From contig NZ_CAKZNK010000091.1 of NCBI RefSeq assembly GCF_937129525.1, forward strand, positions 1 through 55,453: 55,453 nucleotides of DNA, in the 5' to 3' direction. Positions 1-55,453 of the stretch are shown piece after piece (the stretch's first letter is position 1; each line of letters starts with the position of its first letter). Below the pieces are notes generated by a model, which saw only the letters and a list, made by a program, of their open reading frames with translations, ran no database searches and had not been told where the DNA came from. Both the position numbers and the translations under genes were made by a program. Origin of the DNA: an uncultured Chloroflexus sp. Lineage in GTDB: Bacteria; Chloroflexota; Chloroflexia; Chloroflexales; Chloroflexaceae.

Positions 1-2401
1 GCGTGATCTCGATCGCAGTTGAGCCAAGCATCGCGCGCGCAAAGGCCACCAGATCGGGATCGGCATTCGCAGGAAGGATGACGACTACATCAGGGCCGGG
101 CTGCGTTGCGCTGGTAAGGACACGTGGCGGTTGGGGAAGATCCGCTGTCAAAAAACGCACGGTATCGCTCACAGCCGATTCCTTCAACAGATACACCTCA
201 ACCCGCTGCCAGGCTGGATGGGTGCTGGTGGCAGGCAAACGAACCAACTGCGCCATGACGGTCTCGACGCGATCAAACTCACCGTAGACGCGGGGATCGA
301 CTCGCATCAATCCGAAGTAGAGCCAGAGATTGAAACCCAGACTGAATAATAGAGCTGCTGGAACAAGCCATTGACGCCATGAGGGGAATGGCAGGCGCAC
401 ACAACTGATGCCCCAACCGGCGAGAGCGCAGGCTGGCGCCAGCGTGCCTAATGCGCGCATCGCATGCGGCGGATTGAAGCTGAAAAGACCTGGCAGAACA
501 TAGATCAGCCAGAGGATGCCGAAAATGATCACAGCTTGATGACGTTCACGCCAGACCAACCCTAGACCGACCAGCAACCAGAGTCCGGTTATCGGATCGA
601 CCATAGGCGCCAGCGGCAGATGGTGACGCCCATTCTCCTCGCCTGGACCGTGCCACATCAGCGCATAGCGGATAGTGTGCTCAAGCAAAAAATCAAGTGG
701 ACGGCGCCGGGTCAGATCGCTACTCTGAAAGATAGAGACTATGCCCAATCGACGGTTGAAACCTTCAATGTCAGTGAAAACGTACCAGACGAGAGGCGCA
801 ACCACGAGACCACCGATCAGCGCGGCCATCAACAGTCGCGGCCACATCATTCGCCACCGACTCCAGGAACGACCGATCCGTAGCAGCGCGACCAGCAGTA
901 AAGCCAGCGGCGCGATGCGGCCTGTATGATACGTGTAAATGGCCAGTCCGCCCAATGCGGCAGCAATCGCCACATAGAGCCAGGGACGGATTCCCTTCCA
1001 TGCCGGGTCTAAACCTCGCCACAGAAAACCTGCCGCCGTCAGCACAAACAGGTGATCGAGCGTAGCCGGGAATGCCCACCGGCTCATGCTCAACGACCAG
1101 GACGACCAGGCCAGCAATGCTGCGCCAAATATAGCTGCCCGTCGTCCGATCAATGGCGCGGCAAACCAGTACAACGCCAGTGGCGTCAATGCTCCGGCCA
1201 GCGCGCTAACTAGCCGCGCGCTCCACATCTGTGGCCCCAGTATACCTACCACTGGCGCCATAAGATAGAACAGCAAAGCCGGCAGGTCGGCATCTTTCAC
1301 AACGTAGATCGGGCGAAAATCGGAGTTTGTCCAGATCTGAAACGCTAACAGGCCATGGCGAGCCTCGTCGCGCCATAGCGCCACCGGTAGTTGATCAAGA
1401 GCAACGAGACGCGCGCCGAGCGCCAGCGCCGTGATACCGACCAGCAACCATCCTGTCGGCCATGCCATCGATTGCGGCTCATCGCGATGACCAATCACTG
1501 GCATCGCCAGCCAGACACCGATCAAAACCAGGGGTAAGCCGATTCCCCACGGTAGACCGACTCGCATCGCCAGTAAGAGACAGAACGCACCGATCAGACC
1601 GCCCCAACTGATCACCGGCTTCGCCGTTAGCCGGCAATAAACGCGCCTCAGCAGAGTCGTCAGCGGTCGCCAGCCGGTCAGCACCAGAACAGGCAATAAC
1701 GGCCACCACGGCCAGGGCAGGGTTGGCAACCAGTATTCGGCAGAGACCGGCATCAATGCCAGCCATAGCGCCGGCGCAATGGACAGAATGGCTAATGCGT
1801 TACGCCAGCGCGCTGGCCAGCGCCAGGCCGTGCCGGCCAGCCAGACTACGAGCGGCAAGAGACCCCAGCGCAGAGTCTGCGCGCTCAGTGGTGGCGCGCC
1901 GGTCAGTGTTGCTAACCGTACCTCGCTCAACACCACCCCCAACTCACGCGCGTCGGAAAACACGCTGTACGGATCGGTTGACCAGCGCAACACCGGTTCA
2001 CCGGTCGTTGTGGTGGGCACAAGCAGACGATACCGCCGCCAATCGCCGGCAACGGTCATGCGGGTTATTTCACTGTGGTAATCGAAGAGTGTCACCCGGG
2101 CCGGCGCCGTATCCGGCGGACGCGGCGCCGACAAGCGTAGCTCGACCAGCGCTGGCGCGCCGCGATAGCCATCGATGAAGATGGAAGCCTGTGGCTGTGA
2201 CCAGCGGAACAGATCGGTATCATTCTGCTCGAGCGCATGAAAGCCGGCCAGCGCTGGCCCGTTTATATCCCACACCTGCCAGCGTTGAACTGGTCGCGGC
2301 AGATCGAGCAGCAACACTCCACAGGCCAGCGCCGTTAGCGCGATCGGCAGCAACAGGGCTGGAAAAGATTGTTTAGTTAAGCGGTTGAGTACACGAATCA
2401 C
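1..2401 (-). CDS. GT-C (ArnT/PMT-like, GT39-type) membrane glycosyltransferase, 3' end outside window
   Basis: A single open frame of 800 codons runs from a GTG at 2401 off the left edge without a stop. Residues about 10-35 form a first membrane segment. A soluble region of about 120 residues follows, then many Leu/Trp/Ala-rich membrane helices. The segment with 'LPVALWRDEARHG' matches the first-loop acidic motif of GT-C enzymes, which transfer a sugar from a polyprenyl phosphate carrier on the outer face of the membrane. The later 'YTYHTGRIAP' stretch also fits this superfamily. Seen: frame, helices and acidic motif. Inferred: the sugar and acceptor, which the sequence does not reveal. The GTG start was chosen because a TATAAT lies just upstream and no ATG opens the frame there. 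Confidence 0.8.
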   Translation of the reverse strand, partial: MIRVLNRLTKQSFPALLLPIALTALACGVLLLDLPRPVQRWQVWDINGPALAGFHALEQNDTDLFRWSQPQASIFIDGYRGAPALVELRLSAPRPPDTAPARVTLFDYHSEITRMTVAGDWRRYRLLVPTTTTGEPVLRWSTDPYSVFSDARELGVVLSEVRLATLTGAPPLSAQTLRWGLLPLVVWLAGTAWRWPARWRNALAILSIAPALWLALMPVSAEYWLPTLPWPWWPLLPVLVLTGWRPLTTLLRRVYCRLTAKPVISWGGLIGAFCLLLAMRVGLPWGIGLPLVLIGVWLAMPVIGHRDEPQSMAWPTGWLLVGITALALGARLVALDQLPVALWRDEARHGLLAFQIWTNSDFRPIYVVKDADLPALLFYLMAPVVGILGPQMWSARLVSALAGALTPLALYWFAAPLIGRRAAIFGAALLAWSSWSLSMSRWAFPATLDHLFVLTAAGFLWRGLDPAWKGIRPWLYVAIAAALGGLAIYTYHTGRIAPLALLLVALLRIGRSWSRWRMMWPRLLMAALIGGLVVAPLVWYVFTDIEGFNRRLGIVSIFQSSDLTRRRPLDFLLEHTIRYALMWHGPGEENGRHHLPLAPMVDPITGLWLLVGLGLVWRERHQAVIIFGILWLIYVLPGLFSFNPPHAMRALGTLAPACALAGWGISCVRLPFPSWRQWLVPAALLFSLGFNLWLYFGLMRVDPRVYGEFDRVETVMAQLVRLPATSTHPAWQRVEVYLLKESAVSDTVRFLTADLPQPPRVLTSATQPGPDVVVILPANADPDLVAFARAMLGSTAIEIT

Positions 2402-2408
2402 GCTCTGT

Positions 2409-2440
2409 ATTATAGCCGAACCTGAAATGGGTCGTATCAA
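2409..2440 (-). promoter_or_regulatory. candidate promoter of the GT-C gene
   Basis: On the minus strand TTGATA (2440-2435) and a perfect TATAAT (2414-2409) are separated by 20 bases. Transcription would start near 2402, almost on the GTG start codon, so the mRNA may be leaderless. The 20-base spacer is longer than the usual 17. Confidence 0.4.
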
Positions 2441-2520
2441 GCACAGTGCAGTGGCGCAAACCGGGCAAGAGGTGGCGGATCCCAACAACTGCTCAGCGCA
2501 TTGAGTGCGTTCGTTGCGTC

Positions 2521-3435
2521 TTATGAGCTGGCCGACGCCTGACCCCTCAGCGCGCCCAGCAGCCAGCTCGTGATCGAGGACAGGCTACGCCGACCGAACA
2601 ACCGCACATAATCCGAAGCTGCTACCAGCGGCCCCGGATCGGCGCCGCCATTGCGCTCGCGCATATACCAGCGGTGATCCATGATCCAGCGATAGAGATC
2701 CGCTTCAGTGCGACCGGGAAAGTAGCGCAACGCCTGCTGAGATCGAATCACCTCGATCACTGGCATATAAACATTGTCGTACCAGCTCGCAACCGCCTCT
2801 TCGCGACTCACCGGACGACCCAGTTCCTGCCCTAGATAGTAACGGTGAGCATTGATGTGTCGCACCAGATCAAGATAGCCACCGGGTTCGCTGAATTCGA
2901 TCCGTTGATCGGGTCGCAGATCGGCCAGGCCCGTCCATTCGAGAAAATCACTGTATTCCTCTTTTAACAGCAAATCGCGCAGGCTCAAGCTGGTGTCAAG
3001 TGGCACGTCTACAACCAGTTCGGTCACAATCGCATCAATCTCGCGTTGACCCTGGAAGCGAGCAACTGAGATGCGATGATGACCATCTTTGACAAAGTAA
3101 ATATCGCCCAGTTTATACAACTCAACGGATGGCAGCGGAACGCCTTCGTGGTGGGCGCGATCGATGCTCATCCAGCGAAAGCGATTGGCGTTATGTCGCG
3201 GCGCAAACTGGCGATCAAAATCGCTGTAACGGCCCTCGCTGCCGATAATTTTATCGAGTGGAACGGTCTGATGACCAAGGTAGTGTTGGCCGCGCACATT
3301 CAACCGCGCGCGCACCTCATCGAATGGAAGTAGTTCGTTGGGGCGACGGGTGATCAGCGCCAGCAGCTCGCGCAACATCTGGTCGCGGCGAATGCGCGTA
3401 AATTCATCGTGAACGATTGCCTGAATGGCTGACAT
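2521..3435 (-). CDS. ParB/sulfiredoxin-fold domain protein
   Basis: The 304-residue soluble protein carries the ParB/Srx-type signature 'VKDGHHRISVARFQG' near residue 117, preceded by a strand reading 'VELYKLGDIYF'. In the ParB N-terminal fold this GHHR-type motif binds a nucleotide (CTP or ATP). The N-terminal region (residues 1-90) contains 'LLPFDEVRARL' and 'VPLDKIIGSEGRYSDFD', and the C-terminal half is rich in Trp, Tyr and Arg. There is no helix-turn-helix of the kind found in chromosome-partitioning ParB and no parA neighbour, so a segregation role is unlikely. The start has AAAGGAG about 7 bases upstream. Function unknown; a nucleotide-dependent regulatory or enzymatic role is inference. 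Confidence 0.6.
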   Translation of the reverse strand: MSAIQAIVHDEFTRIRRDQMLRELLALITRRPNELLPFDEVRARLNVRGQHYLGHQTVPLDKIIGSEGRYSDFDRQFAPRHNANRFRWMSIDRAHHEGVPLPSVELYKLGDIYFVKDGHHRISVARFQGQREIDAIVTELVVDVPLDTSLSLRDLLLKEEYSDFLEWTGLADLRPDQRIEFSEPGGYLDLVRHINAHRYYLGQELGRPVSREEAVASWYDNVYMPVIEVIRSQQALRYFPGRTEADLYRWIMDHRWYMRERNGGADPGPLVAASDYVRLFGRRSLSSITSWLLGALRGQASASS

Positions 3436-3602
3436 CGGCCACTCCTTTCGGCCTCATCAAATGTATGATGGTCAGCGCAAGATCAACGCGCTTTCGATCG
3501 ACCGGCGACGCCGGCGGCCTTTGTCGCTGATAGCGTACCACGGGTGAGACGTAATTGCAATCTGTAATGTTGCCGGTGGAACCACTGGCACCCCACCGGA
3601 CG

Positions 3603-4241
3603 TTAACCCGCTATGTGTAGATCGATCACCCGATAACCTGCTGTATTGATCACCAGGGTTTCACCAACCTGCGTCTCGGTAGCATGACCAAAACCGTATG
3701 AAAGATGAATATGGCCATGAATGAGATAGCGTGGCCGGAACCACTGCATGAACAACAACAGCGCGCGAAAGCCGCGATGAGGGTAATCAGGGCCGTTATG
3801 GATGCCAAGAGGCGGCGCATGCGTCAATAAAACATCGAGGTAGCGGCCATAGCGGAGCCGATTGAGCAACAGGCGCGGCGCCATTCGCCAGACGCGCAAC
3901 ATCATCTGAGTTTCCGTGTATTGATGATGACTATCAGGCTTGTAGCGGATCGATCCGCCCAACCCGCCGATGAGCAACCCTTGATGGCAGATTACGCGAT
4001 CCTCGACGCAGACAGCGCCGCGCGCATAGCTGACAACCTGACCGTCGGCCTGCACTTCGGGCGCATCATGGTTGCCCCAGACGTAAAAACAGGGCTTACC
4101 AAGCATTGTAACGACGAATTCAAGATAATAAATCGGTAAATCACCGCATGCCAGCACCAGTTGCACATCGGCAAAACGTTGCTTGATGTTCAGACTGTAG
4201 ACGGCTGGAACGATTTCATCGCTGATCGTAAGTGTGCGCAT
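3603..4241 (-). CDS. calcineurin-like metallophosphoesterase
   Basis: The 212-residue protein shows the metallophosphoesterase metal-binding blocks in order: 'ISDE' at residues 6-9 (in place of the usual D-x-H), 'ACGDLP' near 32, 'WGNHDAPEV' near 55, 'LLTHAPP' near 140 and 'IHGHIHLSYG' near 175. Such enzymes hydrolyse phosphomono- or diesters with a two-metal centre. Glu instead of His in the first block marks a subgroup. It starts 15 bases after the stop of the sensor kinase on the same strand, so the two are probably co-transcribed. Substrate unknown. Confidence 0.8.
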   Translation of the reverse strand: MRTLTISDEIVPAVYSLNIKQRFADVQLVLACGDLPIYYLEFVVTMLGKPCFYVWGNHDAPEVQADGQVVSYARGAVCVEDRVICHQGLLIGGLGGSIRYKPDSHHQYTETQMMLRVWRMAPRLLLNRLRYGRYLDVLLTHAPPLGIHNGPDYPHRGFRALLLFMQWFRPRYLIHGHIHLSYGFGHATETQVGETLVINTAGYRVIDLHIAG

Positions 4242-4256
4242 GCCGCCTATTGTACT

Positions 4257-5807
4257 CTATCCTGCCGCTGGCGTGGTCGTATCCGCCGGGAGGGGGAGAT
4301 ACATAGCGAACGTACTACCGCGTCCAACTTCGCTGGCAACGGTTACGTACCCGCCGTGGGCTTCAGCGACCCACTTCACAATCGACAAACCCAACCCGGC
4401 GCCACCACTATGACGCGAACGTGAGCGATCAACCCGGTAGAAACGATCAAAAATCCGATCGCGTTCGGCTTCGTTGATCCCAACACCGGTGTCGGCTACG
4501 CTCAGACAGGCAAATTGCTGATAGCGTTCCAGACCTAAAACCACCATCCCACCCGGCGGAGTATACTGTAACGCATTCACACCCAGATTAAGCAGCGCCT
4601 GCTTGATTCGATCCCGATCACCATAGACCAGAATCTGATCTTCGGCGCCGATACGCAGCCGCACCTGTCCGGCTAAAGGCCGCAATTCCCGGAAGACTTC
4701 GAGCAGTAATGTGTCGAGTTCAACCGGGTCGTAACGCAGTGCCACGCGCGTCTCACTCTGCGCCAGCAAGAGCAGATCGTTCACCATACGAATCAGCCGC
4801 GCCGTTTCCCGCCGCATATCGCCGATGATCTCTTTCAATAGCTCAGGATCGGCGCCGGCGCCGCGTTCGAGCACCTCAAGATTGCCCTGCATTGCCGTTA
4901 AGGGTGTGCGCAGTTCGTGACTGACATCGGCGACAAATCGTTGCTGCGTGGAAAAGAGTTGTTCAAGGCGCGATAGTAACTCGTTGATCGTCACGGTGAG
5001 CTGACGAAGCTCGTCTTGCTGCACCGGTTCGGGAATGCGGCGTCCCAAATCCTCGGCCCGCACAATGCTTTGCGCGGTCAGCGTGATCTGCTCGATTGGT
5101 CGCAGCGCGCGCTTTGATACGTACATAGCGCCCAGCGCGGTTACTACTACTGCGATCAAGCCGCCACCGATCAGGATCCGCTGAAGCAGTTGCAATGTAT
5201 GAGAGACATCATCGAGCGGGCGTGATACCTGTAAAAAGCCGATCTGGTTTCCATTGCGCAACACAACTGGCGTAATCAGCGATTTTACCTGCACGCCATT
5301 AATTTCCCGCACGATAGTGAGACTCGTTTCGCCATTTTGGCGCAATTGAAATGCCTCGGACGGTAACGGCAGCGAGTAGTAAGCCAGATTAGGCGTACTG
5401 CTGACCAATATGCCATCGCTGCGAAAAAATTGGGCGCCAATGTTACGATTGGTGAAGAGCTGAATAAAATCGCGATTGAGATAAAGTTCCAGCTCGCCAC
5501 TGGTCGTTCGCATGCTTTGCAAGCCAACCGCATTTAGAATCGCCAGTACCTGCTGTGTCGCTGAGGTCAGATCATTTTGCACGCCAGCGTAAAGCGACTG
5601 CTCGGCGGCAAAATGAACGCCGACGCCGATGATGAGTAGCGCGATCAAAAACAAGGTGGTGTAGAGCAGGGTTAACCGCCAGTAAAATGGCAAAGCATTG
5701 ACTGCCCGTGGCGTCTTGCGCAGGAGTGACCAGCGCGATGGTGGCGGATCGGTGGGTTGTGCCAGAGTAATCTCTGTATCAGGAGTCTGATCAATCATCT
5801 CTTTCAT
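4257..5807 (-). CDS. sensor histidine kinase (HAMP-HisKA-HATPase_c)
   Basis: From the ATG at 5807 the protein has 516 residues. It has a short cytoplasmic tail, a membrane helix near residues 40-65, an extracytoplasmic sensor domain of about 145 residues, a second helix near 205-230 and a HAMP region. The H-box is 'FVADVSHELRTPLTAMQGN', followed by an N-box, 'DTGVGI' and 'GGAGLGLSIVKW'. It should autophosphorylate on the H-box His. No response regulator gene is adjacent, so it is an orphan here. The longer open frame beginning at 5858 starts inside a perfect palindrome and has no ribosome site, so that start is rejected. Confidence 0.9.
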   Translation of the reverse strand: MKEMIDQTPDTEITLAQPTDPPPSRWSLLRKTPRAVNALPFYWRLTLLYTTLFLIALLIIGVGVHFAAEQSLYAGVQNDLTSATQQVLAILNAVGLQSMRTTSGELELYLNRDFIQLFTNRNIGAQFFRSDGILVSSTPNLAYYSLPLPSEAFQLRQNGETSLTIVREINGVQVKSLITPVVLRNGNQIGFLQVSRPLDDVSHTLQLLQRILIGGGLIAVVVTALGAMYVSKRALRPIEQITLTAQSIVRAEDLGRRIPEPVQQDELRQLTVTINELLSRLEQLFSTQQRFVADVSHELRTPLTAMQGNLEVLERGAGADPELLKEIIGDMRRETARLIRMVNDLLLLAQSETRVALRYDPVELDTLLLEVFRELRPLAGQVRLRIGAEDQILVYGDRDRIKQALLNLGVNALQYTPPGGMVVLGLERYQQFACLSVADTGVGINEAERDRIFDRFYRVDRSRSRHSGGAGLGLSIVKWVAEAHGGYVTVASEVGRGSTFAMYLPLPADTTTPAAG

Positions 5808-5841
5808 AGGTATCTCGAATTGAGATAGATGCCTCGAGAGG

Positions 5842-5874
5842 GGGTAGAGACGTTGCAATGCAACGTCTCTACCC
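5842..5874. repeat. perfect palindrome, dispersed REP-like element
   Basis: Two 16-base arms, 5842-5857 and 5859-5874, are perfect reverse complements around a single A. It lies just upstream of the sensor kinase and creates chance ATG codons on both strands, which extend spurious reading frames. Its clean symmetry and intergenic site suggest a dispersed repeat family rather than an operator. Confidence 0.7.
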
Positions 5875-6008
5875 GGGCTACATCAAAGTAATCAGGTCGA
5901 AAGACTATCGATTAACTGTGAGAACAAATCCGCGTCAAAGGGCGAATTTATTCTTCTATGCGTTCATTTTGTCATCAGCATACCACACCACGTTCCCACT
6001 TGGTCGGG

Positions 6009-6040
6009 TTGACATTTCAGCGGGATTCAAACAATACTAT
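6009..6040 (+). promoter_or_regulatory. candidate promoter of the glutathione peroxidase gene
   Basis: TTGACA (6009-6014) and TACTAT (6035-6040) are separated by 20 bases, 46 bases upstream of the ATG at 6086. The -35 is a perfect consensus match; the spacer is long. Confidence 0.4.
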
Positions 6041-6085
6041 CAGGAAACGTAACTGGCAACCACCATAGAAAGCGATCCTGCACTT

Positions 6086-6559
6086 ATGAGTATCTACGAA
6101 TTTACCGCCCGGACGATCGACGGCGAAATCCAATCTCTCTCAATCTATCGCGGCAACGTCTTGTTGATCGTCAACGTTGCCAGTCATTGTGGCCTTACCC
6201 CGCAATACGGCGATCTCGAATCGCTCTATCGGCGTTATCGTGAACGCGGTCTGGTCGTTCTCGGCTTTCCGAGCAATCAATTTGAGCAGGAACCGGACGA
6301 CGAAGCGACCATCAAAGCATTCTGCACGCGCAACTATGCCGTTACATTCCCTCTGTTTGCCAAAATAGCTGTCAATGGCCCTGATACCCACCCGCTCTTC
6401 GCCTATCTGAAGCAGCAGCAACCGGGTTTAAGCCCTGATGGCGAGATTAAATGGAATTTCACCAAGTTTTTGGTTGACCGCAACGGTCGCGTCGTGAGCC
6501 GGTTTGCTCCCGCTGATACGGTTGGGGCTATCGAGCGTGAAGTGGTGAAGTTGCTCTGA
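6086..6559 (+). CDS. glutathione peroxidase family (thiol-dependent 2-Cys type)
   Basis: The 157-residue protein is full length for the family. It has the peroxidatic block 'NVASHCGLTPQY' with Cys35 (not selenocysteine), 'GFPSNQFEQEP' carrying the conserved Gln65, and 'WNFTKFLVDRNG' with the catalytic Trp and Asn. Cys80 in 'FCTRNYAVTFP' aligns with the resolving Cys of plant and bacterial thioredoxin-dependent members. It should therefore reduce hydroperoxides with thioredoxin rather than glutathione. No signal peptide, so cytoplasmic. It is monocistronic, with its own likely promoter, and faces the secreted nuclease gene across a terminator hairpin. Confidence 0.92.
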   Translation: MSIYEFTARTIDGEIQSLSIYRGNVLLIVNVASHCGLTPQYGDLESLYRRYRERGLVVLGFPSNQFEQEPDDEATIKAFCTRNYAVTFPLFAKIAVNGPDTHPLFAYLKQQQPGLSPDGEIKWNFTKFLVDRNGRVVSRFAPADTVGAIEREVVKLL

Positions 6560-6584
6560 ACGATGACATTTCGCCTGACAAAAA

Positions 6585-6615
6585 GCAACGCCGGCCATTT
6601 CCTGACCGGCGTTGC
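6585..6615 (-). terminator. intrinsic terminator of the secreted nuclease gene
   Basis: Ten-base arms 6585-6594 and 6606-6615 are perfect complements with an 11-base loop. On the minus strand the hairpin is followed by TTTTTG, a proper intrinsic terminator 19 bases after the nuclease stop. It may also slow convergent transcription from the peroxidase gene. Confidence 0.85.
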
Positions 6616-6633
6616 GCGCGTTATCGCGCTAGC

Positions 6634-9600
6634 TTACGGCGTCAGATTACCGCCACCAAAGTCATCAAACGCAGCGCCGGCACTGTTGTGGAACCAGACA
6701 CCGATCCGACCGCTGGCGCCCACGTAACGGTTACCGGCAACGGGTCGGCTATCGGCGACACCGATCCGTTCACAGCGAACGAAGATCTCAATGGTGCCAT
6801 CAGCGCGCGCTCGCGCGCCAAGCAAGTCTCCGGCCTGAAGGGTAGCATCGAAGGTTGCTATGGTCGCAAAGCCTTGCCCCGGCACCAATGCCTCAACCAC
6901 AACCTGCTGGTTGGCCGCATCATAACTCACCAGTAACGCGCCGTTCTGACCGCGATTGCCAAGCACTTTGAGCGCCAGTGTATGATGCTGACCGGTTGGA
7001 TTGATCGCCGTCAGGCGGAAAAACGCCTCTTGATCGGCGCCAAACACTGTTGGGCGCCACAGTGCCAGTCCACCTTTCTCGACTACGACTGCCTGGTCAA
7101 CGATCCGGTACTGATCACGCTGAGTTGCGCCACTCCAGTTCGATCCCAGGCGGCCATTGGCACGGTTGAATGAATCAAGGGTAGATGAAGCCGGAAAGGG
7201 TGACACCTTCACAATCTTGCTTTGCGTCGGTTCAACATTGCCGGCGCCATCGCGAGCGAAGAACTCGACGGTGTATACCCCCTCGCCACTGAGGGTAAAC
7301 GGCGCTGTGTAAGGCTGGAAGCTGCCACCATCAACCCGGTAGGCGATCTCGACTACTCCCGATCGATCATCGGTCGCGGTGAGTGTCACCGTTGTGCTGC
7401 CCGCGTAACAATCGGGCGGGCAGAGTGGGTTAACCACGCCGCTGACACTGGCCGTTGTGGTTGGTGACACGCCATCGAGATCAAGCCCAACGACCACCGG
7501 ATCGTGATCAGAGGTGCGATAGAAGTCGGGGGCATACAGGCTGCTGATCTGGCCTGCCGATTTGAAGTTAGTGTTGTAATCGAGCACGTTTGGTTCGTCG
7601 GCATTGATGTGCCATTCGGCCACACCGGTCACCTGAGCGCCGAGACTGGCATTTGCCAGCGCGTAATCGAGATAGCCCCACTGCCCGTTGAAGACGTATG
7701 AATAGGCATTCGCTCCGGCAAAGCGTTCGATCAGGTTCTCGTATCCACTGGCTTCGAGCGCCCGGATGGGATCCTCTTTTGCATAGCTGTTGAGGTCGCC
7801 GATGATTAACACGTCCGGATCATTCACCCCGGTCGGATCAGTGGCCAGCCATGCCGCCAGAGTGTTGGCTGCATTGGTGCGCACAATGTTACAGTTGCCC
7901 TGACCGTCGCCGGCATCCGGCGCGTCGCAGGGGCTGCCTTTGCTCTTGAAATGGTTGACCGTCACGACAAACCGCGCGCCGGTGGCATTCTCGGCAAAGG
8001 CCTGAGCCAATGCTGCCCGGTTACGCGGCGCGCCGTCACCGCCGGTGATAAAGGTCGTGCTGTTGAGCGCCGCTGTTTGTCCTACCGGCGTCACCAGTGC
8101 CGGCTGGTAGATGAAGCTCACCTTGATCGCATCATTTCCCAGCGCGTCAATTTGCCCCGTGGCGGCGTCAACATCAATGAACGCATACGTTCCCGGCGCA
8201 GTCGCCGCATTCAGTCGATTGACCAGATCGGCAATTGCGCTGCTCGGGCCGTACCCGTCGTTCTCCATCTCCATCACTCCTAATACTGCGGGGTTCAACG
8301 CGATAATGGCTGCTACCGTCTTGTTTACCTGACGGGCAAACTCGGTTGCATTCTCGGCGCCGCGACAGTCGGTTGTGCCGCCGGTCAGACCGTTCGTACA
8401 GCCACTGAAGGTGTTGAAGTAGTTGAGCAGGTTCATGCCCACCACTGTGATGCGACCACCAACGTCAGGCGGGCCGACCGGACGCGGATTTTCGGCCACA
8501 AAGACCGGCGCGCCGCCACCCGGCGACAGATCGCTCAGATCGCCGACCGGTCGCACTCGATAGGCATTGCCACTGGCGGCATTGCCTGACCAGGTGAAGG
8601 TCATTACTCCCACCAGCCCCGTCACGCTATCGCCGCCACGTAACGTATTACTGGCGCTGAGCGGATTACCGCCACGTCCAAACAAGATCGGGTCGGGATT
8701 CTGATTTTGCAGGTTATCATCGACAATAATCCGGTTCAGATCATTGGCTGCCTGCAACGCGCTTGCCAGCGGCCCCGGCGGGTAAATACTGGTTGGCTGA
8801 TAGAGCCGATCTTCAGCCGACATGACAACCTGTCCAAACCGACCCAGTTGGAAGTGTTCGGTCACCACCAGCTTCATCGGGAAGCGCACCAGCATACCCT
8901 CAAACCGTTCGAGGTAATCGGCATCAGGGAAGGGCATTGTCACGTCAACCGGATCGACCGTGCCACTGCCGACAACGGTGATTTGCGCTGCACTGATCTG
9001 GGTTTGTCCTTGAAACTCGCTGACAGTACCGCGCACTCGCACCAGATCACCGAGGCTGACGTTATTATTATTGCCGTTGAAAACGAAGATGCCCTCTGAA
9101 GTGAGGGGATCGGCGTCCCAATCAGCCATTTCTTCCTGAACGTAAAAACCGCGCAGATTGGGAGAAGGACCTTCAAAATCACCGACAACCACGCCTTCAA
9201 CCAGCACCTCCTCGGTGGCGCAGGGCGAAATATTGGTCACACCCTGAATCTGACTGATCAGCGTGGTATTGGGCACATCGGGACAATTGCCGACCATAGG
9301 CGGTGGCGGCGGTGCCGAACTACACGGGTTGGTCGGGCTGGCAGTGTTGCGCGGATTTGGCGCGCCGGCAGTGAAATCGCTGGCGTTGTTATCGGTTTCG
9401 CTACAACCGTTGCTGTTGCGCAGAGCGGCTGTTGTATTGCTGAGCGCCGGCGCTGGCGCGCCCTCGAAAAAGTTTGCGCTACCGTAACCGACCAGATCAA
9501 CGATCAGAGCCAGTTGGGCGGGAGAACAAGGAGTTGAACCACCGTTGCAGGCCAGGCCACTGGTACTGTTGACCAGGGCAAATTTGCCTGCTGTCGCGCT

Positions 9601-9990
9601 GGCGTTGATCGTGCCGGTCGCATCAGGCGCTGGCAACGGCGCGCCGGTTGCGCCACCGGCGAGTTGTACGAGGTAATACTGACCTGGAGCGAGAGTGCCA
9701 CTCAGCAAGACTACCGGATTGCTGCCAAAATTACCGGTGCCGGTGGCGCTGGCATACTGAATTGACAGGCCACTCAAAGAGACCGTTGTTGTGCCACGAT
9801 TGAATATCTCAACAAAATCATTGGTATACGGCGCGCCGCTGTTTCCACCGCCTCCGTAGACCTGACTGATAACCAGATCGGCGCTCACAGCGCGCGCCAC
9901 TGGTTGCCAAACGCCGAACGGCGCCAGCCCAAACGCAATCGCCAGCAGTAACAGGGTTAGACGACGGATACCACTCAATGCAGGACGCAT
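6634..9990 (-). CDS. secreted multidomain nuclease (LTD - OB-fold - endonuclease/exonuclease/phosphatase - LamG-like)
   Basis: The start is set at 9990, where AGAGGTG lies 8 bases upstream, giving 1118 residues. A signal peptide comes first ('LTLLLLAIAFGLAPFGVW'). A lamin-tail domain follows ('ISQVYGGGGNSGAPYTNDF'), then an ExeM-like OB region. The EEP domain has 'VMEMENDGYG', 'VNHFKSKG', 'IIGDLNSYAKEDP' and 'TSDHDPVVVG', the metal and catalytic residues. After it come an Ig-like repeat with 'ATDDRSGVVEIAYRVDGG' and a C-terminal concanavalin-like domain. It resembles ExeM/NucH extracellular DNases, which degrade external DNA for phosphate or biofilm turnover. The gene is monocistronic. Confidence 0.88.
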   Translation of the reverse strand: MRPALSGIRRLTLLLLAIAFGLAPFGVWQPVARAVSADLVISQVYGGGGNSGAPYTNDFVEIFNRGTTTVSLSGLSIQYASATGTGNFGSNPVVLLSGTLAPGQYYLVQLAGGATGAPLPAPDATGTINASATAGKFALVNSTSGLACNGGSTPCSPAQLALIVDLVGYGSANFFEGAPAPALSNTTAALRNSNGCSETDNNASDFTAGAPNPRNTASPTNPCSSAPPPPPMVGNCPDVPNTTLISQIQGVTNISPCATEEVLVEGVVVGDFEGPSPNLRGFYVQEEMADWDADPLTSEGIFVFNGNNNNVSLGDLVRVRGTVSEFQGQTQISAAQITVVGSGTVDPVDVTMPFPDADYLERFEGMLVRFPMKLVVTEHFQLGRFGQVVMSAEDRLYQPTSIYPPGPLASALQAANDLNRIIVDDNLQNQNPDPILFGRGGNPLSASNTLRGGDSVTGLVGVMTFTWSGNAASGNAYRVRPVGDLSDLSPGGGAPVFVAENPRPVGPPDVGGRITVVGMNLLNYFNTFSGCTNGLTGGTTDCRGAENATEFARQVNKTVAAIIALNPAVLGVMEMENDGYGPSSAIADLVNRLNAATAPGTYAFIDVDAATGQIDALGNDAIKVSFIYQPALVTPVGQTAALNSTTFITGGDGAPRNRAALAQAFAENATGARFVVTVNHFKSKGSPCDAPDAGDGQGNCNIVRTNAANTLAAWLATDPTGVNDPDVLIIGDLNSYAKEDPIRALEASGYENLIERFAGANAYSYVFNGQWGYLDYALANASLGAQVTGVAEWHINADEPNVLDYNTNFKSAGQISSLYAPDFYRTSDHDPVVVGLDLDGVSPTTTASVSGVVNPLCPPDCYAGSTTVTLTATDDRSGVVEIAYRVDGGSFQPYTAPFTLSGEGVYTVEFFARDGAGNVEPTQSKIVKVSPFPASSTLDSFNRANGRLGSNWSGATQRDQYRIVDQAVVVEKGGLALWRPTVFGADQEAFFRLTAINPTGQHHTLALKVLGNRGQNGALLVSYDAANQQVVVEALVPGQGFATIATFDATLQAGDLLGARARADGTIEIFVRCERIGVADSRPVAGNRYVGASGRIGVWFHNSAGAAFDDFGGGNLTP

Positions 9991-10291
9991 AAATACTGCA
10001 CCTCTTTGATACGGCACGCTATTCGCGCGGCAGGCATATCGAACGAAAACACAACGAGGGCAGGCTTGCGAGGAAGCCTCTCATTGCGTTTACAGCTCTC
10101 AGGGCCAACCGATCACGAAGAGCGCACAAGCGACAACTCCCCAACCGCGAGATGACCATGCGGCATATCGGTAGGGAAATGAGCGGAATGCTGCGCGCAA
10201 TGGTTGAACAATCAGGTACCGCTATGATAGCGGCAAAACATGAAATCGGTGTTAAGCGCAGGCTAAAAAGCCGTACCGTTCAGATAAATAT

Positions 10292-10323
10292 TTTGTCACT
10301 GACAAAGATGAATGTTTTGTCAC
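10292..10323. promoter_or_regulatory. palindrome plus direct repeat in the nuclease/hypF intergenic region
   Basis: The 398-base stretch 9991-10388 holds no gene. Within it TTTGTCA-C-TGACAAA (10292-10306) is a perfect palindrome, and TTTTGTCAC occurs twice, at 10291 and 10315, exactly 24 bases apart. This looks like paired binding sites for a dimeric regulator. They lie about 300 bases upstream of the nuclease start, so that gene is the only plausible target. Nothing else was seen in the gap. Confidence 0.35.
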
Positions 10324-10388
10324 CAGAAGTGTGCGGTAACGGCGATACCTCAACCAGAGCGCGAGCGAATGTGCTGCGCGCTGATGGC

Positions 10389-12710
10389 CTACATCTGCGC
10401 AGCCAACTGCGCGCCCGCTACTGCCAGTTGCCCCAACGCCAGACCGCCATCGTTTGGCGGCGCCAGCCGGGGAATCAGCACGGTGAAACCATCGGCGCGT
10501 AGCTTCGCCGTCAGTGTCTCAAGCAACAAGACGTTTTGAAACACGCCGCCACTCAACGCAACCGTGGTCAGGTCACGTTCGGCGCGAACGCGCCGACAGG
10601 CCTCATACAGACCTTGCGCTACCCCCTGATGCGCGCGACCTGCAATCACTGGCGGGGCAACGCTGGCCCGCAGATCATCCACCAGCGCAGCCAGTAATGT
10701 CAGGCCATCGAGTATGAAAGGCGCATCAGCAGCCCCGTCAGTTTTGATCGGCATGGGATAGGGTGTTTGTAGAGGATCGGCAATCTGCTCAAAGAGAATG
10801 GCCAGCTCTCCTTCGTAGCGGGCAATCTGACCAATCCCGGTCAGTGCCGCTGCCGCGTCAAACAGGCGTCCCAAACTCGAAGTGAACGGACTGTTCAGGC
10901 CGCGTTCGATCATGCGGGCCAGCACGCGCCACGCCGCCTGATCGATCTGCCGCGTAAATGTGAACTCAAGTCGCCAGAAGTCATCGCCATAGATCTGGGC
11001 CAGCGCCGCCGCCGCAACTCGCCACGGCTGGCGCACAGCCTGCTCGCCGCCGGGCAAAACCAGCCTTCCCAGATGCCCAACCCGCTCGTATTCGGCGCAG
11101 GTTGCCACCAGGATCTCACCACCCCACACAGTACCGTCTGGCCCATAGCCACTGCCATCGGCGGCAATCCCGATCACCGGCCCGGCATGGCCATACTCGG
11201 CCAGCACTGCCGCAATGTGGGCATGGTGATGCTGCACACCGATCTTGCGCTCGATCGGCATTGCCAGCGCCGCCTGCGTCGCCAGATAGCCGGGATGCAG
11301 ATCGTAAGCCACTGCTGCCGGGGTAATGTCAAACAAGCGCTCGAAGTGAGCAATCCCTTCCTGGAATGAGCGCAGGGTTGGCAGATTTTCCAGATCACCG
11401 ATGTGATGACTGAGAAAGACTTCACGCCCGCGACCGAGGGCAAAGGTGTTTTTGAGATGTCCACCACAGGCGAGAATCGGGCATGGCAGTTCACTGTTCA
11501 GCGTAATCGGCGCCGGCGCGTAACCGCGCGAGCGGCGGATGAGCAACGGCCCACCAGCCGCAATGCGCGCAACACTGTCGTCACAGCGCATATGAATCGG
11601 ACGGTTATGGGTGAGAAAAGCGTCGGCGATTGCCCCCAGACGCTGCGTGGCATCATCATCTTGATAGGCAATAGGTTCATCACTCAGATTGCCGCTGGTC
11701 AACACAATGGCGGCCACTCGCTCTTGACCAACAAGAGCGGCATATTCGGCCATCAACAGATGGTGCAGCGGCGTGTACGGCAACATCACACCCAGCGTCT
11801 GCATTCCTGGCGCGACCGAAGGAGCGACCGGCGCATCAGATCGTCGCGGCATCAGCACAATCGGGCAAGCCGGACTGGCAAGCAATCTCCGTGCCGCCGG
11901 ATCAAGGTCGCACAGACGAGCCACCACCGCTTCATCACGCGCCATCAACGCCAATGGACGCGCCTCGCGCTGCTTGCGCTGGCGCAACCGGCTGACTGCC
12001 GCTTCGTCATCGGCGGCGCAGGCCAGGTGATACCCTCCCAACCCTTTGATCGCAACAATCTGCCCCTGCGCAATCGCCGCAGCCGCCGCCACAAGCGGGT
12101 CGGCCAGCGGGTCTGCCGACCAGCGCAGACGAGGGCCACACTCTGCGCATGCAGTCGGCTGAGCATGAAACCGGCGGTCACGAGGGTCTTCGTATTCGGC
12201 CCGGCAGCGCTCACAGAGGGGAAAGCTCCGCATCGTCGTTCGGGCGCGGTCGTAAGGCACATCAAGCACGATCGTGAACCGAGGGCCGCAGTTGGTGCAG
12301 TTGGTGAAGGGATAGCGATAGCGCCGGTCGGCAGGATCGGTAATTTCGCGCAGGCAATCGGCGCAAGTCGCCGTGTCAGGCGCAATCAACGCCTGGCGGC
12401 GCTCCTGCGCCTCACTGGCGGCAATGACGAACTCGCGCTCACCCATCAGCGCCAGCGGTTCGATACTTACCTGATCGATCCGGGCCAGCGGCGGCGCATC
12501 GCGGCGCAAGGCATTCACAAATGCTTGCAGCGAGCTTTCATCACCCTCGATCTCAATGGTCACTCCATGGCTATCGTTGCGCGCGAATCCGGCCAGATGC
12601 CAGCGTTCGGCCAATCCGAAAACAAAAGGCCGAAAGCCAACCCCCTGAACGATCCCGCGAACGTGTACCCGCCAGCGTCGCTGTTGTGGATTGGTTAATG
12701 GCTGTTCCAT
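10389..12710 (-). CDS. hypF: HypF, [NiFe]-hydrogenase carbamoyltransferase
   Basis: HypF transfers a carbamoyl group from carbamoyl phosphate to the C-terminal Cys of HypE, the first step of CN ligand synthesis for the [NiFe] centre. The 773-residue protein has all four parts. An N-terminal acylphosphatase domain shows 'VRGIVQGVGFRPFVFG'. Two zinc-finger pairs follow ('CADCLREI', 'CTNCGPRF', 'CERCRAEY', 'CAECGPRL'). A YrdC-like domain and a C-terminal Kae1-like domain ('VQHHHAHIAAVLAEYGH', 'ALSGGVFQN') complete it. Length is normal. It is divergent from the rest of the hydrogenase cluster, with 377 bases between it and the first gene on the other side. Confidence 0.96.
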   Translation of the reverse strand: MEQPLTNPQQRRWRVHVRGIVQGVGFRPFVFGLAERWHLAGFARNDSHGVTIEIEGDESSLQAFVNALRRDAPPLARIDQVSIEPLALMGEREFVIAASEAQERRQALIAPDTATCADCLREITDPADRRYRYPFTNCTNCGPRFTIVLDVPYDRARTTMRSFPLCERCRAEYEDPRDRRFHAQPTACAECGPRLRWSADPLADPLVAAAAAIAQGQIVAIKGLGGYHLACAADDEAAVSRLRQRKQREARPLALMARDEAVVARLCDLDPAARRLLASPACPIVLMPRRSDAPVAPSVAPGMQTLGVMLPYTPLHHLLMAEYAALVGQERVAAIVLTSGNLSDEPIAYQDDDATQRLGAIADAFLTHNRPIHMRCDDSVARIAAGGPLLIRRSRGYAPAPITLNSELPCPILACGGHLKNTFALGRGREVFLSHHIGDLENLPTLRSFQEGIAHFERLFDITPAAVAYDLHPGYLATQAALAMPIERKIGVQHHHAHIAAVLAEYGHAGPVIGIAADGSGYGPDGTVWGGEILVATCAEYERVGHLGRLVLPGGEQAVRQPWRVAAAALAQIYGDDFWRLEFTFTRQIDQAAWRVLARMIERGLNSPFTSSLGRLFDAAAALTGIGQIARYEGELAILFEQIADPLQTPYPMPIKTDGAADAPFILDGLTLLAALVDDLRASVAPPVIAGRAHQGVAQGLYEACRRVRAERDLTTVALSGGVFQNVLLLETLTAKLRADGFTVLIPRLAPPNDGGLALGQLAVAGAQLAAQM

Positions 12711-12923
12711 AAGTCACTCTTGACCGCGCGCGGCAATGTCAGAATGTGATACATGGGATGCTGGCTATACGGGCTAACTCCCAAACGGTGGTACCGGAAA
12801 GATGAACGCTTCATCCGGCGCCACCATTGCTCGCCTAACATTTGCATGCAACAGCCCTCGCGCCTCAACTGTAGCATGCATCAGGGTTTTGCACAAGATA
12901 ATCACACGCGAATGCGCAATCAT

Positions 12924-12980
12924 CATAACTGACGGTTATGACTCTGCTACTTGACGTTAACAGTTTATGACCGTTATAAT
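12924..12980 (+). promoter_or_regulatory. promoter and inverted-repeat operator upstream of the DUF1641-hypA-hypB genes
   Basis: TTGACG (12951-12956) and a perfect TATAAT (12975-12980) with an 18-base spacer form the best promoter in the window. Just upstream is CATAAC-TGACG-GTTATG (12924-12940), a perfect inverted repeat placed where an activator would bind. A related TTATGACCGTTATAA segment overlaps the -10. The region lies in the hypF/DUF1641 divergent gap (12711-13087), so it may control both directions. No other gene was seen in that gap. Confidence 0.6.
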
Positions 12981-13087
12981 TCGTTCCAGCAATCACGTTT
13001 TATCGCATTCCTATCGGCCAGGTAGCCGCAAAACCGCTTGCCGGGCAAGTTTGTTTATTGTTATTTCTGCTTAATACGAGGAACGCA

Positions 13088-13951
13088 ATGAGCAGTAATG
13101 GCGCTGCCACACACACCGACCGGCCCCTGAATGCCGCCGCGCTACTCGAACGGCTTAATGAACCGCAGACGGCTGCTGCCCTTCATCGCCTGCTCGACCA
13201 CGCCGAATTGTTAGCCTTCTCAGCCAGCGCAGTCGATAGCCTTCTACAACGCGGCGAGGTGATCGCCGATAACGTTGCCGCCAGTGTCCACGAACTGCGC
13301 GCGGCGCTACCCGCCGAGAGCGGCGCATTGACCGATCAGCTTACCAGACTGACGCGGACACTTCCACAGCTTACCGAGACTATCGAGCAGTTGGCGACGC
13401 TGACCAATCAGCCGGCGTTCCAACGACTTATGGCAACGCTGAGCAAACCGCAGACGCTGGACGCGCTTGACCGTTTGCTTGGCCAGAGCGAATTGCTCGC
13501 TTTCCTGGTCAGCGCCCTCGATCATCTGCTGGCGCGCGGCGATGAACTGACCGAGAATATTCGCAGCGCAGTCGAAGAATTGCGGGCAACGATGCAAGAT
13601 CGAGCCATTACGCCGGATAAGCTCATTGATGCCTTCATTGCGTTCCTCCCGTACTTCCCTCGCCTGGTGGCCGTCGCGCCCAACTTTATCGAGGTGATCG
13701 AGAAGATCGAACCGTTTGTCGCCTCCGACGAATTTGATGCCCTCCTCGATTCGGGTGTCTTCCATCCCGATACGGTGCGTCTGGTTGGTGAGGCCGGCGA
13801 TGCCTTCGTCGCTAGCCGTGAGTCGTTGCGCCACTCACCCAAACCGATTGGTCTGCTTGGCCTGCTCCGCGCTTTGCGAGATCCCGATGTGCAGCGCGCT
13901 GCCGGCCTGATCGTTGAATTTGGCCGCCGGTTTGGCCGTTCACTTGCGTAG
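13088..13951 (+). CDS. DUF1641 family protein, hydrogenase-associated
   Basis: The ATG at 13088 is chosen over the upstream TTG-type start because GAGG sits 8 bases before it. The 287-residue soluble protein is Leu/Ala/Glu-rich and helical. It contains two related units, 'LLDHAELLAFSASAVDSLLQRG' shortened at the first and 'LLGQSELLAFLVSALDHLLARG' at the second (about residues 36-65 and 125-155). They point to an internal duplication. The C-terminal 'GLLGLLRALRDPDVQRAAG' is the DUF1641 signature. DUF1641 genes often neighbour formate dehydrogenase or hydrogenase genes but have no proven role. It is the first gene after the cluster's promoter and is followed by hypA after 22 bases. Confidence 0.75.
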   Translation: MSSNGAATHTDRPLNAAALLERLNEPQTAAALHRLLDHAELLAFSASAVDSLLQRGEVIADNVAASVHELRAALPAESGALTDQLTRLTRTLPQLTETIEQLATLTNQPAFQRLMATLSKPQTLDALDRLLGQSELLAFLVSALDHLLARGDELTENIRSAVEELRATMQDRAITPDKLIDAFIAFLPYFPRLVAVAPNFIEVIEKIEPFVASDEFDALLDSGVFHPDTVRLVGEAGDAFVASRESLRHSPKPIGLLGLLRALRDPDVQRAAGLIVEFGRRFGRSLA

Positions 13952-13973
13952 TCAGGAGAGTGGAAATCGCGCC

Positions 13974-14318
13974 ATGCACGAGTTGTCAATTGCGCACAAT
14001 ATCGTCAGTATTGCCAGCGCTGCCGCCGCCGAGGCCGGCGCCGAAGAGATCAGCTCAGTTCACGTGCGCATTGGCGCGCTCTCCGGCGTGGTTGCCGATG
14101 CGTTGCGCTTTAGCTTTGCCATTGCCGCCGAAGGAACTCCTCTGGCGAACGCCGAGCTGGTCATCGAAGAGACGCCGGTTGTGGTCTTTTGCGCTCAATG
14201 CAATGAAGAGATGATGTTGCCCAACCCGCGCCTGTTCCGCTGTCCGCGTTGCAACCAGCCCTGCGGCCAGATTGTCAGCGGGCGGGAACTGGAAATAGTT
14301 GCGCTGGAGACGCCATGA
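13974..14318 (+). CDS. hypA: HypA, nickel chaperone for hydrogenase maturation
   Basis: HypA hands Ni(II), with HypB, to the hydrogenase large subunit precursor. The 114-residue protein begins 'MHELSIAHNIVSIA', where His2 is the nickel ligand. It ends with the zinc site 'CAQCNEEM' and 'CPRCNQPCG', four Cys in two CxxC pairs. AGGAGA lies upstream of the ATG at 13974. Its stop overlaps the start of hypB as ATGA, so the two are translationally coupled. Confidence 0.95.
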   Translation: MHELSIAHNIVSIASAAAAEAGAEEISSVHVRIGALSGVVADALRFSFAIAAEGTPLANAELVIEETPVVVFCAQCNEEMMLPNPRLFRCPRCNQPCGQIVSGRELEIVALETP

Positions 14319-15010
14319 ACTACGAAGCGAAACGACTGATTGAGATTCGCCAGGGTGTATTGAGCAAGAATGACCAGCTTGCCGCTGAGTTGCGGCGGCG
14401 CTTTCATGCTGCCGGTGTGTTCGTCGTGAATCTGCTCTCAAGCCCCGGCGCCGGCAAGACCAGTCTGCTGGAAGCAACGATGCGCGCGATGCTGGCCGAG
14501 TGCCGCGTTGCCGCGCTGGTTGGCGATCTTGCTACCGACAACGACGCTCGGCGACTGGCCCGCAGCGGCGGCCTGGTGCGCCAGATTCAGACTGGCGACA
14601 TGTGTCATCTCGAAGCCGATATTGTTGCCCGCCATCTCGTCGATTGGGATTTGTCGGCGATCGATCTGCTCTTTATCGAGAACGTTGGCAATCTGGTTTG
14701 TCCTGCCGGCTATGACCTCGGTGAAGCGGCGCGGGTTGTGTTGCTCTCAACGACCGAGGGCGAAGACAAGCCGCTGAAGTACCCGTCCACGTTTGCAACG
14801 GCTGACGCCGTGTTGCTGACCAAGATCGATCTGGCAGAGGCAGTAGAGTTTGACCGCGCGCTGGCTGAAGAGAATATTCGCGCCGTTAACCCACGAGCGC
14901 CGATCGTCGCCACCTCAGCTCGTCGCGCTGGTGGTTTAGATGATTGGATGGCCTGGTTGCGCAAGCAGATGCGCAATCATCGCCGGGACGTTGACGTGAC
15001 AGGGAGTTAG
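14315..15010 (+). CDS. hypB: HypB, GTPase for nickel insertion
   Basis: HypB is a SIMIBI-class GTPase acting with HypA in nickel delivery. The 231-residue protein has the P-loop 'LLSSPGAGKTSLLEA' near residue 42, a switch region 'VGDLATDNDARR', 'FIENVGNLVCPAGYDLGE' with the intersubunit metal-binding Cys, and 'LLTKIDLAE' for guanine recognition. The His-rich nickel-storage tail of some HypB proteins is absent, as is the N-terminal CxxCGC motif. The ATG at 14315 overlaps the hypA stop; longer upstream readings run inside hypA. Confidence 0.95.
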   Translation: MNYEAKRLIEIRQGVLSKNDQLAAELRRRFHAAGVFVVNLLSSPGAGKTSLLEATMRAMLAECRVAALVGDLATDNDARRLARSGGLVRQIQTGDMCHLEADIVARHLVDWDLSAIDLLFIENVGNLVCPAGYDLGEAARVVLLSTTEGEDKPLKYPSTFATADAVLLTKIDLAEAVEFDRALAEENIRAVNPRAPIVATSARRAGGLDDWMAWLRKQMRNHRRDVDVTGS

Positions 15011-15082
15011 CTTTTTTGGCGAGTCAACCTGGATTGACATCACCTTGATTGAGTAGAAACTTTTGCTGATCTGCCGCCATCG

Positions 15083-15101
15083 GCTGTGGCGAAGCCGCAG
15101 C
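15083..15101 (+). promoter_or_regulatory. hairpin between hypB and the hydrogenase small subunit gene
   Basis: Arms GCTGTGGC (15083-15090) and GCCGCAGC (15094-15101) pair around a GAA loop with one G-U wobble, in the 133-base gap before the structural genes. There is no long U tract after it. It may be a processing or attenuation site that separates expression of hypAB from the subunits. AGGAGGCG follows just before the ATG at 15144. Confidence 0.4.
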
Positions 15102-15143
15102 TTTGACAGTTATCGTTCGAGATTGGTTTAAGGAGGCGATTCG

Positions 15144-16115
15144 ATGGCAACACTGCTTTGGCTACAGGGTGGCGCCTGTAGCGGCAACACGATGTCTTTC
15201 CTCAACGCCGAGGAGCCTAGCGCCTGCGATCTGGTGACCGATTTCGGGATCGAGATCCTCTGGCATCCCTCGCTTGGTATGGAACTGGGCGAGAATGCCA
15301 AACGCATCTTTCACGACTGCGCCAGCGGCGCTCGCCCACTTGACATTTTCGTCTTTGAAGGGACGGTGATTCAGGCGCCGAACGGCACCGGTCGCTACAA
15401 CATGTTCGCCGATCGCCCGATGCAGGAATGGGTGCGCGAGCTGGCGGCCCAGGCCAGCATCGTAGTGGCAATTGGCGATTGCGCGTGCTGGGGTGGCATC
15501 CCGGCAATGGCCCCCAATCCGAGCCAATCGACCGGCCTTCAGTTTCACAAGCGGGAACTCGGCGGCTTTCTCGGTCCCAACTGGCGCTCAAAGGCTGGCC
15601 TGCCGGTCATCAATATTCCTGGTTGCCCGGCCCATCCCGACTGGGTGACCCAGATTCTGGTCGCCGTTGCCAGCGGTCGCGCCGCCGACATCGCCCTCGA
15701 TGAATTGCAACGTCCGCAAACGTTCTTTACCAGCTTCACCCAAACCGGTTGTACCCGGGTGCAGTTCTTTGAGTACAAACAATCCACCCTCGAGTTTGGT
15801 CAGGGCACGCGCACTGGCTGCCTCTTCTACGAGTTCGGCTGTCGCGGTCCGATGACCCGCTCGCCCTGCAACCGCATCCTCTGGAATCGCCAGTCGTCGA
15901 AGACGCGCGCCGGCATGCCCTGCACCGGTTGCACTGAACCGGAATTTCCCTTCTTCGATCTGGCTCCCGGCACCGTCTTTAAGACGCAGAAGATCAGTGG
16001 CGCGATTCCCAAAGAGGTGCCAACCGGAACCGATCCGATCAGCTACATGGCGCTGGCCGCCGCCGCTCGCGTGGCCGCGCCGAAATGGGCCAAAGAAGAT
16101 ATGTTCGTCGTTTAA
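15144..16115 (+). CDS. hupS: [NiFe] hydrogenase small subunit, group 2a (HupS/HucS type)
   Basis: This is the iron-sulfur subunit of an uptake hydrogenase. The 323-residue protein has no Tat signal, unlike group 1 enzymes, so the enzyme is cytoplasmic-facing. Its start 'LWLQGGACSGNTMSFL' keeps Cys12 but has Asn15 where most small subunits have the second proximal-cluster Cys. That pattern is typical of group 2a. Later cluster motifs are 'GDCACWGGIPAM', 'IPGCPAHPDWV', 'TQTGCTRVQ', 'CLFYEFGCRGPM' and 'MPCTGCTEPEFPFFD'. In the group 2a Huc enzyme all three clusters are [3Fe-4S]. The large subunit starts 18 bases later. Confidence 0.95.
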   Translation: MATLLWLQGGACSGNTMSFLNAEEPSACDLVTDFGIEILWHPSLGMELGENAKRIFHDCASGARPLDIFVFEGTVIQAPNGTGRYNMFADRPMQEWVRELAAQASIVVAIGDCACWGGIPAMAPNPSQSTGLQFHKRELGGFLGPNWRSKAGLPVINIPGCPAHPDWVTQILVAVASGRAADIALDELQRPQTFFTSFTQTGCTRVQFFEYKQSTLEFGQGTRTGCLFYEFGCRGPMTRSPCNRILWNRQSSKTRAGMPCTGCTEPEFPFFDLAPGTVFKTQKISGAIPKEVPTGTDPISYMALAAAARVAAPKWAKEDMFVV

Positions 16116-16133
16116 GCAAGGGAGAAGCTGGCA

Positions 16134-17771
16134 ATGGTCAATATTATCGAGAATCCGGCCACAATTACCGGGCGCGATCTGCGCGTCAGCCCGCTCGGTC
16201 GGGTCGAGGGTGATCTCGACCTGCGGGTCACCATCCGCGATGGCGTTGTTACCAGCGCCTGGACGGAAGCCTCTATGTTTCGCGGCTTTGAGATTATTCT
16301 CAAGGGTAAGGATCCCCAGGCCGGCCTGATCGTTACTCCGCGCATCTGCGGAATCTGCGGTGGTAGCCACCTGACCAAGGCAGTGTATGCGCTCGATACG
16401 GCCTGGCAAACCGAATTGCCGCCGAACGCCACCCTCATTCGCAATATCGCCCAGGCCTGCGAGACGCTCCAGAGCATTCCGCGCTGGTTTTACGCCCTGT
16501 TTGCCATTGACCTGACCAACAAGAAGTATGCCCATCTCCCTGAGTACGATGAGGCGGTGCGCCGGTTCGCTCCCTTTGTGGGCACGAGCTATGAGCATGG
16601 CGTGACTCTCTCAAACAAACCGGTCGAGATTTACGCTATCTTCGGCGGACAGTGGCCCCACTCCAGTTTCATGATCCCCGGTGGCGTGATGTGCGCGCCC
16701 ACGCTGGCCGATGTTACCCGCGCAATCGCTATTCTTGAATACTGGAAGGATGAGTGGCTCGAGAAGAAGTGGCTCGGTTGCTCGGTTGACCGCTGGCTGC
16801 AAAACAAGAGCTGGGCCGACGTGATGGAGTGGATGCACGAGAACGAACGGCACTACAACTCCGATTGTGGTTTCTTCATCCGCTTTGCCATGGCTGCCGG
16901 CCTGGACAAGTACGGCGCCGGTTGGAACAACTACATCGCTACTGGCACCTACTTCCATCCCGAATTGTATGCTCGCCCGACAATCGAAGGCCGTAACGCC
17001 GCCTTGATTGCGCGTTCAGGGGTGTATGTCAACGGTCAGTTCTACGATTTCGACCAGGCTAATGTGCGCGAAGATGTGACCCATTCGTTCTACGAGGGAA
17101 GCCATGCGCTGCACCCGTTTGAAGGACGCACCGAGCCGATTGATCCCGCTGTCGGGCATCGACAGGGCAAGTACTCGTGGGCGAAAGCGCCGCGCTATCT
17201 GATCCCCGGCGTTGGTAGCCATCCGGTCGAGGCCGGCCCGCTGGCGCGCCAGGTGATCGCCGGTCGTCCCGGCGCTGCCGATTGGCAGGATTACGACCCG
17301 CTCTTCCTCGATGCTGTGACCACGGTCGGGCCGAGTGTGCTGGTGCGGGTGATGGCCCGCATGCACGAAGCGCCCAAGTATTACCGGCTGGTGCGCAAAT
17401 GGCTTGACCAGATCAATCTGCACGAGAAGTTTTACATCAAACCGAAAGAGCTGCCCGAAGGCCGCGGCTTTGGTTCAACTGAAGCCGCTCGCGGCAGCCT
17501 CTCTGACTGGATCGTGCTCAAGGACGGAAAGATTGAGAACTATCAGGTGGTAACGCCAACTGCCTGGAATATCGGGCCGCGCGATGGCCGCGATGTCAAC
17601 GGGCCGATGGAGCAGGCCTTCATCGGCGCGCCCATTGCCGATCCGAACGATCCGGTCGAGCTTGGTCACGTGGCGCGGAGCTACGACTCGTGTCTGGTCT
17701 GTACGGTGCATGCCTACGACGAAAAGACTGGCAAAGAGCTGGCGCAGTTCCGCATTGGTGAAGGCGCGTAG
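16134..17771 (+). CDS. hupL: [NiFe] hydrogenase large subunit, group 2a (HupL/HucL type)
   Basis: This is the catalytic subunit that oxidises H2 at a Ni-Fe(CN)2CO centre. The 545-residue protein has the L1 motif 'RICGICGGSH' (Cys72, Cys75) and the L2 motif 'DSCLVCTVH' (Cys520, Cys523, His526). L2 has Ser where the common form has Pro. The 19 residues after His526, ending 'FRIGEGA', are the C-terminal extension removed by the maturation protease encoded next. With the small subunit and the NifU-Rieske protein it resembles the high-affinity group 2a enzymes linked to atmospheric H2 oxidation; the affinity is inference. Confidence 0.96.
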   Translation: MVNIIENPATITGRDLRVSPLGRVEGDLDLRVTIRDGVVTSAWTEASMFRGFEIILKGKDPQAGLIVTPRICGICGGSHLTKAVYALDTAWQTELPPNATLIRNIAQACETLQSIPRWFYALFAIDLTNKKYAHLPEYDEAVRRFAPFVGTSYEHGVTLSNKPVEIYAIFGGQWPHSSFMIPGGVMCAPTLADVTRAIAILEYWKDEWLEKKWLGCSVDRWLQNKSWADVMEWMHENERHYNSDCGFFIRFAMAAGLDKYGAGWNNYIATGTYFHPELYARPTIEGRNAALIARSGVYVNGQFYDFDQANVREDVTHSFYEGSHALHPFEGRTEPIDPAVGHRQGKYSWAKAPRYLIPGVGSHPVEAGPLARQVIAGRPGAADWQDYDPLFLDAVTTVGPSVLVRVMARMHEAPKYYRLVRKWLDQINLHEKFYIKPKELPEGRGFGSTEAARGSLSDWIVLKDGKIENYQVVTPTAWNIGPRDGRDVNGPMEQAFIGAPIADPNDPVELGHVARSYDSCLVCTVHAYDEKTGKELAQFRIGEGA

Positions 17772-17796
17772 CAGGGGCAAGCGCGCAAGGCAGTCT

Positions 17797-17827
17797 GCGC
17801 CGGTGGTTGTGAAGATCGCCGGCGCAG
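17797..17827 (+). promoter_or_regulatory. stem-loop after the hydrogenase large subunit gene
   Basis: TGCGCCGG (17797-17804) and CCGGCGCA (17820-17827) are perfect complements with a 15-base loop, in the 162-base gap before the protease gene. Without a U tract it is more likely an mRNA-stabilising or processing structure than a strong terminator. It would favour abundant subunit mRNA over accessory genes. Confidence 0.45.
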
Positions 17828-17933
17828 GCAACCTGTATTGCCCGGGCTGGAGATAGAGATCCGTGTTTATCCGACCAGCAGATGAGACCGAACATCGGCA
17901 TCGTTTGTGGTTGCGTGTTTCGCTTGAGCTGTT

Positions 17934-18455
17934 ATGCAAGAACAACTTTTAATCATCGGCTGCGGTAACTTGCTACGCGGTGACGATGCCGTTGGGCCGG
18001 TATTGGTGCGCCGTTTGCTGGAATTGGGTCTGCCACCCGGCGTCGGCGTGGCCGATGCCGGCACTAGCGGCATGGACGTTGCCTTCCGCATGCGCAGTCT
18101 TGACACCGTGATACTGGTTGATGCCGCCTGTACCGGCGCTGAACCCGGCACAATCTATGCTGTGCCGGGATCGGTTGTCGAACAGTTGCCACCGCTAACC
18201 GGTATCAACCTGCACGCTTTTCGCTGGGATCACGCGCTCGCGTTTGGCCGCTGGCTGCTCAAAGATGCCTATCCTCGCTCGGTGCAGGTCTACCTGATCG
18301 AAGGGGCAGATTTTACCATCGGCGCGCCGCTCAGCGCGCCTGTGGCAGCGCGTATGGAAGACTTGGCGCGCCATCTCAGTCGCAATCCCTGGCAACCGTA
18401 TCCTGGTCATCAGATCGTCAATGAAGACCGAAGCAATGGAGAAATGGCTGCTTGA
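17934..18455 (+). CDS. hupD: hydrogenase maturation endopeptidase (HyaD/HupD family)
   Basis: The 173-residue protein removes the C-terminal extension of the large subunit after nickel insertion. 'IIGCGNLLRGDDAVGP' near the N-terminus carries the first nickel-sensing acidic residue, 'VADAGTSGMDV' follows, and 'GINLHAFRWDHALAFG' has the conserved His region near residue 90. Length is normal for the family. It is the only protease of this type in the window and sits directly after its substrate gene. Its 3' end overlaps the next open frame by 35 bases. Confidence 0.92.
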   Translation: MQEQLLIIGCGNLLRGDDAVGPVLVRRLLELGLPPGVGVADAGTSGMDVAFRMRSLDTVILVDAACTGAEPGTIYAVPGSVVEQLPPLTGINLHAFRWDHALAFGRWLLKDAYPRSVQVYLIEGADFTIGAPLSAPVAARMEDLARHLSRNPWQPYPGHQIVNEDRSNGEMAA

Positions 18456-18738
18456 ATTGACTGCGCAAGGCTATTTACACCTGCCGGCGCCGTTGGCCCA
18501 ACGCTATTTTCCCGCCGACCTCCTCGTGGCGCTGCCGCGTTCCGATGAGGTGTGGCTTGTGCCATTGCGTGGGCCGGCTGCCGGCGGGTTACTTTTGAAG
18601 CAGCGAAATGCTCGCGGCGACCGCAGCGTGTTGATTTGGGAAGCTTTGCCGCCACATGCGTTACCCGGCACGCGCCACGCAGTCTGGGATAATGACCGCG
18701 GTGTGTTGCGCGTAGCGTTGCAGCCAGAACCGGAGTAG
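18421..18738 (+). CDS. unknown small hydrogenase-locus protein
   Basis: The frame encodes 105 residues from the ATG at 18421, or 100 from the ATG at 18436 ('MEKWLLELTAQGYLHLPAP'), which shortens the overlap with the protease gene. I do not recognise a family. It is a small soluble alpha/beta protein with no Cys and no membrane segment. 'VWLVPLRGPAAGGLLLKQRN' is a likely beta-hairpin and 'RHAVWDNDRGVLRVAL' a C-terminal strand pair. It sits between the maturation protease and the TPR gene with 5 bases to the latter, so an accessory role in assembly is inferred from position only. Confidence 0.6.
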   Translation: MKTEAMEKWLLELTAQGYLHLPAPLAQRYFPADLLVALPRSDEVWLVPLRGPAAGGLLLKQRNARGDRSVLIWEALPPHALPGTRHAVWDNDRGVLRVALQPEPE

Positions 18739-18743
18739 ATGTT

Positions 18744-19979
18744 ATGAACCAGCTTGCAATTCGGCCCCAACCGTTAGGTATCTTTGCCCTGCCCGCAGGG
18801 TATCTGCTGCTGCCGCCGGCCAACGCTCCGGAAGCTGCTCCCGCCCTCGCTGCTCTCTTGCGGGGAAGTATGCCTGCTGCATGGCCGCCAGAATGGAAGT
18901 TTTACGAGCGCGCTTTGGCTGGTGATGTAGAAGCGGCATTGGCGGCATTACCGCCAGCTTCCGATCCGATGACCCGCTACAACCGCTACGTGCTGGCCGG
19001 CGCGCCAGCCGATGATCTGGCTCTGCGCGCGCTGCTTGACGGCGAACTGGCTTGCTTGCAGGGTGTAGTTGCGTTCACGATGGGGCATCGCAGTCACCCA
19101 CCGGCGCTGGATGGCGCAACCGGTGAGATCCGCGCGCTGGCGCTGGTTGCTCACGCCGCCGCCGCGATCGAGCGGGGTGAGTTGAGCGTGGTTGACCAAT
19201 GTTTCACCGATGCGCAGGCTGCGGCAACGCCGGTCTCGCCGACGTTAGCCGGCATGATTGCGCTCAACCACGCCGAATTTGCGATGCAACACGGCGGAGA
19301 CCTGGCAGCGACAACGCGCCGGTTGCAGCAGGCGATCGATCTCATTCCTGCCGATGGCGATTGCGAGGCGCGCGCGCGAGCTGCGATTCATCTGGGCCAG
19401 TTGCTGCACGATCATGCCAGCGGCCAGCGCGGCCCGTTGCAGGCTGCGGTGCGGTGCTATCAGGAGGCATTGCGGTTCTATCGGCGCGAAACGCATCCGC
19501 TTGAATTCGCGTTCATTCAAAATAATCTGGCCCTGGCCTACCTGGCAATGCCTATGACCGAAGCCGGTGACCGGTTGCGTGGCGCGATTGCCGTGCAGGC
19601 CCTTCGCTCCGCGCTGTCTATTTACGATCCCGATCAACATCCGCGTGAATGGACAAGCGCGCGCCTCAATCTGGCAAACGCGCTGCAATACGTCCACTCG
19701 GCCCGTCCGGCTGAGCATCTGCTCGAAGCAGTTGCGATCTACGAAGATCTCTTGCAGCGGCGTGACCAGGCGACTGACCCGGCTGGTTATGCGCGTATTC
19801 TGGCCAACCTGGGCAATGCGCTGGCCCATCTAGGTATCTTCGCCGAAGCGCGCGCGCGTCTCACCGAGGCCGAAGCCCTGTTTGCCCGCATCGGTGACAC
19901 GATGGCGGTAGAAACTGTGCGCGAGTTAATCGCTAACATCGATCAGCACGAGGAGCTGGCAACTGCGTCAAACGATTGA
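18744..19979 (+). CDS. TPR-repeat protein of the hydrogenase locus
   Basis: The 411-residue protein has an N-terminal region of about 110 residues, then a run of helical repeats of TPR type from about residue 130 to the end. Examples are 'AAVRCYQEALRFYRRE', 'FAFIQNNLALAYLA' and 'GYARILANLGNALAHLG'. TPR arrays bind protein partners and similar genes occur beside group 2a and 1h hydrogenases. No signal peptide or catalytic motif. GGAG lies 8 bases before the ATG. A scaffold or assembly role is inference. Confidence 0.75.
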   Translation: MNQLAIRPQPLGIFALPAGYLLLPPANAPEAAPALAALLRGSMPAAWPPEWKFYERALAGDVEAALAALPPASDPMTRYNRYVLAGAPADDLALRALLDGELACLQGVVAFTMGHRSHPPALDGATGEIRALALVAHAAAAIERGELSVVDQCFTDAQAAATPVSPTLAGMIALNHAEFAMQHGGDLAATTRRLQQAIDLIPADGDCEARARAAIHLGQLLHDHASGQRGPLQAAVRCYQEALRFYRRETHPLEFAFIQNNLALAYLAMPMTEAGDRLRGAIAVQALRSALSIYDPDQHPREWTSARLNLANALQYVHSARPAEHLLEAVAIYEDLLQRRDQATDPAGYARILANLGNALAHLGIFAEARARLTEAEALFARIGDTMAVETVRELIANIDQHEELATASND

Positions 19980-20023
19980 CAACCGGCGTTGTTATGTCGG
20001 CAGAGAGGATGAAGCGGTAACGG

Positions 20024-20383
20024 ATGGAACTCTATCAGCGCCAGCAATTTGATCTGCTCTTGATGATGGCGGTCGAACGTTTCGCCGAACGCATGATCGA
20101 GCGCTGCGCCGGCCCGGAGGCGGCGCTTGCCCGGCTGCGTACCGATCCGCAAGGTGAAGGGATCTGGCTCGACCGCTTTGTAGATGCCCTCTTTCAGGAT
20201 TTTTTGCTCGACAACCCTGCCGGCGCGTGCTTCGTCTTGCAGGCGCTCGCCGACCGCGCAGTATCGGCGCCGCCAGCCGGCACCATCAACGCGATGTTGC
20301 AAACGATGGCGCGACGCGCCTTCGCCGACCTGCTCGTCATACGCGCCGAAGAGGCGCTGGAACAGATGATTGGATACCATTAA
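20024..20383 (+). CDS. unknown small helical hydrogenase-locus protein
   Basis: The 119-residue acidic helical protein begins 'MELYQRQQFDLLLMMAVERF' and has no Cys pairs or membrane segment. I cannot assign a family. It lies 44 bases after the TPR gene and 17 bases before the NifU-Rieske gene in the same direction. Its position suggests an assembly or electron-transfer helper specific to this hydrogenase group. Confidence 0.6.
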   Translation: MELYQRQQFDLLLMMAVERFAERMIERCAGPEAALARLRTDPQGEGIWLDRFVDALFQDFLLDNPAGACFVLQALADRAVSAPPAGTINAMLQTMARRAFADLLVIRAEEALEQMIGYH

Positions 20384-20400
20384 CTATCAAAGAGGAGCCT

Positions 20401-21258
20401 ATGACTCAATCGCTGACCGATACTGATGCGCTGGAACAGGCCGCGGCGCGAGTTGATGCCGCGCTCGCTGCGCTGGCGAAACTCGAACCGGCGGCTCAAG
20501 CCGTCGCCAGCGAAGTTAAACAGGCGATTGAGGCGTTTCATAAACTGGCCTTGACAACCATTGTGCGTCATCTTAAACAAGATCCACGCGGCAAAGAATT
20601 GTTGCTCGAGCTGGTTGAAGACCCTGCCGTCTACGCTTTGCTATTGATGCATAACATTGTGCGCGCCGACCCGCTGACCCGCGCGCGCCGCGTTCTCGAC
20701 AATGCGCGTCCTTATATGCAATCGCACGGCGGCGACGCTGAGCTGGTCGATGTCCGCGATGGCGTAGCGTATATCCGCCTGTACGGCTCGTGTAACGGTT
20801 GTTCGCTGGCCGGATTCACCTTGCGCAAACACGTAGAAGAGACGTTACTGCGCGAAGTGCCGGAGATTACCCGCCTCGAAGTGATCGACGATCAGCCGGC
20901 GCCGGCGATCCTGCGTCCTGAAGCTTACGAGCAGCCGGCCATCGAGAAGGGCTGGGTGCGCGGCCCTACTGTAGCTGAAGTGCCACCCGGTCGCATGGTT
21001 CATATCGCCACCGAACGCGGTCAGGTTCTGATCATCAATCTCGCCAACCGGTTGAGCGCGTACCGCAACGCATGCGCTCACCAGGGGCGACCACTCGATG
21101 GCGGGATCCTCGATGTTACTGCCGGCACGCTCACCTGTCCATGGCATGGCTTCTGTTTCGATGTTACCAGCGGTGAATGTCTCACTGCGCCGCAGGCGCA
21201 GCTTGAGCCGTTTCCGTTGCGAGTGGTAGATGGCGTGATCTGGGTGCGACCGCAATGA
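20401..21258 (+). CDS. NifU-like/Rieske [2Fe-2S] fusion protein (HucE/HhyE-like)
   Basis: The 285-residue protein has three parts. Residues 1-85 are helical. Residues 90-165 are a NifU C-terminal domain with 'GSCNGCSLAGFTL' (Cys131, Cys134), which binds a bridging cluster. Residues 180-285 are a Rieske domain with Cys225 and His227 in 'CAHQGRPLDGG', and Cys246 and His249 in 'CPWHGFCF'. Such fusions accompany group 2a and 1h hydrogenases and are proposed to pass electrons toward quinone or the respiratory chain. AAAGAGGAG precedes the ATG at 20401, so longer readings are rejected. Its stop overlaps the NHL gene as ATGA. Confidence 0.9.
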   Translation: MTQSLTDTDALEQAAARVDAALAALAKLEPAAQAVASEVKQAIEAFHKLALTTIVRHLKQDPRGKELLLELVEDPAVYALLLMHNIVRADPLTRARRVLDNARPYMQSHGGDAELVDVRDGVAYIRLYGSCNGCSLAGFTLRKHVEETLLREVPEITRLEVIDDQPAPAILRPEAYEQPAIEKGWVRGPTVAEVPPGRMVHIATERGQVLIINLANRLSAYRNACAHQGRPLDGGILDVTAGTLTCPWHGFCFDVTSGECLTAPQAQLEPFPLRVVDGVIWVRPQ

Positions 21259-22379
21259 CGGCAATTCAAGCATATCGCTGGCTCGGCGCGCCGGCTCCAG
21301 GGGGGTTGGCGCTACCGATGGCCCGTCCAACTCCAGGTAGTCTCTACGCGCCGCGTGGAGTCTTCCTCGACGATGAGCGCGTGGTCGTGGTTGATTCGGG
21401 CAATCATCGGGTCTTGATCTGGCACGGCTTCCCTGTGAGCGATCACCAACCGGCTGATCTGGTGCTCGGTCAGCCCGACTGTTTTCATGAAGGGCCACGC
21501 GCCGCCGGACGCGGCCCGGCCAATGGCTTTCATTTGCCCACCGGCGTTGTGGTGGCTGAAGGAAGACTCTATCTTGCCGACGCCTGGCATCATCGTGTAT
21601 TATGCTGGCATCACATCCCGGAACGATCTGACACGCCACCCGATAGCGTTATCGGCCAGGATTCACTGTTTGACATCGAGCCAAACCGGGGTGGCGCTGT
21701 AACGCCGACCAGCCTCTACTGGCCTTACGGCGTGGCGTGGATTGCCGGCTGGTTTTACATTGCTGATACTGGGAACCGGCGCGTACTGGGATGGCGCGGA
21801 TTACCGGTTGACGGCCAGCCTCCCGATTTGATACTTGGTCAACCGGACGGGTATAGCAACGCCGAAAATCGTGGTGGTTCGCCAACCGCATCGAGTTTCC
21901 GCTGGCCGCACGCAATCGCCGGTGATGAAGCGACCCTCTACGTTGCCGATGCCGGCAATCATCGCGTGCTGGGCTGGACACCACCACCAGACAGTGATCG
22001 TCCCGCCGATCTGGTGTTGGGACAGGCGACGATGGAGAGCGCATTTGAACAACCACACGTGCCGCAGGGGCCGCAAAGACTACGCTTTCCCTATGCCGTG
22101 GCCTACGCCGGTCAGCGAGTATTCGTGGCCGATACGGCGAACAACCGCATTTTGATGTGGCAACCAATGCCGCGGGCTGGCGCCGGATTGCCGGCGCAGG
22201 CGGTGTACGGTCAGTACAATTTTGCTGATAGCGGTGAAAACCGCTGGCAGGCCATCAGCTTTGATTCGCTCTGCTGGCCGTATGGCCTCTGCGCTCACCG
22301 GAACTGGCTGGCAGTGGCCGACTCGGGGAACAATCGGGCGTTGATCTGGCAGATCGCTGAGAATGTGTCGCTGAATTGA
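21255..22379 (+). CDS. NHL-repeat beta-propeller protein
   Basis: The 374-residue protein consists of repeated units around 'VVDSGNHRVLIWHG', 'LADAWHHRVLCWH', 'IADTGNRRVLGWRG', 'VADAGNHRVLGWTP', 'VADTANNRILMWQP' and 'VADSGNNRALIW'. These are six NHL blades, enough for a closed propeller. Units also share 'PADLVLGQPD'-type segments. There is no signal peptide. NHL proteins are protein-binding platforms and one is a regular neighbour of this hydrogenase class. The start codon overlaps the Rieske gene stop, so its dose is coupled to the electron carrier. Confidence 0.85.
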   Translation: MTAIQAYRWLGAPAPGGLALPMARPTPGSLYAPRGVFLDDERVVVVDSGNHRVLIWHGFPVSDHQPADLVLGQPDCFHEGPRAAGRGPANGFHLPTGVVVAEGRLYLADAWHHRVLCWHHIPERSDTPPDSVIGQDSLFDIEPNRGGAVTPTSLYWPYGVAWIAGWFYIADTGNRRVLGWRGLPVDGQPPDLILGQPDGYSNAENRGGSPTASSFRWPHAIAGDEATLYVADAGNHRVLGWTPPPDSDRPADLVLGQATMESAFEQPHVPQGPQRLRFPYAVAYAGQRVFVADTANNRILMWQPMPRAGAGLPAQAVYGQYNFADSGENRWQAISFDSLCWPYGLCAHRNWLAVADSGNNRALIWQIAENVSLN

Positions 22380-22493
22380 TGACAGTATGCACGCTTTATC
22401 TAGAGCGCCAAATCTACAGGCACGCCTATCCGTTGCCATCAGTTGCCAATGCCAGATTGCCCCGGCTACGAACAATGAAAGGAAGTATGACCT

Positions 22494-22760
22494 ATGTGTC
22501 TTGGCATTCCCGGTCGCATCATCGAAATCTACGACAATGGCCTGACTCGCATGGGTAAAGTCGATTTCAACGGCATCGTCAAAGAAGTCTGTCTCGCCTA
22601 CCTGCCCGATCTGCAAGTCGGCGATTACACCATCGTTCACGTCGGCTTTGCCATCACCCGGCTTGACGAAGAATCGGCCCGCGAAACGCTCAAGCTATTC
22701 CAATCGCTCGGCGTGCTCGAAGAAGAGCTAAATCCAGATGACTCGCATTTGACAGCTTAA
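22494..22760 (+). CDS. hypC: HypC, hydrogenase assembly chaperone
   Basis: HypC carries the Fe(CN)2CO unit with HypD and docks it into the large subunit precursor. The 88-residue protein begins 'MCLGIPGRIIEI', where Cys2 is the essential ligand after removal of Met1. It has the conserved beta-barrel segment 'VGDYTIVHVGFAITRLDE'. GGAAG lies 8 bases upstream. A single hypC in the window implies it serves this hydrogenase. Confidence 0.95.
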   Translation: MCLGIPGRIIEIYDNGLTRMGKVDFNGIVKEVCLAYLPDLQVGDYTIVHVGFAITRLDEESARETLKLFQSLGVLEEELNPDDSHLTA

Positions 22761-22823
22761 TACGCAGATGCGACCGGCCTTGCGCAGGCCCGGTTGTGTT
22801 TACTCACTCTCAGGGAAACTGCC

Positions 22824-23936
22824 ATGAAATACCTTGACGAATTTCGCGATCCTGAACTGGCCCAACGCCTGCTTGATCAGATTCGGCGGGTTACGACCCG
22901 CCACTGGGCAATCATGGAGGTGTGCGGCGGCCAGACGCATTCAATCATCCGTAACGGGATCGATCAGTTGCTCCCGCCTGACATTGAACTCATTCACGGC
23001 CCCGGCTGTCCGGTCTGTGTCACACCGCTCGAGATCATCGACAAAGCGCTGGCGATTGCTGCCCGCCCCGATGTCATCTTCTGCTCGTTTGGCGATATGC
23101 TGCGCGTGCCCGGTAGCCGGAAAGATCTCTTCCGGGTCAAGAGCGAGGTGGGCGATGTGCGCGTCGTCTACTCGCCGCTTGACGCGGTGAAGCTGGCGCA
23201 GCAGAATCCAGACCGTCAGGTCGTCTTCTTCGGTATCGGGTTTGAGACGACAGCTCCCGCCAACGCCATGGCCGTCTATCAGGCTGCCCGGCTTGGCCTG
23301 AAGAACTTTTCGATGCTGGTATCGCACGTGCTGGTGCCGCCAGCGATCAGCGCCATTATGGAATCACCCACCAACCGCGTGCAAGGATTTCTCGCCGCCG
23401 GCCACGTCTGTAGCGTGATGGGTACCGAAGAATATCAGCCCCTGGTGGAAAAATACCGCGTGCCGATAGTGGTGACCGGTTTCGAGCCGCTCGATGTCTT
23501 AGAGGGCATTCGCCGGGTTATCCTTCAACTTGAACAGGGACGCGCCGAACTCGACAACGCTTACGAACGGGCGGTGCGGCCTGAAGGGAACGTTGCCGCT
23601 AAACAGATGCTGGCCGATGTCTTTACGGTAACCGACCGGGCCTGGCGCGGGATCGGCGTCATTCCGCGCAGTGGCTGGCGGCTCAGCGACCGTTACGCCG
23701 AGTTTGACGCCGAACGTCGATTTGATGTCAGCAATATTCAGACTGCTGAGTCGACTCTCTGCCGAAGTGGTGAAGTGTTGCAGGGCCGTTTGAAGCCCAA
23801 TCAGTGCCCGGCCTTCGGGAAAGAATGCACGCCGCGCACCCCGCTCGGCGCTACAATGGTGTCAAGCGAAGGAGCGTGCGCGGCCTACTATCAGTATGGC
23901 CGCTTCATCCCAACTGGCGCAATCGGTGTCGCCTGA
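22824..23936 (+). CDS. hypD: HypD, Fe-S scaffold for cyanide ligand assembly
   Basis: HypD forms the complex with HypC on which iron receives CN and CO. The 370-residue protein has the family's Cys motifs: '[14 protein letters not shown]' near residue 33, '[10 protein letters not shown]' near 60, and the C-terminal [4Fe-4S] region '[16 protein letters not shown]' with '[18 protein letters not shown]'. The ATG at 22824 fits the conserved N-terminus; the longer TTG reading is rejected. A degraded repeat of its last 170 bases lies downstream. Confidence 0.95.
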
Positions 23937-24037
23937 AGCAATGGTGTCTCATCGGCGCCAACTGCTTGAGTGGTTAGATTACCGGGCACGCTTCGCAGCT
24001 ACCCGAGTCGGCAATCAGATTCCACTACCGGCGAGGC

Positions 24038-24189
24038 GAAGTGTTGCAGGTTGCTTGAACCCCAACGGTAGCCGACTGTTAGCGGGGAGGCGCGCCGCGC
24101 CCTCTGGCTGACATGACAACGGTATTGGCAGCAGTGCAGACACAGCTTCTTATCAGAATTCATTCCAACTCACGCAATTGGCATCGCCT
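24038..24189 (+). pseudogene. decayed duplicate of the hypD 3' end
   Basis: The hypD/hypE gap repeats hypD's end in degraded form. 'GAAGTGTTGCAGG' at 24039 matches the same 13 bases in hypD ('EVLQ'). From 24156 one frame reads 'EFIPTHAIGIAW' against hypD's terminal '[11 protein letters not shown]' plus stop. Between these anchors, spacing is close (about 150 versus 168 bases) but stops and frame changes are scattered. This is the relic of a partial duplication or of recombination between two hypD copies. The 71-residue open frame across it is not a gene. Confidence 0.7.
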
Positions 24190-24204
24190 GGAAGTAGTGA
24201 CGCT

Positions 24205-25260
24205 ATGACTGAACCAATTGACTTCAGCGGCTGGGTTTGCCCGGCGCCACTTCGCGATTACCCGGCCATCGTGATGGGTCACGGCGCCGGCGGTAAACTA
24301 TCGGCTGAACTGATCGAACACCTCTTCCTACCGGCCTTCGGAGGTCAACGCGGTCCACTCACTGACGCAGCGCTGTTAGAGATCAGCGGGGCGCGCCTGG
24401 CCATTTCGACCGACAGCTTCGTCGTGCGCCCCCTCTTCTTCCCCGGCGGCAATATCGGTGAACTGGCAGTTAACGGCACTATTAACGATATTGCCATGAT
24501 GGGAGCGCAACCCGTGGCATTGACGGCCAGCTTCATTCTTGAAGAGGGTATGCCACTCGATCAACTTGGCCTGATCGCCGAGAGTATGGGTCGCGCGGCG
24601 CGTCAGGCCGGCGTTACTCTCATCGCCGGCGATACCAAAGTTGTTGATCGCGGCCACGGCGACGGCGTCTTCATTACCACTACCGGCTTTGGTATGGCGC
24701 CAGCCGGGGTGAGTATCGGGCCAGAACAAGCCCGTCCTGGCGACGCAATCATCGTCAGCGGCCCAATTGGGCTGCACGGCGTCGCCATCCTCAGTGTGCG
24801 GGAAGGGATTGAATTTGGCGCGCCGGTCGTTTCAGATACTGCCGCGCTCCACGGACTGGTTAGCGCTATGCTTAGCAGCGGCGCGCGCATTCACACGCTG
24901 CGCGATCCCACCCGTGGCGGCGTAGCAGCGGCGCTGAATGAGATTGCTGCCGACGCAAAGATCGGCATCGAAATCAGCGAACGCGCTGTGCCGGTACCGC
25001 CTGCGGTGCAGGCCGCCTGCGAGCTGCTCGGCATGGATCCGTTGCACATCGCCAACGAAGGTAAACTGATCGCCTTCGTTGATCGAGCAGACGCCGACCG
25101 GCTTCTGGCAGTCATGCGCGACCACCCGCTGGGACGCGAAGCGGCGCTGATCGGCTACGCTACCGCCGATCATCCCGGCGTGGTGGTGGCCCGTACCGGG
25201 ATCGGCGGTATGCGAGTAGTTGATACCCTGGTTGGTGAACAATTGCCGCGCATTTGTTAA
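24205..25260 (+). CDS. hypE: HypE, carbamoyl dehydratase for cyanide ligand synthesis
   Basis: HypE accepts the carbamoyl group from HypF on its terminal Cys and dehydrates it to thiocyanate, donating CN to iron. The 351-residue protein belongs to the PurM/SelD-like fold. It has 'VMGHGAGGKLSAELIE', 'STDSFVVRPLFFPGG', 'NDIAMMGAQPVALTASFILE' and 'DPTRGGVAAALNEIA'. It ends exactly in the required 'PRIC'. The ATG at 24205 has GGAAG 10 bases upstream; the TTG at 24178 lies in the hypD relic. It closes the hydrogenase cluster. Confidence 0.95.
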   Translation: MTEPIDFSGWVCPAPLRDYPAIVMGHGAGGKLSAELIEHLFLPAFGGQRGPLTDAALLEISGARLAISTDSFVVRPLFFPGGNIGELAVNGTINDIAMMGAQPVALTASFILEEGMPLDQLGLIAESMGRAARQAGVTLIAGDTKVVDRGHGDGVFITTTGFGMAPAGVSIGPEQARPGDAIIVSGPIGLHGVAILSVREGIEFGAPVVSDTAALHGLVSAMLSSGARIHTLRDPTRGGVAAALNEIAADAKIGIEISERAVPVPPAVQAACELLGMDPLHIANEGKLIAFVDRADADRLLAVMRDHPLGREAALIGYATADHPGVVVARTGIGGMRVVDTLVGEQLPRIC

Positions 25261-25301
25261 TTGTGGGGTGTGAAATGGTGCGCCCCATGGTTCGTGATAG
25301 T

Positions 25302-25350
25302 AGGGGCGGAATGTTTTATGTTATGGGGGCGCAATACGTTGCGCCCCTAC
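25302..25350. repeat. inverted-repeat element between hypE and leuS
   Basis: GTAGGGGCG (25302-25310) and CGCCCCTAC (25342-25350) are outer complements. Inside, GGGGCGCAA (25326-25334) and TTGCGCCCC (25339-25347) form a perfect 9-base stem with a TACG loop. It resembles a small dispersed repeat and could end hypE transcription, although no U tract follows. A further 'GGTGCGCCCC' just upstream may be a partial copy. Confidence 0.6.
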
Positions 25351-25357
25351 TCTGTGT

Positions 25358-25363
25358 TATAAT
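25358..25363 (+). promoter_or_regulatory. -10 box of the leuS leader promoter
   Basis: A perfect TATAAT lies 58 bases upstream of the leader ORF start. No clear -35 hexamer is present 17 bases before it, because that position falls inside the inverted repeat. A start near 25370 would give a leader of about 145 bases before leuS. Confidence 0.45.
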
Positions 25364-25410
25364 GCATCACAATCATAACATTGTATTGCGCACTGAACAA
25401 TACCGGAAAG

Positions 25411-25500
25411 GAGGTGAGCAGATGGCAGACCCCAGTCTTGATGGCCTTAAAAATGCACATCACGCCTGTTTACCGCATCATATTGTTGCATGCTCACCTC
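25411..25500 (+). promoter_or_regulatory. long-range stem sequestering the leader Shine-Dalgarno of leuS
   Basis: GAGGTGAGCA (25411-25420), which is the core of a very strong ribosome site reading AAAGGAGGTGA, is perfectly complementary over ten bases to TGCTCACCTC (25491-25500). The second arm lies 15 bases before the leuS ATG. Pairing would close the leader ribosome site and hold the leuS start at the base of the stem. Ribosomes on the leader ORF would break it. No T-box motif was found. Confidence 0.6.
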
Positions 25501-25538
25501 TAGAGGCAGACGATTATGAGCGATACCAAAATCGATAA
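25422..25538 (+). CDS. 38-residue leader peptide overlapping leuS
   Basis: The ORF starts 'MADPSLDGLKNAHHACLPH' and ends 'DDYERYQNR', overlapping the leuS start by 23 bases in another frame. It has the best ribosome site in the window. It has four Leu codons (two CTT, one TTA, one CTA) but no Leu run as in classical attenuators. I do not recognise the sequence. Its overlap implies translational coupling to leuS. Confidence 0.55.
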   Translation: MADPSLDGLKNAHHACLPHHIVACSPLEADDYERYQNR

Positions 25539-28515
25539 AGCGCAAATCGAACGTTACGACCCATCCACAATTGAAGCAAAGTGGCAGGCTCGTTGGGCCG
25601 CCGATCAGCTCTACCGCACTCCACCCATTGATCCATCAAAACCCAAGTATTACGTGCTCGACTTTTACCCTTATCCCAGTGGTGACGGTCTCAGCGTCGG
25701 TCACTGCCGCAACTACGTGCCCACCGATGTCGTAGCCCGCTTCTACCGCATGCGCGGTTACAATGTGCTGCATCCGATGGGTTGGGATGCCTTCGGCCTG
25801 CCAACCGAAAATGCAGCCATCAAGACCAAAACCAATCCCGCCGTGCTCACCCGCCGTTACAGCGCTAACTACAAGCGCCAGATGAATATGCTCGGCCTGA
25901 GCTACGACTGGGATCGTGAGATTACCTCTTCTGAACCCGATTATTATCATTGGACACAGTGGATCTTTTTGCGGCTTTATCATTCGTGGTACGACCGCCG
26001 CGTCGATAAAGCTCGTCCGATTAGCGAGCTGGAAGCCGAGCTGGCCGAATACGGTACCAGCCGGCTCGATCTGGCTTTGACCGATCCACAGGTGACGGCA
26101 GAGGAATGGCGTCAGGCGACTCCCCTGCAACGTCAGGAGATTTTGCGTCGCTTCCGCCTGGCTTACCGCGGTGAAGCCGTAGTGAACTGGGATCCAGTCG
26201 ATAAGACGGTGCTGGCCAATGAAGAGGTGTTGCCTGATGGCACAGCCTGGCGGAGCGGCGCGAAGGTTGAGCGCAAGCTGCTCAAGCAGTGGTTCTTCCG
26301 CATTACTGCTTACGCTGATCGGCTCGACCGCGATCTCGATACGGTTGATTGGCCAGACAAGATCGTTACCATGCAACGCAACTGGATCGGTCGTTCGCGC
26401 GGCGCTGAGGTGATCTTTCATACCGAAGCCGGCGATCCGATCATCGTCTTCACCACTCGCCCCGATACGCTGTGGGGAGCTACTTTTATGGTGCTCTCGC
26501 CGGAGCATCCGCTGGTAACGAAGTTAACCACCGCTGACCAGCGCGCGCAGGTCGAGGCTTATGTCGAACAGGCGCGCCAGCGCCCAACCACGACCGCCGT
26601 CGCCGAAGAGAAGGAGAAGACCGGCGTTTGGACGGGCAGTTACGCGATCAATCCGGTTAACGGCGCGCGCATCCCGATCTGGATTGCCGATTACGTGCTC
26701 ATGGGATACGGTACCGGCGCGATCATGGCTGTGCCGGCCCACGATGAGCGCGACTTTGCGTTTGCGCTGAAGTACCATCTGCCGATCATCCCGGTTATCA
26801 CCCGTCCCGATAACGCAGCTCGCTCGTTGCTGCGGATTGCGACTGTTGCTGCCGACACCGCCGATGCGCTGCGCGCTGCCGGCTTTACCGTCACTCCTCA
26901 AGATGACGGTAACCTGCTGGTTGAATTGAGCGGCGATCGCGCGCGTGAATACGCTGCCATTGTGCAGCCACGCCTGTGTGAAGGCTGGACGGAGGTGGCC
27001 GGTTCAGGCTGGCTGTTCATCTTCCCGGATGCAGTGCTTGAACTCGACTCGATCAGCGCGGATGAGCAGATTGCCAACCGTCTGCGCGCGGTAACCGGCG
27101 ACGCCACTATTCCGACGGCAATGGCCTATCTGCACTCGATTGCCGCTTACCGTGACCTGATTTATCACGATGAGACGGGAATCCCCATCCACTCTGGGCC
27201 GATCAATGGCATTGCGGCTGATCAGGCCATCGAACAGACCATTGCGTACCTGGAGCAACAAGGTATCGGGAAGGGCCGCGCGAACTACAAGATGCGTGAC
27301 TGGCTGATCAGCCGTCAGCGCTACTGGGGCACACCTATCCCGATCATCCACCGCGAAGACGGGCTGGAGATCGCACTGAGCGATGATGAGTTGCCGTTGA
27401 CTCTGCCCAATGTCGATAGTTACGAACCAACTGCAACCGGCGAGTCACCGCTGGCCCTGATCGACGAATGGGTCAACGTTACGCTACCCGACGGTAGCCA
27501 CGGTCGGCGCGAAACCGATACCATGGGCACGTTTGCCTGTTCGTCCTGGTACTTCCTGCGCTTCGCCGATAACCATAACGACAAAGCGCTGGCCAGTCGC
27601 GAGGCGCTCGACTACTGGTTGCCGGTCGATATGTACGTCGGCGGCGCCGAGCATGCGGTCATGCATTTGCTCTATGCTCGCTTCTGGACGAAAGTACTCT
27701 ACGATCTGGGAGTGGTCAAATTCTTTGAACCCTTCACCTGCCTGCGCAATCAGGGTCTCATCCTGGCGCCACCGCGCGAGGTCGATGGCCAGATCATCAT
27801 TGAGAAGATGTCGAAGTCGAAAGGCAACGTGATTACGCCCGACGAAGTAGTTGCCGAACACGGCGCCGACGCGCTACGCGGCTACGAAGCCTTCATCTCT
27901 GACTTCGAGCTGTCGGTGCCGTGGAACACCGATGGCGTGCCCGGCGTTAAACGCTGGCTCGATCGGGTCTGGCGCATCACGCTCTACCCCACTGCCGAAC
28001 GCGGACAGAACAACGTTACAATGTCCGAACGACAGTTGCGGCGCGTAGCCCACCAAACCATTCAGCGGGTCGAGAGCGACATTTTGAACTTCAAGTTCAA
28101 TACGATGGTGGCGGCGCTGATGGAATTCACCAACACCCTCTATCGAGCGCGCGATGCCGGTCTGGTCGATACGCCAGCATGGCGCGAAGCGATTGAGATT
28201 CTGCTGTTGCTGATGGCACCGATCACGCCCCACATTGCCGAAGAGCTGTGGGAACGCCTCGGCAAGCCCTACAGCATCCACCAGCAGCGCTGGCCGGTTG
28301 CCGATCCCGCAGTCGCTGCCGAAGAGGAAGTCGAGATCGTGTTTCAGGTTAACGGCAAGGTGCGCGGTAAACTGACAGTGCCGGTCGAGATCGATGAAGC
28401 CAGGCTACGCGAACTGGCTCTGGCCAACGAGCGGGTACAGCAGTTCATCAACGGCAAACCGGTGCGCAACGTGATCGTCGTCCCTGGCCGGCTGGTCAAT
28501 GTGGTGGTTGGGTAG
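25516..28515 (+). CDS. leuS: leucyl-tRNA synthetase
   Basis: LeuS charges tRNA-Leu. The class I catalytic motifs are 'YPYPSGDGLSVGHCRNY' (HIGH region, near residue 50) and 'EKMSKSKGNVI' (KMSKS, near residue 765). The CP1 editing domain has 'VFTTRPDTLWGATFMVLSPEH' split around the usual 'TTRPDT' and 'GYGTGAIMAVPAHDERD'. The C-terminus is 'VNGKVRGKLTVP'. At 999 residues it exceeds the common 820-880, mainly through about 100 extra residues at roughly 430-550. Another longer region lies near 160-200. Expression is probably controlled by the leader described upstream. Confidence 0.97.
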   Translation: MSDTKIDKAQIERYDPSTIEAKWQARWAADQLYRTPPIDPSKPKYYVLDFYPYPSGDGLSVGHCRNYVPTDVVARFYRMRGYNVLHPMGWDAFGLPTENAAIKTKTNPAVLTRRYSANYKRQMNMLGLSYDWDREITSSEPDYYHWTQWIFLRLYHSWYDRRVDKARPISELEAELAEYGTSRLDLALTDPQVTAEEWRQATPLQRQEILRRFRLAYRGEAVVNWDPVDKTVLANEEVLPDGTAWRSGAKVERKLLKQWFFRITAYADRLDRDLDTVDWPDKIVTMQRNWIGRSRGAEVIFHTEAGDPIIVFTTRPDTLWGATFMVLSPEHPLVTKLTTADQRAQVEAYVEQARQRPTTTAVAEEKEKTGVWTGSYAINPVNGARIPIWIADYVLMGYGTGAIMAVPAHDERDFAFALKYHLPIIPVITRPDNAARSLLRIATVAADTADALRAAGFTVTPQDDGNLLVELSGDRAREYAAIVQPRLCEGWTEVAGSGWLFIFPDAVLELDSISADEQIANRLRAVTGDATIPTAMAYLHSIAAYRDLIYHDETGIPIHSGPINGIAADQAIEQTIAYLEQQGIGKGRANYKMRDWLISRQRYWGTPIPIIHREDGLEIALSDDELPLTLPNVDSYEPTATGESPLALIDEWVNVTLPDGSHGRRETDTMGTFACSSWYFLRFADNHNDKALASREALDYWLPVDMYVGGAEHAVMHLLYARFWTKVLYDLGVVKFFEPFTCLRNQGLILAPPREVDGQIIIEKMSKSKGNVITPDEVVAEHGADALRGYEAFISDFELSVPWNTDGVPGVKRWLDRVWRITLYPTAERGQNNVTMSERQLRRVAHQTIQRVESDILNFKFNTMVAALMEFTNTLYRARDAGLVDTPAWREAIEILLLLMAPITPHIAEELWERLGKPYSIHQQRWPVADPAVAAEEEVEIVFQVNGKVRGKLTVPVEIDEARLRELALANERVQQFINGKPVRNVIVVPGRLVNVVVG

Positions 28516-28556
28516 GGTTGACCGGTTCTGTACCACATCATCAAGACCATCAAAAG

Positions 28557-28583
28557 AGGCGCAGCATTGACTGCGCCTTTTTT
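28557..28583 (+). terminator. intrinsic terminator of leuS
   Basis: AGGCGCAG (28557-28564) pairs perfectly with CTGCGCCT (28571-28578) around a six-base loop, followed by TTTTT. It lies 41 bases after the leuS stop and separates it from the convergent metK. Confidence 0.92.
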
Positions 28584-28641
28584 GACGTTGAACCGCACAT
28601 CTGCGTTCTCCTGACGCGGGTCAACACTCATCTTGATCGCC

Positions 28642-29808
28642 TTACCAGCTATGATCAATTGTCTCCCACGGCAAGGTCAAATCAGTCCGACCAAAGTGAC
28701 CATACGCGGCGAGTTGCTGATAAAAACGTCCCTGTGAACGGCCGGCCAGCTCATCAAGGTGAAAGCGGCGAATAATTCCACCAACGCTGAAATCAAACGT
28801 TTCGGCGACCCGACGCGACAATTCGTCATCGGACAGCCGACCGCTGCCAAAGGTTTCAACCCGCACGCTGACCGGTTGCGCCTGGCCGATCGAATAGCTG
28901 AGCTGGATTTCACAATGCTCCGCCAATCCAACCGCGACGATCTGCTTGGCAGCGTGACGCGCAGCGTAAGCGCCGGTGCGATCGATGCGTGTCGGATCCT
29001 TGCCGCTTAGCGCTGCGCTGCCTTGGCGGGCAAAACCACCGTAGGTATCAGACCCATTTTTGCGCCCGGTCAAGCCTGCATGCAACGCCGGCCCTCCCTC
29101 CAGCACCGGCCCCTCCGGATTGATCTGAATGGAAGTGCGAGAGTCGGGTTTGATCGGTTCACCGGCAAAAACCGGCTGCACGACCTGCTCGATCATCAAC
29201 TCGCGCAGCCGGTTCAACGGCAGGTCGATTCGCCGCTGGCTTGCCACCAACGTAATACTATGCAGTCGCTGGGGTTGATGGTCACTGAACACGACACCGA
29301 CCTGCACCTTGCCGTCAGGAGCCAGAATATCGTTATGCTCACGGCAGACCGCGCCAAGCTGTTGGGCTAACCGGTTGGCCAGCCAGATCGGCAGCGGCAT
29401 CATCACCGGTGTCTGTGTGCAGGCGAAACCAAACAACGTGACATTCTCTTGGGCCACCAGCGCGGTTAGATCGTCGTTGCCGGCGCGAACCGGTCGGCGT
29501 GAACCCGATGGCTGTTCCTCGATCTGGTTGAGCATGATCGTGCAGGTACGACCATCAAAGCTACCCCGATCGTAGCCAACTTCAAGCATCACCTCACGAG
29601 CCAGGCGTGGAATATCCACCCAGGCATTGCCGCTGGCTCGGAGCGAGACAAATAGAATGCCGCTGGAAACGGCGCATTCTGCTACCACCCGCGCTCGTGG
29701 GTCTTGCCAGAGAAAATGTCCAACGATGGCATCGCTAATCTGATCGCACAGCTTATCGGGATGCCCGGCAGTAACCGACTCAGAAGTGAAGACGTATTCA
29801 GCGGGCAT
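28642..29808 (-). CDS. metK: S-adenosylmethionine synthetase, divergent form
   Basis: MetK makes S-adenosylmethionine from ATP and methionine. The 388-residue protein has 'SESVTAGHPDKLCDQISDAI' at the N-terminus, 'APDGKVQVGVVF', 'TGRKNGSDTYGG' and 'SGKDPTRIDRTGAYAARHAA', so the main ATP and metal ligands remain. But the highly conserved GAGDQG-MFGYA block reads 'AQENVTLFGFACTQTP', with Asp replaced by Glu, and the HGGGAFSGKD block reads 'RQGSAALSGKD'. It may be the sole MetK or a specialised paralogue. Its ATG lies inside the end of the P-type ATPase gene (11-base overlap). Confidence 0.88.
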   Translation of the reverse strand: MPAEYVFTSESVTAGHPDKLCDQISDAIVGHFLWQDPRARVVAECAVSSGILFVSLRASGNAWVDIPRLAREVMLEVGYDRGSFDGRTCTIMLNQIEEQPSGSRRPVRAGNDDLTALVAQENVTLFGFACTQTPVMMPLPIWLANRLAQQLGAVCREHNDILAPDGKVQVGVVFSDHQPQRLHSITLVASQRRIDLPLNRLRELMIEQVVQPVFAGEPIKPDSRTSIQINPEGPVLEGGPALHAGLTGRKNGSDTYGGFARQGSAALSGKDPTRIDRTGAYAARHAAKQIVAVGLAEHCEIQLSYSIGQAQPVSVRVETFGSGRLSDDELSRRVAETFDFSVGGIIRRFHLDELAGRSQGRFYQQLAAYGHFGRTDLTLPWETIDHSW

Positions 29809-32800
29809 AAGTCTGTTCCTCTCTTTGTGGTACGGCCTGACGATACGTTGCCGCTTTTAAGAATTCACTGGCAAGAAATGGCGCAGTAGCCAGAACAGCG
29901 GCAATCAGCCAGTCTGCTATGCCGAGAGGCACAGCGCCAAGGAGCTGACGCAAACCGGGCAGCAACATAGCCGCGCTTTGCAAACCCAGGCCGCCGCCAA
30001 CGGCAAGCGCCATATACGGATTGGGACGCATCGCGTTGCGTTCGAGAAACCAGTGTTGTTCAGAACGGCAACTAAGGGCATAGAGCAACTGCGCAGAGGT
30101 AAGCGTGGTAAATGCCAGACTGCCGGCGCGCGCACCCGGCCCATAGCGGGTCAAACCCCACCCATAGGCACCGAGGGCGCAGGCTGTCAGGATCGCACCC
30201 TCAACGCCAATGCGTTGGATATCACGGCGATCAAACATCGCGGCCTGCGGATCACGTGGTGGCTGGGCAAGGACATCGCGTTCCGGCGGCTCCAAACCCA
30301 GCGCCAGCTCAGGGAAGACATCGGTGACCAGGTTGATCCACAACAACTGGAGCGGTGTGAGTGGTTCACCCAGCGCCAGCACCGTTGCCGCGAGCGTGAG
30401 CATAATTTCGCTGGTATTGCTGGCCAGAATGAAGTGAACCGCCTTCTTGATATCGATGTAGATCGTTCGACCTTGTTCGATCGCACCGACCAGCGTGGCA
30501 AGATTGTCGTCGCGCACCACGACATCTGCAACCTCTTGCGCGACCTCACTGCCGCTGGCACCCATGGCAATGCCGATATTGGCCGCGCGCAAGGCAGGGC
30601 CGTCGTTGATCCCATCACCGGTCATTGCAACCACATGACCGGCCCGTTGGAGCGCCTGAACGATCCGCAGTTTGTGCGCCGGACTGACCCGCGAGAAGAT
30701 ATCGACCCGTTCGGCCAGACTGCGCACCACATCTGGCGGTAATGCTTCCAGATTGGCAGCATCGAGACTCTCAAGCTGACCATTGCGGCTGAGACCGATC
30801 TGACGCGCTACTGCCATTGCCGTTGCGCTCTGATCACCGGTGATCATGACTAACCGGATACCGGCACTACGCAACTCAGCAACCAGCGTGGGCAACTCAG
30901 CGCGCGGCGGATCGGCAATCCCCACCATGCCAACCCAGATCAAATCACGGCTTTGATCAGGCACGCAATCACCACGCCGGAACGCAACCCCAAGCACTCG
31001 CAGCGCCTGACTGGCCATCCGCTCATTCTCCAGCGCAATTCTGGCCCGATCTGCCGGGCTTAGAGGCCGTTCTTGACCATGTTCGAGGAATCGATTGCAC
31101 AATCCCAACACCTGATCAGGACTACCCTTCACCGCCAGCAAGACCCCGTCGCCATCCTGATGGAGCGTATCCATGAAGCCGCGTCCTTCGCTACGCAGCC
31201 GCGTTCGCAGCAATGGATAACTGGCACGCAATCTCACTACGTCGATCCCGTTAGTCTGCGCCGCGCGTACCAACGCTAACTCAGTAGGGGAACCAATCAA
31301 ACGCAGCTCTGCCCCATCGATTACCAATTCCACTTCGCTACACAGCGATACCAGACGCATCATGATGTCCAGATCAGGATGCGCCATCAGATTGATCGGC
31401 TCACTGGCGAGACTGAAACCGGTATCATTGTGCTCATAACGGCTGCTACCGGTATACGCTGCCAGGAGTGTCATCTCGTTGCGGGTGATCGTGCCGGTCT
31501 TATCGAGACAGAGGTAATCAAGCGCGCCGAGAGTCTCAACTGCCGCCAGTCGTCGCACCAGCACACCTTGTTGTTCGAGGCGACGCAACCCGATGGCAAG
31601 AGTCGTGGTCGCCACCGTTGGCAACCCTTCGGGCACTGCCGCCACCGCCAGTGCAATGACCGTCTTCAGCATCGGCACCAGCGCCTGCCCGCGCAACAAC
31701 CCGATCACAAAAACGCCACCGCAAATTGCCAGTGAAGCCAGAACCAGTTGCCGACTGAGTGCGCCCAACTGCTGTTGCAGTGGCGTCTCAGGCTGGCGCG
31801 CCTCACCCAACAGACGCTGAATTTCGCCCACCTCAGTTGACAGACCGGTTGCAACGACAATAGCCAGACCGCTACCGCCGGTCACTACACTGCCACGATA
31901 AACCATATTGGTACGGCTACCCAGCGGTGTGTTTGGATCGCTGAGGCGGGCAATCGACTTACTAACCGGCATACTCTCGCCGGTTAACGCCGATTCGTCA
32001 ACGCTGAGATGATCGGCGACGATCAACCGTGCATCAGCCGGCACGGCCAGGCCACGCCGCAGCACGATCAGATCACCCGGCACAACCTGCGCTCCCGGCA
32101 CTTCAAACTCACGACCATCGCGAACCACGATCGCGTGTGGTTGCGAACCGCGGTTCAAGCCAGCAATCGTGCGCTCGGCCCAGGATTCGGTAACGTAGCC
32201 AATCCCGGCATTGAGAGCCACAACACCCAAAATAACAATCCCATCAACGAGACCGCCGGTAAAAGCCGAGACCACTGCTGAAACACCGAGCAACGCCACC
32301 GGTAAACTGGCAAACTGTTCGAGAAGAATTTGCAGAGGCGAGCGCACTGCCGCCTGTGGCAGAAGATTGGGGCCATACTCACGCAACCGTTGCTGCGCAA
32401 TCGCGTCGCTCAGACCGTTGACTGGCGAACTCTCAAGCAGACTCACCGTCTGATCGATATCAAGCAGATGCCATGGATGCTGCAATTGCGCGCGCTGGCC
32501 AATGTCACTCTCAAATCCGGCCAGTGCGCGCCGCACAATCTGTTCGATCTCCTCAAGCGAAGCAACCGGCTCAAAGAAGATCAGCAGGCTACCGGTGAGC
32601 ACATTTGCTACCACTCCAATAATGCCTGCCCGCCCACGCAAGACACGCTCAAGACGTTGCTTTTCGGAATGGTTGCGATAGAGACTATCGACACGGAAAC
32701 GCACACGCCCAGGCGTGTGATGCAGCACGGTTAGCGACACATCCGGCATCGTCGTCGGGATAAGATCGGGCGGCGTAACCAGAGACGGTTGCGCCGTTGG

Positions 32801-33355
32801 ACGGAGATGGGGCATCAGCGTAATCACATCGAGAGGAGTCGTCTGATTGAGCACATGGCCCGCCGAGACAAACAACACATCACGCGCCGTGCCGCCGTAA
32901 CGGGTTGGTCGCAAGCGAACCAGCACATCTTCGCGCATGCCCAACCAGCGCAACTTCATATCGCCGCGCCGCAGCTCCACCTCTCCCCGGTCATCCACCA
33001 GCAATACCAGCTCGCGGTTAACCTGTAACCACGACCGGGTAAAACCGATGCGCTGCATGATATTGAGCGGCTGGTTAAGGAACAGTTCGATGGCGCGCCG
33101 GTCAACACTGGCCCGCGCCATCTCAAGCTGTTCAAGCACTGCCGGATCTTGAAAGACAGCGTCAAAAGCCGCGCGCAGACCATACTGATCAAGCGCAGCC
33201 CGAAATACCGGCCCTGCAACAACAAAACCGGCCATTTCGCTGAAAGCAACCAGCAAATCGCGGATCGTTCCACCATGGCTAAATACTTGCTCAAGCAACG
33301 CATTGAGCCTGGCGCGATCCACCTCAGACTTCGCTGCGGTTGTTGATGAAGTCAT
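29798..33355 (-). CDS. P-type cation-transporting ATPase with N-terminal HMA-like domain
   Basis: The 1185-residue membrane protein has an N-terminal region of about 190 residues with no clear family. Next comes an HMA-like ferredoxin-fold domain near 205-275 ('HHTPGRVRFRVDSLYRNH') lacking the metal-binding CxxC. The P-type core follows: 'LTGESMPVSKS', 'VAAVPEGLPTVATTTLAIGL', the phosphorylation site 'LDKTGTITRNEM' near 619, 'KGSPDQVLGLC', 'TGDGINDGPALRAANIGIAM' and 'NLVTDVFPELALG'. PEGLP instead of CPC points to a P2-type (Ca2+/Mn2+/Na+-like) pump rather than a copper pump. The HMA-like gene precedes it by 7 bases. Confidence 0.9.
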   Translation of the reverse strand: MTSSTTAAKSEVDRARLNALLEQVFSHGGTIRDLLVAFSEMAGFVVAGPVFRAALDQYGLRAAFDAVFQDPAVLEQLEMARASVDRRAIELFLNQPLNIMQRIGFTRSWLQVNRELVLLVDDRGEVELRRGDMKLRWLGMREDVLVRLRPTRYGGTARDVLFVSAGHVLNQTTPLDVITLMPHLRPTAQPSLVTPPDLIPTTMPDVSLTVLHHTPGRVRFRVDSLYRNHSEKQRLERVLRGRAGIIGVVANVLTGSLLIFFEPVASLEEIEQIVRRALAGFESDIGQRAQLQHPWHLLDIDQTVSLLESSPVNGLSDAIAQQRLREYGPNLLPQAAVRSPLQILLEQFASLPVALLGVSAVVSAFTGGLVDGIVILGVVALNAGIGYVTESWAERTIAGLNRGSQPHAIVVRDGREFEVPGAQVVPGDLIVLRRGLAVPADARLIVADHLSVDESALTGESMPVSKSIARLSDPNTPLGSRTNMVYRGSVVTGGSGLAIVVATGLSTEVGEIQRLLGEARQPETPLQQQLGALSRQLVLASLAICGGVFVIGLLRGQALVPMLKTVIALAVAAVPEGLPTVATTTLAIGLRRLEQQGVLVRRLAAVETLGALDYLCLDKTGTITRNEMTLLAAYTGSSRYEHNDTGFSLASEPINLMAHPDLDIMMRLVSLCSEVELVIDGAELRLIGSPTELALVRAAQTNGIDVVRLRASYPLLRTRLRSEGRGFMDTLHQDGDGVLLAVKGSPDQVLGLCNRFLEHGQERPLSPADRARIALENERMASQALRVLGVAFRRGDCVPDQSRDLIWVGMVGIADPPRAELPTLVAELRSAGIRLVMITGDQSATAMAVARQIGLSRNGQLESLDAANLEALPPDVVRSLAERVDIFSRVSPAHKLRIVQALQRAGHVVAMTGDGINDGPALRAANIGIAMGASGSEVAQEVADVVVRDDNLATLVGAIEQGRTIYIDIKKAVHFILASNTSEIMLTLAATVLALGEPLTPLQLLWINLVTDVFPELALGLEPPERDVLAQPPRDPQAAMFDRRDIQRIGVEGAILTACALGAYGWGLTRYGPGARAGSLAFTTLTSAQLLYALSCRSEQHWFLERNAMRPNPYMALAVGGGLGLQSAAMLLPGLRQLLGAVPLGIADWLIAAVLATAPFLASEFLKAATYRQAVPQREEQTYAR

Positions 33356-33362
33356 AGTATTT

Positions 33363-33839
33363 TTAACGTTCAGCCCGTCGAGCGCGGTGCGATGCGATCA
33401 AGGTTGCGGCAGTCGCGAGCAGTGAACTGGCCGGCCCAAAGACCTGGCCGCGAGCAATCTGCACTACACTCGCCCCAATCAGCACACCTAACACCAGGGT
33501 GTCTAGATCGATAACACCATTGGAAACGCGCCGCACAAACTGCTCTGCGCGGTCAACCCGATCGGTCACAATATCCAGTATTGTCTCGCCGGGAGGCGCC
33601 GGAGGAACCAGCGTAAACAGGCCAGCAGTCGCTGCCATTGTCGCCAGCTCACTCACCTCGCCGTGATACTGAAGCAAAACACTGGCAGTCAGCGGATTGG
33701 CTTCGGCATAAGCTACCCCCGGCAAAGCCGCAAGATCGCGCTCAACCTGCATAAAAAAACCGGCATCGCCCTTGCGTGCCGGAATTCGCAGTCGCAGCCG
33801 TTCTCCAGTTTGATGAACGATGTAGGCTTGTGGTACCAT
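33363..33839 (-). CDS. HMA-like domain protein partnering the P-type ATPase
   Basis: The 158-residue protein has a ferredoxin-like N-terminal domain ('VHQTGERLRLRIPARKGD' through 'YAEANPLTASVLLQYHG') of the same CxxC-lacking type found inside the ATPase. Then comes a linker, and a C-terminal part with hydrophobic stretches ('TLVLGVLIGASVVQIARG', 'SLLATAATLIASH') that may associate with the membrane. Its stop lies 7 bases before the ATPase start. A regulatory or docking role is inferred. Confidence 0.75.
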   Translation of the reverse strand: MVPQAYIVHQTGERLRLRIPARKGDAGFFMQVERDLAALPGVAYAEANPLTASVLLQYHGEVSELATMAATAGLFTLVPPAPPGETILDIVTDRVDRAEQFVRRVSNGVIDLDTLVLGVLIGASVVQIARGQVFGPASSLLATAATLIASHRARRAER

Positions 33840-33925
33840 ACCATTACCCTGTATTGTGTGTAAGCGATGCGCTTGCCGGTATTGCCGTGGCGCATCGTCG
33901 CAATACCAATCCGCGCTCAGCTCAT

Positions 33926-34177
33926 TTATTCACTGCTCGCTGTTCCACGACGTTCGAGCTGTAACTCTGCCTGCACCTCAGCCAGCAAGTCGCTCAGCGT
34001 TTCGCTGGCGAGCGCAGCCATTTCGCGTCCACGCTCAAAACCAAGCACTGCCAGCTTCAGGCTATGCTTGGCCAGCGCGCGAGCATGGGGCGCCAGCGCA
34101 GGCGCCAGATCGCGCGCGACCAATGTGCCACCAACCCCGATAACCAGTCCAGTGAAAAAGCTTACCGCGTTGTTCAC
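33926..34177 (-). CDS. DUF5132 family small protein
   Basis: The start is set at GTG 34177, where GGAGGGAAGG lies 6 bases upstream; the TTG at 34228 has no such site. The 83-residue product begins with a membrane-inserting stretch 'FFTGLVIGVGGTLVARDL'. It continues 'LAPHARALAKHSLKLAVLGF' and ends with an acidic helix. DUF5132 genes commonly sit with HMA-like and P-type ATPase genes. It is first in a run with the HMA protein, the pump and metK. Confidence 0.7.
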   Translation of the reverse strand: MNNAVSFFTGLVIGVGGTLVARDLAPALAPHARALAKHSLKLAVLGFERGREMAALASETLSDLLAEVQAELQLERRGTASSE

Positions 34178-34378
34178 GAGTGCCTTCCCTCCACGCCAGA
34201 CCGCAGCGCTGACGGCGTCGGCGATCAACTACTTGTCGGGCAGCGGTCATCTTCCGCAATTTCTCAACTGTGCCTGGAGATAGACCTGGTTCGTGCCACA
34301 ACTGCCTGCAATCGCTCCTTACCTGCTGCCCACAAGTGATGTTTCAGATAGTAATCGCTAATCCCAACAGTGATTCCT

Positions 34379-34410
34379 ATTGTACCCTGTTTCCAGGAAC
34401 TGTATGTCAA
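34379..34410 (-). promoter_or_regulatory. candidate promoter of the DUF5132-HMA-ATPase-metK run
   Basis: On the minus strand TTGACA (34410-34405) and TACAAT (34384-34379) are separated by 20 bases, about 200 bases upstream of the DUF5132 start. The gap 34178-34578 otherwise holds no gene; a weak hairpin at 34466-34496 is its only other structure. Confidence 0.35.
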
Positions 34411-34578
34411 GGTTTCGGCGCTGATTTCACCTCTCCCCTTCACTTACAAGGGCGCGACAGTACATAGTGGCAGGTATCTGTAACCCACCGGCCACTTTTG
34501 TCAGACCACATCAGGCGCGTGCTATCCGCGCTCTATTTCTGCCGACCAGGGCTACACAGTGTCATATACTCAATACAT

Positions 34579-34956
34579 TCACCGTCGCCCTCGCGCTGCC
34601 AGCCGGATCGCGGTCAAATTGACGATCTCGGCAACTTCGTAGCGCGTCGGCACCGAGTCGGGTACCGGACGAATATTGAGAATCGGCGGGAAATCGCCGC
34701 GTCGTCCGTGAATTTCGGCGATCAGAGCGAGCGCCAGTGGTGACAGACCGGGTGGGTTGACAACCAGCGCAGTCGTCTGCCACTCATCAGGACTCAACCC
34801 GGCAGCATCGGCAATCTGGCACGCCACTTCTGCCAGCGGCTGCCCGCGATCGATATGCACTGCGATCTGGCGTACATCAGGTCGTTCGCCGAGGAGTGCT
34901 TCGGCTTGTTCGAGCTGGGTGGTTGTGAGGGGGTGGGAATAGTTGAGGAGGAGCAT
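34579..34956 (-). CDS. csx15: Csx15 family type III CRISPR accessory protein
   Basis: The 125-residue protein begins 'MLLLNYSHPLTTTQLEQAEA'. It has the family's 'LSPDEWQTTALVVNPPGLSP', 'AEIHGRRGDFPP' and 'YEVAEIVNLTAIRLAARGRR'. Csx15 occurs only beside type III CRISPR systems and has been proposed to remove or sequester cyclic tetra-adenylate. It is the last gene on this strand after the CARF-HEPN RNase. Its ribosome site (GGAAGGG, minus strand) lies inside the first CRISPR repeat. Confidence 0.85.
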   Translation of the reverse strand: MLLLNYSHPLTTTQLEQAEALLGERPDVRQIAVHIDRGQPLAEVACQIADAAGLSPDEWQTTALVVNPPGLSPLALALIAEIHGRRGDFPPILNIRPVPDSVPTRYEVAEIVNLTAIRLAARGRR

Positions 34957-34966
34957 ATTCGTTCTT

Positions 34967-35077
34967 CCCTTCCAACAATTCTGAGTCTATGCATAGATTG
35001 AAAGCTCTACCGTGAGCCGAAATTGTTGAAAGACCACTGCCCTTCCAACAATTCTGAGTCTATGCATAGATTGAAAG
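34967..35077 (+). CRISPR. two-repeat, one-spacer CRISPR mini-array
   Basis: Two identical 38-base repeats, 34967-35004 and 35040-35077, flank a 35-base spacer. The repeat contains the perfect palindrome TCTATGCATAGA and ends ATTGAAAG on the plus strand, the usual type III crRNA 5' tag, so crRNA would be read from this strand. The second repeat ends 2 bases from the stop of the CARF-HEPN gene and the first begins 10 bases from the csx15 start codon. No leader fits upstream. The spacer carries AATTGTTG, complementary to CAACAATT in the repeat. Confidence 0.85.
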
Positions 35078-35079
35078 AC

Positions 35080-36210
35080 TTATCCAAGCAAATGTTCAAG
35101 TTTACTGCATGTTTCTCTCACTTTTTTGATCACTGTCCCAGACTTAGGAGCATTGCGTGACATGCCAGCATGCGCCAGTGAGTTTCGAACCTCTCTCACT
35201 TCATTCCATAAATCGCGAATCTGCTCGTACTCTGGTTGCTGATTGCTTGCAGGCACTCGACTGTTGAGCTTCTCCTCTGCCTCATTACGCGCTGTCTTAT
35301 CAAACAGATCGCCATTATCATAGAAGACTACCAGCGAAACGAGCCACTCCCGGGAACTGGTAATCGCCTGGACATACAAGCCTTTTTCGATATACCACTT
35401 AATCATTGCCAGTTGCTTACGAAGCACCTCTTTTGCCCTTGCTGGCTGATGCGGATCAGATAAGCCGAAAACTCCATACTCTTGATGGATACGTTCGAGC
35501 AGAAGAGTGAAAGGTTGCTGTTGTACTGTTTTAGGCCCGGCATTAATCGCTGTCTCCAGTTCGACCGCCGTTTTCATAACCTCGGCAGGTCGTGAAGTCT
35601 GCAACGCATCGGTAAGCTGGCGGAGTGTCGGTGCCAATCCCTGATTTCCGGCAAGTTTGACCAGAACATCAGCGCGTCCATAGCGTAGAAAAGCATCTGT
35701 TGCTGAAGTCCAATCAAGAAGTGTTACCAGCGGAGTCAGGTCAAAGATAGGGGTGCGATTGTTTGCAGTGGCATCATAAGCGCCGTAAATCATCCGTTCC
35801 AGGGTAGCATTGCGAACAACACGCACAAACGAAGCAACAAGCAGCGCTAGCACGGGAATCGAACGAAAGCCATTCGTAATATCGAAGATTATTCGATCAC
35901 CAGGTTCGATTGCGTTCGCGATTGCAGCAAATATATCCCAAAGTTCGCCTTCATTTCGGCCCGACGGGATACGAATTGGACGGATAGGGACAACCTCGGC
36001 TACCGCACGTTCAAGATCGGCAAAGTTTTGCTTATAAGCCTCCTCGGTCACTACTACAAGAAGTTCCTTGATCTCAGACTGAAAAAAACGAGCGGTCGCT
36101 TCGGCCATGAATGCTGTGGTGCATTCCCGATTTTGATAGACATAGGTGGTCTCGCGATAGGACTGGCCTGGTCTTGTGTAACCCAGGAATGAAATTGCTT
36201 TCTTTTCCAT
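35080..36210 (-). CDS. CARF-HEPN ribonuclease (Csx1/Csx2, TM1812-like)
   Basis: The 376-residue protein has an N-terminal CARF domain ('MEKKAISFLGYTRPGQ') with the ligand-site signature 'FDITNGFRSIPVLALL' near residue 110. Its C-terminal HEPN domain carries the RxxxxH catalytic motif 'VRNSLAHAG' (Arg342, His347). Such proteins are RNases activated by cyclic oligoadenylate made by Cas10, causing collateral RNA cleavage on infection. It follows cmr6 by 18 bases, so it is made with the interference complex. Confidence 0.9.
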   Translation of the reverse strand: MEKKAISFLGYTRPGQSYRETTYVYQNRECTTAFMAEATARFFQSEIKELLVVVTEEAYKQNFADLERAVAEVVPIRPIRIPSGRNEGELWDIFAAIANAIEPGDRIIFDITNGFRSIPVLALLVASFVRVVRNATLERMIYGAYDATANNRTPIFDLTPLVTLLDWTSATDAFLRYGRADVLVKLAGNQGLAPTLRQLTDALQTSRPAEVMKTAVELETAINAGPKTVQQQPFTLLLERIHQEYGVFGLSDPHQPARAKEVLRKQLAMIKWYIEKGLYVQAITSSREWLVSLVVFYDNGDLFDKTARNEAEEKLNSRVPASNQQPEYEQIRDLWNEVREVRNSLAHAGMSRNAPKSGTVIKKVRETCSKLEHLLG

Positions 36211-36228
36211 GGTTGCTCCTGTAAGAGT

Positions 36229-37284
36229 TCAGCCGTTACTATCTCCGGTGTTACCTTCCCGCAATCTCAGCAACTGCTCATACCACTTTTTGCCCTCAGT
36301 GTTCATCTTCAATTCACGGACGCGGGCAATTAACACTTCGGCCAGCATCCGTTTGTATGTGGGATCGATCGCGAGCTGTTCCAGACGTGGCACCAGGTTC
36401 GCCAGCGTTTGCTTTTGCGCCTGGGCGATCTCTTTGCGGAACGACATAACTTGCGGCGGCTCAGCCGGTGCGCCACCAGAGGCAATATCTGCATTACCGA
36501 CTTCATCAGGCAACAGAATTGGCCTGCCATACGTATCCAGTAACCGCATCCGTCCGTAGCCGGCAGCAGTCTTCGCGCCAATCCCCAGATCACGGAGCGC
36601 CATGCCCAGAATCATCAGCGCAGTCTGCGCCCAACGTTCAGGACCGGCTACTGCGATCAGATAGCGACCGGTGGCGGTCAGGAATGGCACCGGATTGGGG
36701 CTGTCCCAATCTGCCGGTGGTTTCGGCTCATTGCCAACATAGTATTCCGGATGATGGCCGGTCACCACATCGCGCGCAAGTGGACGGTTCTGTTCTGCCG
36801 AACCGGGAATGTAGAGCGCGTCGAAAAAGGTGATGTAGCCGCTGGTATCGGTTGTGCCAAATAGAATGGTGTGATCGATCCCGCCTTTGCGCCACTCCGC
36901 GCCGTCGAGCCTGAGATGGGCATAAGCGGATGCCAGCCCCTTGAGCGCGCTGCCGGGGATGTAGGGCACGCCGTAGGTATGATGTAGCGTAATACCTGTC
37001 TCGGCAACACCTTTGTCGCCCAACCCTACAATCAGCCGCCCCTGAACGTCGGCAATCGCCCACTGCACACCGTCCTGTTCATCAATGGCTGCCCGATAGC
37101 GATCGTAAAATGTTCGGTACTCCTCGGGAATGCCGAGTTTGGCTGTTTGCTCCATCAATGTACGTTTCGCTTCGGTATCGAGCCGCGCATTGAAATAGCG
37201 GTCAAACCACAGGCTGGCATTGGTAGAACCGGTATCTGCGGTTACCTCTTCCAGGACACGTCGTTGTCCGCTAAACTCAGGCAT
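36229..37284 (-). CDS. cmr6: Cmr6, type III-B RAMP protein
   Basis: Cmr6 caps the Cmr backbone with Cmr1. The 351-residue protein has the RAMP features 'GVPYIPGSALKGLASAYAHL' and the Gly-rich loop 'GIGAKTAAGYGRMRLL' near residue 285. The start at 37284 has GGAGGGAG upstream and overlaps the cmr5 stop by 8 bases. Its C-terminal tail of about 60 helical residues is longer than in some homologues. Confidence 0.92.
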   Translation of the reverse strand: MPEFSGQRRVLEEVTADTGSTNASLWFDRYFNARLDTEAKRTLMEQTAKLGIPEEYRTFYDRYRAAIDEQDGVQWAIADVQGRLIVGLGDKGVAETGITLHHTYGVPYIPGSALKGLASAYAHLRLDGAEWRKGGIDHTILFGTTDTSGYITFFDALYIPGSAEQNRPLARDVVTGHHPEYYVGNEPKPPADWDSPNPVPFLTATGRYLIAVAGPERWAQTALMILGMALRDLGIGAKTAAGYGRMRLLDTYGRPILLPDEVGNADIASGGAPAEPPQVMSFRKEIAQAQKQTLANLVPRLEQLAIDPTYKRMLAEVLIARVRELKMNTEGKKWYEQLLRLREGNTGDSNG

Positions 37285-37657
37285 TGCTCCCTCCCTCCGC
37301 ATCTGCGGTAACGCCAAGCACCGACTGCGCGTACCGCTTAAACCAGAGCAGCGCCGCCAGCGCCTCCTCGGTCAGCAACATGTACTCGGCCAGATCGGCC
37401 TCGCGACTCGCCGTTCGCAACGCCTGATCATCACGAAACTTAAGCGCCGTCGCCAGATCAGGCAGAATCTCCCGCTGCGCATCGGTGCGCGTGGCGACAA
37501 ATTCCAGCGCCTGCGCCAGTCCTGCTGAACGGATCAGCACTGGCAACTTATGGGCCATCGAGCCGTACTTGTTCTTGTCGCTCTCGTTGAACTGACCGTT
37601 GCGCGCGGCAACCAGCCGGTATACTTCGGCGGCAAAGCGTTGTTCGCGTGTTTGCAT
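37277..37657 (-). CDS. cmr5: Cmr5, type III-B small subunit
   Basis: The 126-residue all-helical protein starts 'MQTREQRFAAEVYRLV'. It has 'YGSMAHKLPVLIRSAGLAQA' and 'LLTEEALAALLWFKRYAQSV', the typical Cmr5 helices that line the Cmr4 filament and bind target RNA. The ATG at 37657 is preferred over an upstream GTG-type start because GGAGAG precedes it. Confidence 0.9.
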   Translation of the reverse strand: MQTREQRFAAEVYRLVAARNGQFNESDKNKYGSMAHKLPVLIRSAGLAQALEFVATRTDAQREILPDLATALKFRDDQALRTASREADLAEYMLLTEEALAALLWFKRYAQSVLGVTADAEGGSNA

Positions 37658-37659
37658 GG

Positions 37660-38561
37660 TTAGCTTCTCTCCTTCCCCTTCACCAGCCGCATGCGGCACA
37701 ACCCTCTCCCAACGGTTGCCTTGCCACCAAACTGCAATGAACGCTGCGCCAGATCATTTAGCCGTTCGATCAGTTCCGCTTCATTCTGATGACGTTTGCG
37801 CACCTCTGCCGTAGGAGCGAAGATGGTCAGACCATAAAGAACTGTCTCGGCAGGCAGCGCCTCTTCGTACCAGAGCGCGCCTTTGGCCACCGTTTTGTTG
37901 TCATTCAGCCGGTTGCGGGCGATGACCTCGATGGCGGTCGAAAGCAGGAAGGTGAACACATTGTCGCCGACGATGCAGAGGCGCGGCGCGAGCATAGCGG
38001 CCCATTCCTGATCGTTCGGCGGGAAGATGCGTGAACTCAACCAGGCTGCCCACTGCGCTGCGTACTGCGGTTCTGGCTGAAGATCGAGGTCTTCGAGCAC
38101 CACCCGTCTGGTCTGCTGACCGTTGCGTTGCCACTCAACCCGAATTGCTGCCTGCTCAATAACATCGCACGCTTCATCGGCCACTGTTGGGATCGGTGGC
38201 AGATCGCTCAGTCCGGCATCCGTAGCATCGCGCGCGAAGCGGCGCAACACGTAGGGCGACGTTACCCAGGCAAAGGTGCCGCGCAGCGCGCGCACCGGTA
38301 ACAGCAGCAACCTGGCATCGGCAACCTGGAGCGAGCCGGCATACTCGCTGGCATTCTCAGTCTTTGGCCCAACAGCAGATACGTTACGTCTTCGTCACCG
38401 GACTTATCGCGCAGCACTCCCTTCACCGACGAGCCGGGCAGGTAGGGAATGCCGGTTGCCTTCTCGCGCGCGATCGGCAGGTCGATCACTCCGGAACCCT
38501 GCCCGGTACCGGCGTGCAGTGGCGAAAGCGCGTGGAGGAAGTAGAGGTATGTTGTAGCCAT
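37660..38561 (-). pseudogene. cmr4: cmr4, type III-B backbone RNase, broken by a one-base frameshift
   Basis: The N-terminal frame (38561-38262) reads 'MATTYLYFLHALSPLHAGTG', then 'GVIDLPIAREKATGIPYLPG' with Asp27, the residue that cuts target RNA, up to 'LLLG'. The rest (to 37660) is in another frame: 'KTENASEYAGSLQVADARLL' through 'GKATVGRGLCRMRL', a good Cmr4 C-terminal half. The frames join if one C is added in the GGGCC run at 38366-38370, which would restore 'LLGPKTENASEYAG'. A deletion, a sequencing error and programmed frameshifting are all possible. Combined length of about 300 residues is normal. Confidence 0.88.
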
Positions 38562-38579
38562 AAAACCACCTCGTCAAAT

Positions 38580-39875
38580 CTAAAGCAGATCGAGAAATGC
38601 CTGAATAACATCGGGCTGACAACCATTGGGCGGTGGAACTCTCAGCGGTGGGATCTGGCATGCTTCCGCCTGGATCAACGTTGCCTGAACCTCGTGAACT
38701 GAACGATTGTCCTGCTTCAGCACGAGGGGCACGGGGAGTTGCACACCCTCTAGGATCACTGCCAGCCCGATCGCCTTGCCGTCACGACAGGCTACCGGTT
38801 TGAGAATGAGCGGACTGGCGAGGCGGCTGAGATTCTCGCCCTCCAGGGTGACATCTAAACCTGGATCGTGCGGCATATGGAAAACGATCGGCAGGCCAAA
38901 AGCGGCTCGCGGGAATTTGCGAATCCGGCGATTGGCATGCGGCCCGCGTGGTGGTCGTTTGAAAAGGAGACGGATAGCGTTCGGCTCTGGACAATCGCTA
39001 TGACCATATCTGTTCAGCCGGCCATTCATTCCCCGGCGCTGTTGACGGAAACTCTGGAGGCGGTTGATCAGTTCATGCCAGACATCGATGGCGCTGTTAC
39101 CCACCACAACTTTAAAGCGGAGCTGCCGGTTGAGATGAGGAATACCTGCTGGCCAGACTCCCTCTGCGACGTGATGATTGAGCTGTGCCGTTAGCCATTG
39201 CCCGAACTGTCTGTCATCACAGGGTGGCAGGTTTTGCGCGGCGGTTCCGTTTACCTTCTCAAGGCGCAACGCCCCGAAGCCGCGTCGGGTACGCGCGCCA
39301 ATCCCCCCAAATGTTTCCCAGGCCCACAGCGCCGCCGCAACATCGTTTTGGTATGTTTTGGGAAAGGTGATCACCAGCGTGAAACGCACATCTTTATACA
39401 CCGGCTTGATCTGTAATCCAGGTCTCTGCGCTGCGCGCTCCGGCTGCAGTGGAAACGCGGCATAGGCGGGCACGACCGATCCTCCGCGTGGTTGAAGACG
39501 ATTGCCTGCCATCTCGAAAGGAACATCAGGCGTGCCATTCTTCCAATCCCTCACCACCACCTGCACCGACGACTGCCCCCCAAGCGATCTCCCGTTCTCC
39601 TCGCGCGCCGGTCCGCCCCAGATTGCCTCTTCAGCATCGCGCAGTGCCTTCAGATCGGCACCAAACTGGCCGCCACGAGTAGCGCGCCACCAAAACCGGA
39701 GCTGGCCACGAATTTCAGCAGCCCGCACAACGGTGATCGGATCAGGGCTGGCCGGATCAATGCCACCGCCGAAGAGTGGTGTGATCAGGCTGTACTCACG
39801 GACTTCGGTGATCATTTCAGCGGCTGGCCGCAATGTTAGCTTTGATGGCTCTTTGACCGGTGGTTTCCGGCTCAT
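38580..39875 (-). CDS. cmr1: Cmr1, type III-B RAMP protein
   Basis: The 431-residue protein has 'YSLITPLFGGGIDPASPDP', 'RAAEIRGQLRFWWRATRGGQ' and 'WETFGGIGARTRRGFGALRL', the hallmarks of Cmr1, which sits at the 3' end of the crRNA. The ATG at 39875 overlaps the cmr3 stop as ATGA and has GGAGGTG upstream. Cmr4 follows after 18 bases. Confidence 0.93.
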   Translation of the reverse strand: MSRKPPVKEPSKLTLRPAAEMITEVREYSLITPLFGGGIDPASPDPITVVRAAEIRGQLRFWWRATRGGQFGADLKALRDAEEAIWGGPAREENGRSLGGQSSVQVVVRDWKNGTPDVPFEMAGNRLQPRGGSVVPAYAAFPLQPERAAQRPGLQIKPVYKDVRFTLVITFPKTYQNDVAAALWAWETFGGIGARTRRGFGALRLEKVNGTAAQNLPPCDDRQFGQWLTAQLNHHVAEGVWPAGIPHLNRQLRFKVVVGNSAIDVWHELINRLQSFRQQRRGMNGRLNRYGHSDCPEPNAIRLLFKRPPRGPHANRRIRKFPRAAFGLPIVFHMPHDPGLDVTLEGENLSRLASPLILKPVACRDGKAIGLAVILEGVQLPVPLVLKQDNRSVHEVQATLIQAEACQIPPLRVPPPNGCQPDVIQAFLDLL

Positions 39876-41032
39876 GACGACACCTCCATCTTTACAGGAT
39901 TCCCATTCCACACGCCAAGTGCGGCCAGACCGAAACCGTCAAGCCGGTCCTGGGGCGCGTCGCTGATGTTTTGCATCCAGATCGCATCGATCCATCGCTG
40001 AATCACTTCATCATCGGATGCGGTAAGCGTGAGAAAGTAGACACTGCCTGCCGGCGCTAGCCGGCGGGTTGGTTTCGGTTTCCCGATGTTGAGATCCCAG
40101 CCTGAGACGACCTGAGGCCGCGCTATGGCTGCCGCCTGGAGGGTGGGTTGCACGCCGTGACGCGCTTCCAGCAACCAGGTCGGTCGGTAGCCTTGCGTGA
40201 AGTGCGCTGGCGTCAACAGGATCACTCGACATGCGCGGTCTTTGATGATCTGCTGACGCACCTCAGGAGGACAGGCGGGAAAATCCTGTTTTATCTGCCG
40301 CCAGGCGACCAGCCTTCGCTCGCCGCCGAGCGGCGCTAGTCCGCCACTCCAGTGGGGAAACTCGTGACCGCTTTCGATAATCAGCGCAAGACGTTTCCGC
40401 TCCGGCCCGGTAAATTCCAGCCCGCTGGTCTGAAACAAACGGCCCTCTTCAGCGGTTTGGGTGGTCGGTTCGATTGCGACGTGAGTGCGACTCTCCATCA
40501 AGAGACCACCGATGCCCAGCTCCTGAAGACTGCACGGGCCATCGGCAGGCTTCTCCAGCCAGGTGAGCAGGGCTGACCAGTACCAAAACCGCGGCGGCGC
40601 ACCCAACGGTTTTTCGTTGACAATCCGTCGCGGACCGACCAGGTATGGCTCGCCACCCCGCGGCATTGCACAGACACTGCCGTCTGGTAATTGCAGAGGC
40701 ACAAGCTGCAACCGGCGTGGATCGGCGCTCGCTGCCTCGGCTCGCAGCAAAAGAGCATCTGCCGGCGCCGGTAGCAACCACTCTTGGAAGGAACCATCAT
40801 CACGCAACATTGCCAGCAGCGGCCCGCGCACCCCCATCTTCAGAACATCGTTCACTTTCGCGGTGTCAAACACACCATCGGCTGACAAGCCGTACAGCTT
40901 GCGCGCGCCACCGGTGACGGTTGACGGGAAAGGGAAACTTAACGAACGCGCCCGCGCGCCCGGATCAGGCCCAAATGGACGGCCATCGCGCGCGATGAGC
41001 GGATCACGCGGCTCAATGATCCAGGTTGGCAT
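39872..41032 (-). CDS. cmr3: Cmr3, type III-B crRNA tag-binding protein
   Basis: The 386-residue protein begins 'MPTWIIEPRDPLIARDGRPF', the Cmr3 signature, and has 'LSFPFPSTVTGGARKLYGL' and 'GLEFTGPERKRLALIIESG'. Cmr3 binds the 5' tag of crRNA and contacts Cmr2. The ATG at 41032 has GGAGG 5 bases upstream and overlaps the end of cmr2 by 20 bases. Confidence 0.93.
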   Translation of the reverse strand: MPTWIIEPRDPLIARDGRPFGPDPGARARSLSFPFPSTVTGGARKLYGLSADGVFDTAKVNDVLKMGVRGPLLAMLRDDGSFQEWLLPAPADALLLRAEAASADPRRLQLVPLQLPDGSVCAMPRGGEPYLVGPRRIVNEKPLGAPPRFWYWSALLTWLEKPADGPCSLQELGIGGLLMESRTHVAIEPTTQTAEEGRLFQTSGLEFTGPERKRLALIIESGHEFPHWSGGLAPLGGERRLVAWRQIKQDFPACPPEVRQQIIKDRACRVILLTPAHFTQGYRPTWLLEARHGVQPTLQAAAIARPQVVSGWDLNIGKPKPTRRLAPAGSVYFLTLTASDDEVIQRWIDAIWMQNISDAPQDRLDGFGLAALGVWNGNPVKMEVSS

Positions 41033-42866
41033 ACTCACCTCCTGCCAGCGGCATTCCGGCTATATCGGCAGCTCGCGCCAGTAAACGGGCAACAATCATC
41101 TCTTCAGCGACCGCGCGGATTGTCGTAAGCGCATGACCGTTACCACTATGGGCGTTTAGCGCGGCAAAGAGCGCCTCACGGATCTCATCGGCCAGCTTCT
41201 CATCCTGCCCGCGTCGCGGCTGCTTTCGGCCAATGATTCGTTTAGCTTCGGCAAAAGCTGCCTCTGAGGGTAAGGTCGGTTGCCCGAACGTTGGCGTCAG
41301 GCGTTCCACCAGATCGCGCAACTGAAATGCGGCTCCATCTGGCAACACATCGAGACGATGCATCGTTGTGAATTGTTGCAAACGTTGATCAAGCTCGCCC
41401 CAGTGACCTTGAACAGTAACGTCAGCGCCGCTACGCTTGCTCAGCGTAATCGCCAGCGCATTCTTGCCGGCTACCGCCTTGGCCGCCCGTTCGGCGGCGC
41501 GCGCCATTGCCAGCGCGTCGCTTAGCGGTTCCAGATGATGCACAATCGCGATCCCCACAGATAATGTTGGCGCGTGTCCTTCGGCATCGGTAAACTGCAC
41601 AGTGACGCCGGCAGGATTGATCACAGCCGCAAACTGGCGATGCAACTCTTGCGCGCACCGGAGCAGGGTATGCAGTGGCAGAAACGCCAGCACATCATCC
41701 CCGCCAGCATAGACCAGACTGCCTTCGTGCTCTTCGACAATGCTGCGCGCCTGCGCCGCAAATTTCGACAGGCGACGCGACAACTCGATGTGACCGTCGA
41801 TGGTAGATTGATGGTCGATCGTCGCTCCCATCCGATCGCCATCGGCAAGCAAGATAGCGTAGTAGGGATCGGGCGACTCGGCTTCCCAGCGCCGGTACAG
41901 CTCAGCCAGTGCCCTGCCCGCCTTCTCCCGTTGCGCGCGCATTTCGCTCCTGTCCGAGGCTTCGCTAATCAATTCATGCAACCGGCTCTCCAGCAACAGA
42001 CCACCATCGTAGTGGTCGATGATGGGATGCCTGCGAGCAGTGCGCTCTTCACCGAGACGCTTACGGGCAATGGATTCGAGTGTCTCGATATATTGCTCCC
42101 AGGCTGCGCGCGCCTGCGCCTGATCATTTCTGACCACCCGATGTAACACCGGTCGGACAGCGACATCCGACGTACTGGCAAATGCCAGTTCCACCGGTTG
42201 AGCGTGGCGTTTGAACAGATCAACCCCGGAGAGGCGCTCAGCCGGGCCAGCCTTGTATTGCTCGTACAGAGCGTCGATCTTCTGCTGATACTGCGGGTCA
42301 TTTCTTCCCTTGGGATAAGCGCTTTCGGGAATAACCGACTCTCGTAGACCGTCGATCGACGATTTCGGCGTATTGCTCCCCCAGGTTACCGGCGCAAAGT
42401 CGCGTGTCGCTTTGCGCGCCGCCATGAGCGCCTCGACCTTTCGGCGCGCCTGGACATAGTCAGTCTCATCTTTCAGCTCTACCGCTGCCCAGTAGACCTC
42501 CGGTAAATCACCGATCTGAGCCTGTGCAGCCTCATCGTTAATCGGTCCTTTAATTCGCCCACGCGCATCTTGCCAGAGTGCCATCAGCCGATCCTGCACT
42601 GCCCTAACTACATGCTCACCCAGCGTTTTCGGATCGGTCGCAATGATTGCCAGGATCTTATTGGCCACATTTGCCTCAGCGACACTGGCCGGCAGCGCTG
42701 CCGGGAAGATCAGCCGCGCCCCGTCGCTCTGCTCAATCTGCTGTGCCGCGACCCTTGCCAGTTCGCTCAACAGCCACGAGCCAAACCACAGATCCCGGGT
42801 GCGGCGAGCCGCAGCGATGAACTCTTGCACCGGCCCGAGCGTGACCAGGAAGAGATATCTGATCAT
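41013..42866 (-). CDS. cmr2: Cmr2 (Cas10), type III-B cyclic-oligoadenylate synthase, without HD domain
   Basis: The 617-residue protein begins directly with the first palm-like domain, 'MIRYLFLVTLGPVQEFIAAA', then 'FGSWLLSELARV'. The second palm has 'YAGGDDVLAFLPL' (GGDD near residues 388-391), which makes cyclic oligoadenylate from ATP. 'ILLADGDRMGATID' comes before it. No HD nuclease domain is present, so DNA cutting is not expected and defence should run through second messengers. The ATG at 42866 has GAGGGG upstream; the longer frame to 42959 is not homologous in style. A 213-base gap separates it from the regulator. Confidence 0.93.
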   Translation of the reverse strand: MIRYLFLVTLGPVQEFIAAARRTRDLWFGSWLLSELARVAAQQIEQSDGARLIFPAALPASVAEANVANKILAIIATDPKTLGEHVVRAVQDRLMALWQDARGRIKGPINDEAAQAQIGDLPEVYWAAVELKDETDYVQARRKVEALMAARKATRDFAPVTWGSNTPKSSIDGLRESVIPESAYPKGRNDPQYQQKIDALYEQYKAGPAERLSGVDLFKRHAQPVELAFASTSDVAVRPVLHRVVRNDQAQARAAWEQYIETLESIARKRLGEERTARRHPIIDHYDGGLLLESRLHELISEASDRSEMRAQREKAGRALAELYRRWEAESPDPYYAILLADGDRMGATIDHQSTIDGHIELSRRLSKFAAQARSIVEEHEGSLVYAGGDDVLAFLPLHTLLRCAQELHRQFAAVINPAGVTVQFTDAEGHAPTLSVGIAIVHHLEPLSDALAMARAAERAAKAVAGKNALAITLSKRSGADVTVQGHWGELDQRLQQFTTMHRLDVLPDGAAFQLRDLVERLTPTFGQPTLPSEAAFAEAKRIIGRKQPRRGQDEKLADEIREALFAALNAHSGNGHALTTIRAVAEEMIVARLLARAADIAGMPLAGGEYANLDH

Positions 42867-43079
42867 AGATTGCCCCTCAACGTATCGTATGACGCCACTC
42901 ATCAACGAATCCAGGTAGCGGGTATAGCCAGCAATTCGCCTCCTCCCTGGCAAACACATTCCACTCCCATAGAACAGGCACTGTTAGCGCCAGTGTACTA
43001 TCACGCTCCATCGCGCACATCATCACCACTGCTGATAGAAACTCAGCACTCCTGCTGATCTCGACAGGGCGACAATTGA

Positions 43080-43940
43080 CTACACTTGCTCAATGAAAAC
43101 GGAGAAATGCTCCCGCACGAAACGGTAATCAACGCTCTCGGTCAGCCCCCAGGCAATGCGACATTCGTTCAGAATAACCGTCTTGTGCGAATTGACGGTG
43201 CTCAGTGAGATACAGAGATGATCGGCTACTTGATCGGGACGCAGACCTTTCGCAAAGGCGCGCAGCACGTCGCGTTGGCGACCGGTGAGCCGATCCCAGA
43301 CCTGCCGACAGCGGGCCTCGTCACCCGATACCAGGCCAGGGATGCGTTGCCGGATCGCTGTCGGATCGGCCAGTTGGCGGAGCGCCGGGAGGTACTCGCC
43401 CCACGGCACGATCGGAACGCTAAGCAAGCGGAAGCCGTCGGTCGGCGCGAGGTGCATCTGCGTGCCGTCCTTGACCCGTTCGAGCGTCTCGTCGGGGGTG
43501 TACATATGCCAGACCTGATCGCGATGGTCGCAAAAGAGGAAAGCAACCGAAACCGCCAGCAGCGCTATCATGCGGCGTCCGCCACTGAGACAGAGATGGA
43601 GTCGTCGCTCCTCTTTCTTAAGATCGATGATCAGGTTACGGATGGTAGTAAAGACAGCATTGACATCGGCATCGGTGCGAATATCGTCGAGTTCGCTACC
43701 GTCACGGGTGACAGTCACACGCCGCAATCGACAGCGTTGCCCGCGGTAGTGGTCATCGATGAACTCTTGCTGCAATCGCTGCCATGCCCGGCGCGTGCGT
43801 TCACGGTCGCGGTTAAGCGGGAGAATGTAGACTTCGCGGATCGGTTCACCCCGTTCCAGCAGGGCATCAAGAGCGAAGGTAACAACCTGCGGCTGACCGC
43901 CAAGCGTAGCGATCAGGGTAGCTCCGGTATGATCTGTCAT
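43080..43940 (-). CDS. CARF domain - LuxR-type helix-turn-helix regulator
   Basis: From ATG 43940 the protein has 286 residues. The N-terminal half is a CARF domain: 'LIATLGGQPQVVTFALDALL', 'EVYILPLNRDRERT' and 'RLHLCLSGGRRMIALLA', resembling the NE0113 CRISPR-associated family. The C-terminal part is a LuxR-type HTH: 'LTGRQRDVLRAFAKGLRPDQ' then 'VADHLCISLSTVNSHKTVIL'. It should bind a cyclic oligoadenylate and DNA. It lies first in the cmr direction and divergent from the Csx3 fusion, so both are likely targets. Known CARF-HTH proteins such as Csa3 use a winged helix; a LuxR-type head is unusual. Confidence 0.85.
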   Translation of the reverse strand: MTDHTGATLIATLGGQPQVVTFALDALLERGEPIREVYILPLNRDRERTRRAWQRLQQEFIDDHYRGQRCRLRRVTVTRDGSELDDIRTDADVNAVFTTIRNLIIDLKKEERRLHLCLSGGRRMIALLAVSVAFLFCDHRDQVWHMYTPDETLERVKDGTQMHLAPTDGFRLLSVPIVPWGEYLPALRQLADPTAIRQRIPGLVSGDEARCRQVWDRLTGRQRDVLRAFAKGLRPDQVADHLCISLSTVNSHKTVILNECRIAWGLTESVDYRFVREHFSVFIEQV

Positions 43941-43946
43941 AACCTG

Positions 43947-43975
43947 GTGTAAAGCTTGTAAAATTATTACACAAG
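43947..43975. promoter_or_regulatory. inverted-repeat operator between the CARF-LuxR and Csx3-fusion genes
   Basis: GTGTAA (43947-43952) and TTACAC (43967-43972) are perfect complements 14 bases apart. CTTGT (43955-43959) and ACAAG (43971-43975) form a second, interleaved pair. They occupy most of the 78-base divergent gap. A dimeric LuxR-type protein could bind here and control both genes, including its own. Confidence 0.45.
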
Positions 43976-44018
43976 ATGATGTGATCATAGCATATCTAAT
44001 CGCACAGTGAAAAGTACT

Positions 44019-45173
44019 ATGCATTCATTTCCGGCAATCATGATCGGCGGACCACCACACAGTGGGAAATCGGTGCTGACCTATTTACTCTCTCAGCATT
44101 TACGTCAACGACAGGTCGCCCACTACGTGCTACGGGCATGCCCGGACGGAGAAGGCGACTGGAGCCAGGAGACGCATCCCGAGACGGTGCGTCTGCTGCG
44201 CCAGAAGGGTGCGTTCAGTACAGAGTTCGTCGATCGAGTGTGTCGTGACATCGCGCAACGGCATTTGCCGTTGCTGGTCGATGTCGGTGGTCGCCCAACC
44301 CCGGATCAAGAGCGGATCTTTCGGCATTGCACGCACGCGATCTTGCTGTCTGCAACTCCGGAAGGACTGACTGAATGGCACGATTTTGCCGAACGGGCCG
44401 GTGTGTCGGTGATCGCCAGGTTGCAGTCAGTACTCAACGGTGACGATCGGATAGAAGCCGAAAGGCCGGTGCTGCGCGGTCAGATTGGCGGCCTGGAACG
44501 GTATACAGGTACCGGTGGTCTGATGGTAGAGGCATTGGTTAGACGACTTGAGCGATTAATGTCCTTCGCTGCTGATGAATTGCGCAACCGCCTCTTTCCG
44601 CTGGCGCCAACCGAGATGGTGGTCGATCTCGATCAACTGGCGCAGAATATCGGTATGACCCCCGGCGCGCGCTGGCAGGCGACCGATCTCACTAAAGCGC
44701 TGACGTATCTGCCATCGACCGCGTTGTCAATCTATGGCCGCGGCCCAAACTGGTTGTATGTTGCGCTGGCACTCTATGCCGCTCCTCATCCCATTACGCT
44801 GTTCGATCCACGTTTAGGCTGGATCTCGCCGGCAAAGGCAGAGTGCAGTCCGCAGCCGTCAATGACAATGCTGACATGGCAGCTTCGACCACAACCGGCG
44901 GCAACCTGGTTAGAATTCAAATCATTGCATTCCTATCTCGATTACGAGACGATGCCGTCACTTGAGATACCGGCCCTCGCCTCAGATCAAGGCGTGATCA
45001 TCAGCGGGAAACTCCCTCACTGGCTGATGACAGGGCTGGCGCTCGCCTACGACCATCACCCGTGGGTAGCCGTGATGCAGGCCCAACAGTACGATCGGGC
45101 GATTGTGGTCGCGAGCCGGCTCAACAGCTATGCGTTGGGGCAGGAAATACCACTGGTCATCGGGAATGAGTAG
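44019..45173 (+). CDS. P-loop NTPase fused to Csx3-like domains (putative ring nuclease)
   Basis: The 384-residue protein (a GTG at 44007 would add four residues) starts with 'AIMIGGPPHSGKSVLTYLL', a Walker A P-loop. After about 210 residues there are two Csx3-like units. The first has 'SIYGRGPNWLYVALALYAAP' and 'FDPRLGWISP'. The second has 'VIISGKLPHWLMTGLALAYD', 'HPWVAVMQAQ' and 'AIVVASRLNSYALGQEIPL'. Csx3 degrades or binds cyclic tetra-adenylate, ending type III signalling. Csx3-ATPase fusions are known; the tandem arrangement is less so. It is divergent from the CARF regulator and probably controlled by it. Confidence 0.8.
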   Translation: MHSFPAIMIGGPPHSGKSVLTYLLSQHLRQRQVAHYVLRACPDGEGDWSQETHPETVRLLRQKGAFSTEFVDRVCRDIAQRHLPLLVDVGGRPTPDQERIFRHCTHAILLSATPEGLTEWHDFAERAGVSVIARLQSVLNGDDRIEAERPVLRGQIGGLERYTGTGGLMVEALVRRLERLMSFAADELRNRLFPLAPTEMVVDLDQLAQNIGMTPGARWQATDLTKALTYLPSTALSIYGRGPNWLYVALALYAAPHPITLFDPRLGWISPAKAECSPQPSMTMLTWQLRPQPAATWLEFKSLHSYLDYETMPSLEIPALASDQGVIISGKLPHWLMTGLALAYDHHPWVAVMQAQQYDRAIVVASRLNSYALGQEIPLVIGNE

Positions 45174-45174
45174 C

Positions 45175-45194
45175 GTGACCGGCATGCCGGTCAC
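45175..45194 (+). terminator. perfect palindrome after the Csx3 fusion gene
   Basis: GTGACCGGCATGCCGGTCAC is a perfect 20-base palindrome one base after the stop codon. It would form a GC-rich hairpin in the mRNA. No U tract follows, so termination strength is uncertain. Confidence 0.55.
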
Positions 45195-45358
45195 CCTGAC
45201 CGTAAGGAGTATCGGCAATGTAACGCGCCATCATCAATGTATCCTGAAGGCGCGATCATCAATACCCATTTCGCCCTAATCGGTCGCGCTCAGTCTACGC
45301 AGGGCGCCGACCATCCATCCCACCCGACATTCCCGCCGCTCACTACTCAAATCGAACC

Positions 45359-45505
45359 AATCCGGTCATTCCAGGCCGGATTGGGCCAGAAACTTGCCTG
45401 TCTGAACGGCAGGCATGGTTGGCTGCGCGCTTCAAAGCGTATCTGACGCTGATCTGTCCAAACAGATCCGGCGCAGCGCTGAACGCGCCGAGGCGTATGC
45501 GCCTC
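45359..45505. other. cluster of four stem-loops upstream of the RCC1-repeat gene
   Basis: The gap 45174-45573 has no gene. Within 150 bases are four perfect inverted repeats: AATCCGG/CCGGATT (45359-45382), TGCCTG/CAGGCA (45395-45415), GATCTGT/ACAGATC with a CCAA loop (45451-45468), and GAGGCG/CGCCTC with a TATG loop (45490-45505). This is compatible with a structured 5' leader or small RNA. I see no known riboswitch consensus. Confidence 0.4.
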
Positions 45506-45573
45506 AGGCGATGATGTCCTGCACAAGATACCGGGCTGTTACTGGTGAAACCGGTCATGAAAGGAGAATGACG

Positions 45574-47649
45574 ATGCACTGGAACACCATCCGCATTGCG
45601 ATCACACGCTTCGCGTTCGCGCTGGTCATCCTGTTCACCGTAGCTATCCTGGCAGTCATGCCTTCAGCAGTTGTTGCTTCCTTTGGCCACAGCGCTGTTC
45701 AGTCAATCTCTCGCCCCCATCAGACCGCCGAACTCCAGCAATCCATATCGCCTCAGGTGATCGCGCGCGGCGATTACACGTGTGTGATCAACAGCGCCGG
45801 TCAACTCTACTGCTGGGGCGCCAATGCAACCATCCCCGAAGATCTCGGGCCGATTATCCAGTTGAGCGCCGGCGGCAATCACATCTGTGCCGTTACCAGT
45901 ATCAATACGTTACGCTGCTGGGGCGATAATTCCTACGGTCAGATCGCACTGCCAGTTGACATGGGGCCAATCGTGCAGGTTGGCGCCGGCTCCTATCACA
46001 CCTGCGCCGTTGATAGCTCAGGCACGTTGCGCTGCTGGGGAGCAAACGGCAGCGGTCAACGCACAGTGCCGCCGGATCTCGGTGTGGTCACGAGCGTGAG
46101 CGCTGGTGGAAGTCATACGTGCGCTGTGCTTGCCGACGGCACGTTGCGTTGTTGGGGCGCCAACTGGAACGTCCAGGTATCAGTGCCTGCCAACCTGGGA
46201 CCGGTCAGTCAGGTGAGCGCTGCCAGCAATCATACCTGCGCGGTGAAGACCGATGGCATCCTGCGTTGCTGGGGCGCCAACTGGGTCAGCCAGGCATCAG
46301 TGCCTGCCAACCTGGGACCGGTCAGCCAGGTGAGCGCTGTCAGCGATCATACCTGCGCGGTGAAGATCGATGGCCCCCTGCGTTGCTGGGGCGACAATAC
46401 GGCTGGTCAGGCAACCGTGCCGGACTCTCGGCCCAATCACGCAGGTCAGCGCCGGCAATAATCATACCTGCGCGTTCAAGACTGATGGATCCCTGCGCTG
46501 CTGGGGGAACAATGCCTTCCGCAAGAGTACGATCCCTGAACCACTCGGCCCGGTAAGCTACTTCAGCGCAGGCGGTGGGTACACCTGCGCCATCAAGACC
46601 GATGGTACCCTGCGCTGCTGGGGGTAATAACGCTAACGGTCAGGCGACCGTGCCAAACGATCTCGGCCCGGTCACGCAGGTCAGCGTCGGCGTCAGACAC
46701 ACCTGTGTCGTGAAGACAGACAGTCGCGCGCGCTGTTGGGGCAACAATGCTTTCGGTCAGGCAGCGGTGCCGGCAGATCTCGGTCTGGTGAGCCAGATCA
46801 GTGCCGGAAGAAACGCGACCTGCGCAGTTACGCTCGATGGCACTGCGCGCTGTTGGGGGGGAGGCGCTCGTCCCAAACAATCTTGGTCCGGTCAGCCAGA
46901 TCGATGTCTCCACCGATGTTCCCCTGCTTTTTGGCCCAGATAACTTTGCCTGCGCTATCTGACGTGATAACCAGCTCCGCTGCTGGTTCCTGCCTCGGGG
47001 TTCATTGATCGATGTGCTCGCCGACGTTGGCCCGATCACTCAGCTCGGCGTTGGCGGCACGCATGTCTGCGTTGTCACCGTTAATGGCGTTCTCCGTTGT
47101 GAGGGAAATAACAGATATGGTCAGGTAAGCATTCCTCTCACCCTGGGAACAGTCACGCAGGTCAGCGCCGGCTCAGCTCACAACTGCGCTATGAAACCCA
47201 ATCGCACCCTGGGCTGCTGGGGAGCGAACGGCTCTGGCGAGGCAACAGTGCCGCTCGATCCACTCGATACTTCATCTGCGCCGATAGTCGTTGCCATCAC
47301 TCGCGCCGAACCCAACCCGACCAGCGCAGCCAGCGTCGCGTTCACCGTTACCTTTGCGAAAGCGGTAACAGGCGTCGATCCATCCAATTTCACACTCACG
47401 ACGACCGGCAATCTTTGGGGTTCGCAGGTCATCGATGTGACCGGCGGCCCAGCGTTCTATACGGTTGTAGTGAACACCGGCAGCGGGCGCAGCACGCTCC
47501 GCCTGGACGTGAAATCATCGGGCACGGGCATTACCGATCTCAACGGAACGCCGCTTGCCGAGGGCTTCACCAACGGTCAATCTTACACCATCGAGCGCGT
47601 CGGGCAGGGCGCGCCGCCAACGATACATCTCCCGCTGATCATGCGCTGA
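45574..47649 (+). pseudogene. RCC1-repeat secreted protein, broken by frameshifts
   Basis: AAGGAG precedes the ATG at 45574. A signal peptide ('FAFALVILFTVAILAVMPSA') leads into about eleven RCC1-type repeats built on 'VSAGGSHTCAVLADGTLRCW' and 'GANWNVQVSVPANLGP'. Frame changes occur near 46425 (an extra T), 46620 (a run of five G where four fit) and 46857 (seven G where six fit). A stop TGA lies in frame at 46960. The last frame has a Big/SbsA-like domain ('VTFAKAVTGVDPSNFTLT') and ends 'TIHLPLIMR'. As written it cannot yield one product. RCC1 repeats form seven-bladed propellers. It may be decaying or switched by G-run slippage. Confidence 0.85.
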
Positions 47650-47666
47650 GATACGGTTAGCAGCGC

Positions 47667-47701
47667 GGGGTGAGGGTGAAGCGAAGCGTTACTCTCACCC
47701 C
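47667..47701 (+). terminator. stem-loop after the RCC1-repeat gene
   Basis: GGGGTGAGGGT (47667-47677) pairs with ACTCTCACCCC (47691-47701) through ten Watson-Crick pairs and one G-U pair, 17 bases after the stop. There is no U tract. It lies between convergent genes; the rest of the gap up to 47941 shows no gene. Confidence 0.5.
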
Positions 47702-47941
47702 GCCATTCATGGCGTCACCTGATTGAGCTTCGCCTGCCAGCGTTGTCGCAATGGCTCCGACCAGCGCGCCTCTCGTTTCGTCTGAGTGCGATCGCGCGCA
47801 GGATAATCCCGTTGAAGCTGGTCTTGCGGCGCTGTCGCCTCAAAGGATCGCAAGCCTTGAGAGTCAATCAGAGCAACGGTATCCAACTCCTGCTATGCCG
47901 ATCTGCAACCGGGTTGAAGGTACTGTTCAGGCTATGAGTTC

Positions 47942-50900
47942 TCAACTCGCACTTCGCTGCACGACCGGCACGAAAATCCGGTTAGGCGGAGCTTCGATGT
48001 AGAGGAGCGCATTAGACAGTGAACTACTGGCATTGTCAGGATTGATCACGGTAACGGTAACCGGCCCTGCTGGATGCGCCGGCGCTGTGCAGGTCAGGCG
48101 GGTAGAGTCAATCACCGTCACATTGGCGCAAGGCGCTCCATCGATGAGCACCCGTACCCCGGTAGTCTGCTCTGCCCCCACAGATGCAGTCGGTTCCGGA
48201 AACGCAAATGGCCGAATCCGAATATTATCAAACCGAACATCAAAGGTTGCTACTGCATCTGGCGCATAACTGAACATACCCAGCGTTGGTGTCAGCGTTG
48301 ACCAGGTTGCGCGCACCGTGTTCAGATCACCCCCTTCGCGCCAGCGAATGGTGCGCAACGGCGATCCGCTGACACCCATACTGAATTCATAGTCACTCAC
48401 CACACCGCCGGTGATGGCGCTGGCGCTGACCACGTTCCAGCCGCTTGCCCAATACGCAATGTTCTTGCCGCTGGCTGACATCCCTACCAGATTGAGATCG
48501 CTCCCCAGTCCAGCCTTGAAGCTTGCCGGACCGGTGACAATGCTCAAGGTCGTATCAATCGCCAGATCTGAGGGTAGATTCAACATCCACATTTGGAGGA
48601 AGAAGGTGGCCGGTTGATACTGGTTTGTCGCGTTGGTCTGACCACTCAGACGAAGTTGCCCACCCGTCTCAGTGATAGTGTAGGAGCTGCCGCCAGGAGT
48701 TGACCAGTGCGGCGCCAGAACACCATCAGAAAAGTCATCGAAGAACGCAAAGACTCGCTGCCCATTGCTGGCGCTGGCGCGCAGCGCATTGCCGTAGGTC
48801 AGCGTTATGTCACGCGAACCAACGGGAAGATAGGGGATCTTCACCCACACGCGCGTTGCCGATGTGCCACACCCACGTTCAAGCCAGTAGTCGAGCGAGC
48901 CGGCCTCGTCGTGCCAGCGCAGATCGCCGCAGTCGGCGCGCAGCTTCCCGTCAGCAATCAGACTGGCTGTGTCGAGCGTGATGGCAACCGGGTAGTTGAA
49001 CAGCGGCGCCCCGCTGGTATTCGCGATCGTTATCTCCCGCTTCCAGCCAGTCTCGCCGGTCGCAAAGCGATGTCCGGTCAGCGTCAGTTGCGCGCCGCCT
49101 GATGTCCACGTGGTCGATGGATTGACACTGAGAAGCGTCAACGGCTGCGGCGAGACCGAGGCGGTGGTCGTATACCAGTCACCATTCCCCAGGCGAATCG
49201 CTACCGGTTGAGTCGTAGTCAACCCAGCCGCGCTCACCACACATTCACCGGCAACGCGATGCGTGGTGTAGTCGGCGTGATTGACGCACGCTGATGATGG
49301 CAGACCTGAACCGATGCGCAGCGCGAAGTCGAGCGGCAATTTGCGACCAGGCGGCAGGTTTTCGATTGCGCACAGCGCGGTCACGCCATCGGCTTGAATC
49401 TGGCAGCTCACCTCGAGCGCGGGCAAATCCTGAGGACGAATCAGCGCGCCAGCCACCCAAGGCGTTCGCCCATGTTCCAGCGCGCCCTGATCGGGAGCGT
49501 TGATCGGTTGCGCCGGCGGATCCATAAACGGACTACCCAGATCGACGCCGGCATCCACCGCCGACGAATACGGACGGAGCGCATAGTTGCGCGTAGCGCG
49601 GTCTGCGAAGACGGCATCGCCGGCAAAGTTACGATCAACGGTCAATTGTGGATGCGACAACCCAAGCTTCGCGCCGATATTGTTGATAAACACTGTTCCG
49701 GTGAGGTTTTGAGGCAACCCATTCAGATTCGACTTTGCATCCGCTTTAATCTCACCGTCAACGGTGTTGTTATACACGAAACGATTGGCTGGCGCGCCCG
49801 CCATTGAAGTGACGATAGTGCCATTGACACCATACGTAAAAATACCAGGTGACGTAGTATTCCAGACAATATTGCGATACACATAGAAATTGTAGGTATC
49901 GTCATCCAGATAGATGCCGTGCCCGCCGTAATATTTCAGGTTGAGATCGAGTTCAGCCCAATTGTCATGCACCCAGTTGTATGCAACGACTGATCCCTTG
50001 CCGTCAAGCCCCCATCCATTCACCGAACCGCCATCGGTGACCTGGAGATGAGACTGGTAGATGTCGTTATGCGTTACGTTGAAGCCGGGACCGAGATCGA
50101 CCGCCGAGCGAGCAACATTGAAGATCGTGTTCTGAAAGAGATGGTTACTGTCTGCGCCACCTGGATTACTTTGCCCCGTCGCTCTTCCGGTCACGCCAAC
50201 TGCGCCGCCCGCATAGCCAGCATCGCGCAACACGTTGTTGTAGGCCAGATTGCGCTGACCGGTCAATCTGAGCAGCTCCGCCGCGCTATATGCCAGCACA
50301 CTGTCGCGCAACACATTGTCGTTGCCGGCCAGATCGATACCGAATGTACCGTTTGTCCAGAACATCGGCAAGAGCTGCTGAAAATGCCACAGAAATCGCA
50401 TGTCGAGACGTTGCAACAGTAGATGATGCGACTGCGCATTGGTGCGGATTGTCGCCGCGAAGATGTTCAAGCCATCAAGGACGATATGCGAGCGGTCAGT
50501 CAGATCAAACGCCCACAGACGGCGCTTCATCTCAATGGTATGCGCAGTGGGTGCAGCGCTGTTGGGCAACCACAGGTACAGCGATTGATCGCTCTCGTTG
50601 TAGAACCACTCACCTGGCGCGTCCAGCGCCATCAACTTACCCCACAGGTAATAGTAATTCCCCCCCTGCGGACGCGCCCATCCGCTCAGGTCGGTGCGCG
50701 TCCCGAAAGCAGCCGGATCGGGATTGCACTGCAGCCGCGCGGATCGGGCGCTGGCCGAAGAGGCAACCACATCGCAGGTCGCAGTATTCCAGTTGTACCC
50801 CGGCCCGAAAGTGATCCTTGCGCCGGCCCAGGCGTTATCGGCAAACCCGGCCAGATCGGCATCGTAGTAGATAGCGTTGTACTGGTCAATCACCTCAGCG

Positions 50901-51430
50901 GAGTCGGCCCGCGCTTTGTCGGCATTTGCCAGCCGGGTCACCCGATCGATCGGGATATTCGGCCAGCGCGCTACCGGCATCATCATGCCATCAACCCATA
51001 CCTGATTGTCGGTCACCTGATTGGGAGTGCGCACATTGAGACTCCACGGGACGGTCGCGCGATAGATGGCACCACTGTGCAACGTCCACGGCCCGGTGAT
51101 AACATCGGCGCCGCTGATAACAACCCGTTCATTCTGGTACGGTTGAAATGTGATCGGCGCGCCGGTCACCCCACTGGCTGCCGGTCGCACCGTTTCGCGA
51201 TACACTCCCGCCCGAATATCGCAGGTATCGCCAGCCGCTGCCACGCTGGCGCACTTCTGAATGGTGCGGAATGGCTGCGTCAGCGTGCCGGGATTGGTAT
51301 CTGCGCCGTTCGGCGCCACGTAGTGTGCCGTTGCAGCGCGCGCAGCGGGAGAACGCAGAAAGAGCGAAACCCACCAGCCAAAAACCAGAGCGCCTGCGGC
51401 GAGGTAGCGAAGAAGATGGAACGCTGTCAT
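47942..51430 (-). CDS. large secreted right-handed beta-helix protein with DUF2341 and IPT/TIG domains
   Basis: The 1162-residue protein has a signal peptide ('LLRYLAAGALVFGWWVSLFL'). A parallel beta-helix domain follows, starting 'HYVAPNGADTNPGTLTQPF', the entry motif of pectate- and alginate-lyase-like proteins, with helix turns to about residue 640. From about 770 a TIG domain begins ('TWTSGGAQLTLTGHRFATG'). It is interrupted by about 295 residues of DUF2341 ('GAPLFNYPVAITLD') and a concanavalin-like region, then resumes ('VRVLIDGAPCANVTVIDSTR'). It ends 'IFVPVVQRSAS'. Likely binds or cleaves an acidic polysaccharide outside the cell; activity unproven. It is monocistronic. Confidence 0.82.
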   Translation of the reverse strand: MTAFHLLRYLAAGALVFGWWVSLFLRSPAARAATAHYVAPNGADTNPGTLTQPFRTIQKCASVAAAGDTCDIRAGVYRETVRPAASGVTGAPITFQPYQNERVVISGADVITGPWTLHSGAIYRATVPWSLNVRTPNQVTDNQVWVDGMMMPVARWPNIPIDRVTRLANADKARADSAEVIDQYNAIYYDADLAGFADNAWAGARITFGPGYNWNTATCDVVASSASARSARLQCNPDPAAFGTRTDLSGWARPQGGNYYYLWGKLMALDAPGEWFYNESDQSLYLWLPNSAAPTAHTIEMKRRLWAFDLTDRSHIVLDGLNIFAATIRTNAQSHHLLLQRLDMRFLWHFQQLLPMFWTNGTFGIDLAGNDNVLRDSVLAYSAAELLRLTGQRNLAYNNVLRDAGYAGGAVGVTGRATGQSNPGGADSNHLFQNTIFNVARSAVDLGPGFNVTHNDIYQSHLQVTDGGSVNGWGLDGKGSVVAYNWVHDNWAELDLNLKYYGGHGIYLDDDTYNFYVYRNIVWNTTSPGIFTYGVNGTIVTSMAGAPANRFVYNNTVDGEIKADAKSNLNGLPQNLTGTVFINNIGAKLGLSHPQLTVDRNFAGDAVFADRATRNYALRPYSSAVDAGVDLGSPFMDPPAQPINAPDQGALEHGRTPWVAGALIRPQDLPALEVSCQIQADGVTALCAIENLPPGRKLPLDFALRIGSGLPSSACVNHADYTTHRVAGECVVSAAGLTTTQPVAIRLGNGDWYTTTASVSPQPLTLLSVNPSTTWTSGGAQLTLTGHRFATGETGWKREITIANTSGAPLFNYPVAITLDTASLIADGKLRADCGDLRWHDEAGSLDYWLERGCGTSATRVWVKIPYLPVGSRDITLTYGNALRASASNGQRVFAFFDDFSDGVLAPHWSTPGGSSYTITETGGQLRLSGQTNATNQYQPATFFLQMWMLNLPSDLAIDTTLSIVTGPASFKAGLGSDLNLVGMSASGKNIAYWASGWNVVSASAITGGVVSDYEFSMGVSGSPLRTIRWREGGDLNTVRATWSTLTPTLGMFSYAPDAVATFDVRFDNIRIRPFAFPEPTASVGAEQTTGVRVLIDGAPCANVTVIDSTRLTCTAPAHPAGPVTVTVINPDNASSSLSNALLYIEAPPNRIFVPVVQRSAS

Positions 51431-51595
51431 AGTGTTGGTTTGGATGTGTGTGCAGGGTGATGCTGATTCCGGTGAAGATTGCTGATTGTCGCGTCGAAGA
51501 GGGAATTGCCGATCGGTTAAGCGCAGAGAAAACGGTGATCGTCGAGGACAATCTTTGTTTAGTTGCTGCTGCGCTATTTACTAAACGTTTTTCCA

Positions 51596-51614
51596 ATTGT
51601 AACGTATTGTAACG
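51596..51614. promoter_or_regulatory. tandem 9-base repeats upstream of the beta-helix gene
   Basis: ATTGTAACG occurs at 51596-51604 and again at 51606-51614, one DNA turn apart. On the minus strand each gives a TACAAT that could act as a -10 box, but they lie about 165 bases from the start codon. The gap 51431-51680 shows nothing else. Confidence 0.3.
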
Positions 51615-51680
51615 CACTACCGGTGCCGAATGCCGGGCAATGAATGCTCGAATGCGGGTGACGGTGACACTCCGCAGCCG

Positions 51681-52276
51681 TTACAACGGCGCGGCTTCTT
51701 TGGGCAACCCGCCCACCGGCGAGCGTATGCCCCAACGGGCTTGTCCAGCCCGGTTCAGGATGGTGATGGCGGCGTTGTGGTCTCGATCAAGCGAGAGTCC
51801 ACAGCCACAATCAATCCAGTGATCCGAGAGGGAAAACGACTCGAAGACATGCCCGTATGGGCTACCTTGTTGCCAGATGCCGGTTCCGCGCCATGGTCGT
51901 GATGCGGAGGTCGTCAAGCGCGATACGGTCGTCGCGCGCGATGAGCCGATGCGCCAGGTTGTTCAGGAAGTCCGTGCGGGTATTGGCGATCCGCTCGCGA
52001 GGACGCTGAAGGCGCAAGACGGCCTTGCCCCTGCGCGCGCTGCCCGTCGTTCGGCGGGCAACGCGCCGTTGCAGCACCCACGCCGCCATCCCGCCCGGTT
52101 GTGGGCAGCGGGATGGCAGCGACTGCACACGCAAAGCAGACATACCATGTTCCAGCGCGGCGCGTGCTGCGAACGGTTTTGATCTTCCCGTCGAGCGGGC
52201 GATGCCAGCGCGCGGCGGGTTCTATAAGGTCAATAATATCAGTCGAGGCGCGGACCAGAACGAAACCGGAAAGCAT
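51681..52276 (-). pseudogene. tnpB (IS200/IS605 family) remnant
   Basis: Three frames together recover TnpB. An upstream part has 'RWHRPLDGKIKTVRSTRRAG' and 'IPLPTTGRD' (52276 side). A middle part has 'RERIANTRTDFLNNLAHRLI' and 'DDLRITTMARNRHLA'. An end part has 'SLSDHWIDCGCGLSLDRDHN' and 'AAITILNRAGQ'. Frameshifts separate them. The first half of the zinc finger, normally QxCSxCG, reads 'QQGSPYGHV', so both Cys are lost. No tnpA is near. The N-terminal third is missing. It is an inactive relic. Confidence 0.82.
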
Positions 52277-52337
52277 TCACCCTCGCCATATGCTACAATC
52301 ATAACAAAAAGCCAGATTGTCGTCAGGAGTCCATCCT

Positions 52338-53414
52338 ATGCCCTTCAGCCACGGCCACGCGCTCGTCATCGGGGTCGGTTCCTACCAACACGAACCGCGC
52401 TTAAACGTCCCGATCACAGTCGCTGACGCGCAGGCAGTAGCGAGCGTATTGCGCGATCCCCGCTTCTGCGGCTACCCGGAACCGCAGGTTACGCTACTCA
52501 CTGATACCGAAGCCACCCGCAAGAGCATCCTCGCCGCGCTCGACAACCTCGCGCAGCGCGCGCAATCCACCGATACAGTATTCATCTTCTTCAGTGGCCA
52601 TGGCGAATACAGCGCCGATCGAGTCTACCAGTTGACCACTCACGATACCCGCATGACCGAGAATCGTGAAGTTATCCATGGCACGGCCATTAGCCAGACG
52701 GAGCTGATCGAGCGTCTGCGCGCCATTCAGGCCGGGCGGCTCTTCCTGCTGATCAATGCCTGCCACGCCGGCGAACTCTCGCCGGTGCTGAGCGGCAGCC
52801 CCTTCACAGGCCAACCGCTGCCCCAGAACGTTGCCAGCGCAGCGCTCGCCACCGGCAGCGGACGGTTCATCATCACCGCCTGCCGCGAAGGGCAGGTTGC
52901 ATACATTGGGCCTGGCCCCCTTACCATCTTTGCCCAGGCCCTGACCGACGGTCTGCGCGGGCAGGGTCTAAGTGGCCGGGCAGGCTATATCAGCATTTTC
53001 GATCTCTATACCCATCTCTATTTCGCCGTTCGCGAAGCGGTTGAGCAACACGTTCCCACCGCAATGAAACAGATATTCGGCGCAACACAGGAACCAGAGT
53101 TAACCGCGCTCAAGGGAGTTGGCCCCTGCCCGGTCGCGCTCTACCGCGGCGCAACCTCACCCGGTGACTTCCCAACCGACCACACCCTACCCGACCGCGC
53201 CGCAGTGCGCTGGGTGAAACCGGATCGCAGTCAGTGGGCATTACAGCAGATCGGTGATCGCAATGTTAATGTTAGCGATTCCGTTACCAATAGTCCCATC
53301 ATCACTGGCGACAACAACATCGTGGGTAACATCACTACCGGCAATGTGAGCGGTACCGGCATCGCCATCGGCCATCAGGCGCAGGCCCGCGCGTCGCAGA
53401 GCGGCAGCGAGTAA
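52338..53414 (+). CDS. caspase-like (C14, metacaspase-type) protease with C-terminal STAND-pairing motif
   Basis: The 358-residue protein starts at ATG 52338, with AGGAG 8 bases upstream. The p20-like fold carries 'TVFIFFSGHGEYSADRV' (His88) and 'LFLLINACHAGELSP' (Cys142), the catalytic dyad. 'HALVIGVGSYQHEPRLNVP' opens the domain. After residue about 310 there is a Gly/Asn-rich tail: 'NVNVSDSVTNSPIITGDNN', 'IVGNITTGNVSG' and 'TGIAIGHQAQA'. That tail recurs at the N-terminus of the next protein. It is probably an executioner protease held inactive until the STAND partner assembles. Confidence 0.88.
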   Translation: MPFSHGHALVIGVGSYQHEPRLNVPITVADAQAVASVLRDPRFCGYPEPQVTLLTDTEATRKSILAALDNLAQRAQSTDTVFIFFSGHGEYSADRVYQLTTHDTRMTENREVIHGTAISQTELIERLRAIQAGRLFLLINACHAGELSPVLSGSPFTGQPLPQNVASAALATGSGRFIITACREGQVAYIGPGPLTIFAQALTDGLRGQGLSGRAGYISIFDLYTHLYFAVREAVEQHVPTAMKQIFGATQEPELTALKGVGPCPVALYRGATSPGDFPTDHTLPDRAAVRWVKPDRSQWALQQIGDRNVNVSDSVTNSPIITGDNNIVGNITTGNVSGTGIAIGHQAQARASQSGSE

Positions 53415-53424
53415 GTATCACAGC

Positions 53425-53448
53425 GGCCTTGCATCGATCTGCAAGGCC
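53425..53448 (+). terminator. stem-loop after the caspase-like gene
   Basis: GGCCTTGCA (53425-53433) pairs perfectly with TGCAAGGCC (53440-53448) around TCGATC, 10 bases after the stop. Without a U tract it may only partly end transcription. The rest of the gap to 53730 has no gene, so the STAND gene could be co-transcribed or have its own promoter. Confidence 0.55.
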
Positions 53449-53730
53449 ATTCAAGCGCCTCGGCAAGAGGGTGAGGTTGACAAAGCAGACCAGATCGGCG
53501 TCGCGAGCATATTCACGCCGATCGCCCACCTCTCATCTCAACCGCGTTAGTCATCGTGGATATGCCCCTCTCTGCTTCTCCCCGGCAGCTCAGAGACGCG
53601 CAATCTCGCGCTGCCACATCGCTGACGCTTGCGCATATCTGTTAAACTCAATACACTATTGTTTCAAAAGCGCGCAGCGCAAATCAATTCTCACCATCAC
53701 CGCCCGATACAGGTTTGGGAGATCCGTCCA

Positions 53731-55453
53731 ATGACACAACAGCACAACTCACTCCAGGGAGACATCCGCGCCGGCGATACCAGCGGCAAGGCTATCGCGA
53801 TTGGACATCAAGCGCAGGCCATCTATCAAGAGATCTTGCGCCCCTTAACGGTTGACCTCAGCAATCTGGTGCGATCGCTCGTCGAACACTACACCGCCAT
53901 CTTCGGCGGGCGCGATGCTGAACTGGCGGCGCTCGATGCTTTTCTCGCCGATCCGCAACACCCCTTTGCGCTCCTGGTCGCTCCCACCGGCCTGGGCAAA
54001 ACGGCGCTGCTCGTCCACTGGATCGCGCGGGCGCAGCAACAGCAATGTCAGATCATCTTCGTGCCGATCAGCATTCGCTACCAGACCGCTGACGAACAGG
54101 TGGCGCTGCGTATGCTGGCGCAGGGGCTGGCTAATTTCCACAATGACCTGGAGCAGTTTCGACAGTATGAACAGACTCCATCCGCGCTGCGGGCGCTGAT
54201 CGCCGACTATTTGCGCCGTCAGCCTCCGCCAGAAGCGCAGCCTCTGATAATTGTACTCGATGGCCTGGACGAGACGACCGGCTGGCGGGTTGCAACGCTG
54301 TGCGCCGCGCCACCGCAGCCGGGGTTGAAGATCATCGCGGCAGCGCGGCAGCGCGCTGATATGAATTACGACGATTGGTGTCACCATCTCGGTTGGGATC
54401 AGGCCCTGGTCATGCCGATCAAACTGGAGGCACTGAGTCGGCAGGCGATTGAGTGCCTGCTGAAGCAAAGCGGGGTAGTTCAGGACGGTGATCCGTCTTT
54501 CATAGAGCAATTCTACCGTGTCAGCGAAGGCGATCCGCTAACCAGCAACCTGCTGATCAAAGCGCTCCGCAGCGGACAGATCACCCCCGCCTCGTTGTCG
54601 CAACGCCCGCCTGGTCTGGAAGCGTTTCTCAAAGATTGGGTAGACACATTACGCCAGCGACGCAAGGCTGATCAGTCCATTCGCGAACTGCTCGCGCTCT
54701 GCGCCGCAGCCTACGGACCGCTCAGCAGTGACGATCTCCAGGCGCTGGCGCCGGAAACCTTTCGCGAACAGAGCGAGATCGTTGATGCCGTGCGCGACGA
54801 TCAGGTTGCCCGCTTCATCATCACTGTCGGCGATCACACCTACGTCTTCAGCCACCAACGCCTGCGCGAAGTCTTCCTGGAACAGATCTACCCGCCACGC
54901 GATCGCGAACAGTTGCGACAGCGGCTCATCGCTTACGGCAAAGACTGGTATGCCAACCGCCATCGCCCCCTCCCGGTCTATCTGCGCCAGTTTTGGGTCA
55001 CGCACCTGCGAGAGGCGGGTGAGTGGGAGACGCTGCAACAGGCGCTGACTGAAATTGCGCCGACGGCAGACGGCGCGCGCGCGCTCCAGCCCTGGCACGC
55101 TGCCCGCGTCGCCGCCGAAGGCAGCGACACCGGCTACCTGAGCGACCTCGAGGTGTTGTGGCGCCACGCCGAGGAAACCGGCAACCTGGCGCTGGCATTG
55201 CGTTGCGCCCTGATCACCGCCAGCCTGCGCAGCCGCAATGGCAACCTCCTGCCAGCGCTGCTGGCCAAACTGGTGCAGGAGGGCACCCCAGAAGGGCGCT
55301 GGAGCGCCACCGCTGCGCTCGAAGCCATCGCTCATATGCCGGATGCCCGACGCCAGGTTGAATGTCTTAAAGCGCTCCTCGCGGCTGGCATAGAGCTATC
55401 CTGGCCGCGAGCGCTCGAGATTGCAAGCGCGATCCCAACTCAGAAGGCCCGCG
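53731..55453 (+). CDS. STAND/NACHT-type NTPase, 3' end outside window
   Basis: The frame opens at ATG 53731 (GGGAGA upstream) and runs 574 codons off the right edge. Residues 10-30 contain 'AGDTSGKAIAIGHQAQA', matching the caspase tail. 'FGGRDAELAALDAFLAD' leads to the Walker A 'LLVAPTGLGKTALLVHW' (residues 82-98), then Walker B 'LIIVLDGLDETTGW'. A winged-helix-like and helical-repeat region follows ('YLRQFWVTHLREAGEWETLQ'). STAND proteins sense a trigger through C-terminal repeats, oligomerise with ATP and recruit an effector by the N-terminus. The adjacent protease is the likely effector. Confidence 0.88.
   Translation, partial: MTQQHNSLQGDIRAGDTSGKAIAIGHQAQAIYQEILRPLTVDLSNLVRSLVEHYTAIFGGRDAELAALDAFLADPQHPFALLVAPTGLGKTALLVHWIARAQQQQCQIIFVPISIRYQTADEQVALRMLAQGLANFHNDLEQFRQYEQTPSALRALIADYLRRQPPPEAQPLIIVLDGLDETTGWRVATLCAAPPQPGLKIIAAARQRADMNYDDWCHHLGWDQALVMPIKLEALSRQAIECLLKQSGVVQDGDPSFIEQFYRVSEGDPLTSNLLIKALRSGQITPASLSQRPPGLEAFLKDWVDTLRQRRKADQSIRELLALCAAAYGPLSSDDLQALAPETFREQSEIVDAVRDDQVARFIITVGDHTYVFSHQRLREVFLEQIYPPRDREQLRQRLIAYGKDWYANRHRPLPVYLRQFWVTHLREAGEWETLQQALTEIAPTADGARALQPWHAARVAAEGSDTGYLSDLEVLWRHAEETGNLALALRCALITASLRSRNGNLLPALLAKLVQEGTPEGRWSATAALEAIAHMPDARRQVECLKALLAAGIELSWPRALEIASAIPTQKAR

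Follow-up and report, generated by a model that had tools for sequence, protein, structure and literature searches.

The window, meaning the whole 55,453-nucleotide stretch of DNA analysed here, encodes a protein in which a CARF domain is fused to a LuxR-type HTH (CARF-HTH). We show that, within one clade, pairing of this gene with a gene for an AAA-Csx3 protein is near-universal, and that the cmr genes of type III-B systems are a usual but looser company of the pair. We hypothesize, with modest confidence, that the CARF-HTH protein is a transcription factor that senses cyclic oligoadenylate (cOA) and acts on the divergent gap between the two genes, changing the transcription of AAA-Csx3 and of its own gene, and perhaps that of cmr. 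The features of the window that bear on this reading are the following.

43080–43940, minus strand: CARF-LuxR(GerE) HTH protein, 286 aa, a predicted cOA-responsive transcription factor.
43356–43919, minus strand: CARF domain, about residues 8–195, from Pfam Cas_NE0113 and the Sso2081 alignment.
43146–43301, minus strand: LuxR/GerE-type HTH, about residues 214–265, from Pfam GerE, the NarL profile match and AlphaFold2 helices.
43941–44018: 78-bp divergent gap, a predicted shared control region, from the conserved divergent layout and an excess of extended -10-like sites.
43984–44013, minus strand: promoter-like site facing the CARF-HTH gene, with TTTTCA, 18 nt, and TATGAT with a preceding TG (extended -10).
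44019–45173, plus strand: AAA-Csx3 (PADLOC C3a67), a P-loop NTPase domain and two Csx3 domains, the usual divergent partner in the clade.
41013–42959, minus strand: Cas10/Cmr2, with GGDD in the palm domain as read in translation, the probable cOA maker.
35080–41038, minus strand: remainder of the type III-B genes, namely cmr3, cmr1, cmr4 (two frames), cmr5, cmr6 and csx1 (CARF2-HEPN).

Translation of the CARF-HTH gene gives 286 residues and a stop. A longer frame in the list of open reading frames (314 aa, from 44024) overlaps the start of AAA-Csx3, and the ATG at 43940 is the better fit to the family alignment. The first-pass annotation had described an NE0113-like CARF half joined to a LuxR-type HTH, and both domains score above their Pfam cut-offs: Cas_NE0113 over residues 16–195 (6.1e-47; 160.6 bits against a cut-off of 23) and GerE over residues 217–257 (4.8e-8; 32.9 bits against 23.5). 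Its distinction between this HTH and the winged helix of the Csa3 type also holds, as the match is to GerE and Csa3_N remains under its Pfam cut-off (17.9 against 27 bits). The HTH half further matches NarL (profile, 4.6e-9); NarL and VraR bind DNA through an HTH of this type. Across 28 aligned family members, window protein included, Cas_NE0113 occurs in all and GerE in 27 (at 1e-3). The PADLOC model PDLC01855, judged without a curated PADLOC cut-off, is matched over residues 6–285 of 286 (model positions 4–287 of 288; 3.5e-129). Scores for the NCBIfam models TIGR02584 (NE0113; 30.7 against 80.65 bits), TIGR03642 (Csx14; 50.7 against 90.35 bits) and NF040581 (the Crn1 equivalog; 13.5 against 125 bits) all fall below the cut-offs. 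The window genome carries one CARF-HTH copy, on contig C91; four other matches in that genome cover the HTH side only.

Structural incompetence of the HTH, which the first-pass annotation had named as a result that would count against a regulator, is not what we find. The domain is conserved and is predicted to fold, with pLDDT block means of 86–97 at residues 211–280 and of 60–66 at the linker (residues 191–210), in an AlphaFold2 model with a mean pLDDT of 87.8. The model runs from the CARF fold through a long linker helix to the HTH and then to an extra C-terminal helix, with predicted helices at residues 193–217, 220–230, 235–242, 246–264 and 272–285. The last of these follows the HTH, is conserved and is preceded by a short insertion. 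The top ranks of the Foldseek list for this model are held by the Crn1 ring nucleases Sis0455 and Sso2081, Cad1-CARF and Csa3, and the response regulators StyR and VraR rank lower. In VIA-align, the model superimposes on Cad1-CARF with Z 17.8 (164 aligned, rmsd 2.9), on Sso2081 with Z 17.1 (155 aligned, rmsd 2.4) and on Csa3 with Z 13.8 over residues 6–286 (rmsd 13.6).

Motif I of the CARF half reads GGQ (residues 14–16), aligned to G9-T10-S11 of Sso2081, and motif II reads GRR (residues 121–123), aligned to G104-R105-K106. Among 28 family members found by profile, motif I is GGQ in 26, GGN in one and GGK in one, with GTS in none; all 28 have R as the second residue of motif II, and 26 have R as the first. 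Distant relatives have GSE, GSK, GTE, STE, GLQ, GQR, GAR or GEQ as motif I and mostly GRK as motif II. We rejected a tally of GGQ in 81 of 81 proteins (73 by pattern, 8 by eye) because the scan behind 80 of the loci used one GGQ-containing pattern; that scan is therefore uninformative about motif I, and it may be biased towards the paired clade. According to the text covered of PMC10018336, Ser11Ala severely lowers cleavage by Sso2081 while Ser11 is seemingly not critical in Sis0455, Arg105 and Lys106 of Sso2081 help both to recognize and to cleave cA4, and the paper proposes motif I as a hallmark of CARF domains that cleave. The retained basic pair of motif II suggests that the CARF half binds cOA, and GGQ in place of GTS suggests that it would not cleave cOA by the Crn1 route; together, these two features point to a sensor.

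Divergence from the Csx3 fusion, noted in the first-pass annotation for the window, turned out to be the most conserved feature of these loci. GTDB contigs were scanned with a single peptide pattern, GGQ[PS]Q[VI][VI]T[FL], and the best 80 of 84 relatives were taken. AAA-Csx3 is divergent from and adjoins CARF-HTH in 76 of these 80 loci, including L038 and L091, which were scored as paired after reading beyond an over-long frame. The four exceptions are a contig edge (L040), a partner on the same strand (L095) and two loci with none detected (L062 and L109). At L109, a Csx1-like gene (8431–10005, minus strand) occupies the divergent place usual for AAA-Csx3. The 80 loci are labelled Chloroflexota, except for L055 and L058, which have no phylum label; they contain near-copies (e.g. 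L066, L068 and L111) and overlap a set of 400 genomes of the same phylum.

Those 400 genomes were searched by profile, independently of the motif-based scan. For AAA-Csx3 at 1e-30, 52 rows were found in 47 genomes, and a divergent CARF-HTH gene lies beside 48 of the 52; of the other four rows, three have their start no more than 89 bases from a contig edge, and the last is a second fragment of one of these genes. For CARF-HTH, both parts of PDLC01855 are covered in 64 rows from 56 genomes, a count from which HTH-only and CARF-only rows were dropped and in which one kept row (G124) is partial. A divergent AAA-Csx3 from the 1e-30 list lies beside 48 of these 64 rows. The 16 without it comprise 13 distant relatives, one row with a partner truncated where the contig ends (G022:C63), the partial G124, and G076:C23. 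A raw tally of 374 of the 400 genomes was discarded because the matches listed mostly involve just the HTH, and because 9 of the 14 control genomes match as well.

A tree of 95 proteins groups the paired genes in one set with support of 100/100. The pairing label changes three times on this tree, compared with a mean of 15.1 when shuffled, a number that one gain and two losses would account for in the sample analysed. The unpaired rows were chosen from the profile-search list, L040 (contig edge) and L095 (same strand) were labelled as paired and the partial L161 was omitted, so the single origin is valid for this sample only. Distance matrices for 19 common loci correlate at r 0.82 for CARF-HTH and AAA-Csx3, r 0.46 for CARF-HTH and Cas10, and r 0.49 for AAA-Csx3 and Cas10. 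Each r, though not the difference between them, was set against 2000 permutations, and in no case was it reached. With all available pairs, the distances of CARF-HTH correlate at 0.76 with those of AAA-Csx3 (72 loci), at 0.36 with those of Cas10 (22) and at 0.32 with those of Cmr3 (39). Given the pairing and the tracking of distances, the conserved unit is the CARF-HTH/AAA-Csx3 pair rather than a regulator plus cmr.

Full-length relatives also occur outside the paired clade. Seven of the 13 distant ones without AAA-Csx3 lie directly ahead of cas10, two lie ahead of a cmr1-cas10 run, three lie between cmr6 and csx1 inside the operon, and for one no Cas gene was found. Distant CARF-HTH genes placed between cmr6 and csx1 were observed at L158, L159 and L160, with GQR or GAR as motif I. 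All ten proteins picked from 80 + 14 + 2 loci, among which L095 and L109 are main-family members, have Cas_NE0113, and seven have GerE above its cut-off. GerE is below the cut-off of 23.5 in L150 (20.4) and L153 (19.5); in the Rhodothermus protein it is not among the listed matches, and HTH_38 barely passes. The Rhodothermus protein and three other scanned sister proteins are fitted best by PDLC01851. This Rhodothermus homologue, named 'CRISPR-associated ring nuclease' in RefSeq, is carried ahead of csm1-csm5 by two of 72,556 plasmid records, both from Rhodothermus marinus (L116, 8980–9885; L117, 5980–6885), and no AAA-Csx3 was seen alongside. The CARF-HTH gene had no match in 50,697 phage records, and a single-protein query had none in viral contigs; with these results and only the two Rhodothermus plasmid records, phage or plasmid carriage was rejected.

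The placement at the head of the cmr genes, also proposed in the first-pass annotation, stands: the Cas10/Cmr2 frame lies downstream with the same orientation, 120 bp or more away. In the window translations, GGDD is retained in Cas10 and an R-x4-H motif in csx1. A genome survey for CARF-LuxR fusions beside type III loci had been suggested as a check. Core type III genes are present in 58 of 83 loci, a set made up of the 80 loci, the window and the two plasmids; of the 56 loci with 3 kb or more of sequence downstream, 50 have them. Here 'core type III genes' means any Cas10 or RAMP, since the cmr6 profile drifted to general RAMP proteins (71 matches); the steadier link is that to AAA-Csx3. Neither Cas10 nor RAMP was detected around the CARF-HTH/AAA-Csx3 pair in six loci with nearly 10 kb of downstream sequence (L060, L070, L071, L073, L079 and L094). 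For five of these six genomes, a Cas10-type palm match occurs elsewhere in four and none in the Dictyobacter vulcani draft genome; since the palm profile passes its cut-off in the E. coli control too, Cas10 cannot be called from a palm match by itself, and these matches are weak evidence.

Other observations concern the type III-B operon and its genome. The window genome (G000) has four Cas10-palm matches above the cut-off (contigs C91, C12, C127 and C152) against one CARF-HTH gene. Its cmr4 (37660–38561, minus strand) is split into two overlapping frames of 99 and 216 aa; several relatives have one frame, so the split points to an error in assembly or to damage to the gene. Just past csx1 (34968–35077, plus strand), a 37-nt CRISPR-like repeat occurs twice, both copies perfect, with one spacer; a search of the draft genome that allowed up to 2 mismatches found no further copy.

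The partner, AAA-Csx3, starts at an ATG at 44019 or a GTG at 44007, and its model has a pLDDT of 91.8. In this model the P-loop domain looks MinD/ParA-like; the matches listed are MinD/ParA-type NTPases and similar folds, and AAA+ is not among them. The C-terminal Csx3 domain aligns with AfCsx3 (Z 14.6), and the more N-terminal one was recognized from two Pfam Csx3 stretches and from common GRGPxWL and FDPRLG motifs read by eye. With its register to AfCsx3 placed by eye on these two motifs, domain 1 retains the cA4-binding face: the D69 position is D in 64 of 73 partner proteins and the R71 position is R in 59 of 73. Our histidine count covered the positions of H57 and H60 of Crn3, which are not conserved as histidine in either Csx3 domain of the 73 proteins. 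Every position of both Csx3 regions is H in at most 7 of 73, save residue 257 (H in 33 of 73), which is one column from the H57 position, so that, if the register were off by one column, some family members could retain H57 after all. According to the text covered of PMC7371418, ring nuclease activity was not detectable in either the H60A or the D69A variant of AfCsx3. The first-pass annotation had called the partner a signal remover, a description that these counts weaken: with H57/H60 not retained and D69/R71 retained, removal of the signal appears doubtful, and it is more likely that the partner binds cOA.

Two further features lie beyond the partner. Next to it, 45415–47649 (plus strand) encodes HTCAV..G.LRCWG repeats, RCC1-like by eye, over several frames. 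About 7 kb past it is a caspase-like peptidase C14 protein (52317–53414, plus strand; Pfam 8.9e-21), which matches the NCBIfam model caspase_w_EACC1 under its cut-off.

The divergent gap was searched for promoter-like and operator-like sites. In the window gap, a promoter search found two overlapping sites against 0.5 expected. By eye, TGCTAYNAT is present in seven of seven aligned gaps and was not seen in those of three other close relatives (L008, L010 and L011). We assembled a larger set by removing near-duplicates, any gap longer than 330 nt and any that did not have both landmarks, which took the number from 104 to 98 to 72. The extended -10-like pattern TGNTANNNT occurs towards CARF-HTH in 16 of the 72 gaps (30 shuffles: mean 6.1, maximum 10) and towards Csx3 in 14 (mean 7.7, maximum 12). 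The plain -10 pattern exceeded the shuffles towards Csx3 only; towards CARF-HTH, its 23 of 72 gaps are no more than the best of 30 shuffles (23). An EM motif search with palindromic and plain models found no shared operator across the 72 non-redundant gaps, and its output consisted of Shine-Dalgarno-like and start-codon patterns. A 21-bp imperfect dyad, CTTGTGTAATAATTTTACAAG, in the window gap was discarded as evidence, 102 of 200 shuffles being equally good. From the arrangement of the genes we infer that the gap is a putative operator and that the partner is the main target, and the layout suggests control of AAA-Csx3, and of its own gene, by CARF-HTH.

We propose that the CARF-HTH protein acts as a transcription factor and probably forms a homodimer. 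Its CARF domains would sense cOA made by Cas10, and its LuxR-type HTH would bind the short divergent gap. A nucleotide alarm would then change the transcription of AAA-Csx3 and of CARF-HTH itself, and the downstream cmr genes may be affected as well. The first-pass annotation had extended this control to the complex; as the cas10 frame begins at least 120 bp beyond the regulator and the distances track AAA-Csx3, control of the complex is less secure than control of the partner. Alternatively, the protein could be chiefly a ring nuclease, with a CARF half that degrades cOA and C-terminal helices that do no more than stabilize the dimer, a role that the HTH region may also have in Csx1. This would agree with the two Crn1 enzymes among the nearest solved folds, with the RefSeq name of the Rhodothermus homologue and with the placement of the related Csx14 in the Crn1 family, in the text covered of PMC12409355. 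We nevertheless regard it as distinctly unlikely, given that not one of the 28 members found by profile has GTS as motif I, that loss of Ser11 is so damaging in Sso2081 (if seemingly not in Sis0455), that the Crn1 score is far under its cut-off, and that the conserved HTH has matches to LuxR domains that bind DNA.

Two other readings take more account of the partner. The protein could be a transcription factor whose CARF domain answers another ligand or a protein, perhaps AAA-Csx3, much as RtcAB is reported to bind the CARF domain of RtcR in the text covered of PMC9650030. The matched distances of CARF-HTH and AAA-Csx3 would also suit such a physical complex; we consider this unlikely, however, in view of the retained basic motif II, the GGDD Cas10 in the locus and the core type III genes in most loci with sufficient downstream sequence. 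It is also conceivable that the two proteins form one cOA-controlled NTPase complex on DNA, with transcriptional control secondary. The correlation of distances (r 0.82) and a partner with a conserved P-loop domain (MinD/ParA-like in the model) and a retained cA4-binding face are consistent with this post-translational role, but we give it little credence, as divergent genes with promoter-like sites on both strands are typical of a regulator and its target.

A broader proposal can also be made, which we offer tentatively and think more apt to be wrong than right. A two-protein cOA switch may have spread as one unit across Chloroflexota, with neither protein a canonical ring nuclease: CARF-LuxR would be a cOA-gated transcription factor and NTPase-Csx3-Csx3 a cOA-binding NTPase, with Csx3 domains turned from removal to sensing. 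This would give type III systems a transcriptional arm with its own nucleotide-sensing machine, apart from Csa3 and the CalpL/T/S route. In the literature searched, few cOA-responsive transcription regulators are described for type III immunity, namely Csa3 and the CalpL protease/sigma-factor route. If CARF-LuxR acts as proposed, the pair, with a promoter gap of 78 bp here, would be a tractable system for the effects of alarm nucleotides on expression. It would also put current labels right: the family is tagged as CARF only or as a ring nuclease, and its partner passes for a ring nuclease although histidine is not conserved at its H57/H60 positions.

Parts of this picture are already known. 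The NE0113 and Csa3 families were predicted in 2014 to be direct transcription regulators (Makarova et al., PMC4012209, in the text covered), and the family exists at full length in PADLOC; the association with AAA-Csx3 was not found described in the literature searched. That search, of titles and the beginnings of abstracts, turned up no paper that treats a CARF-LuxR fusion or the pairing of CARF-HTH with AAA-Csx3; supplements and the 2020 CARF classification (PMC7498327) lay outside its scope. A 2025 classification counts transcriptional regulators as cOA effectors, with CARF-LuxR not among them in the text covered (PMC12669027), and a 2024 survey of type III effectors left regulators aside, in the text covered (PMC11229360).

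Among known systems, PADLOC CARF3 (PDLC01855 and PDLC01851, 'CARF3--CARF') is the same family, with a full-length match, although its label gives the CARF only and includes neither the HTH nor the Csx3 pairing. The CARF half resembles NE0113/Csx14 (PF09623, TIGR02584 and TIGR03642), but the protein scores below the NCBIfam cut-offs. It shares the CARF fold and a GR[KR] motif II with Crn1 (Sso2081 and Sis0455), and differs in having no GTS in motif I and in its extra HTH. The partner can be compared with Crn3/Csx3 and with Csx3', a fusion of Csx3 to a kinase/transferase domain (PMC7371418, in the text covered): it carries two Csx3 stretches, the C-terminal one AfCsx3-like, but in the order NTPase-Csx3-Csx3 and without conserved histidine at the H57/H60 positions. 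Csa3 is likewise a small regulator with one CARF domain followed by a DNA-binding domain, and cA4-bound Csa3 is among the structural matches. However, Csa3 has a winged HTH, whereas the CARF-HTH protein has one of the LuxR/GerE type, with Csa3_N below its cut-off, and is bacterial and linked to type III loci and to AAA-Csx3.
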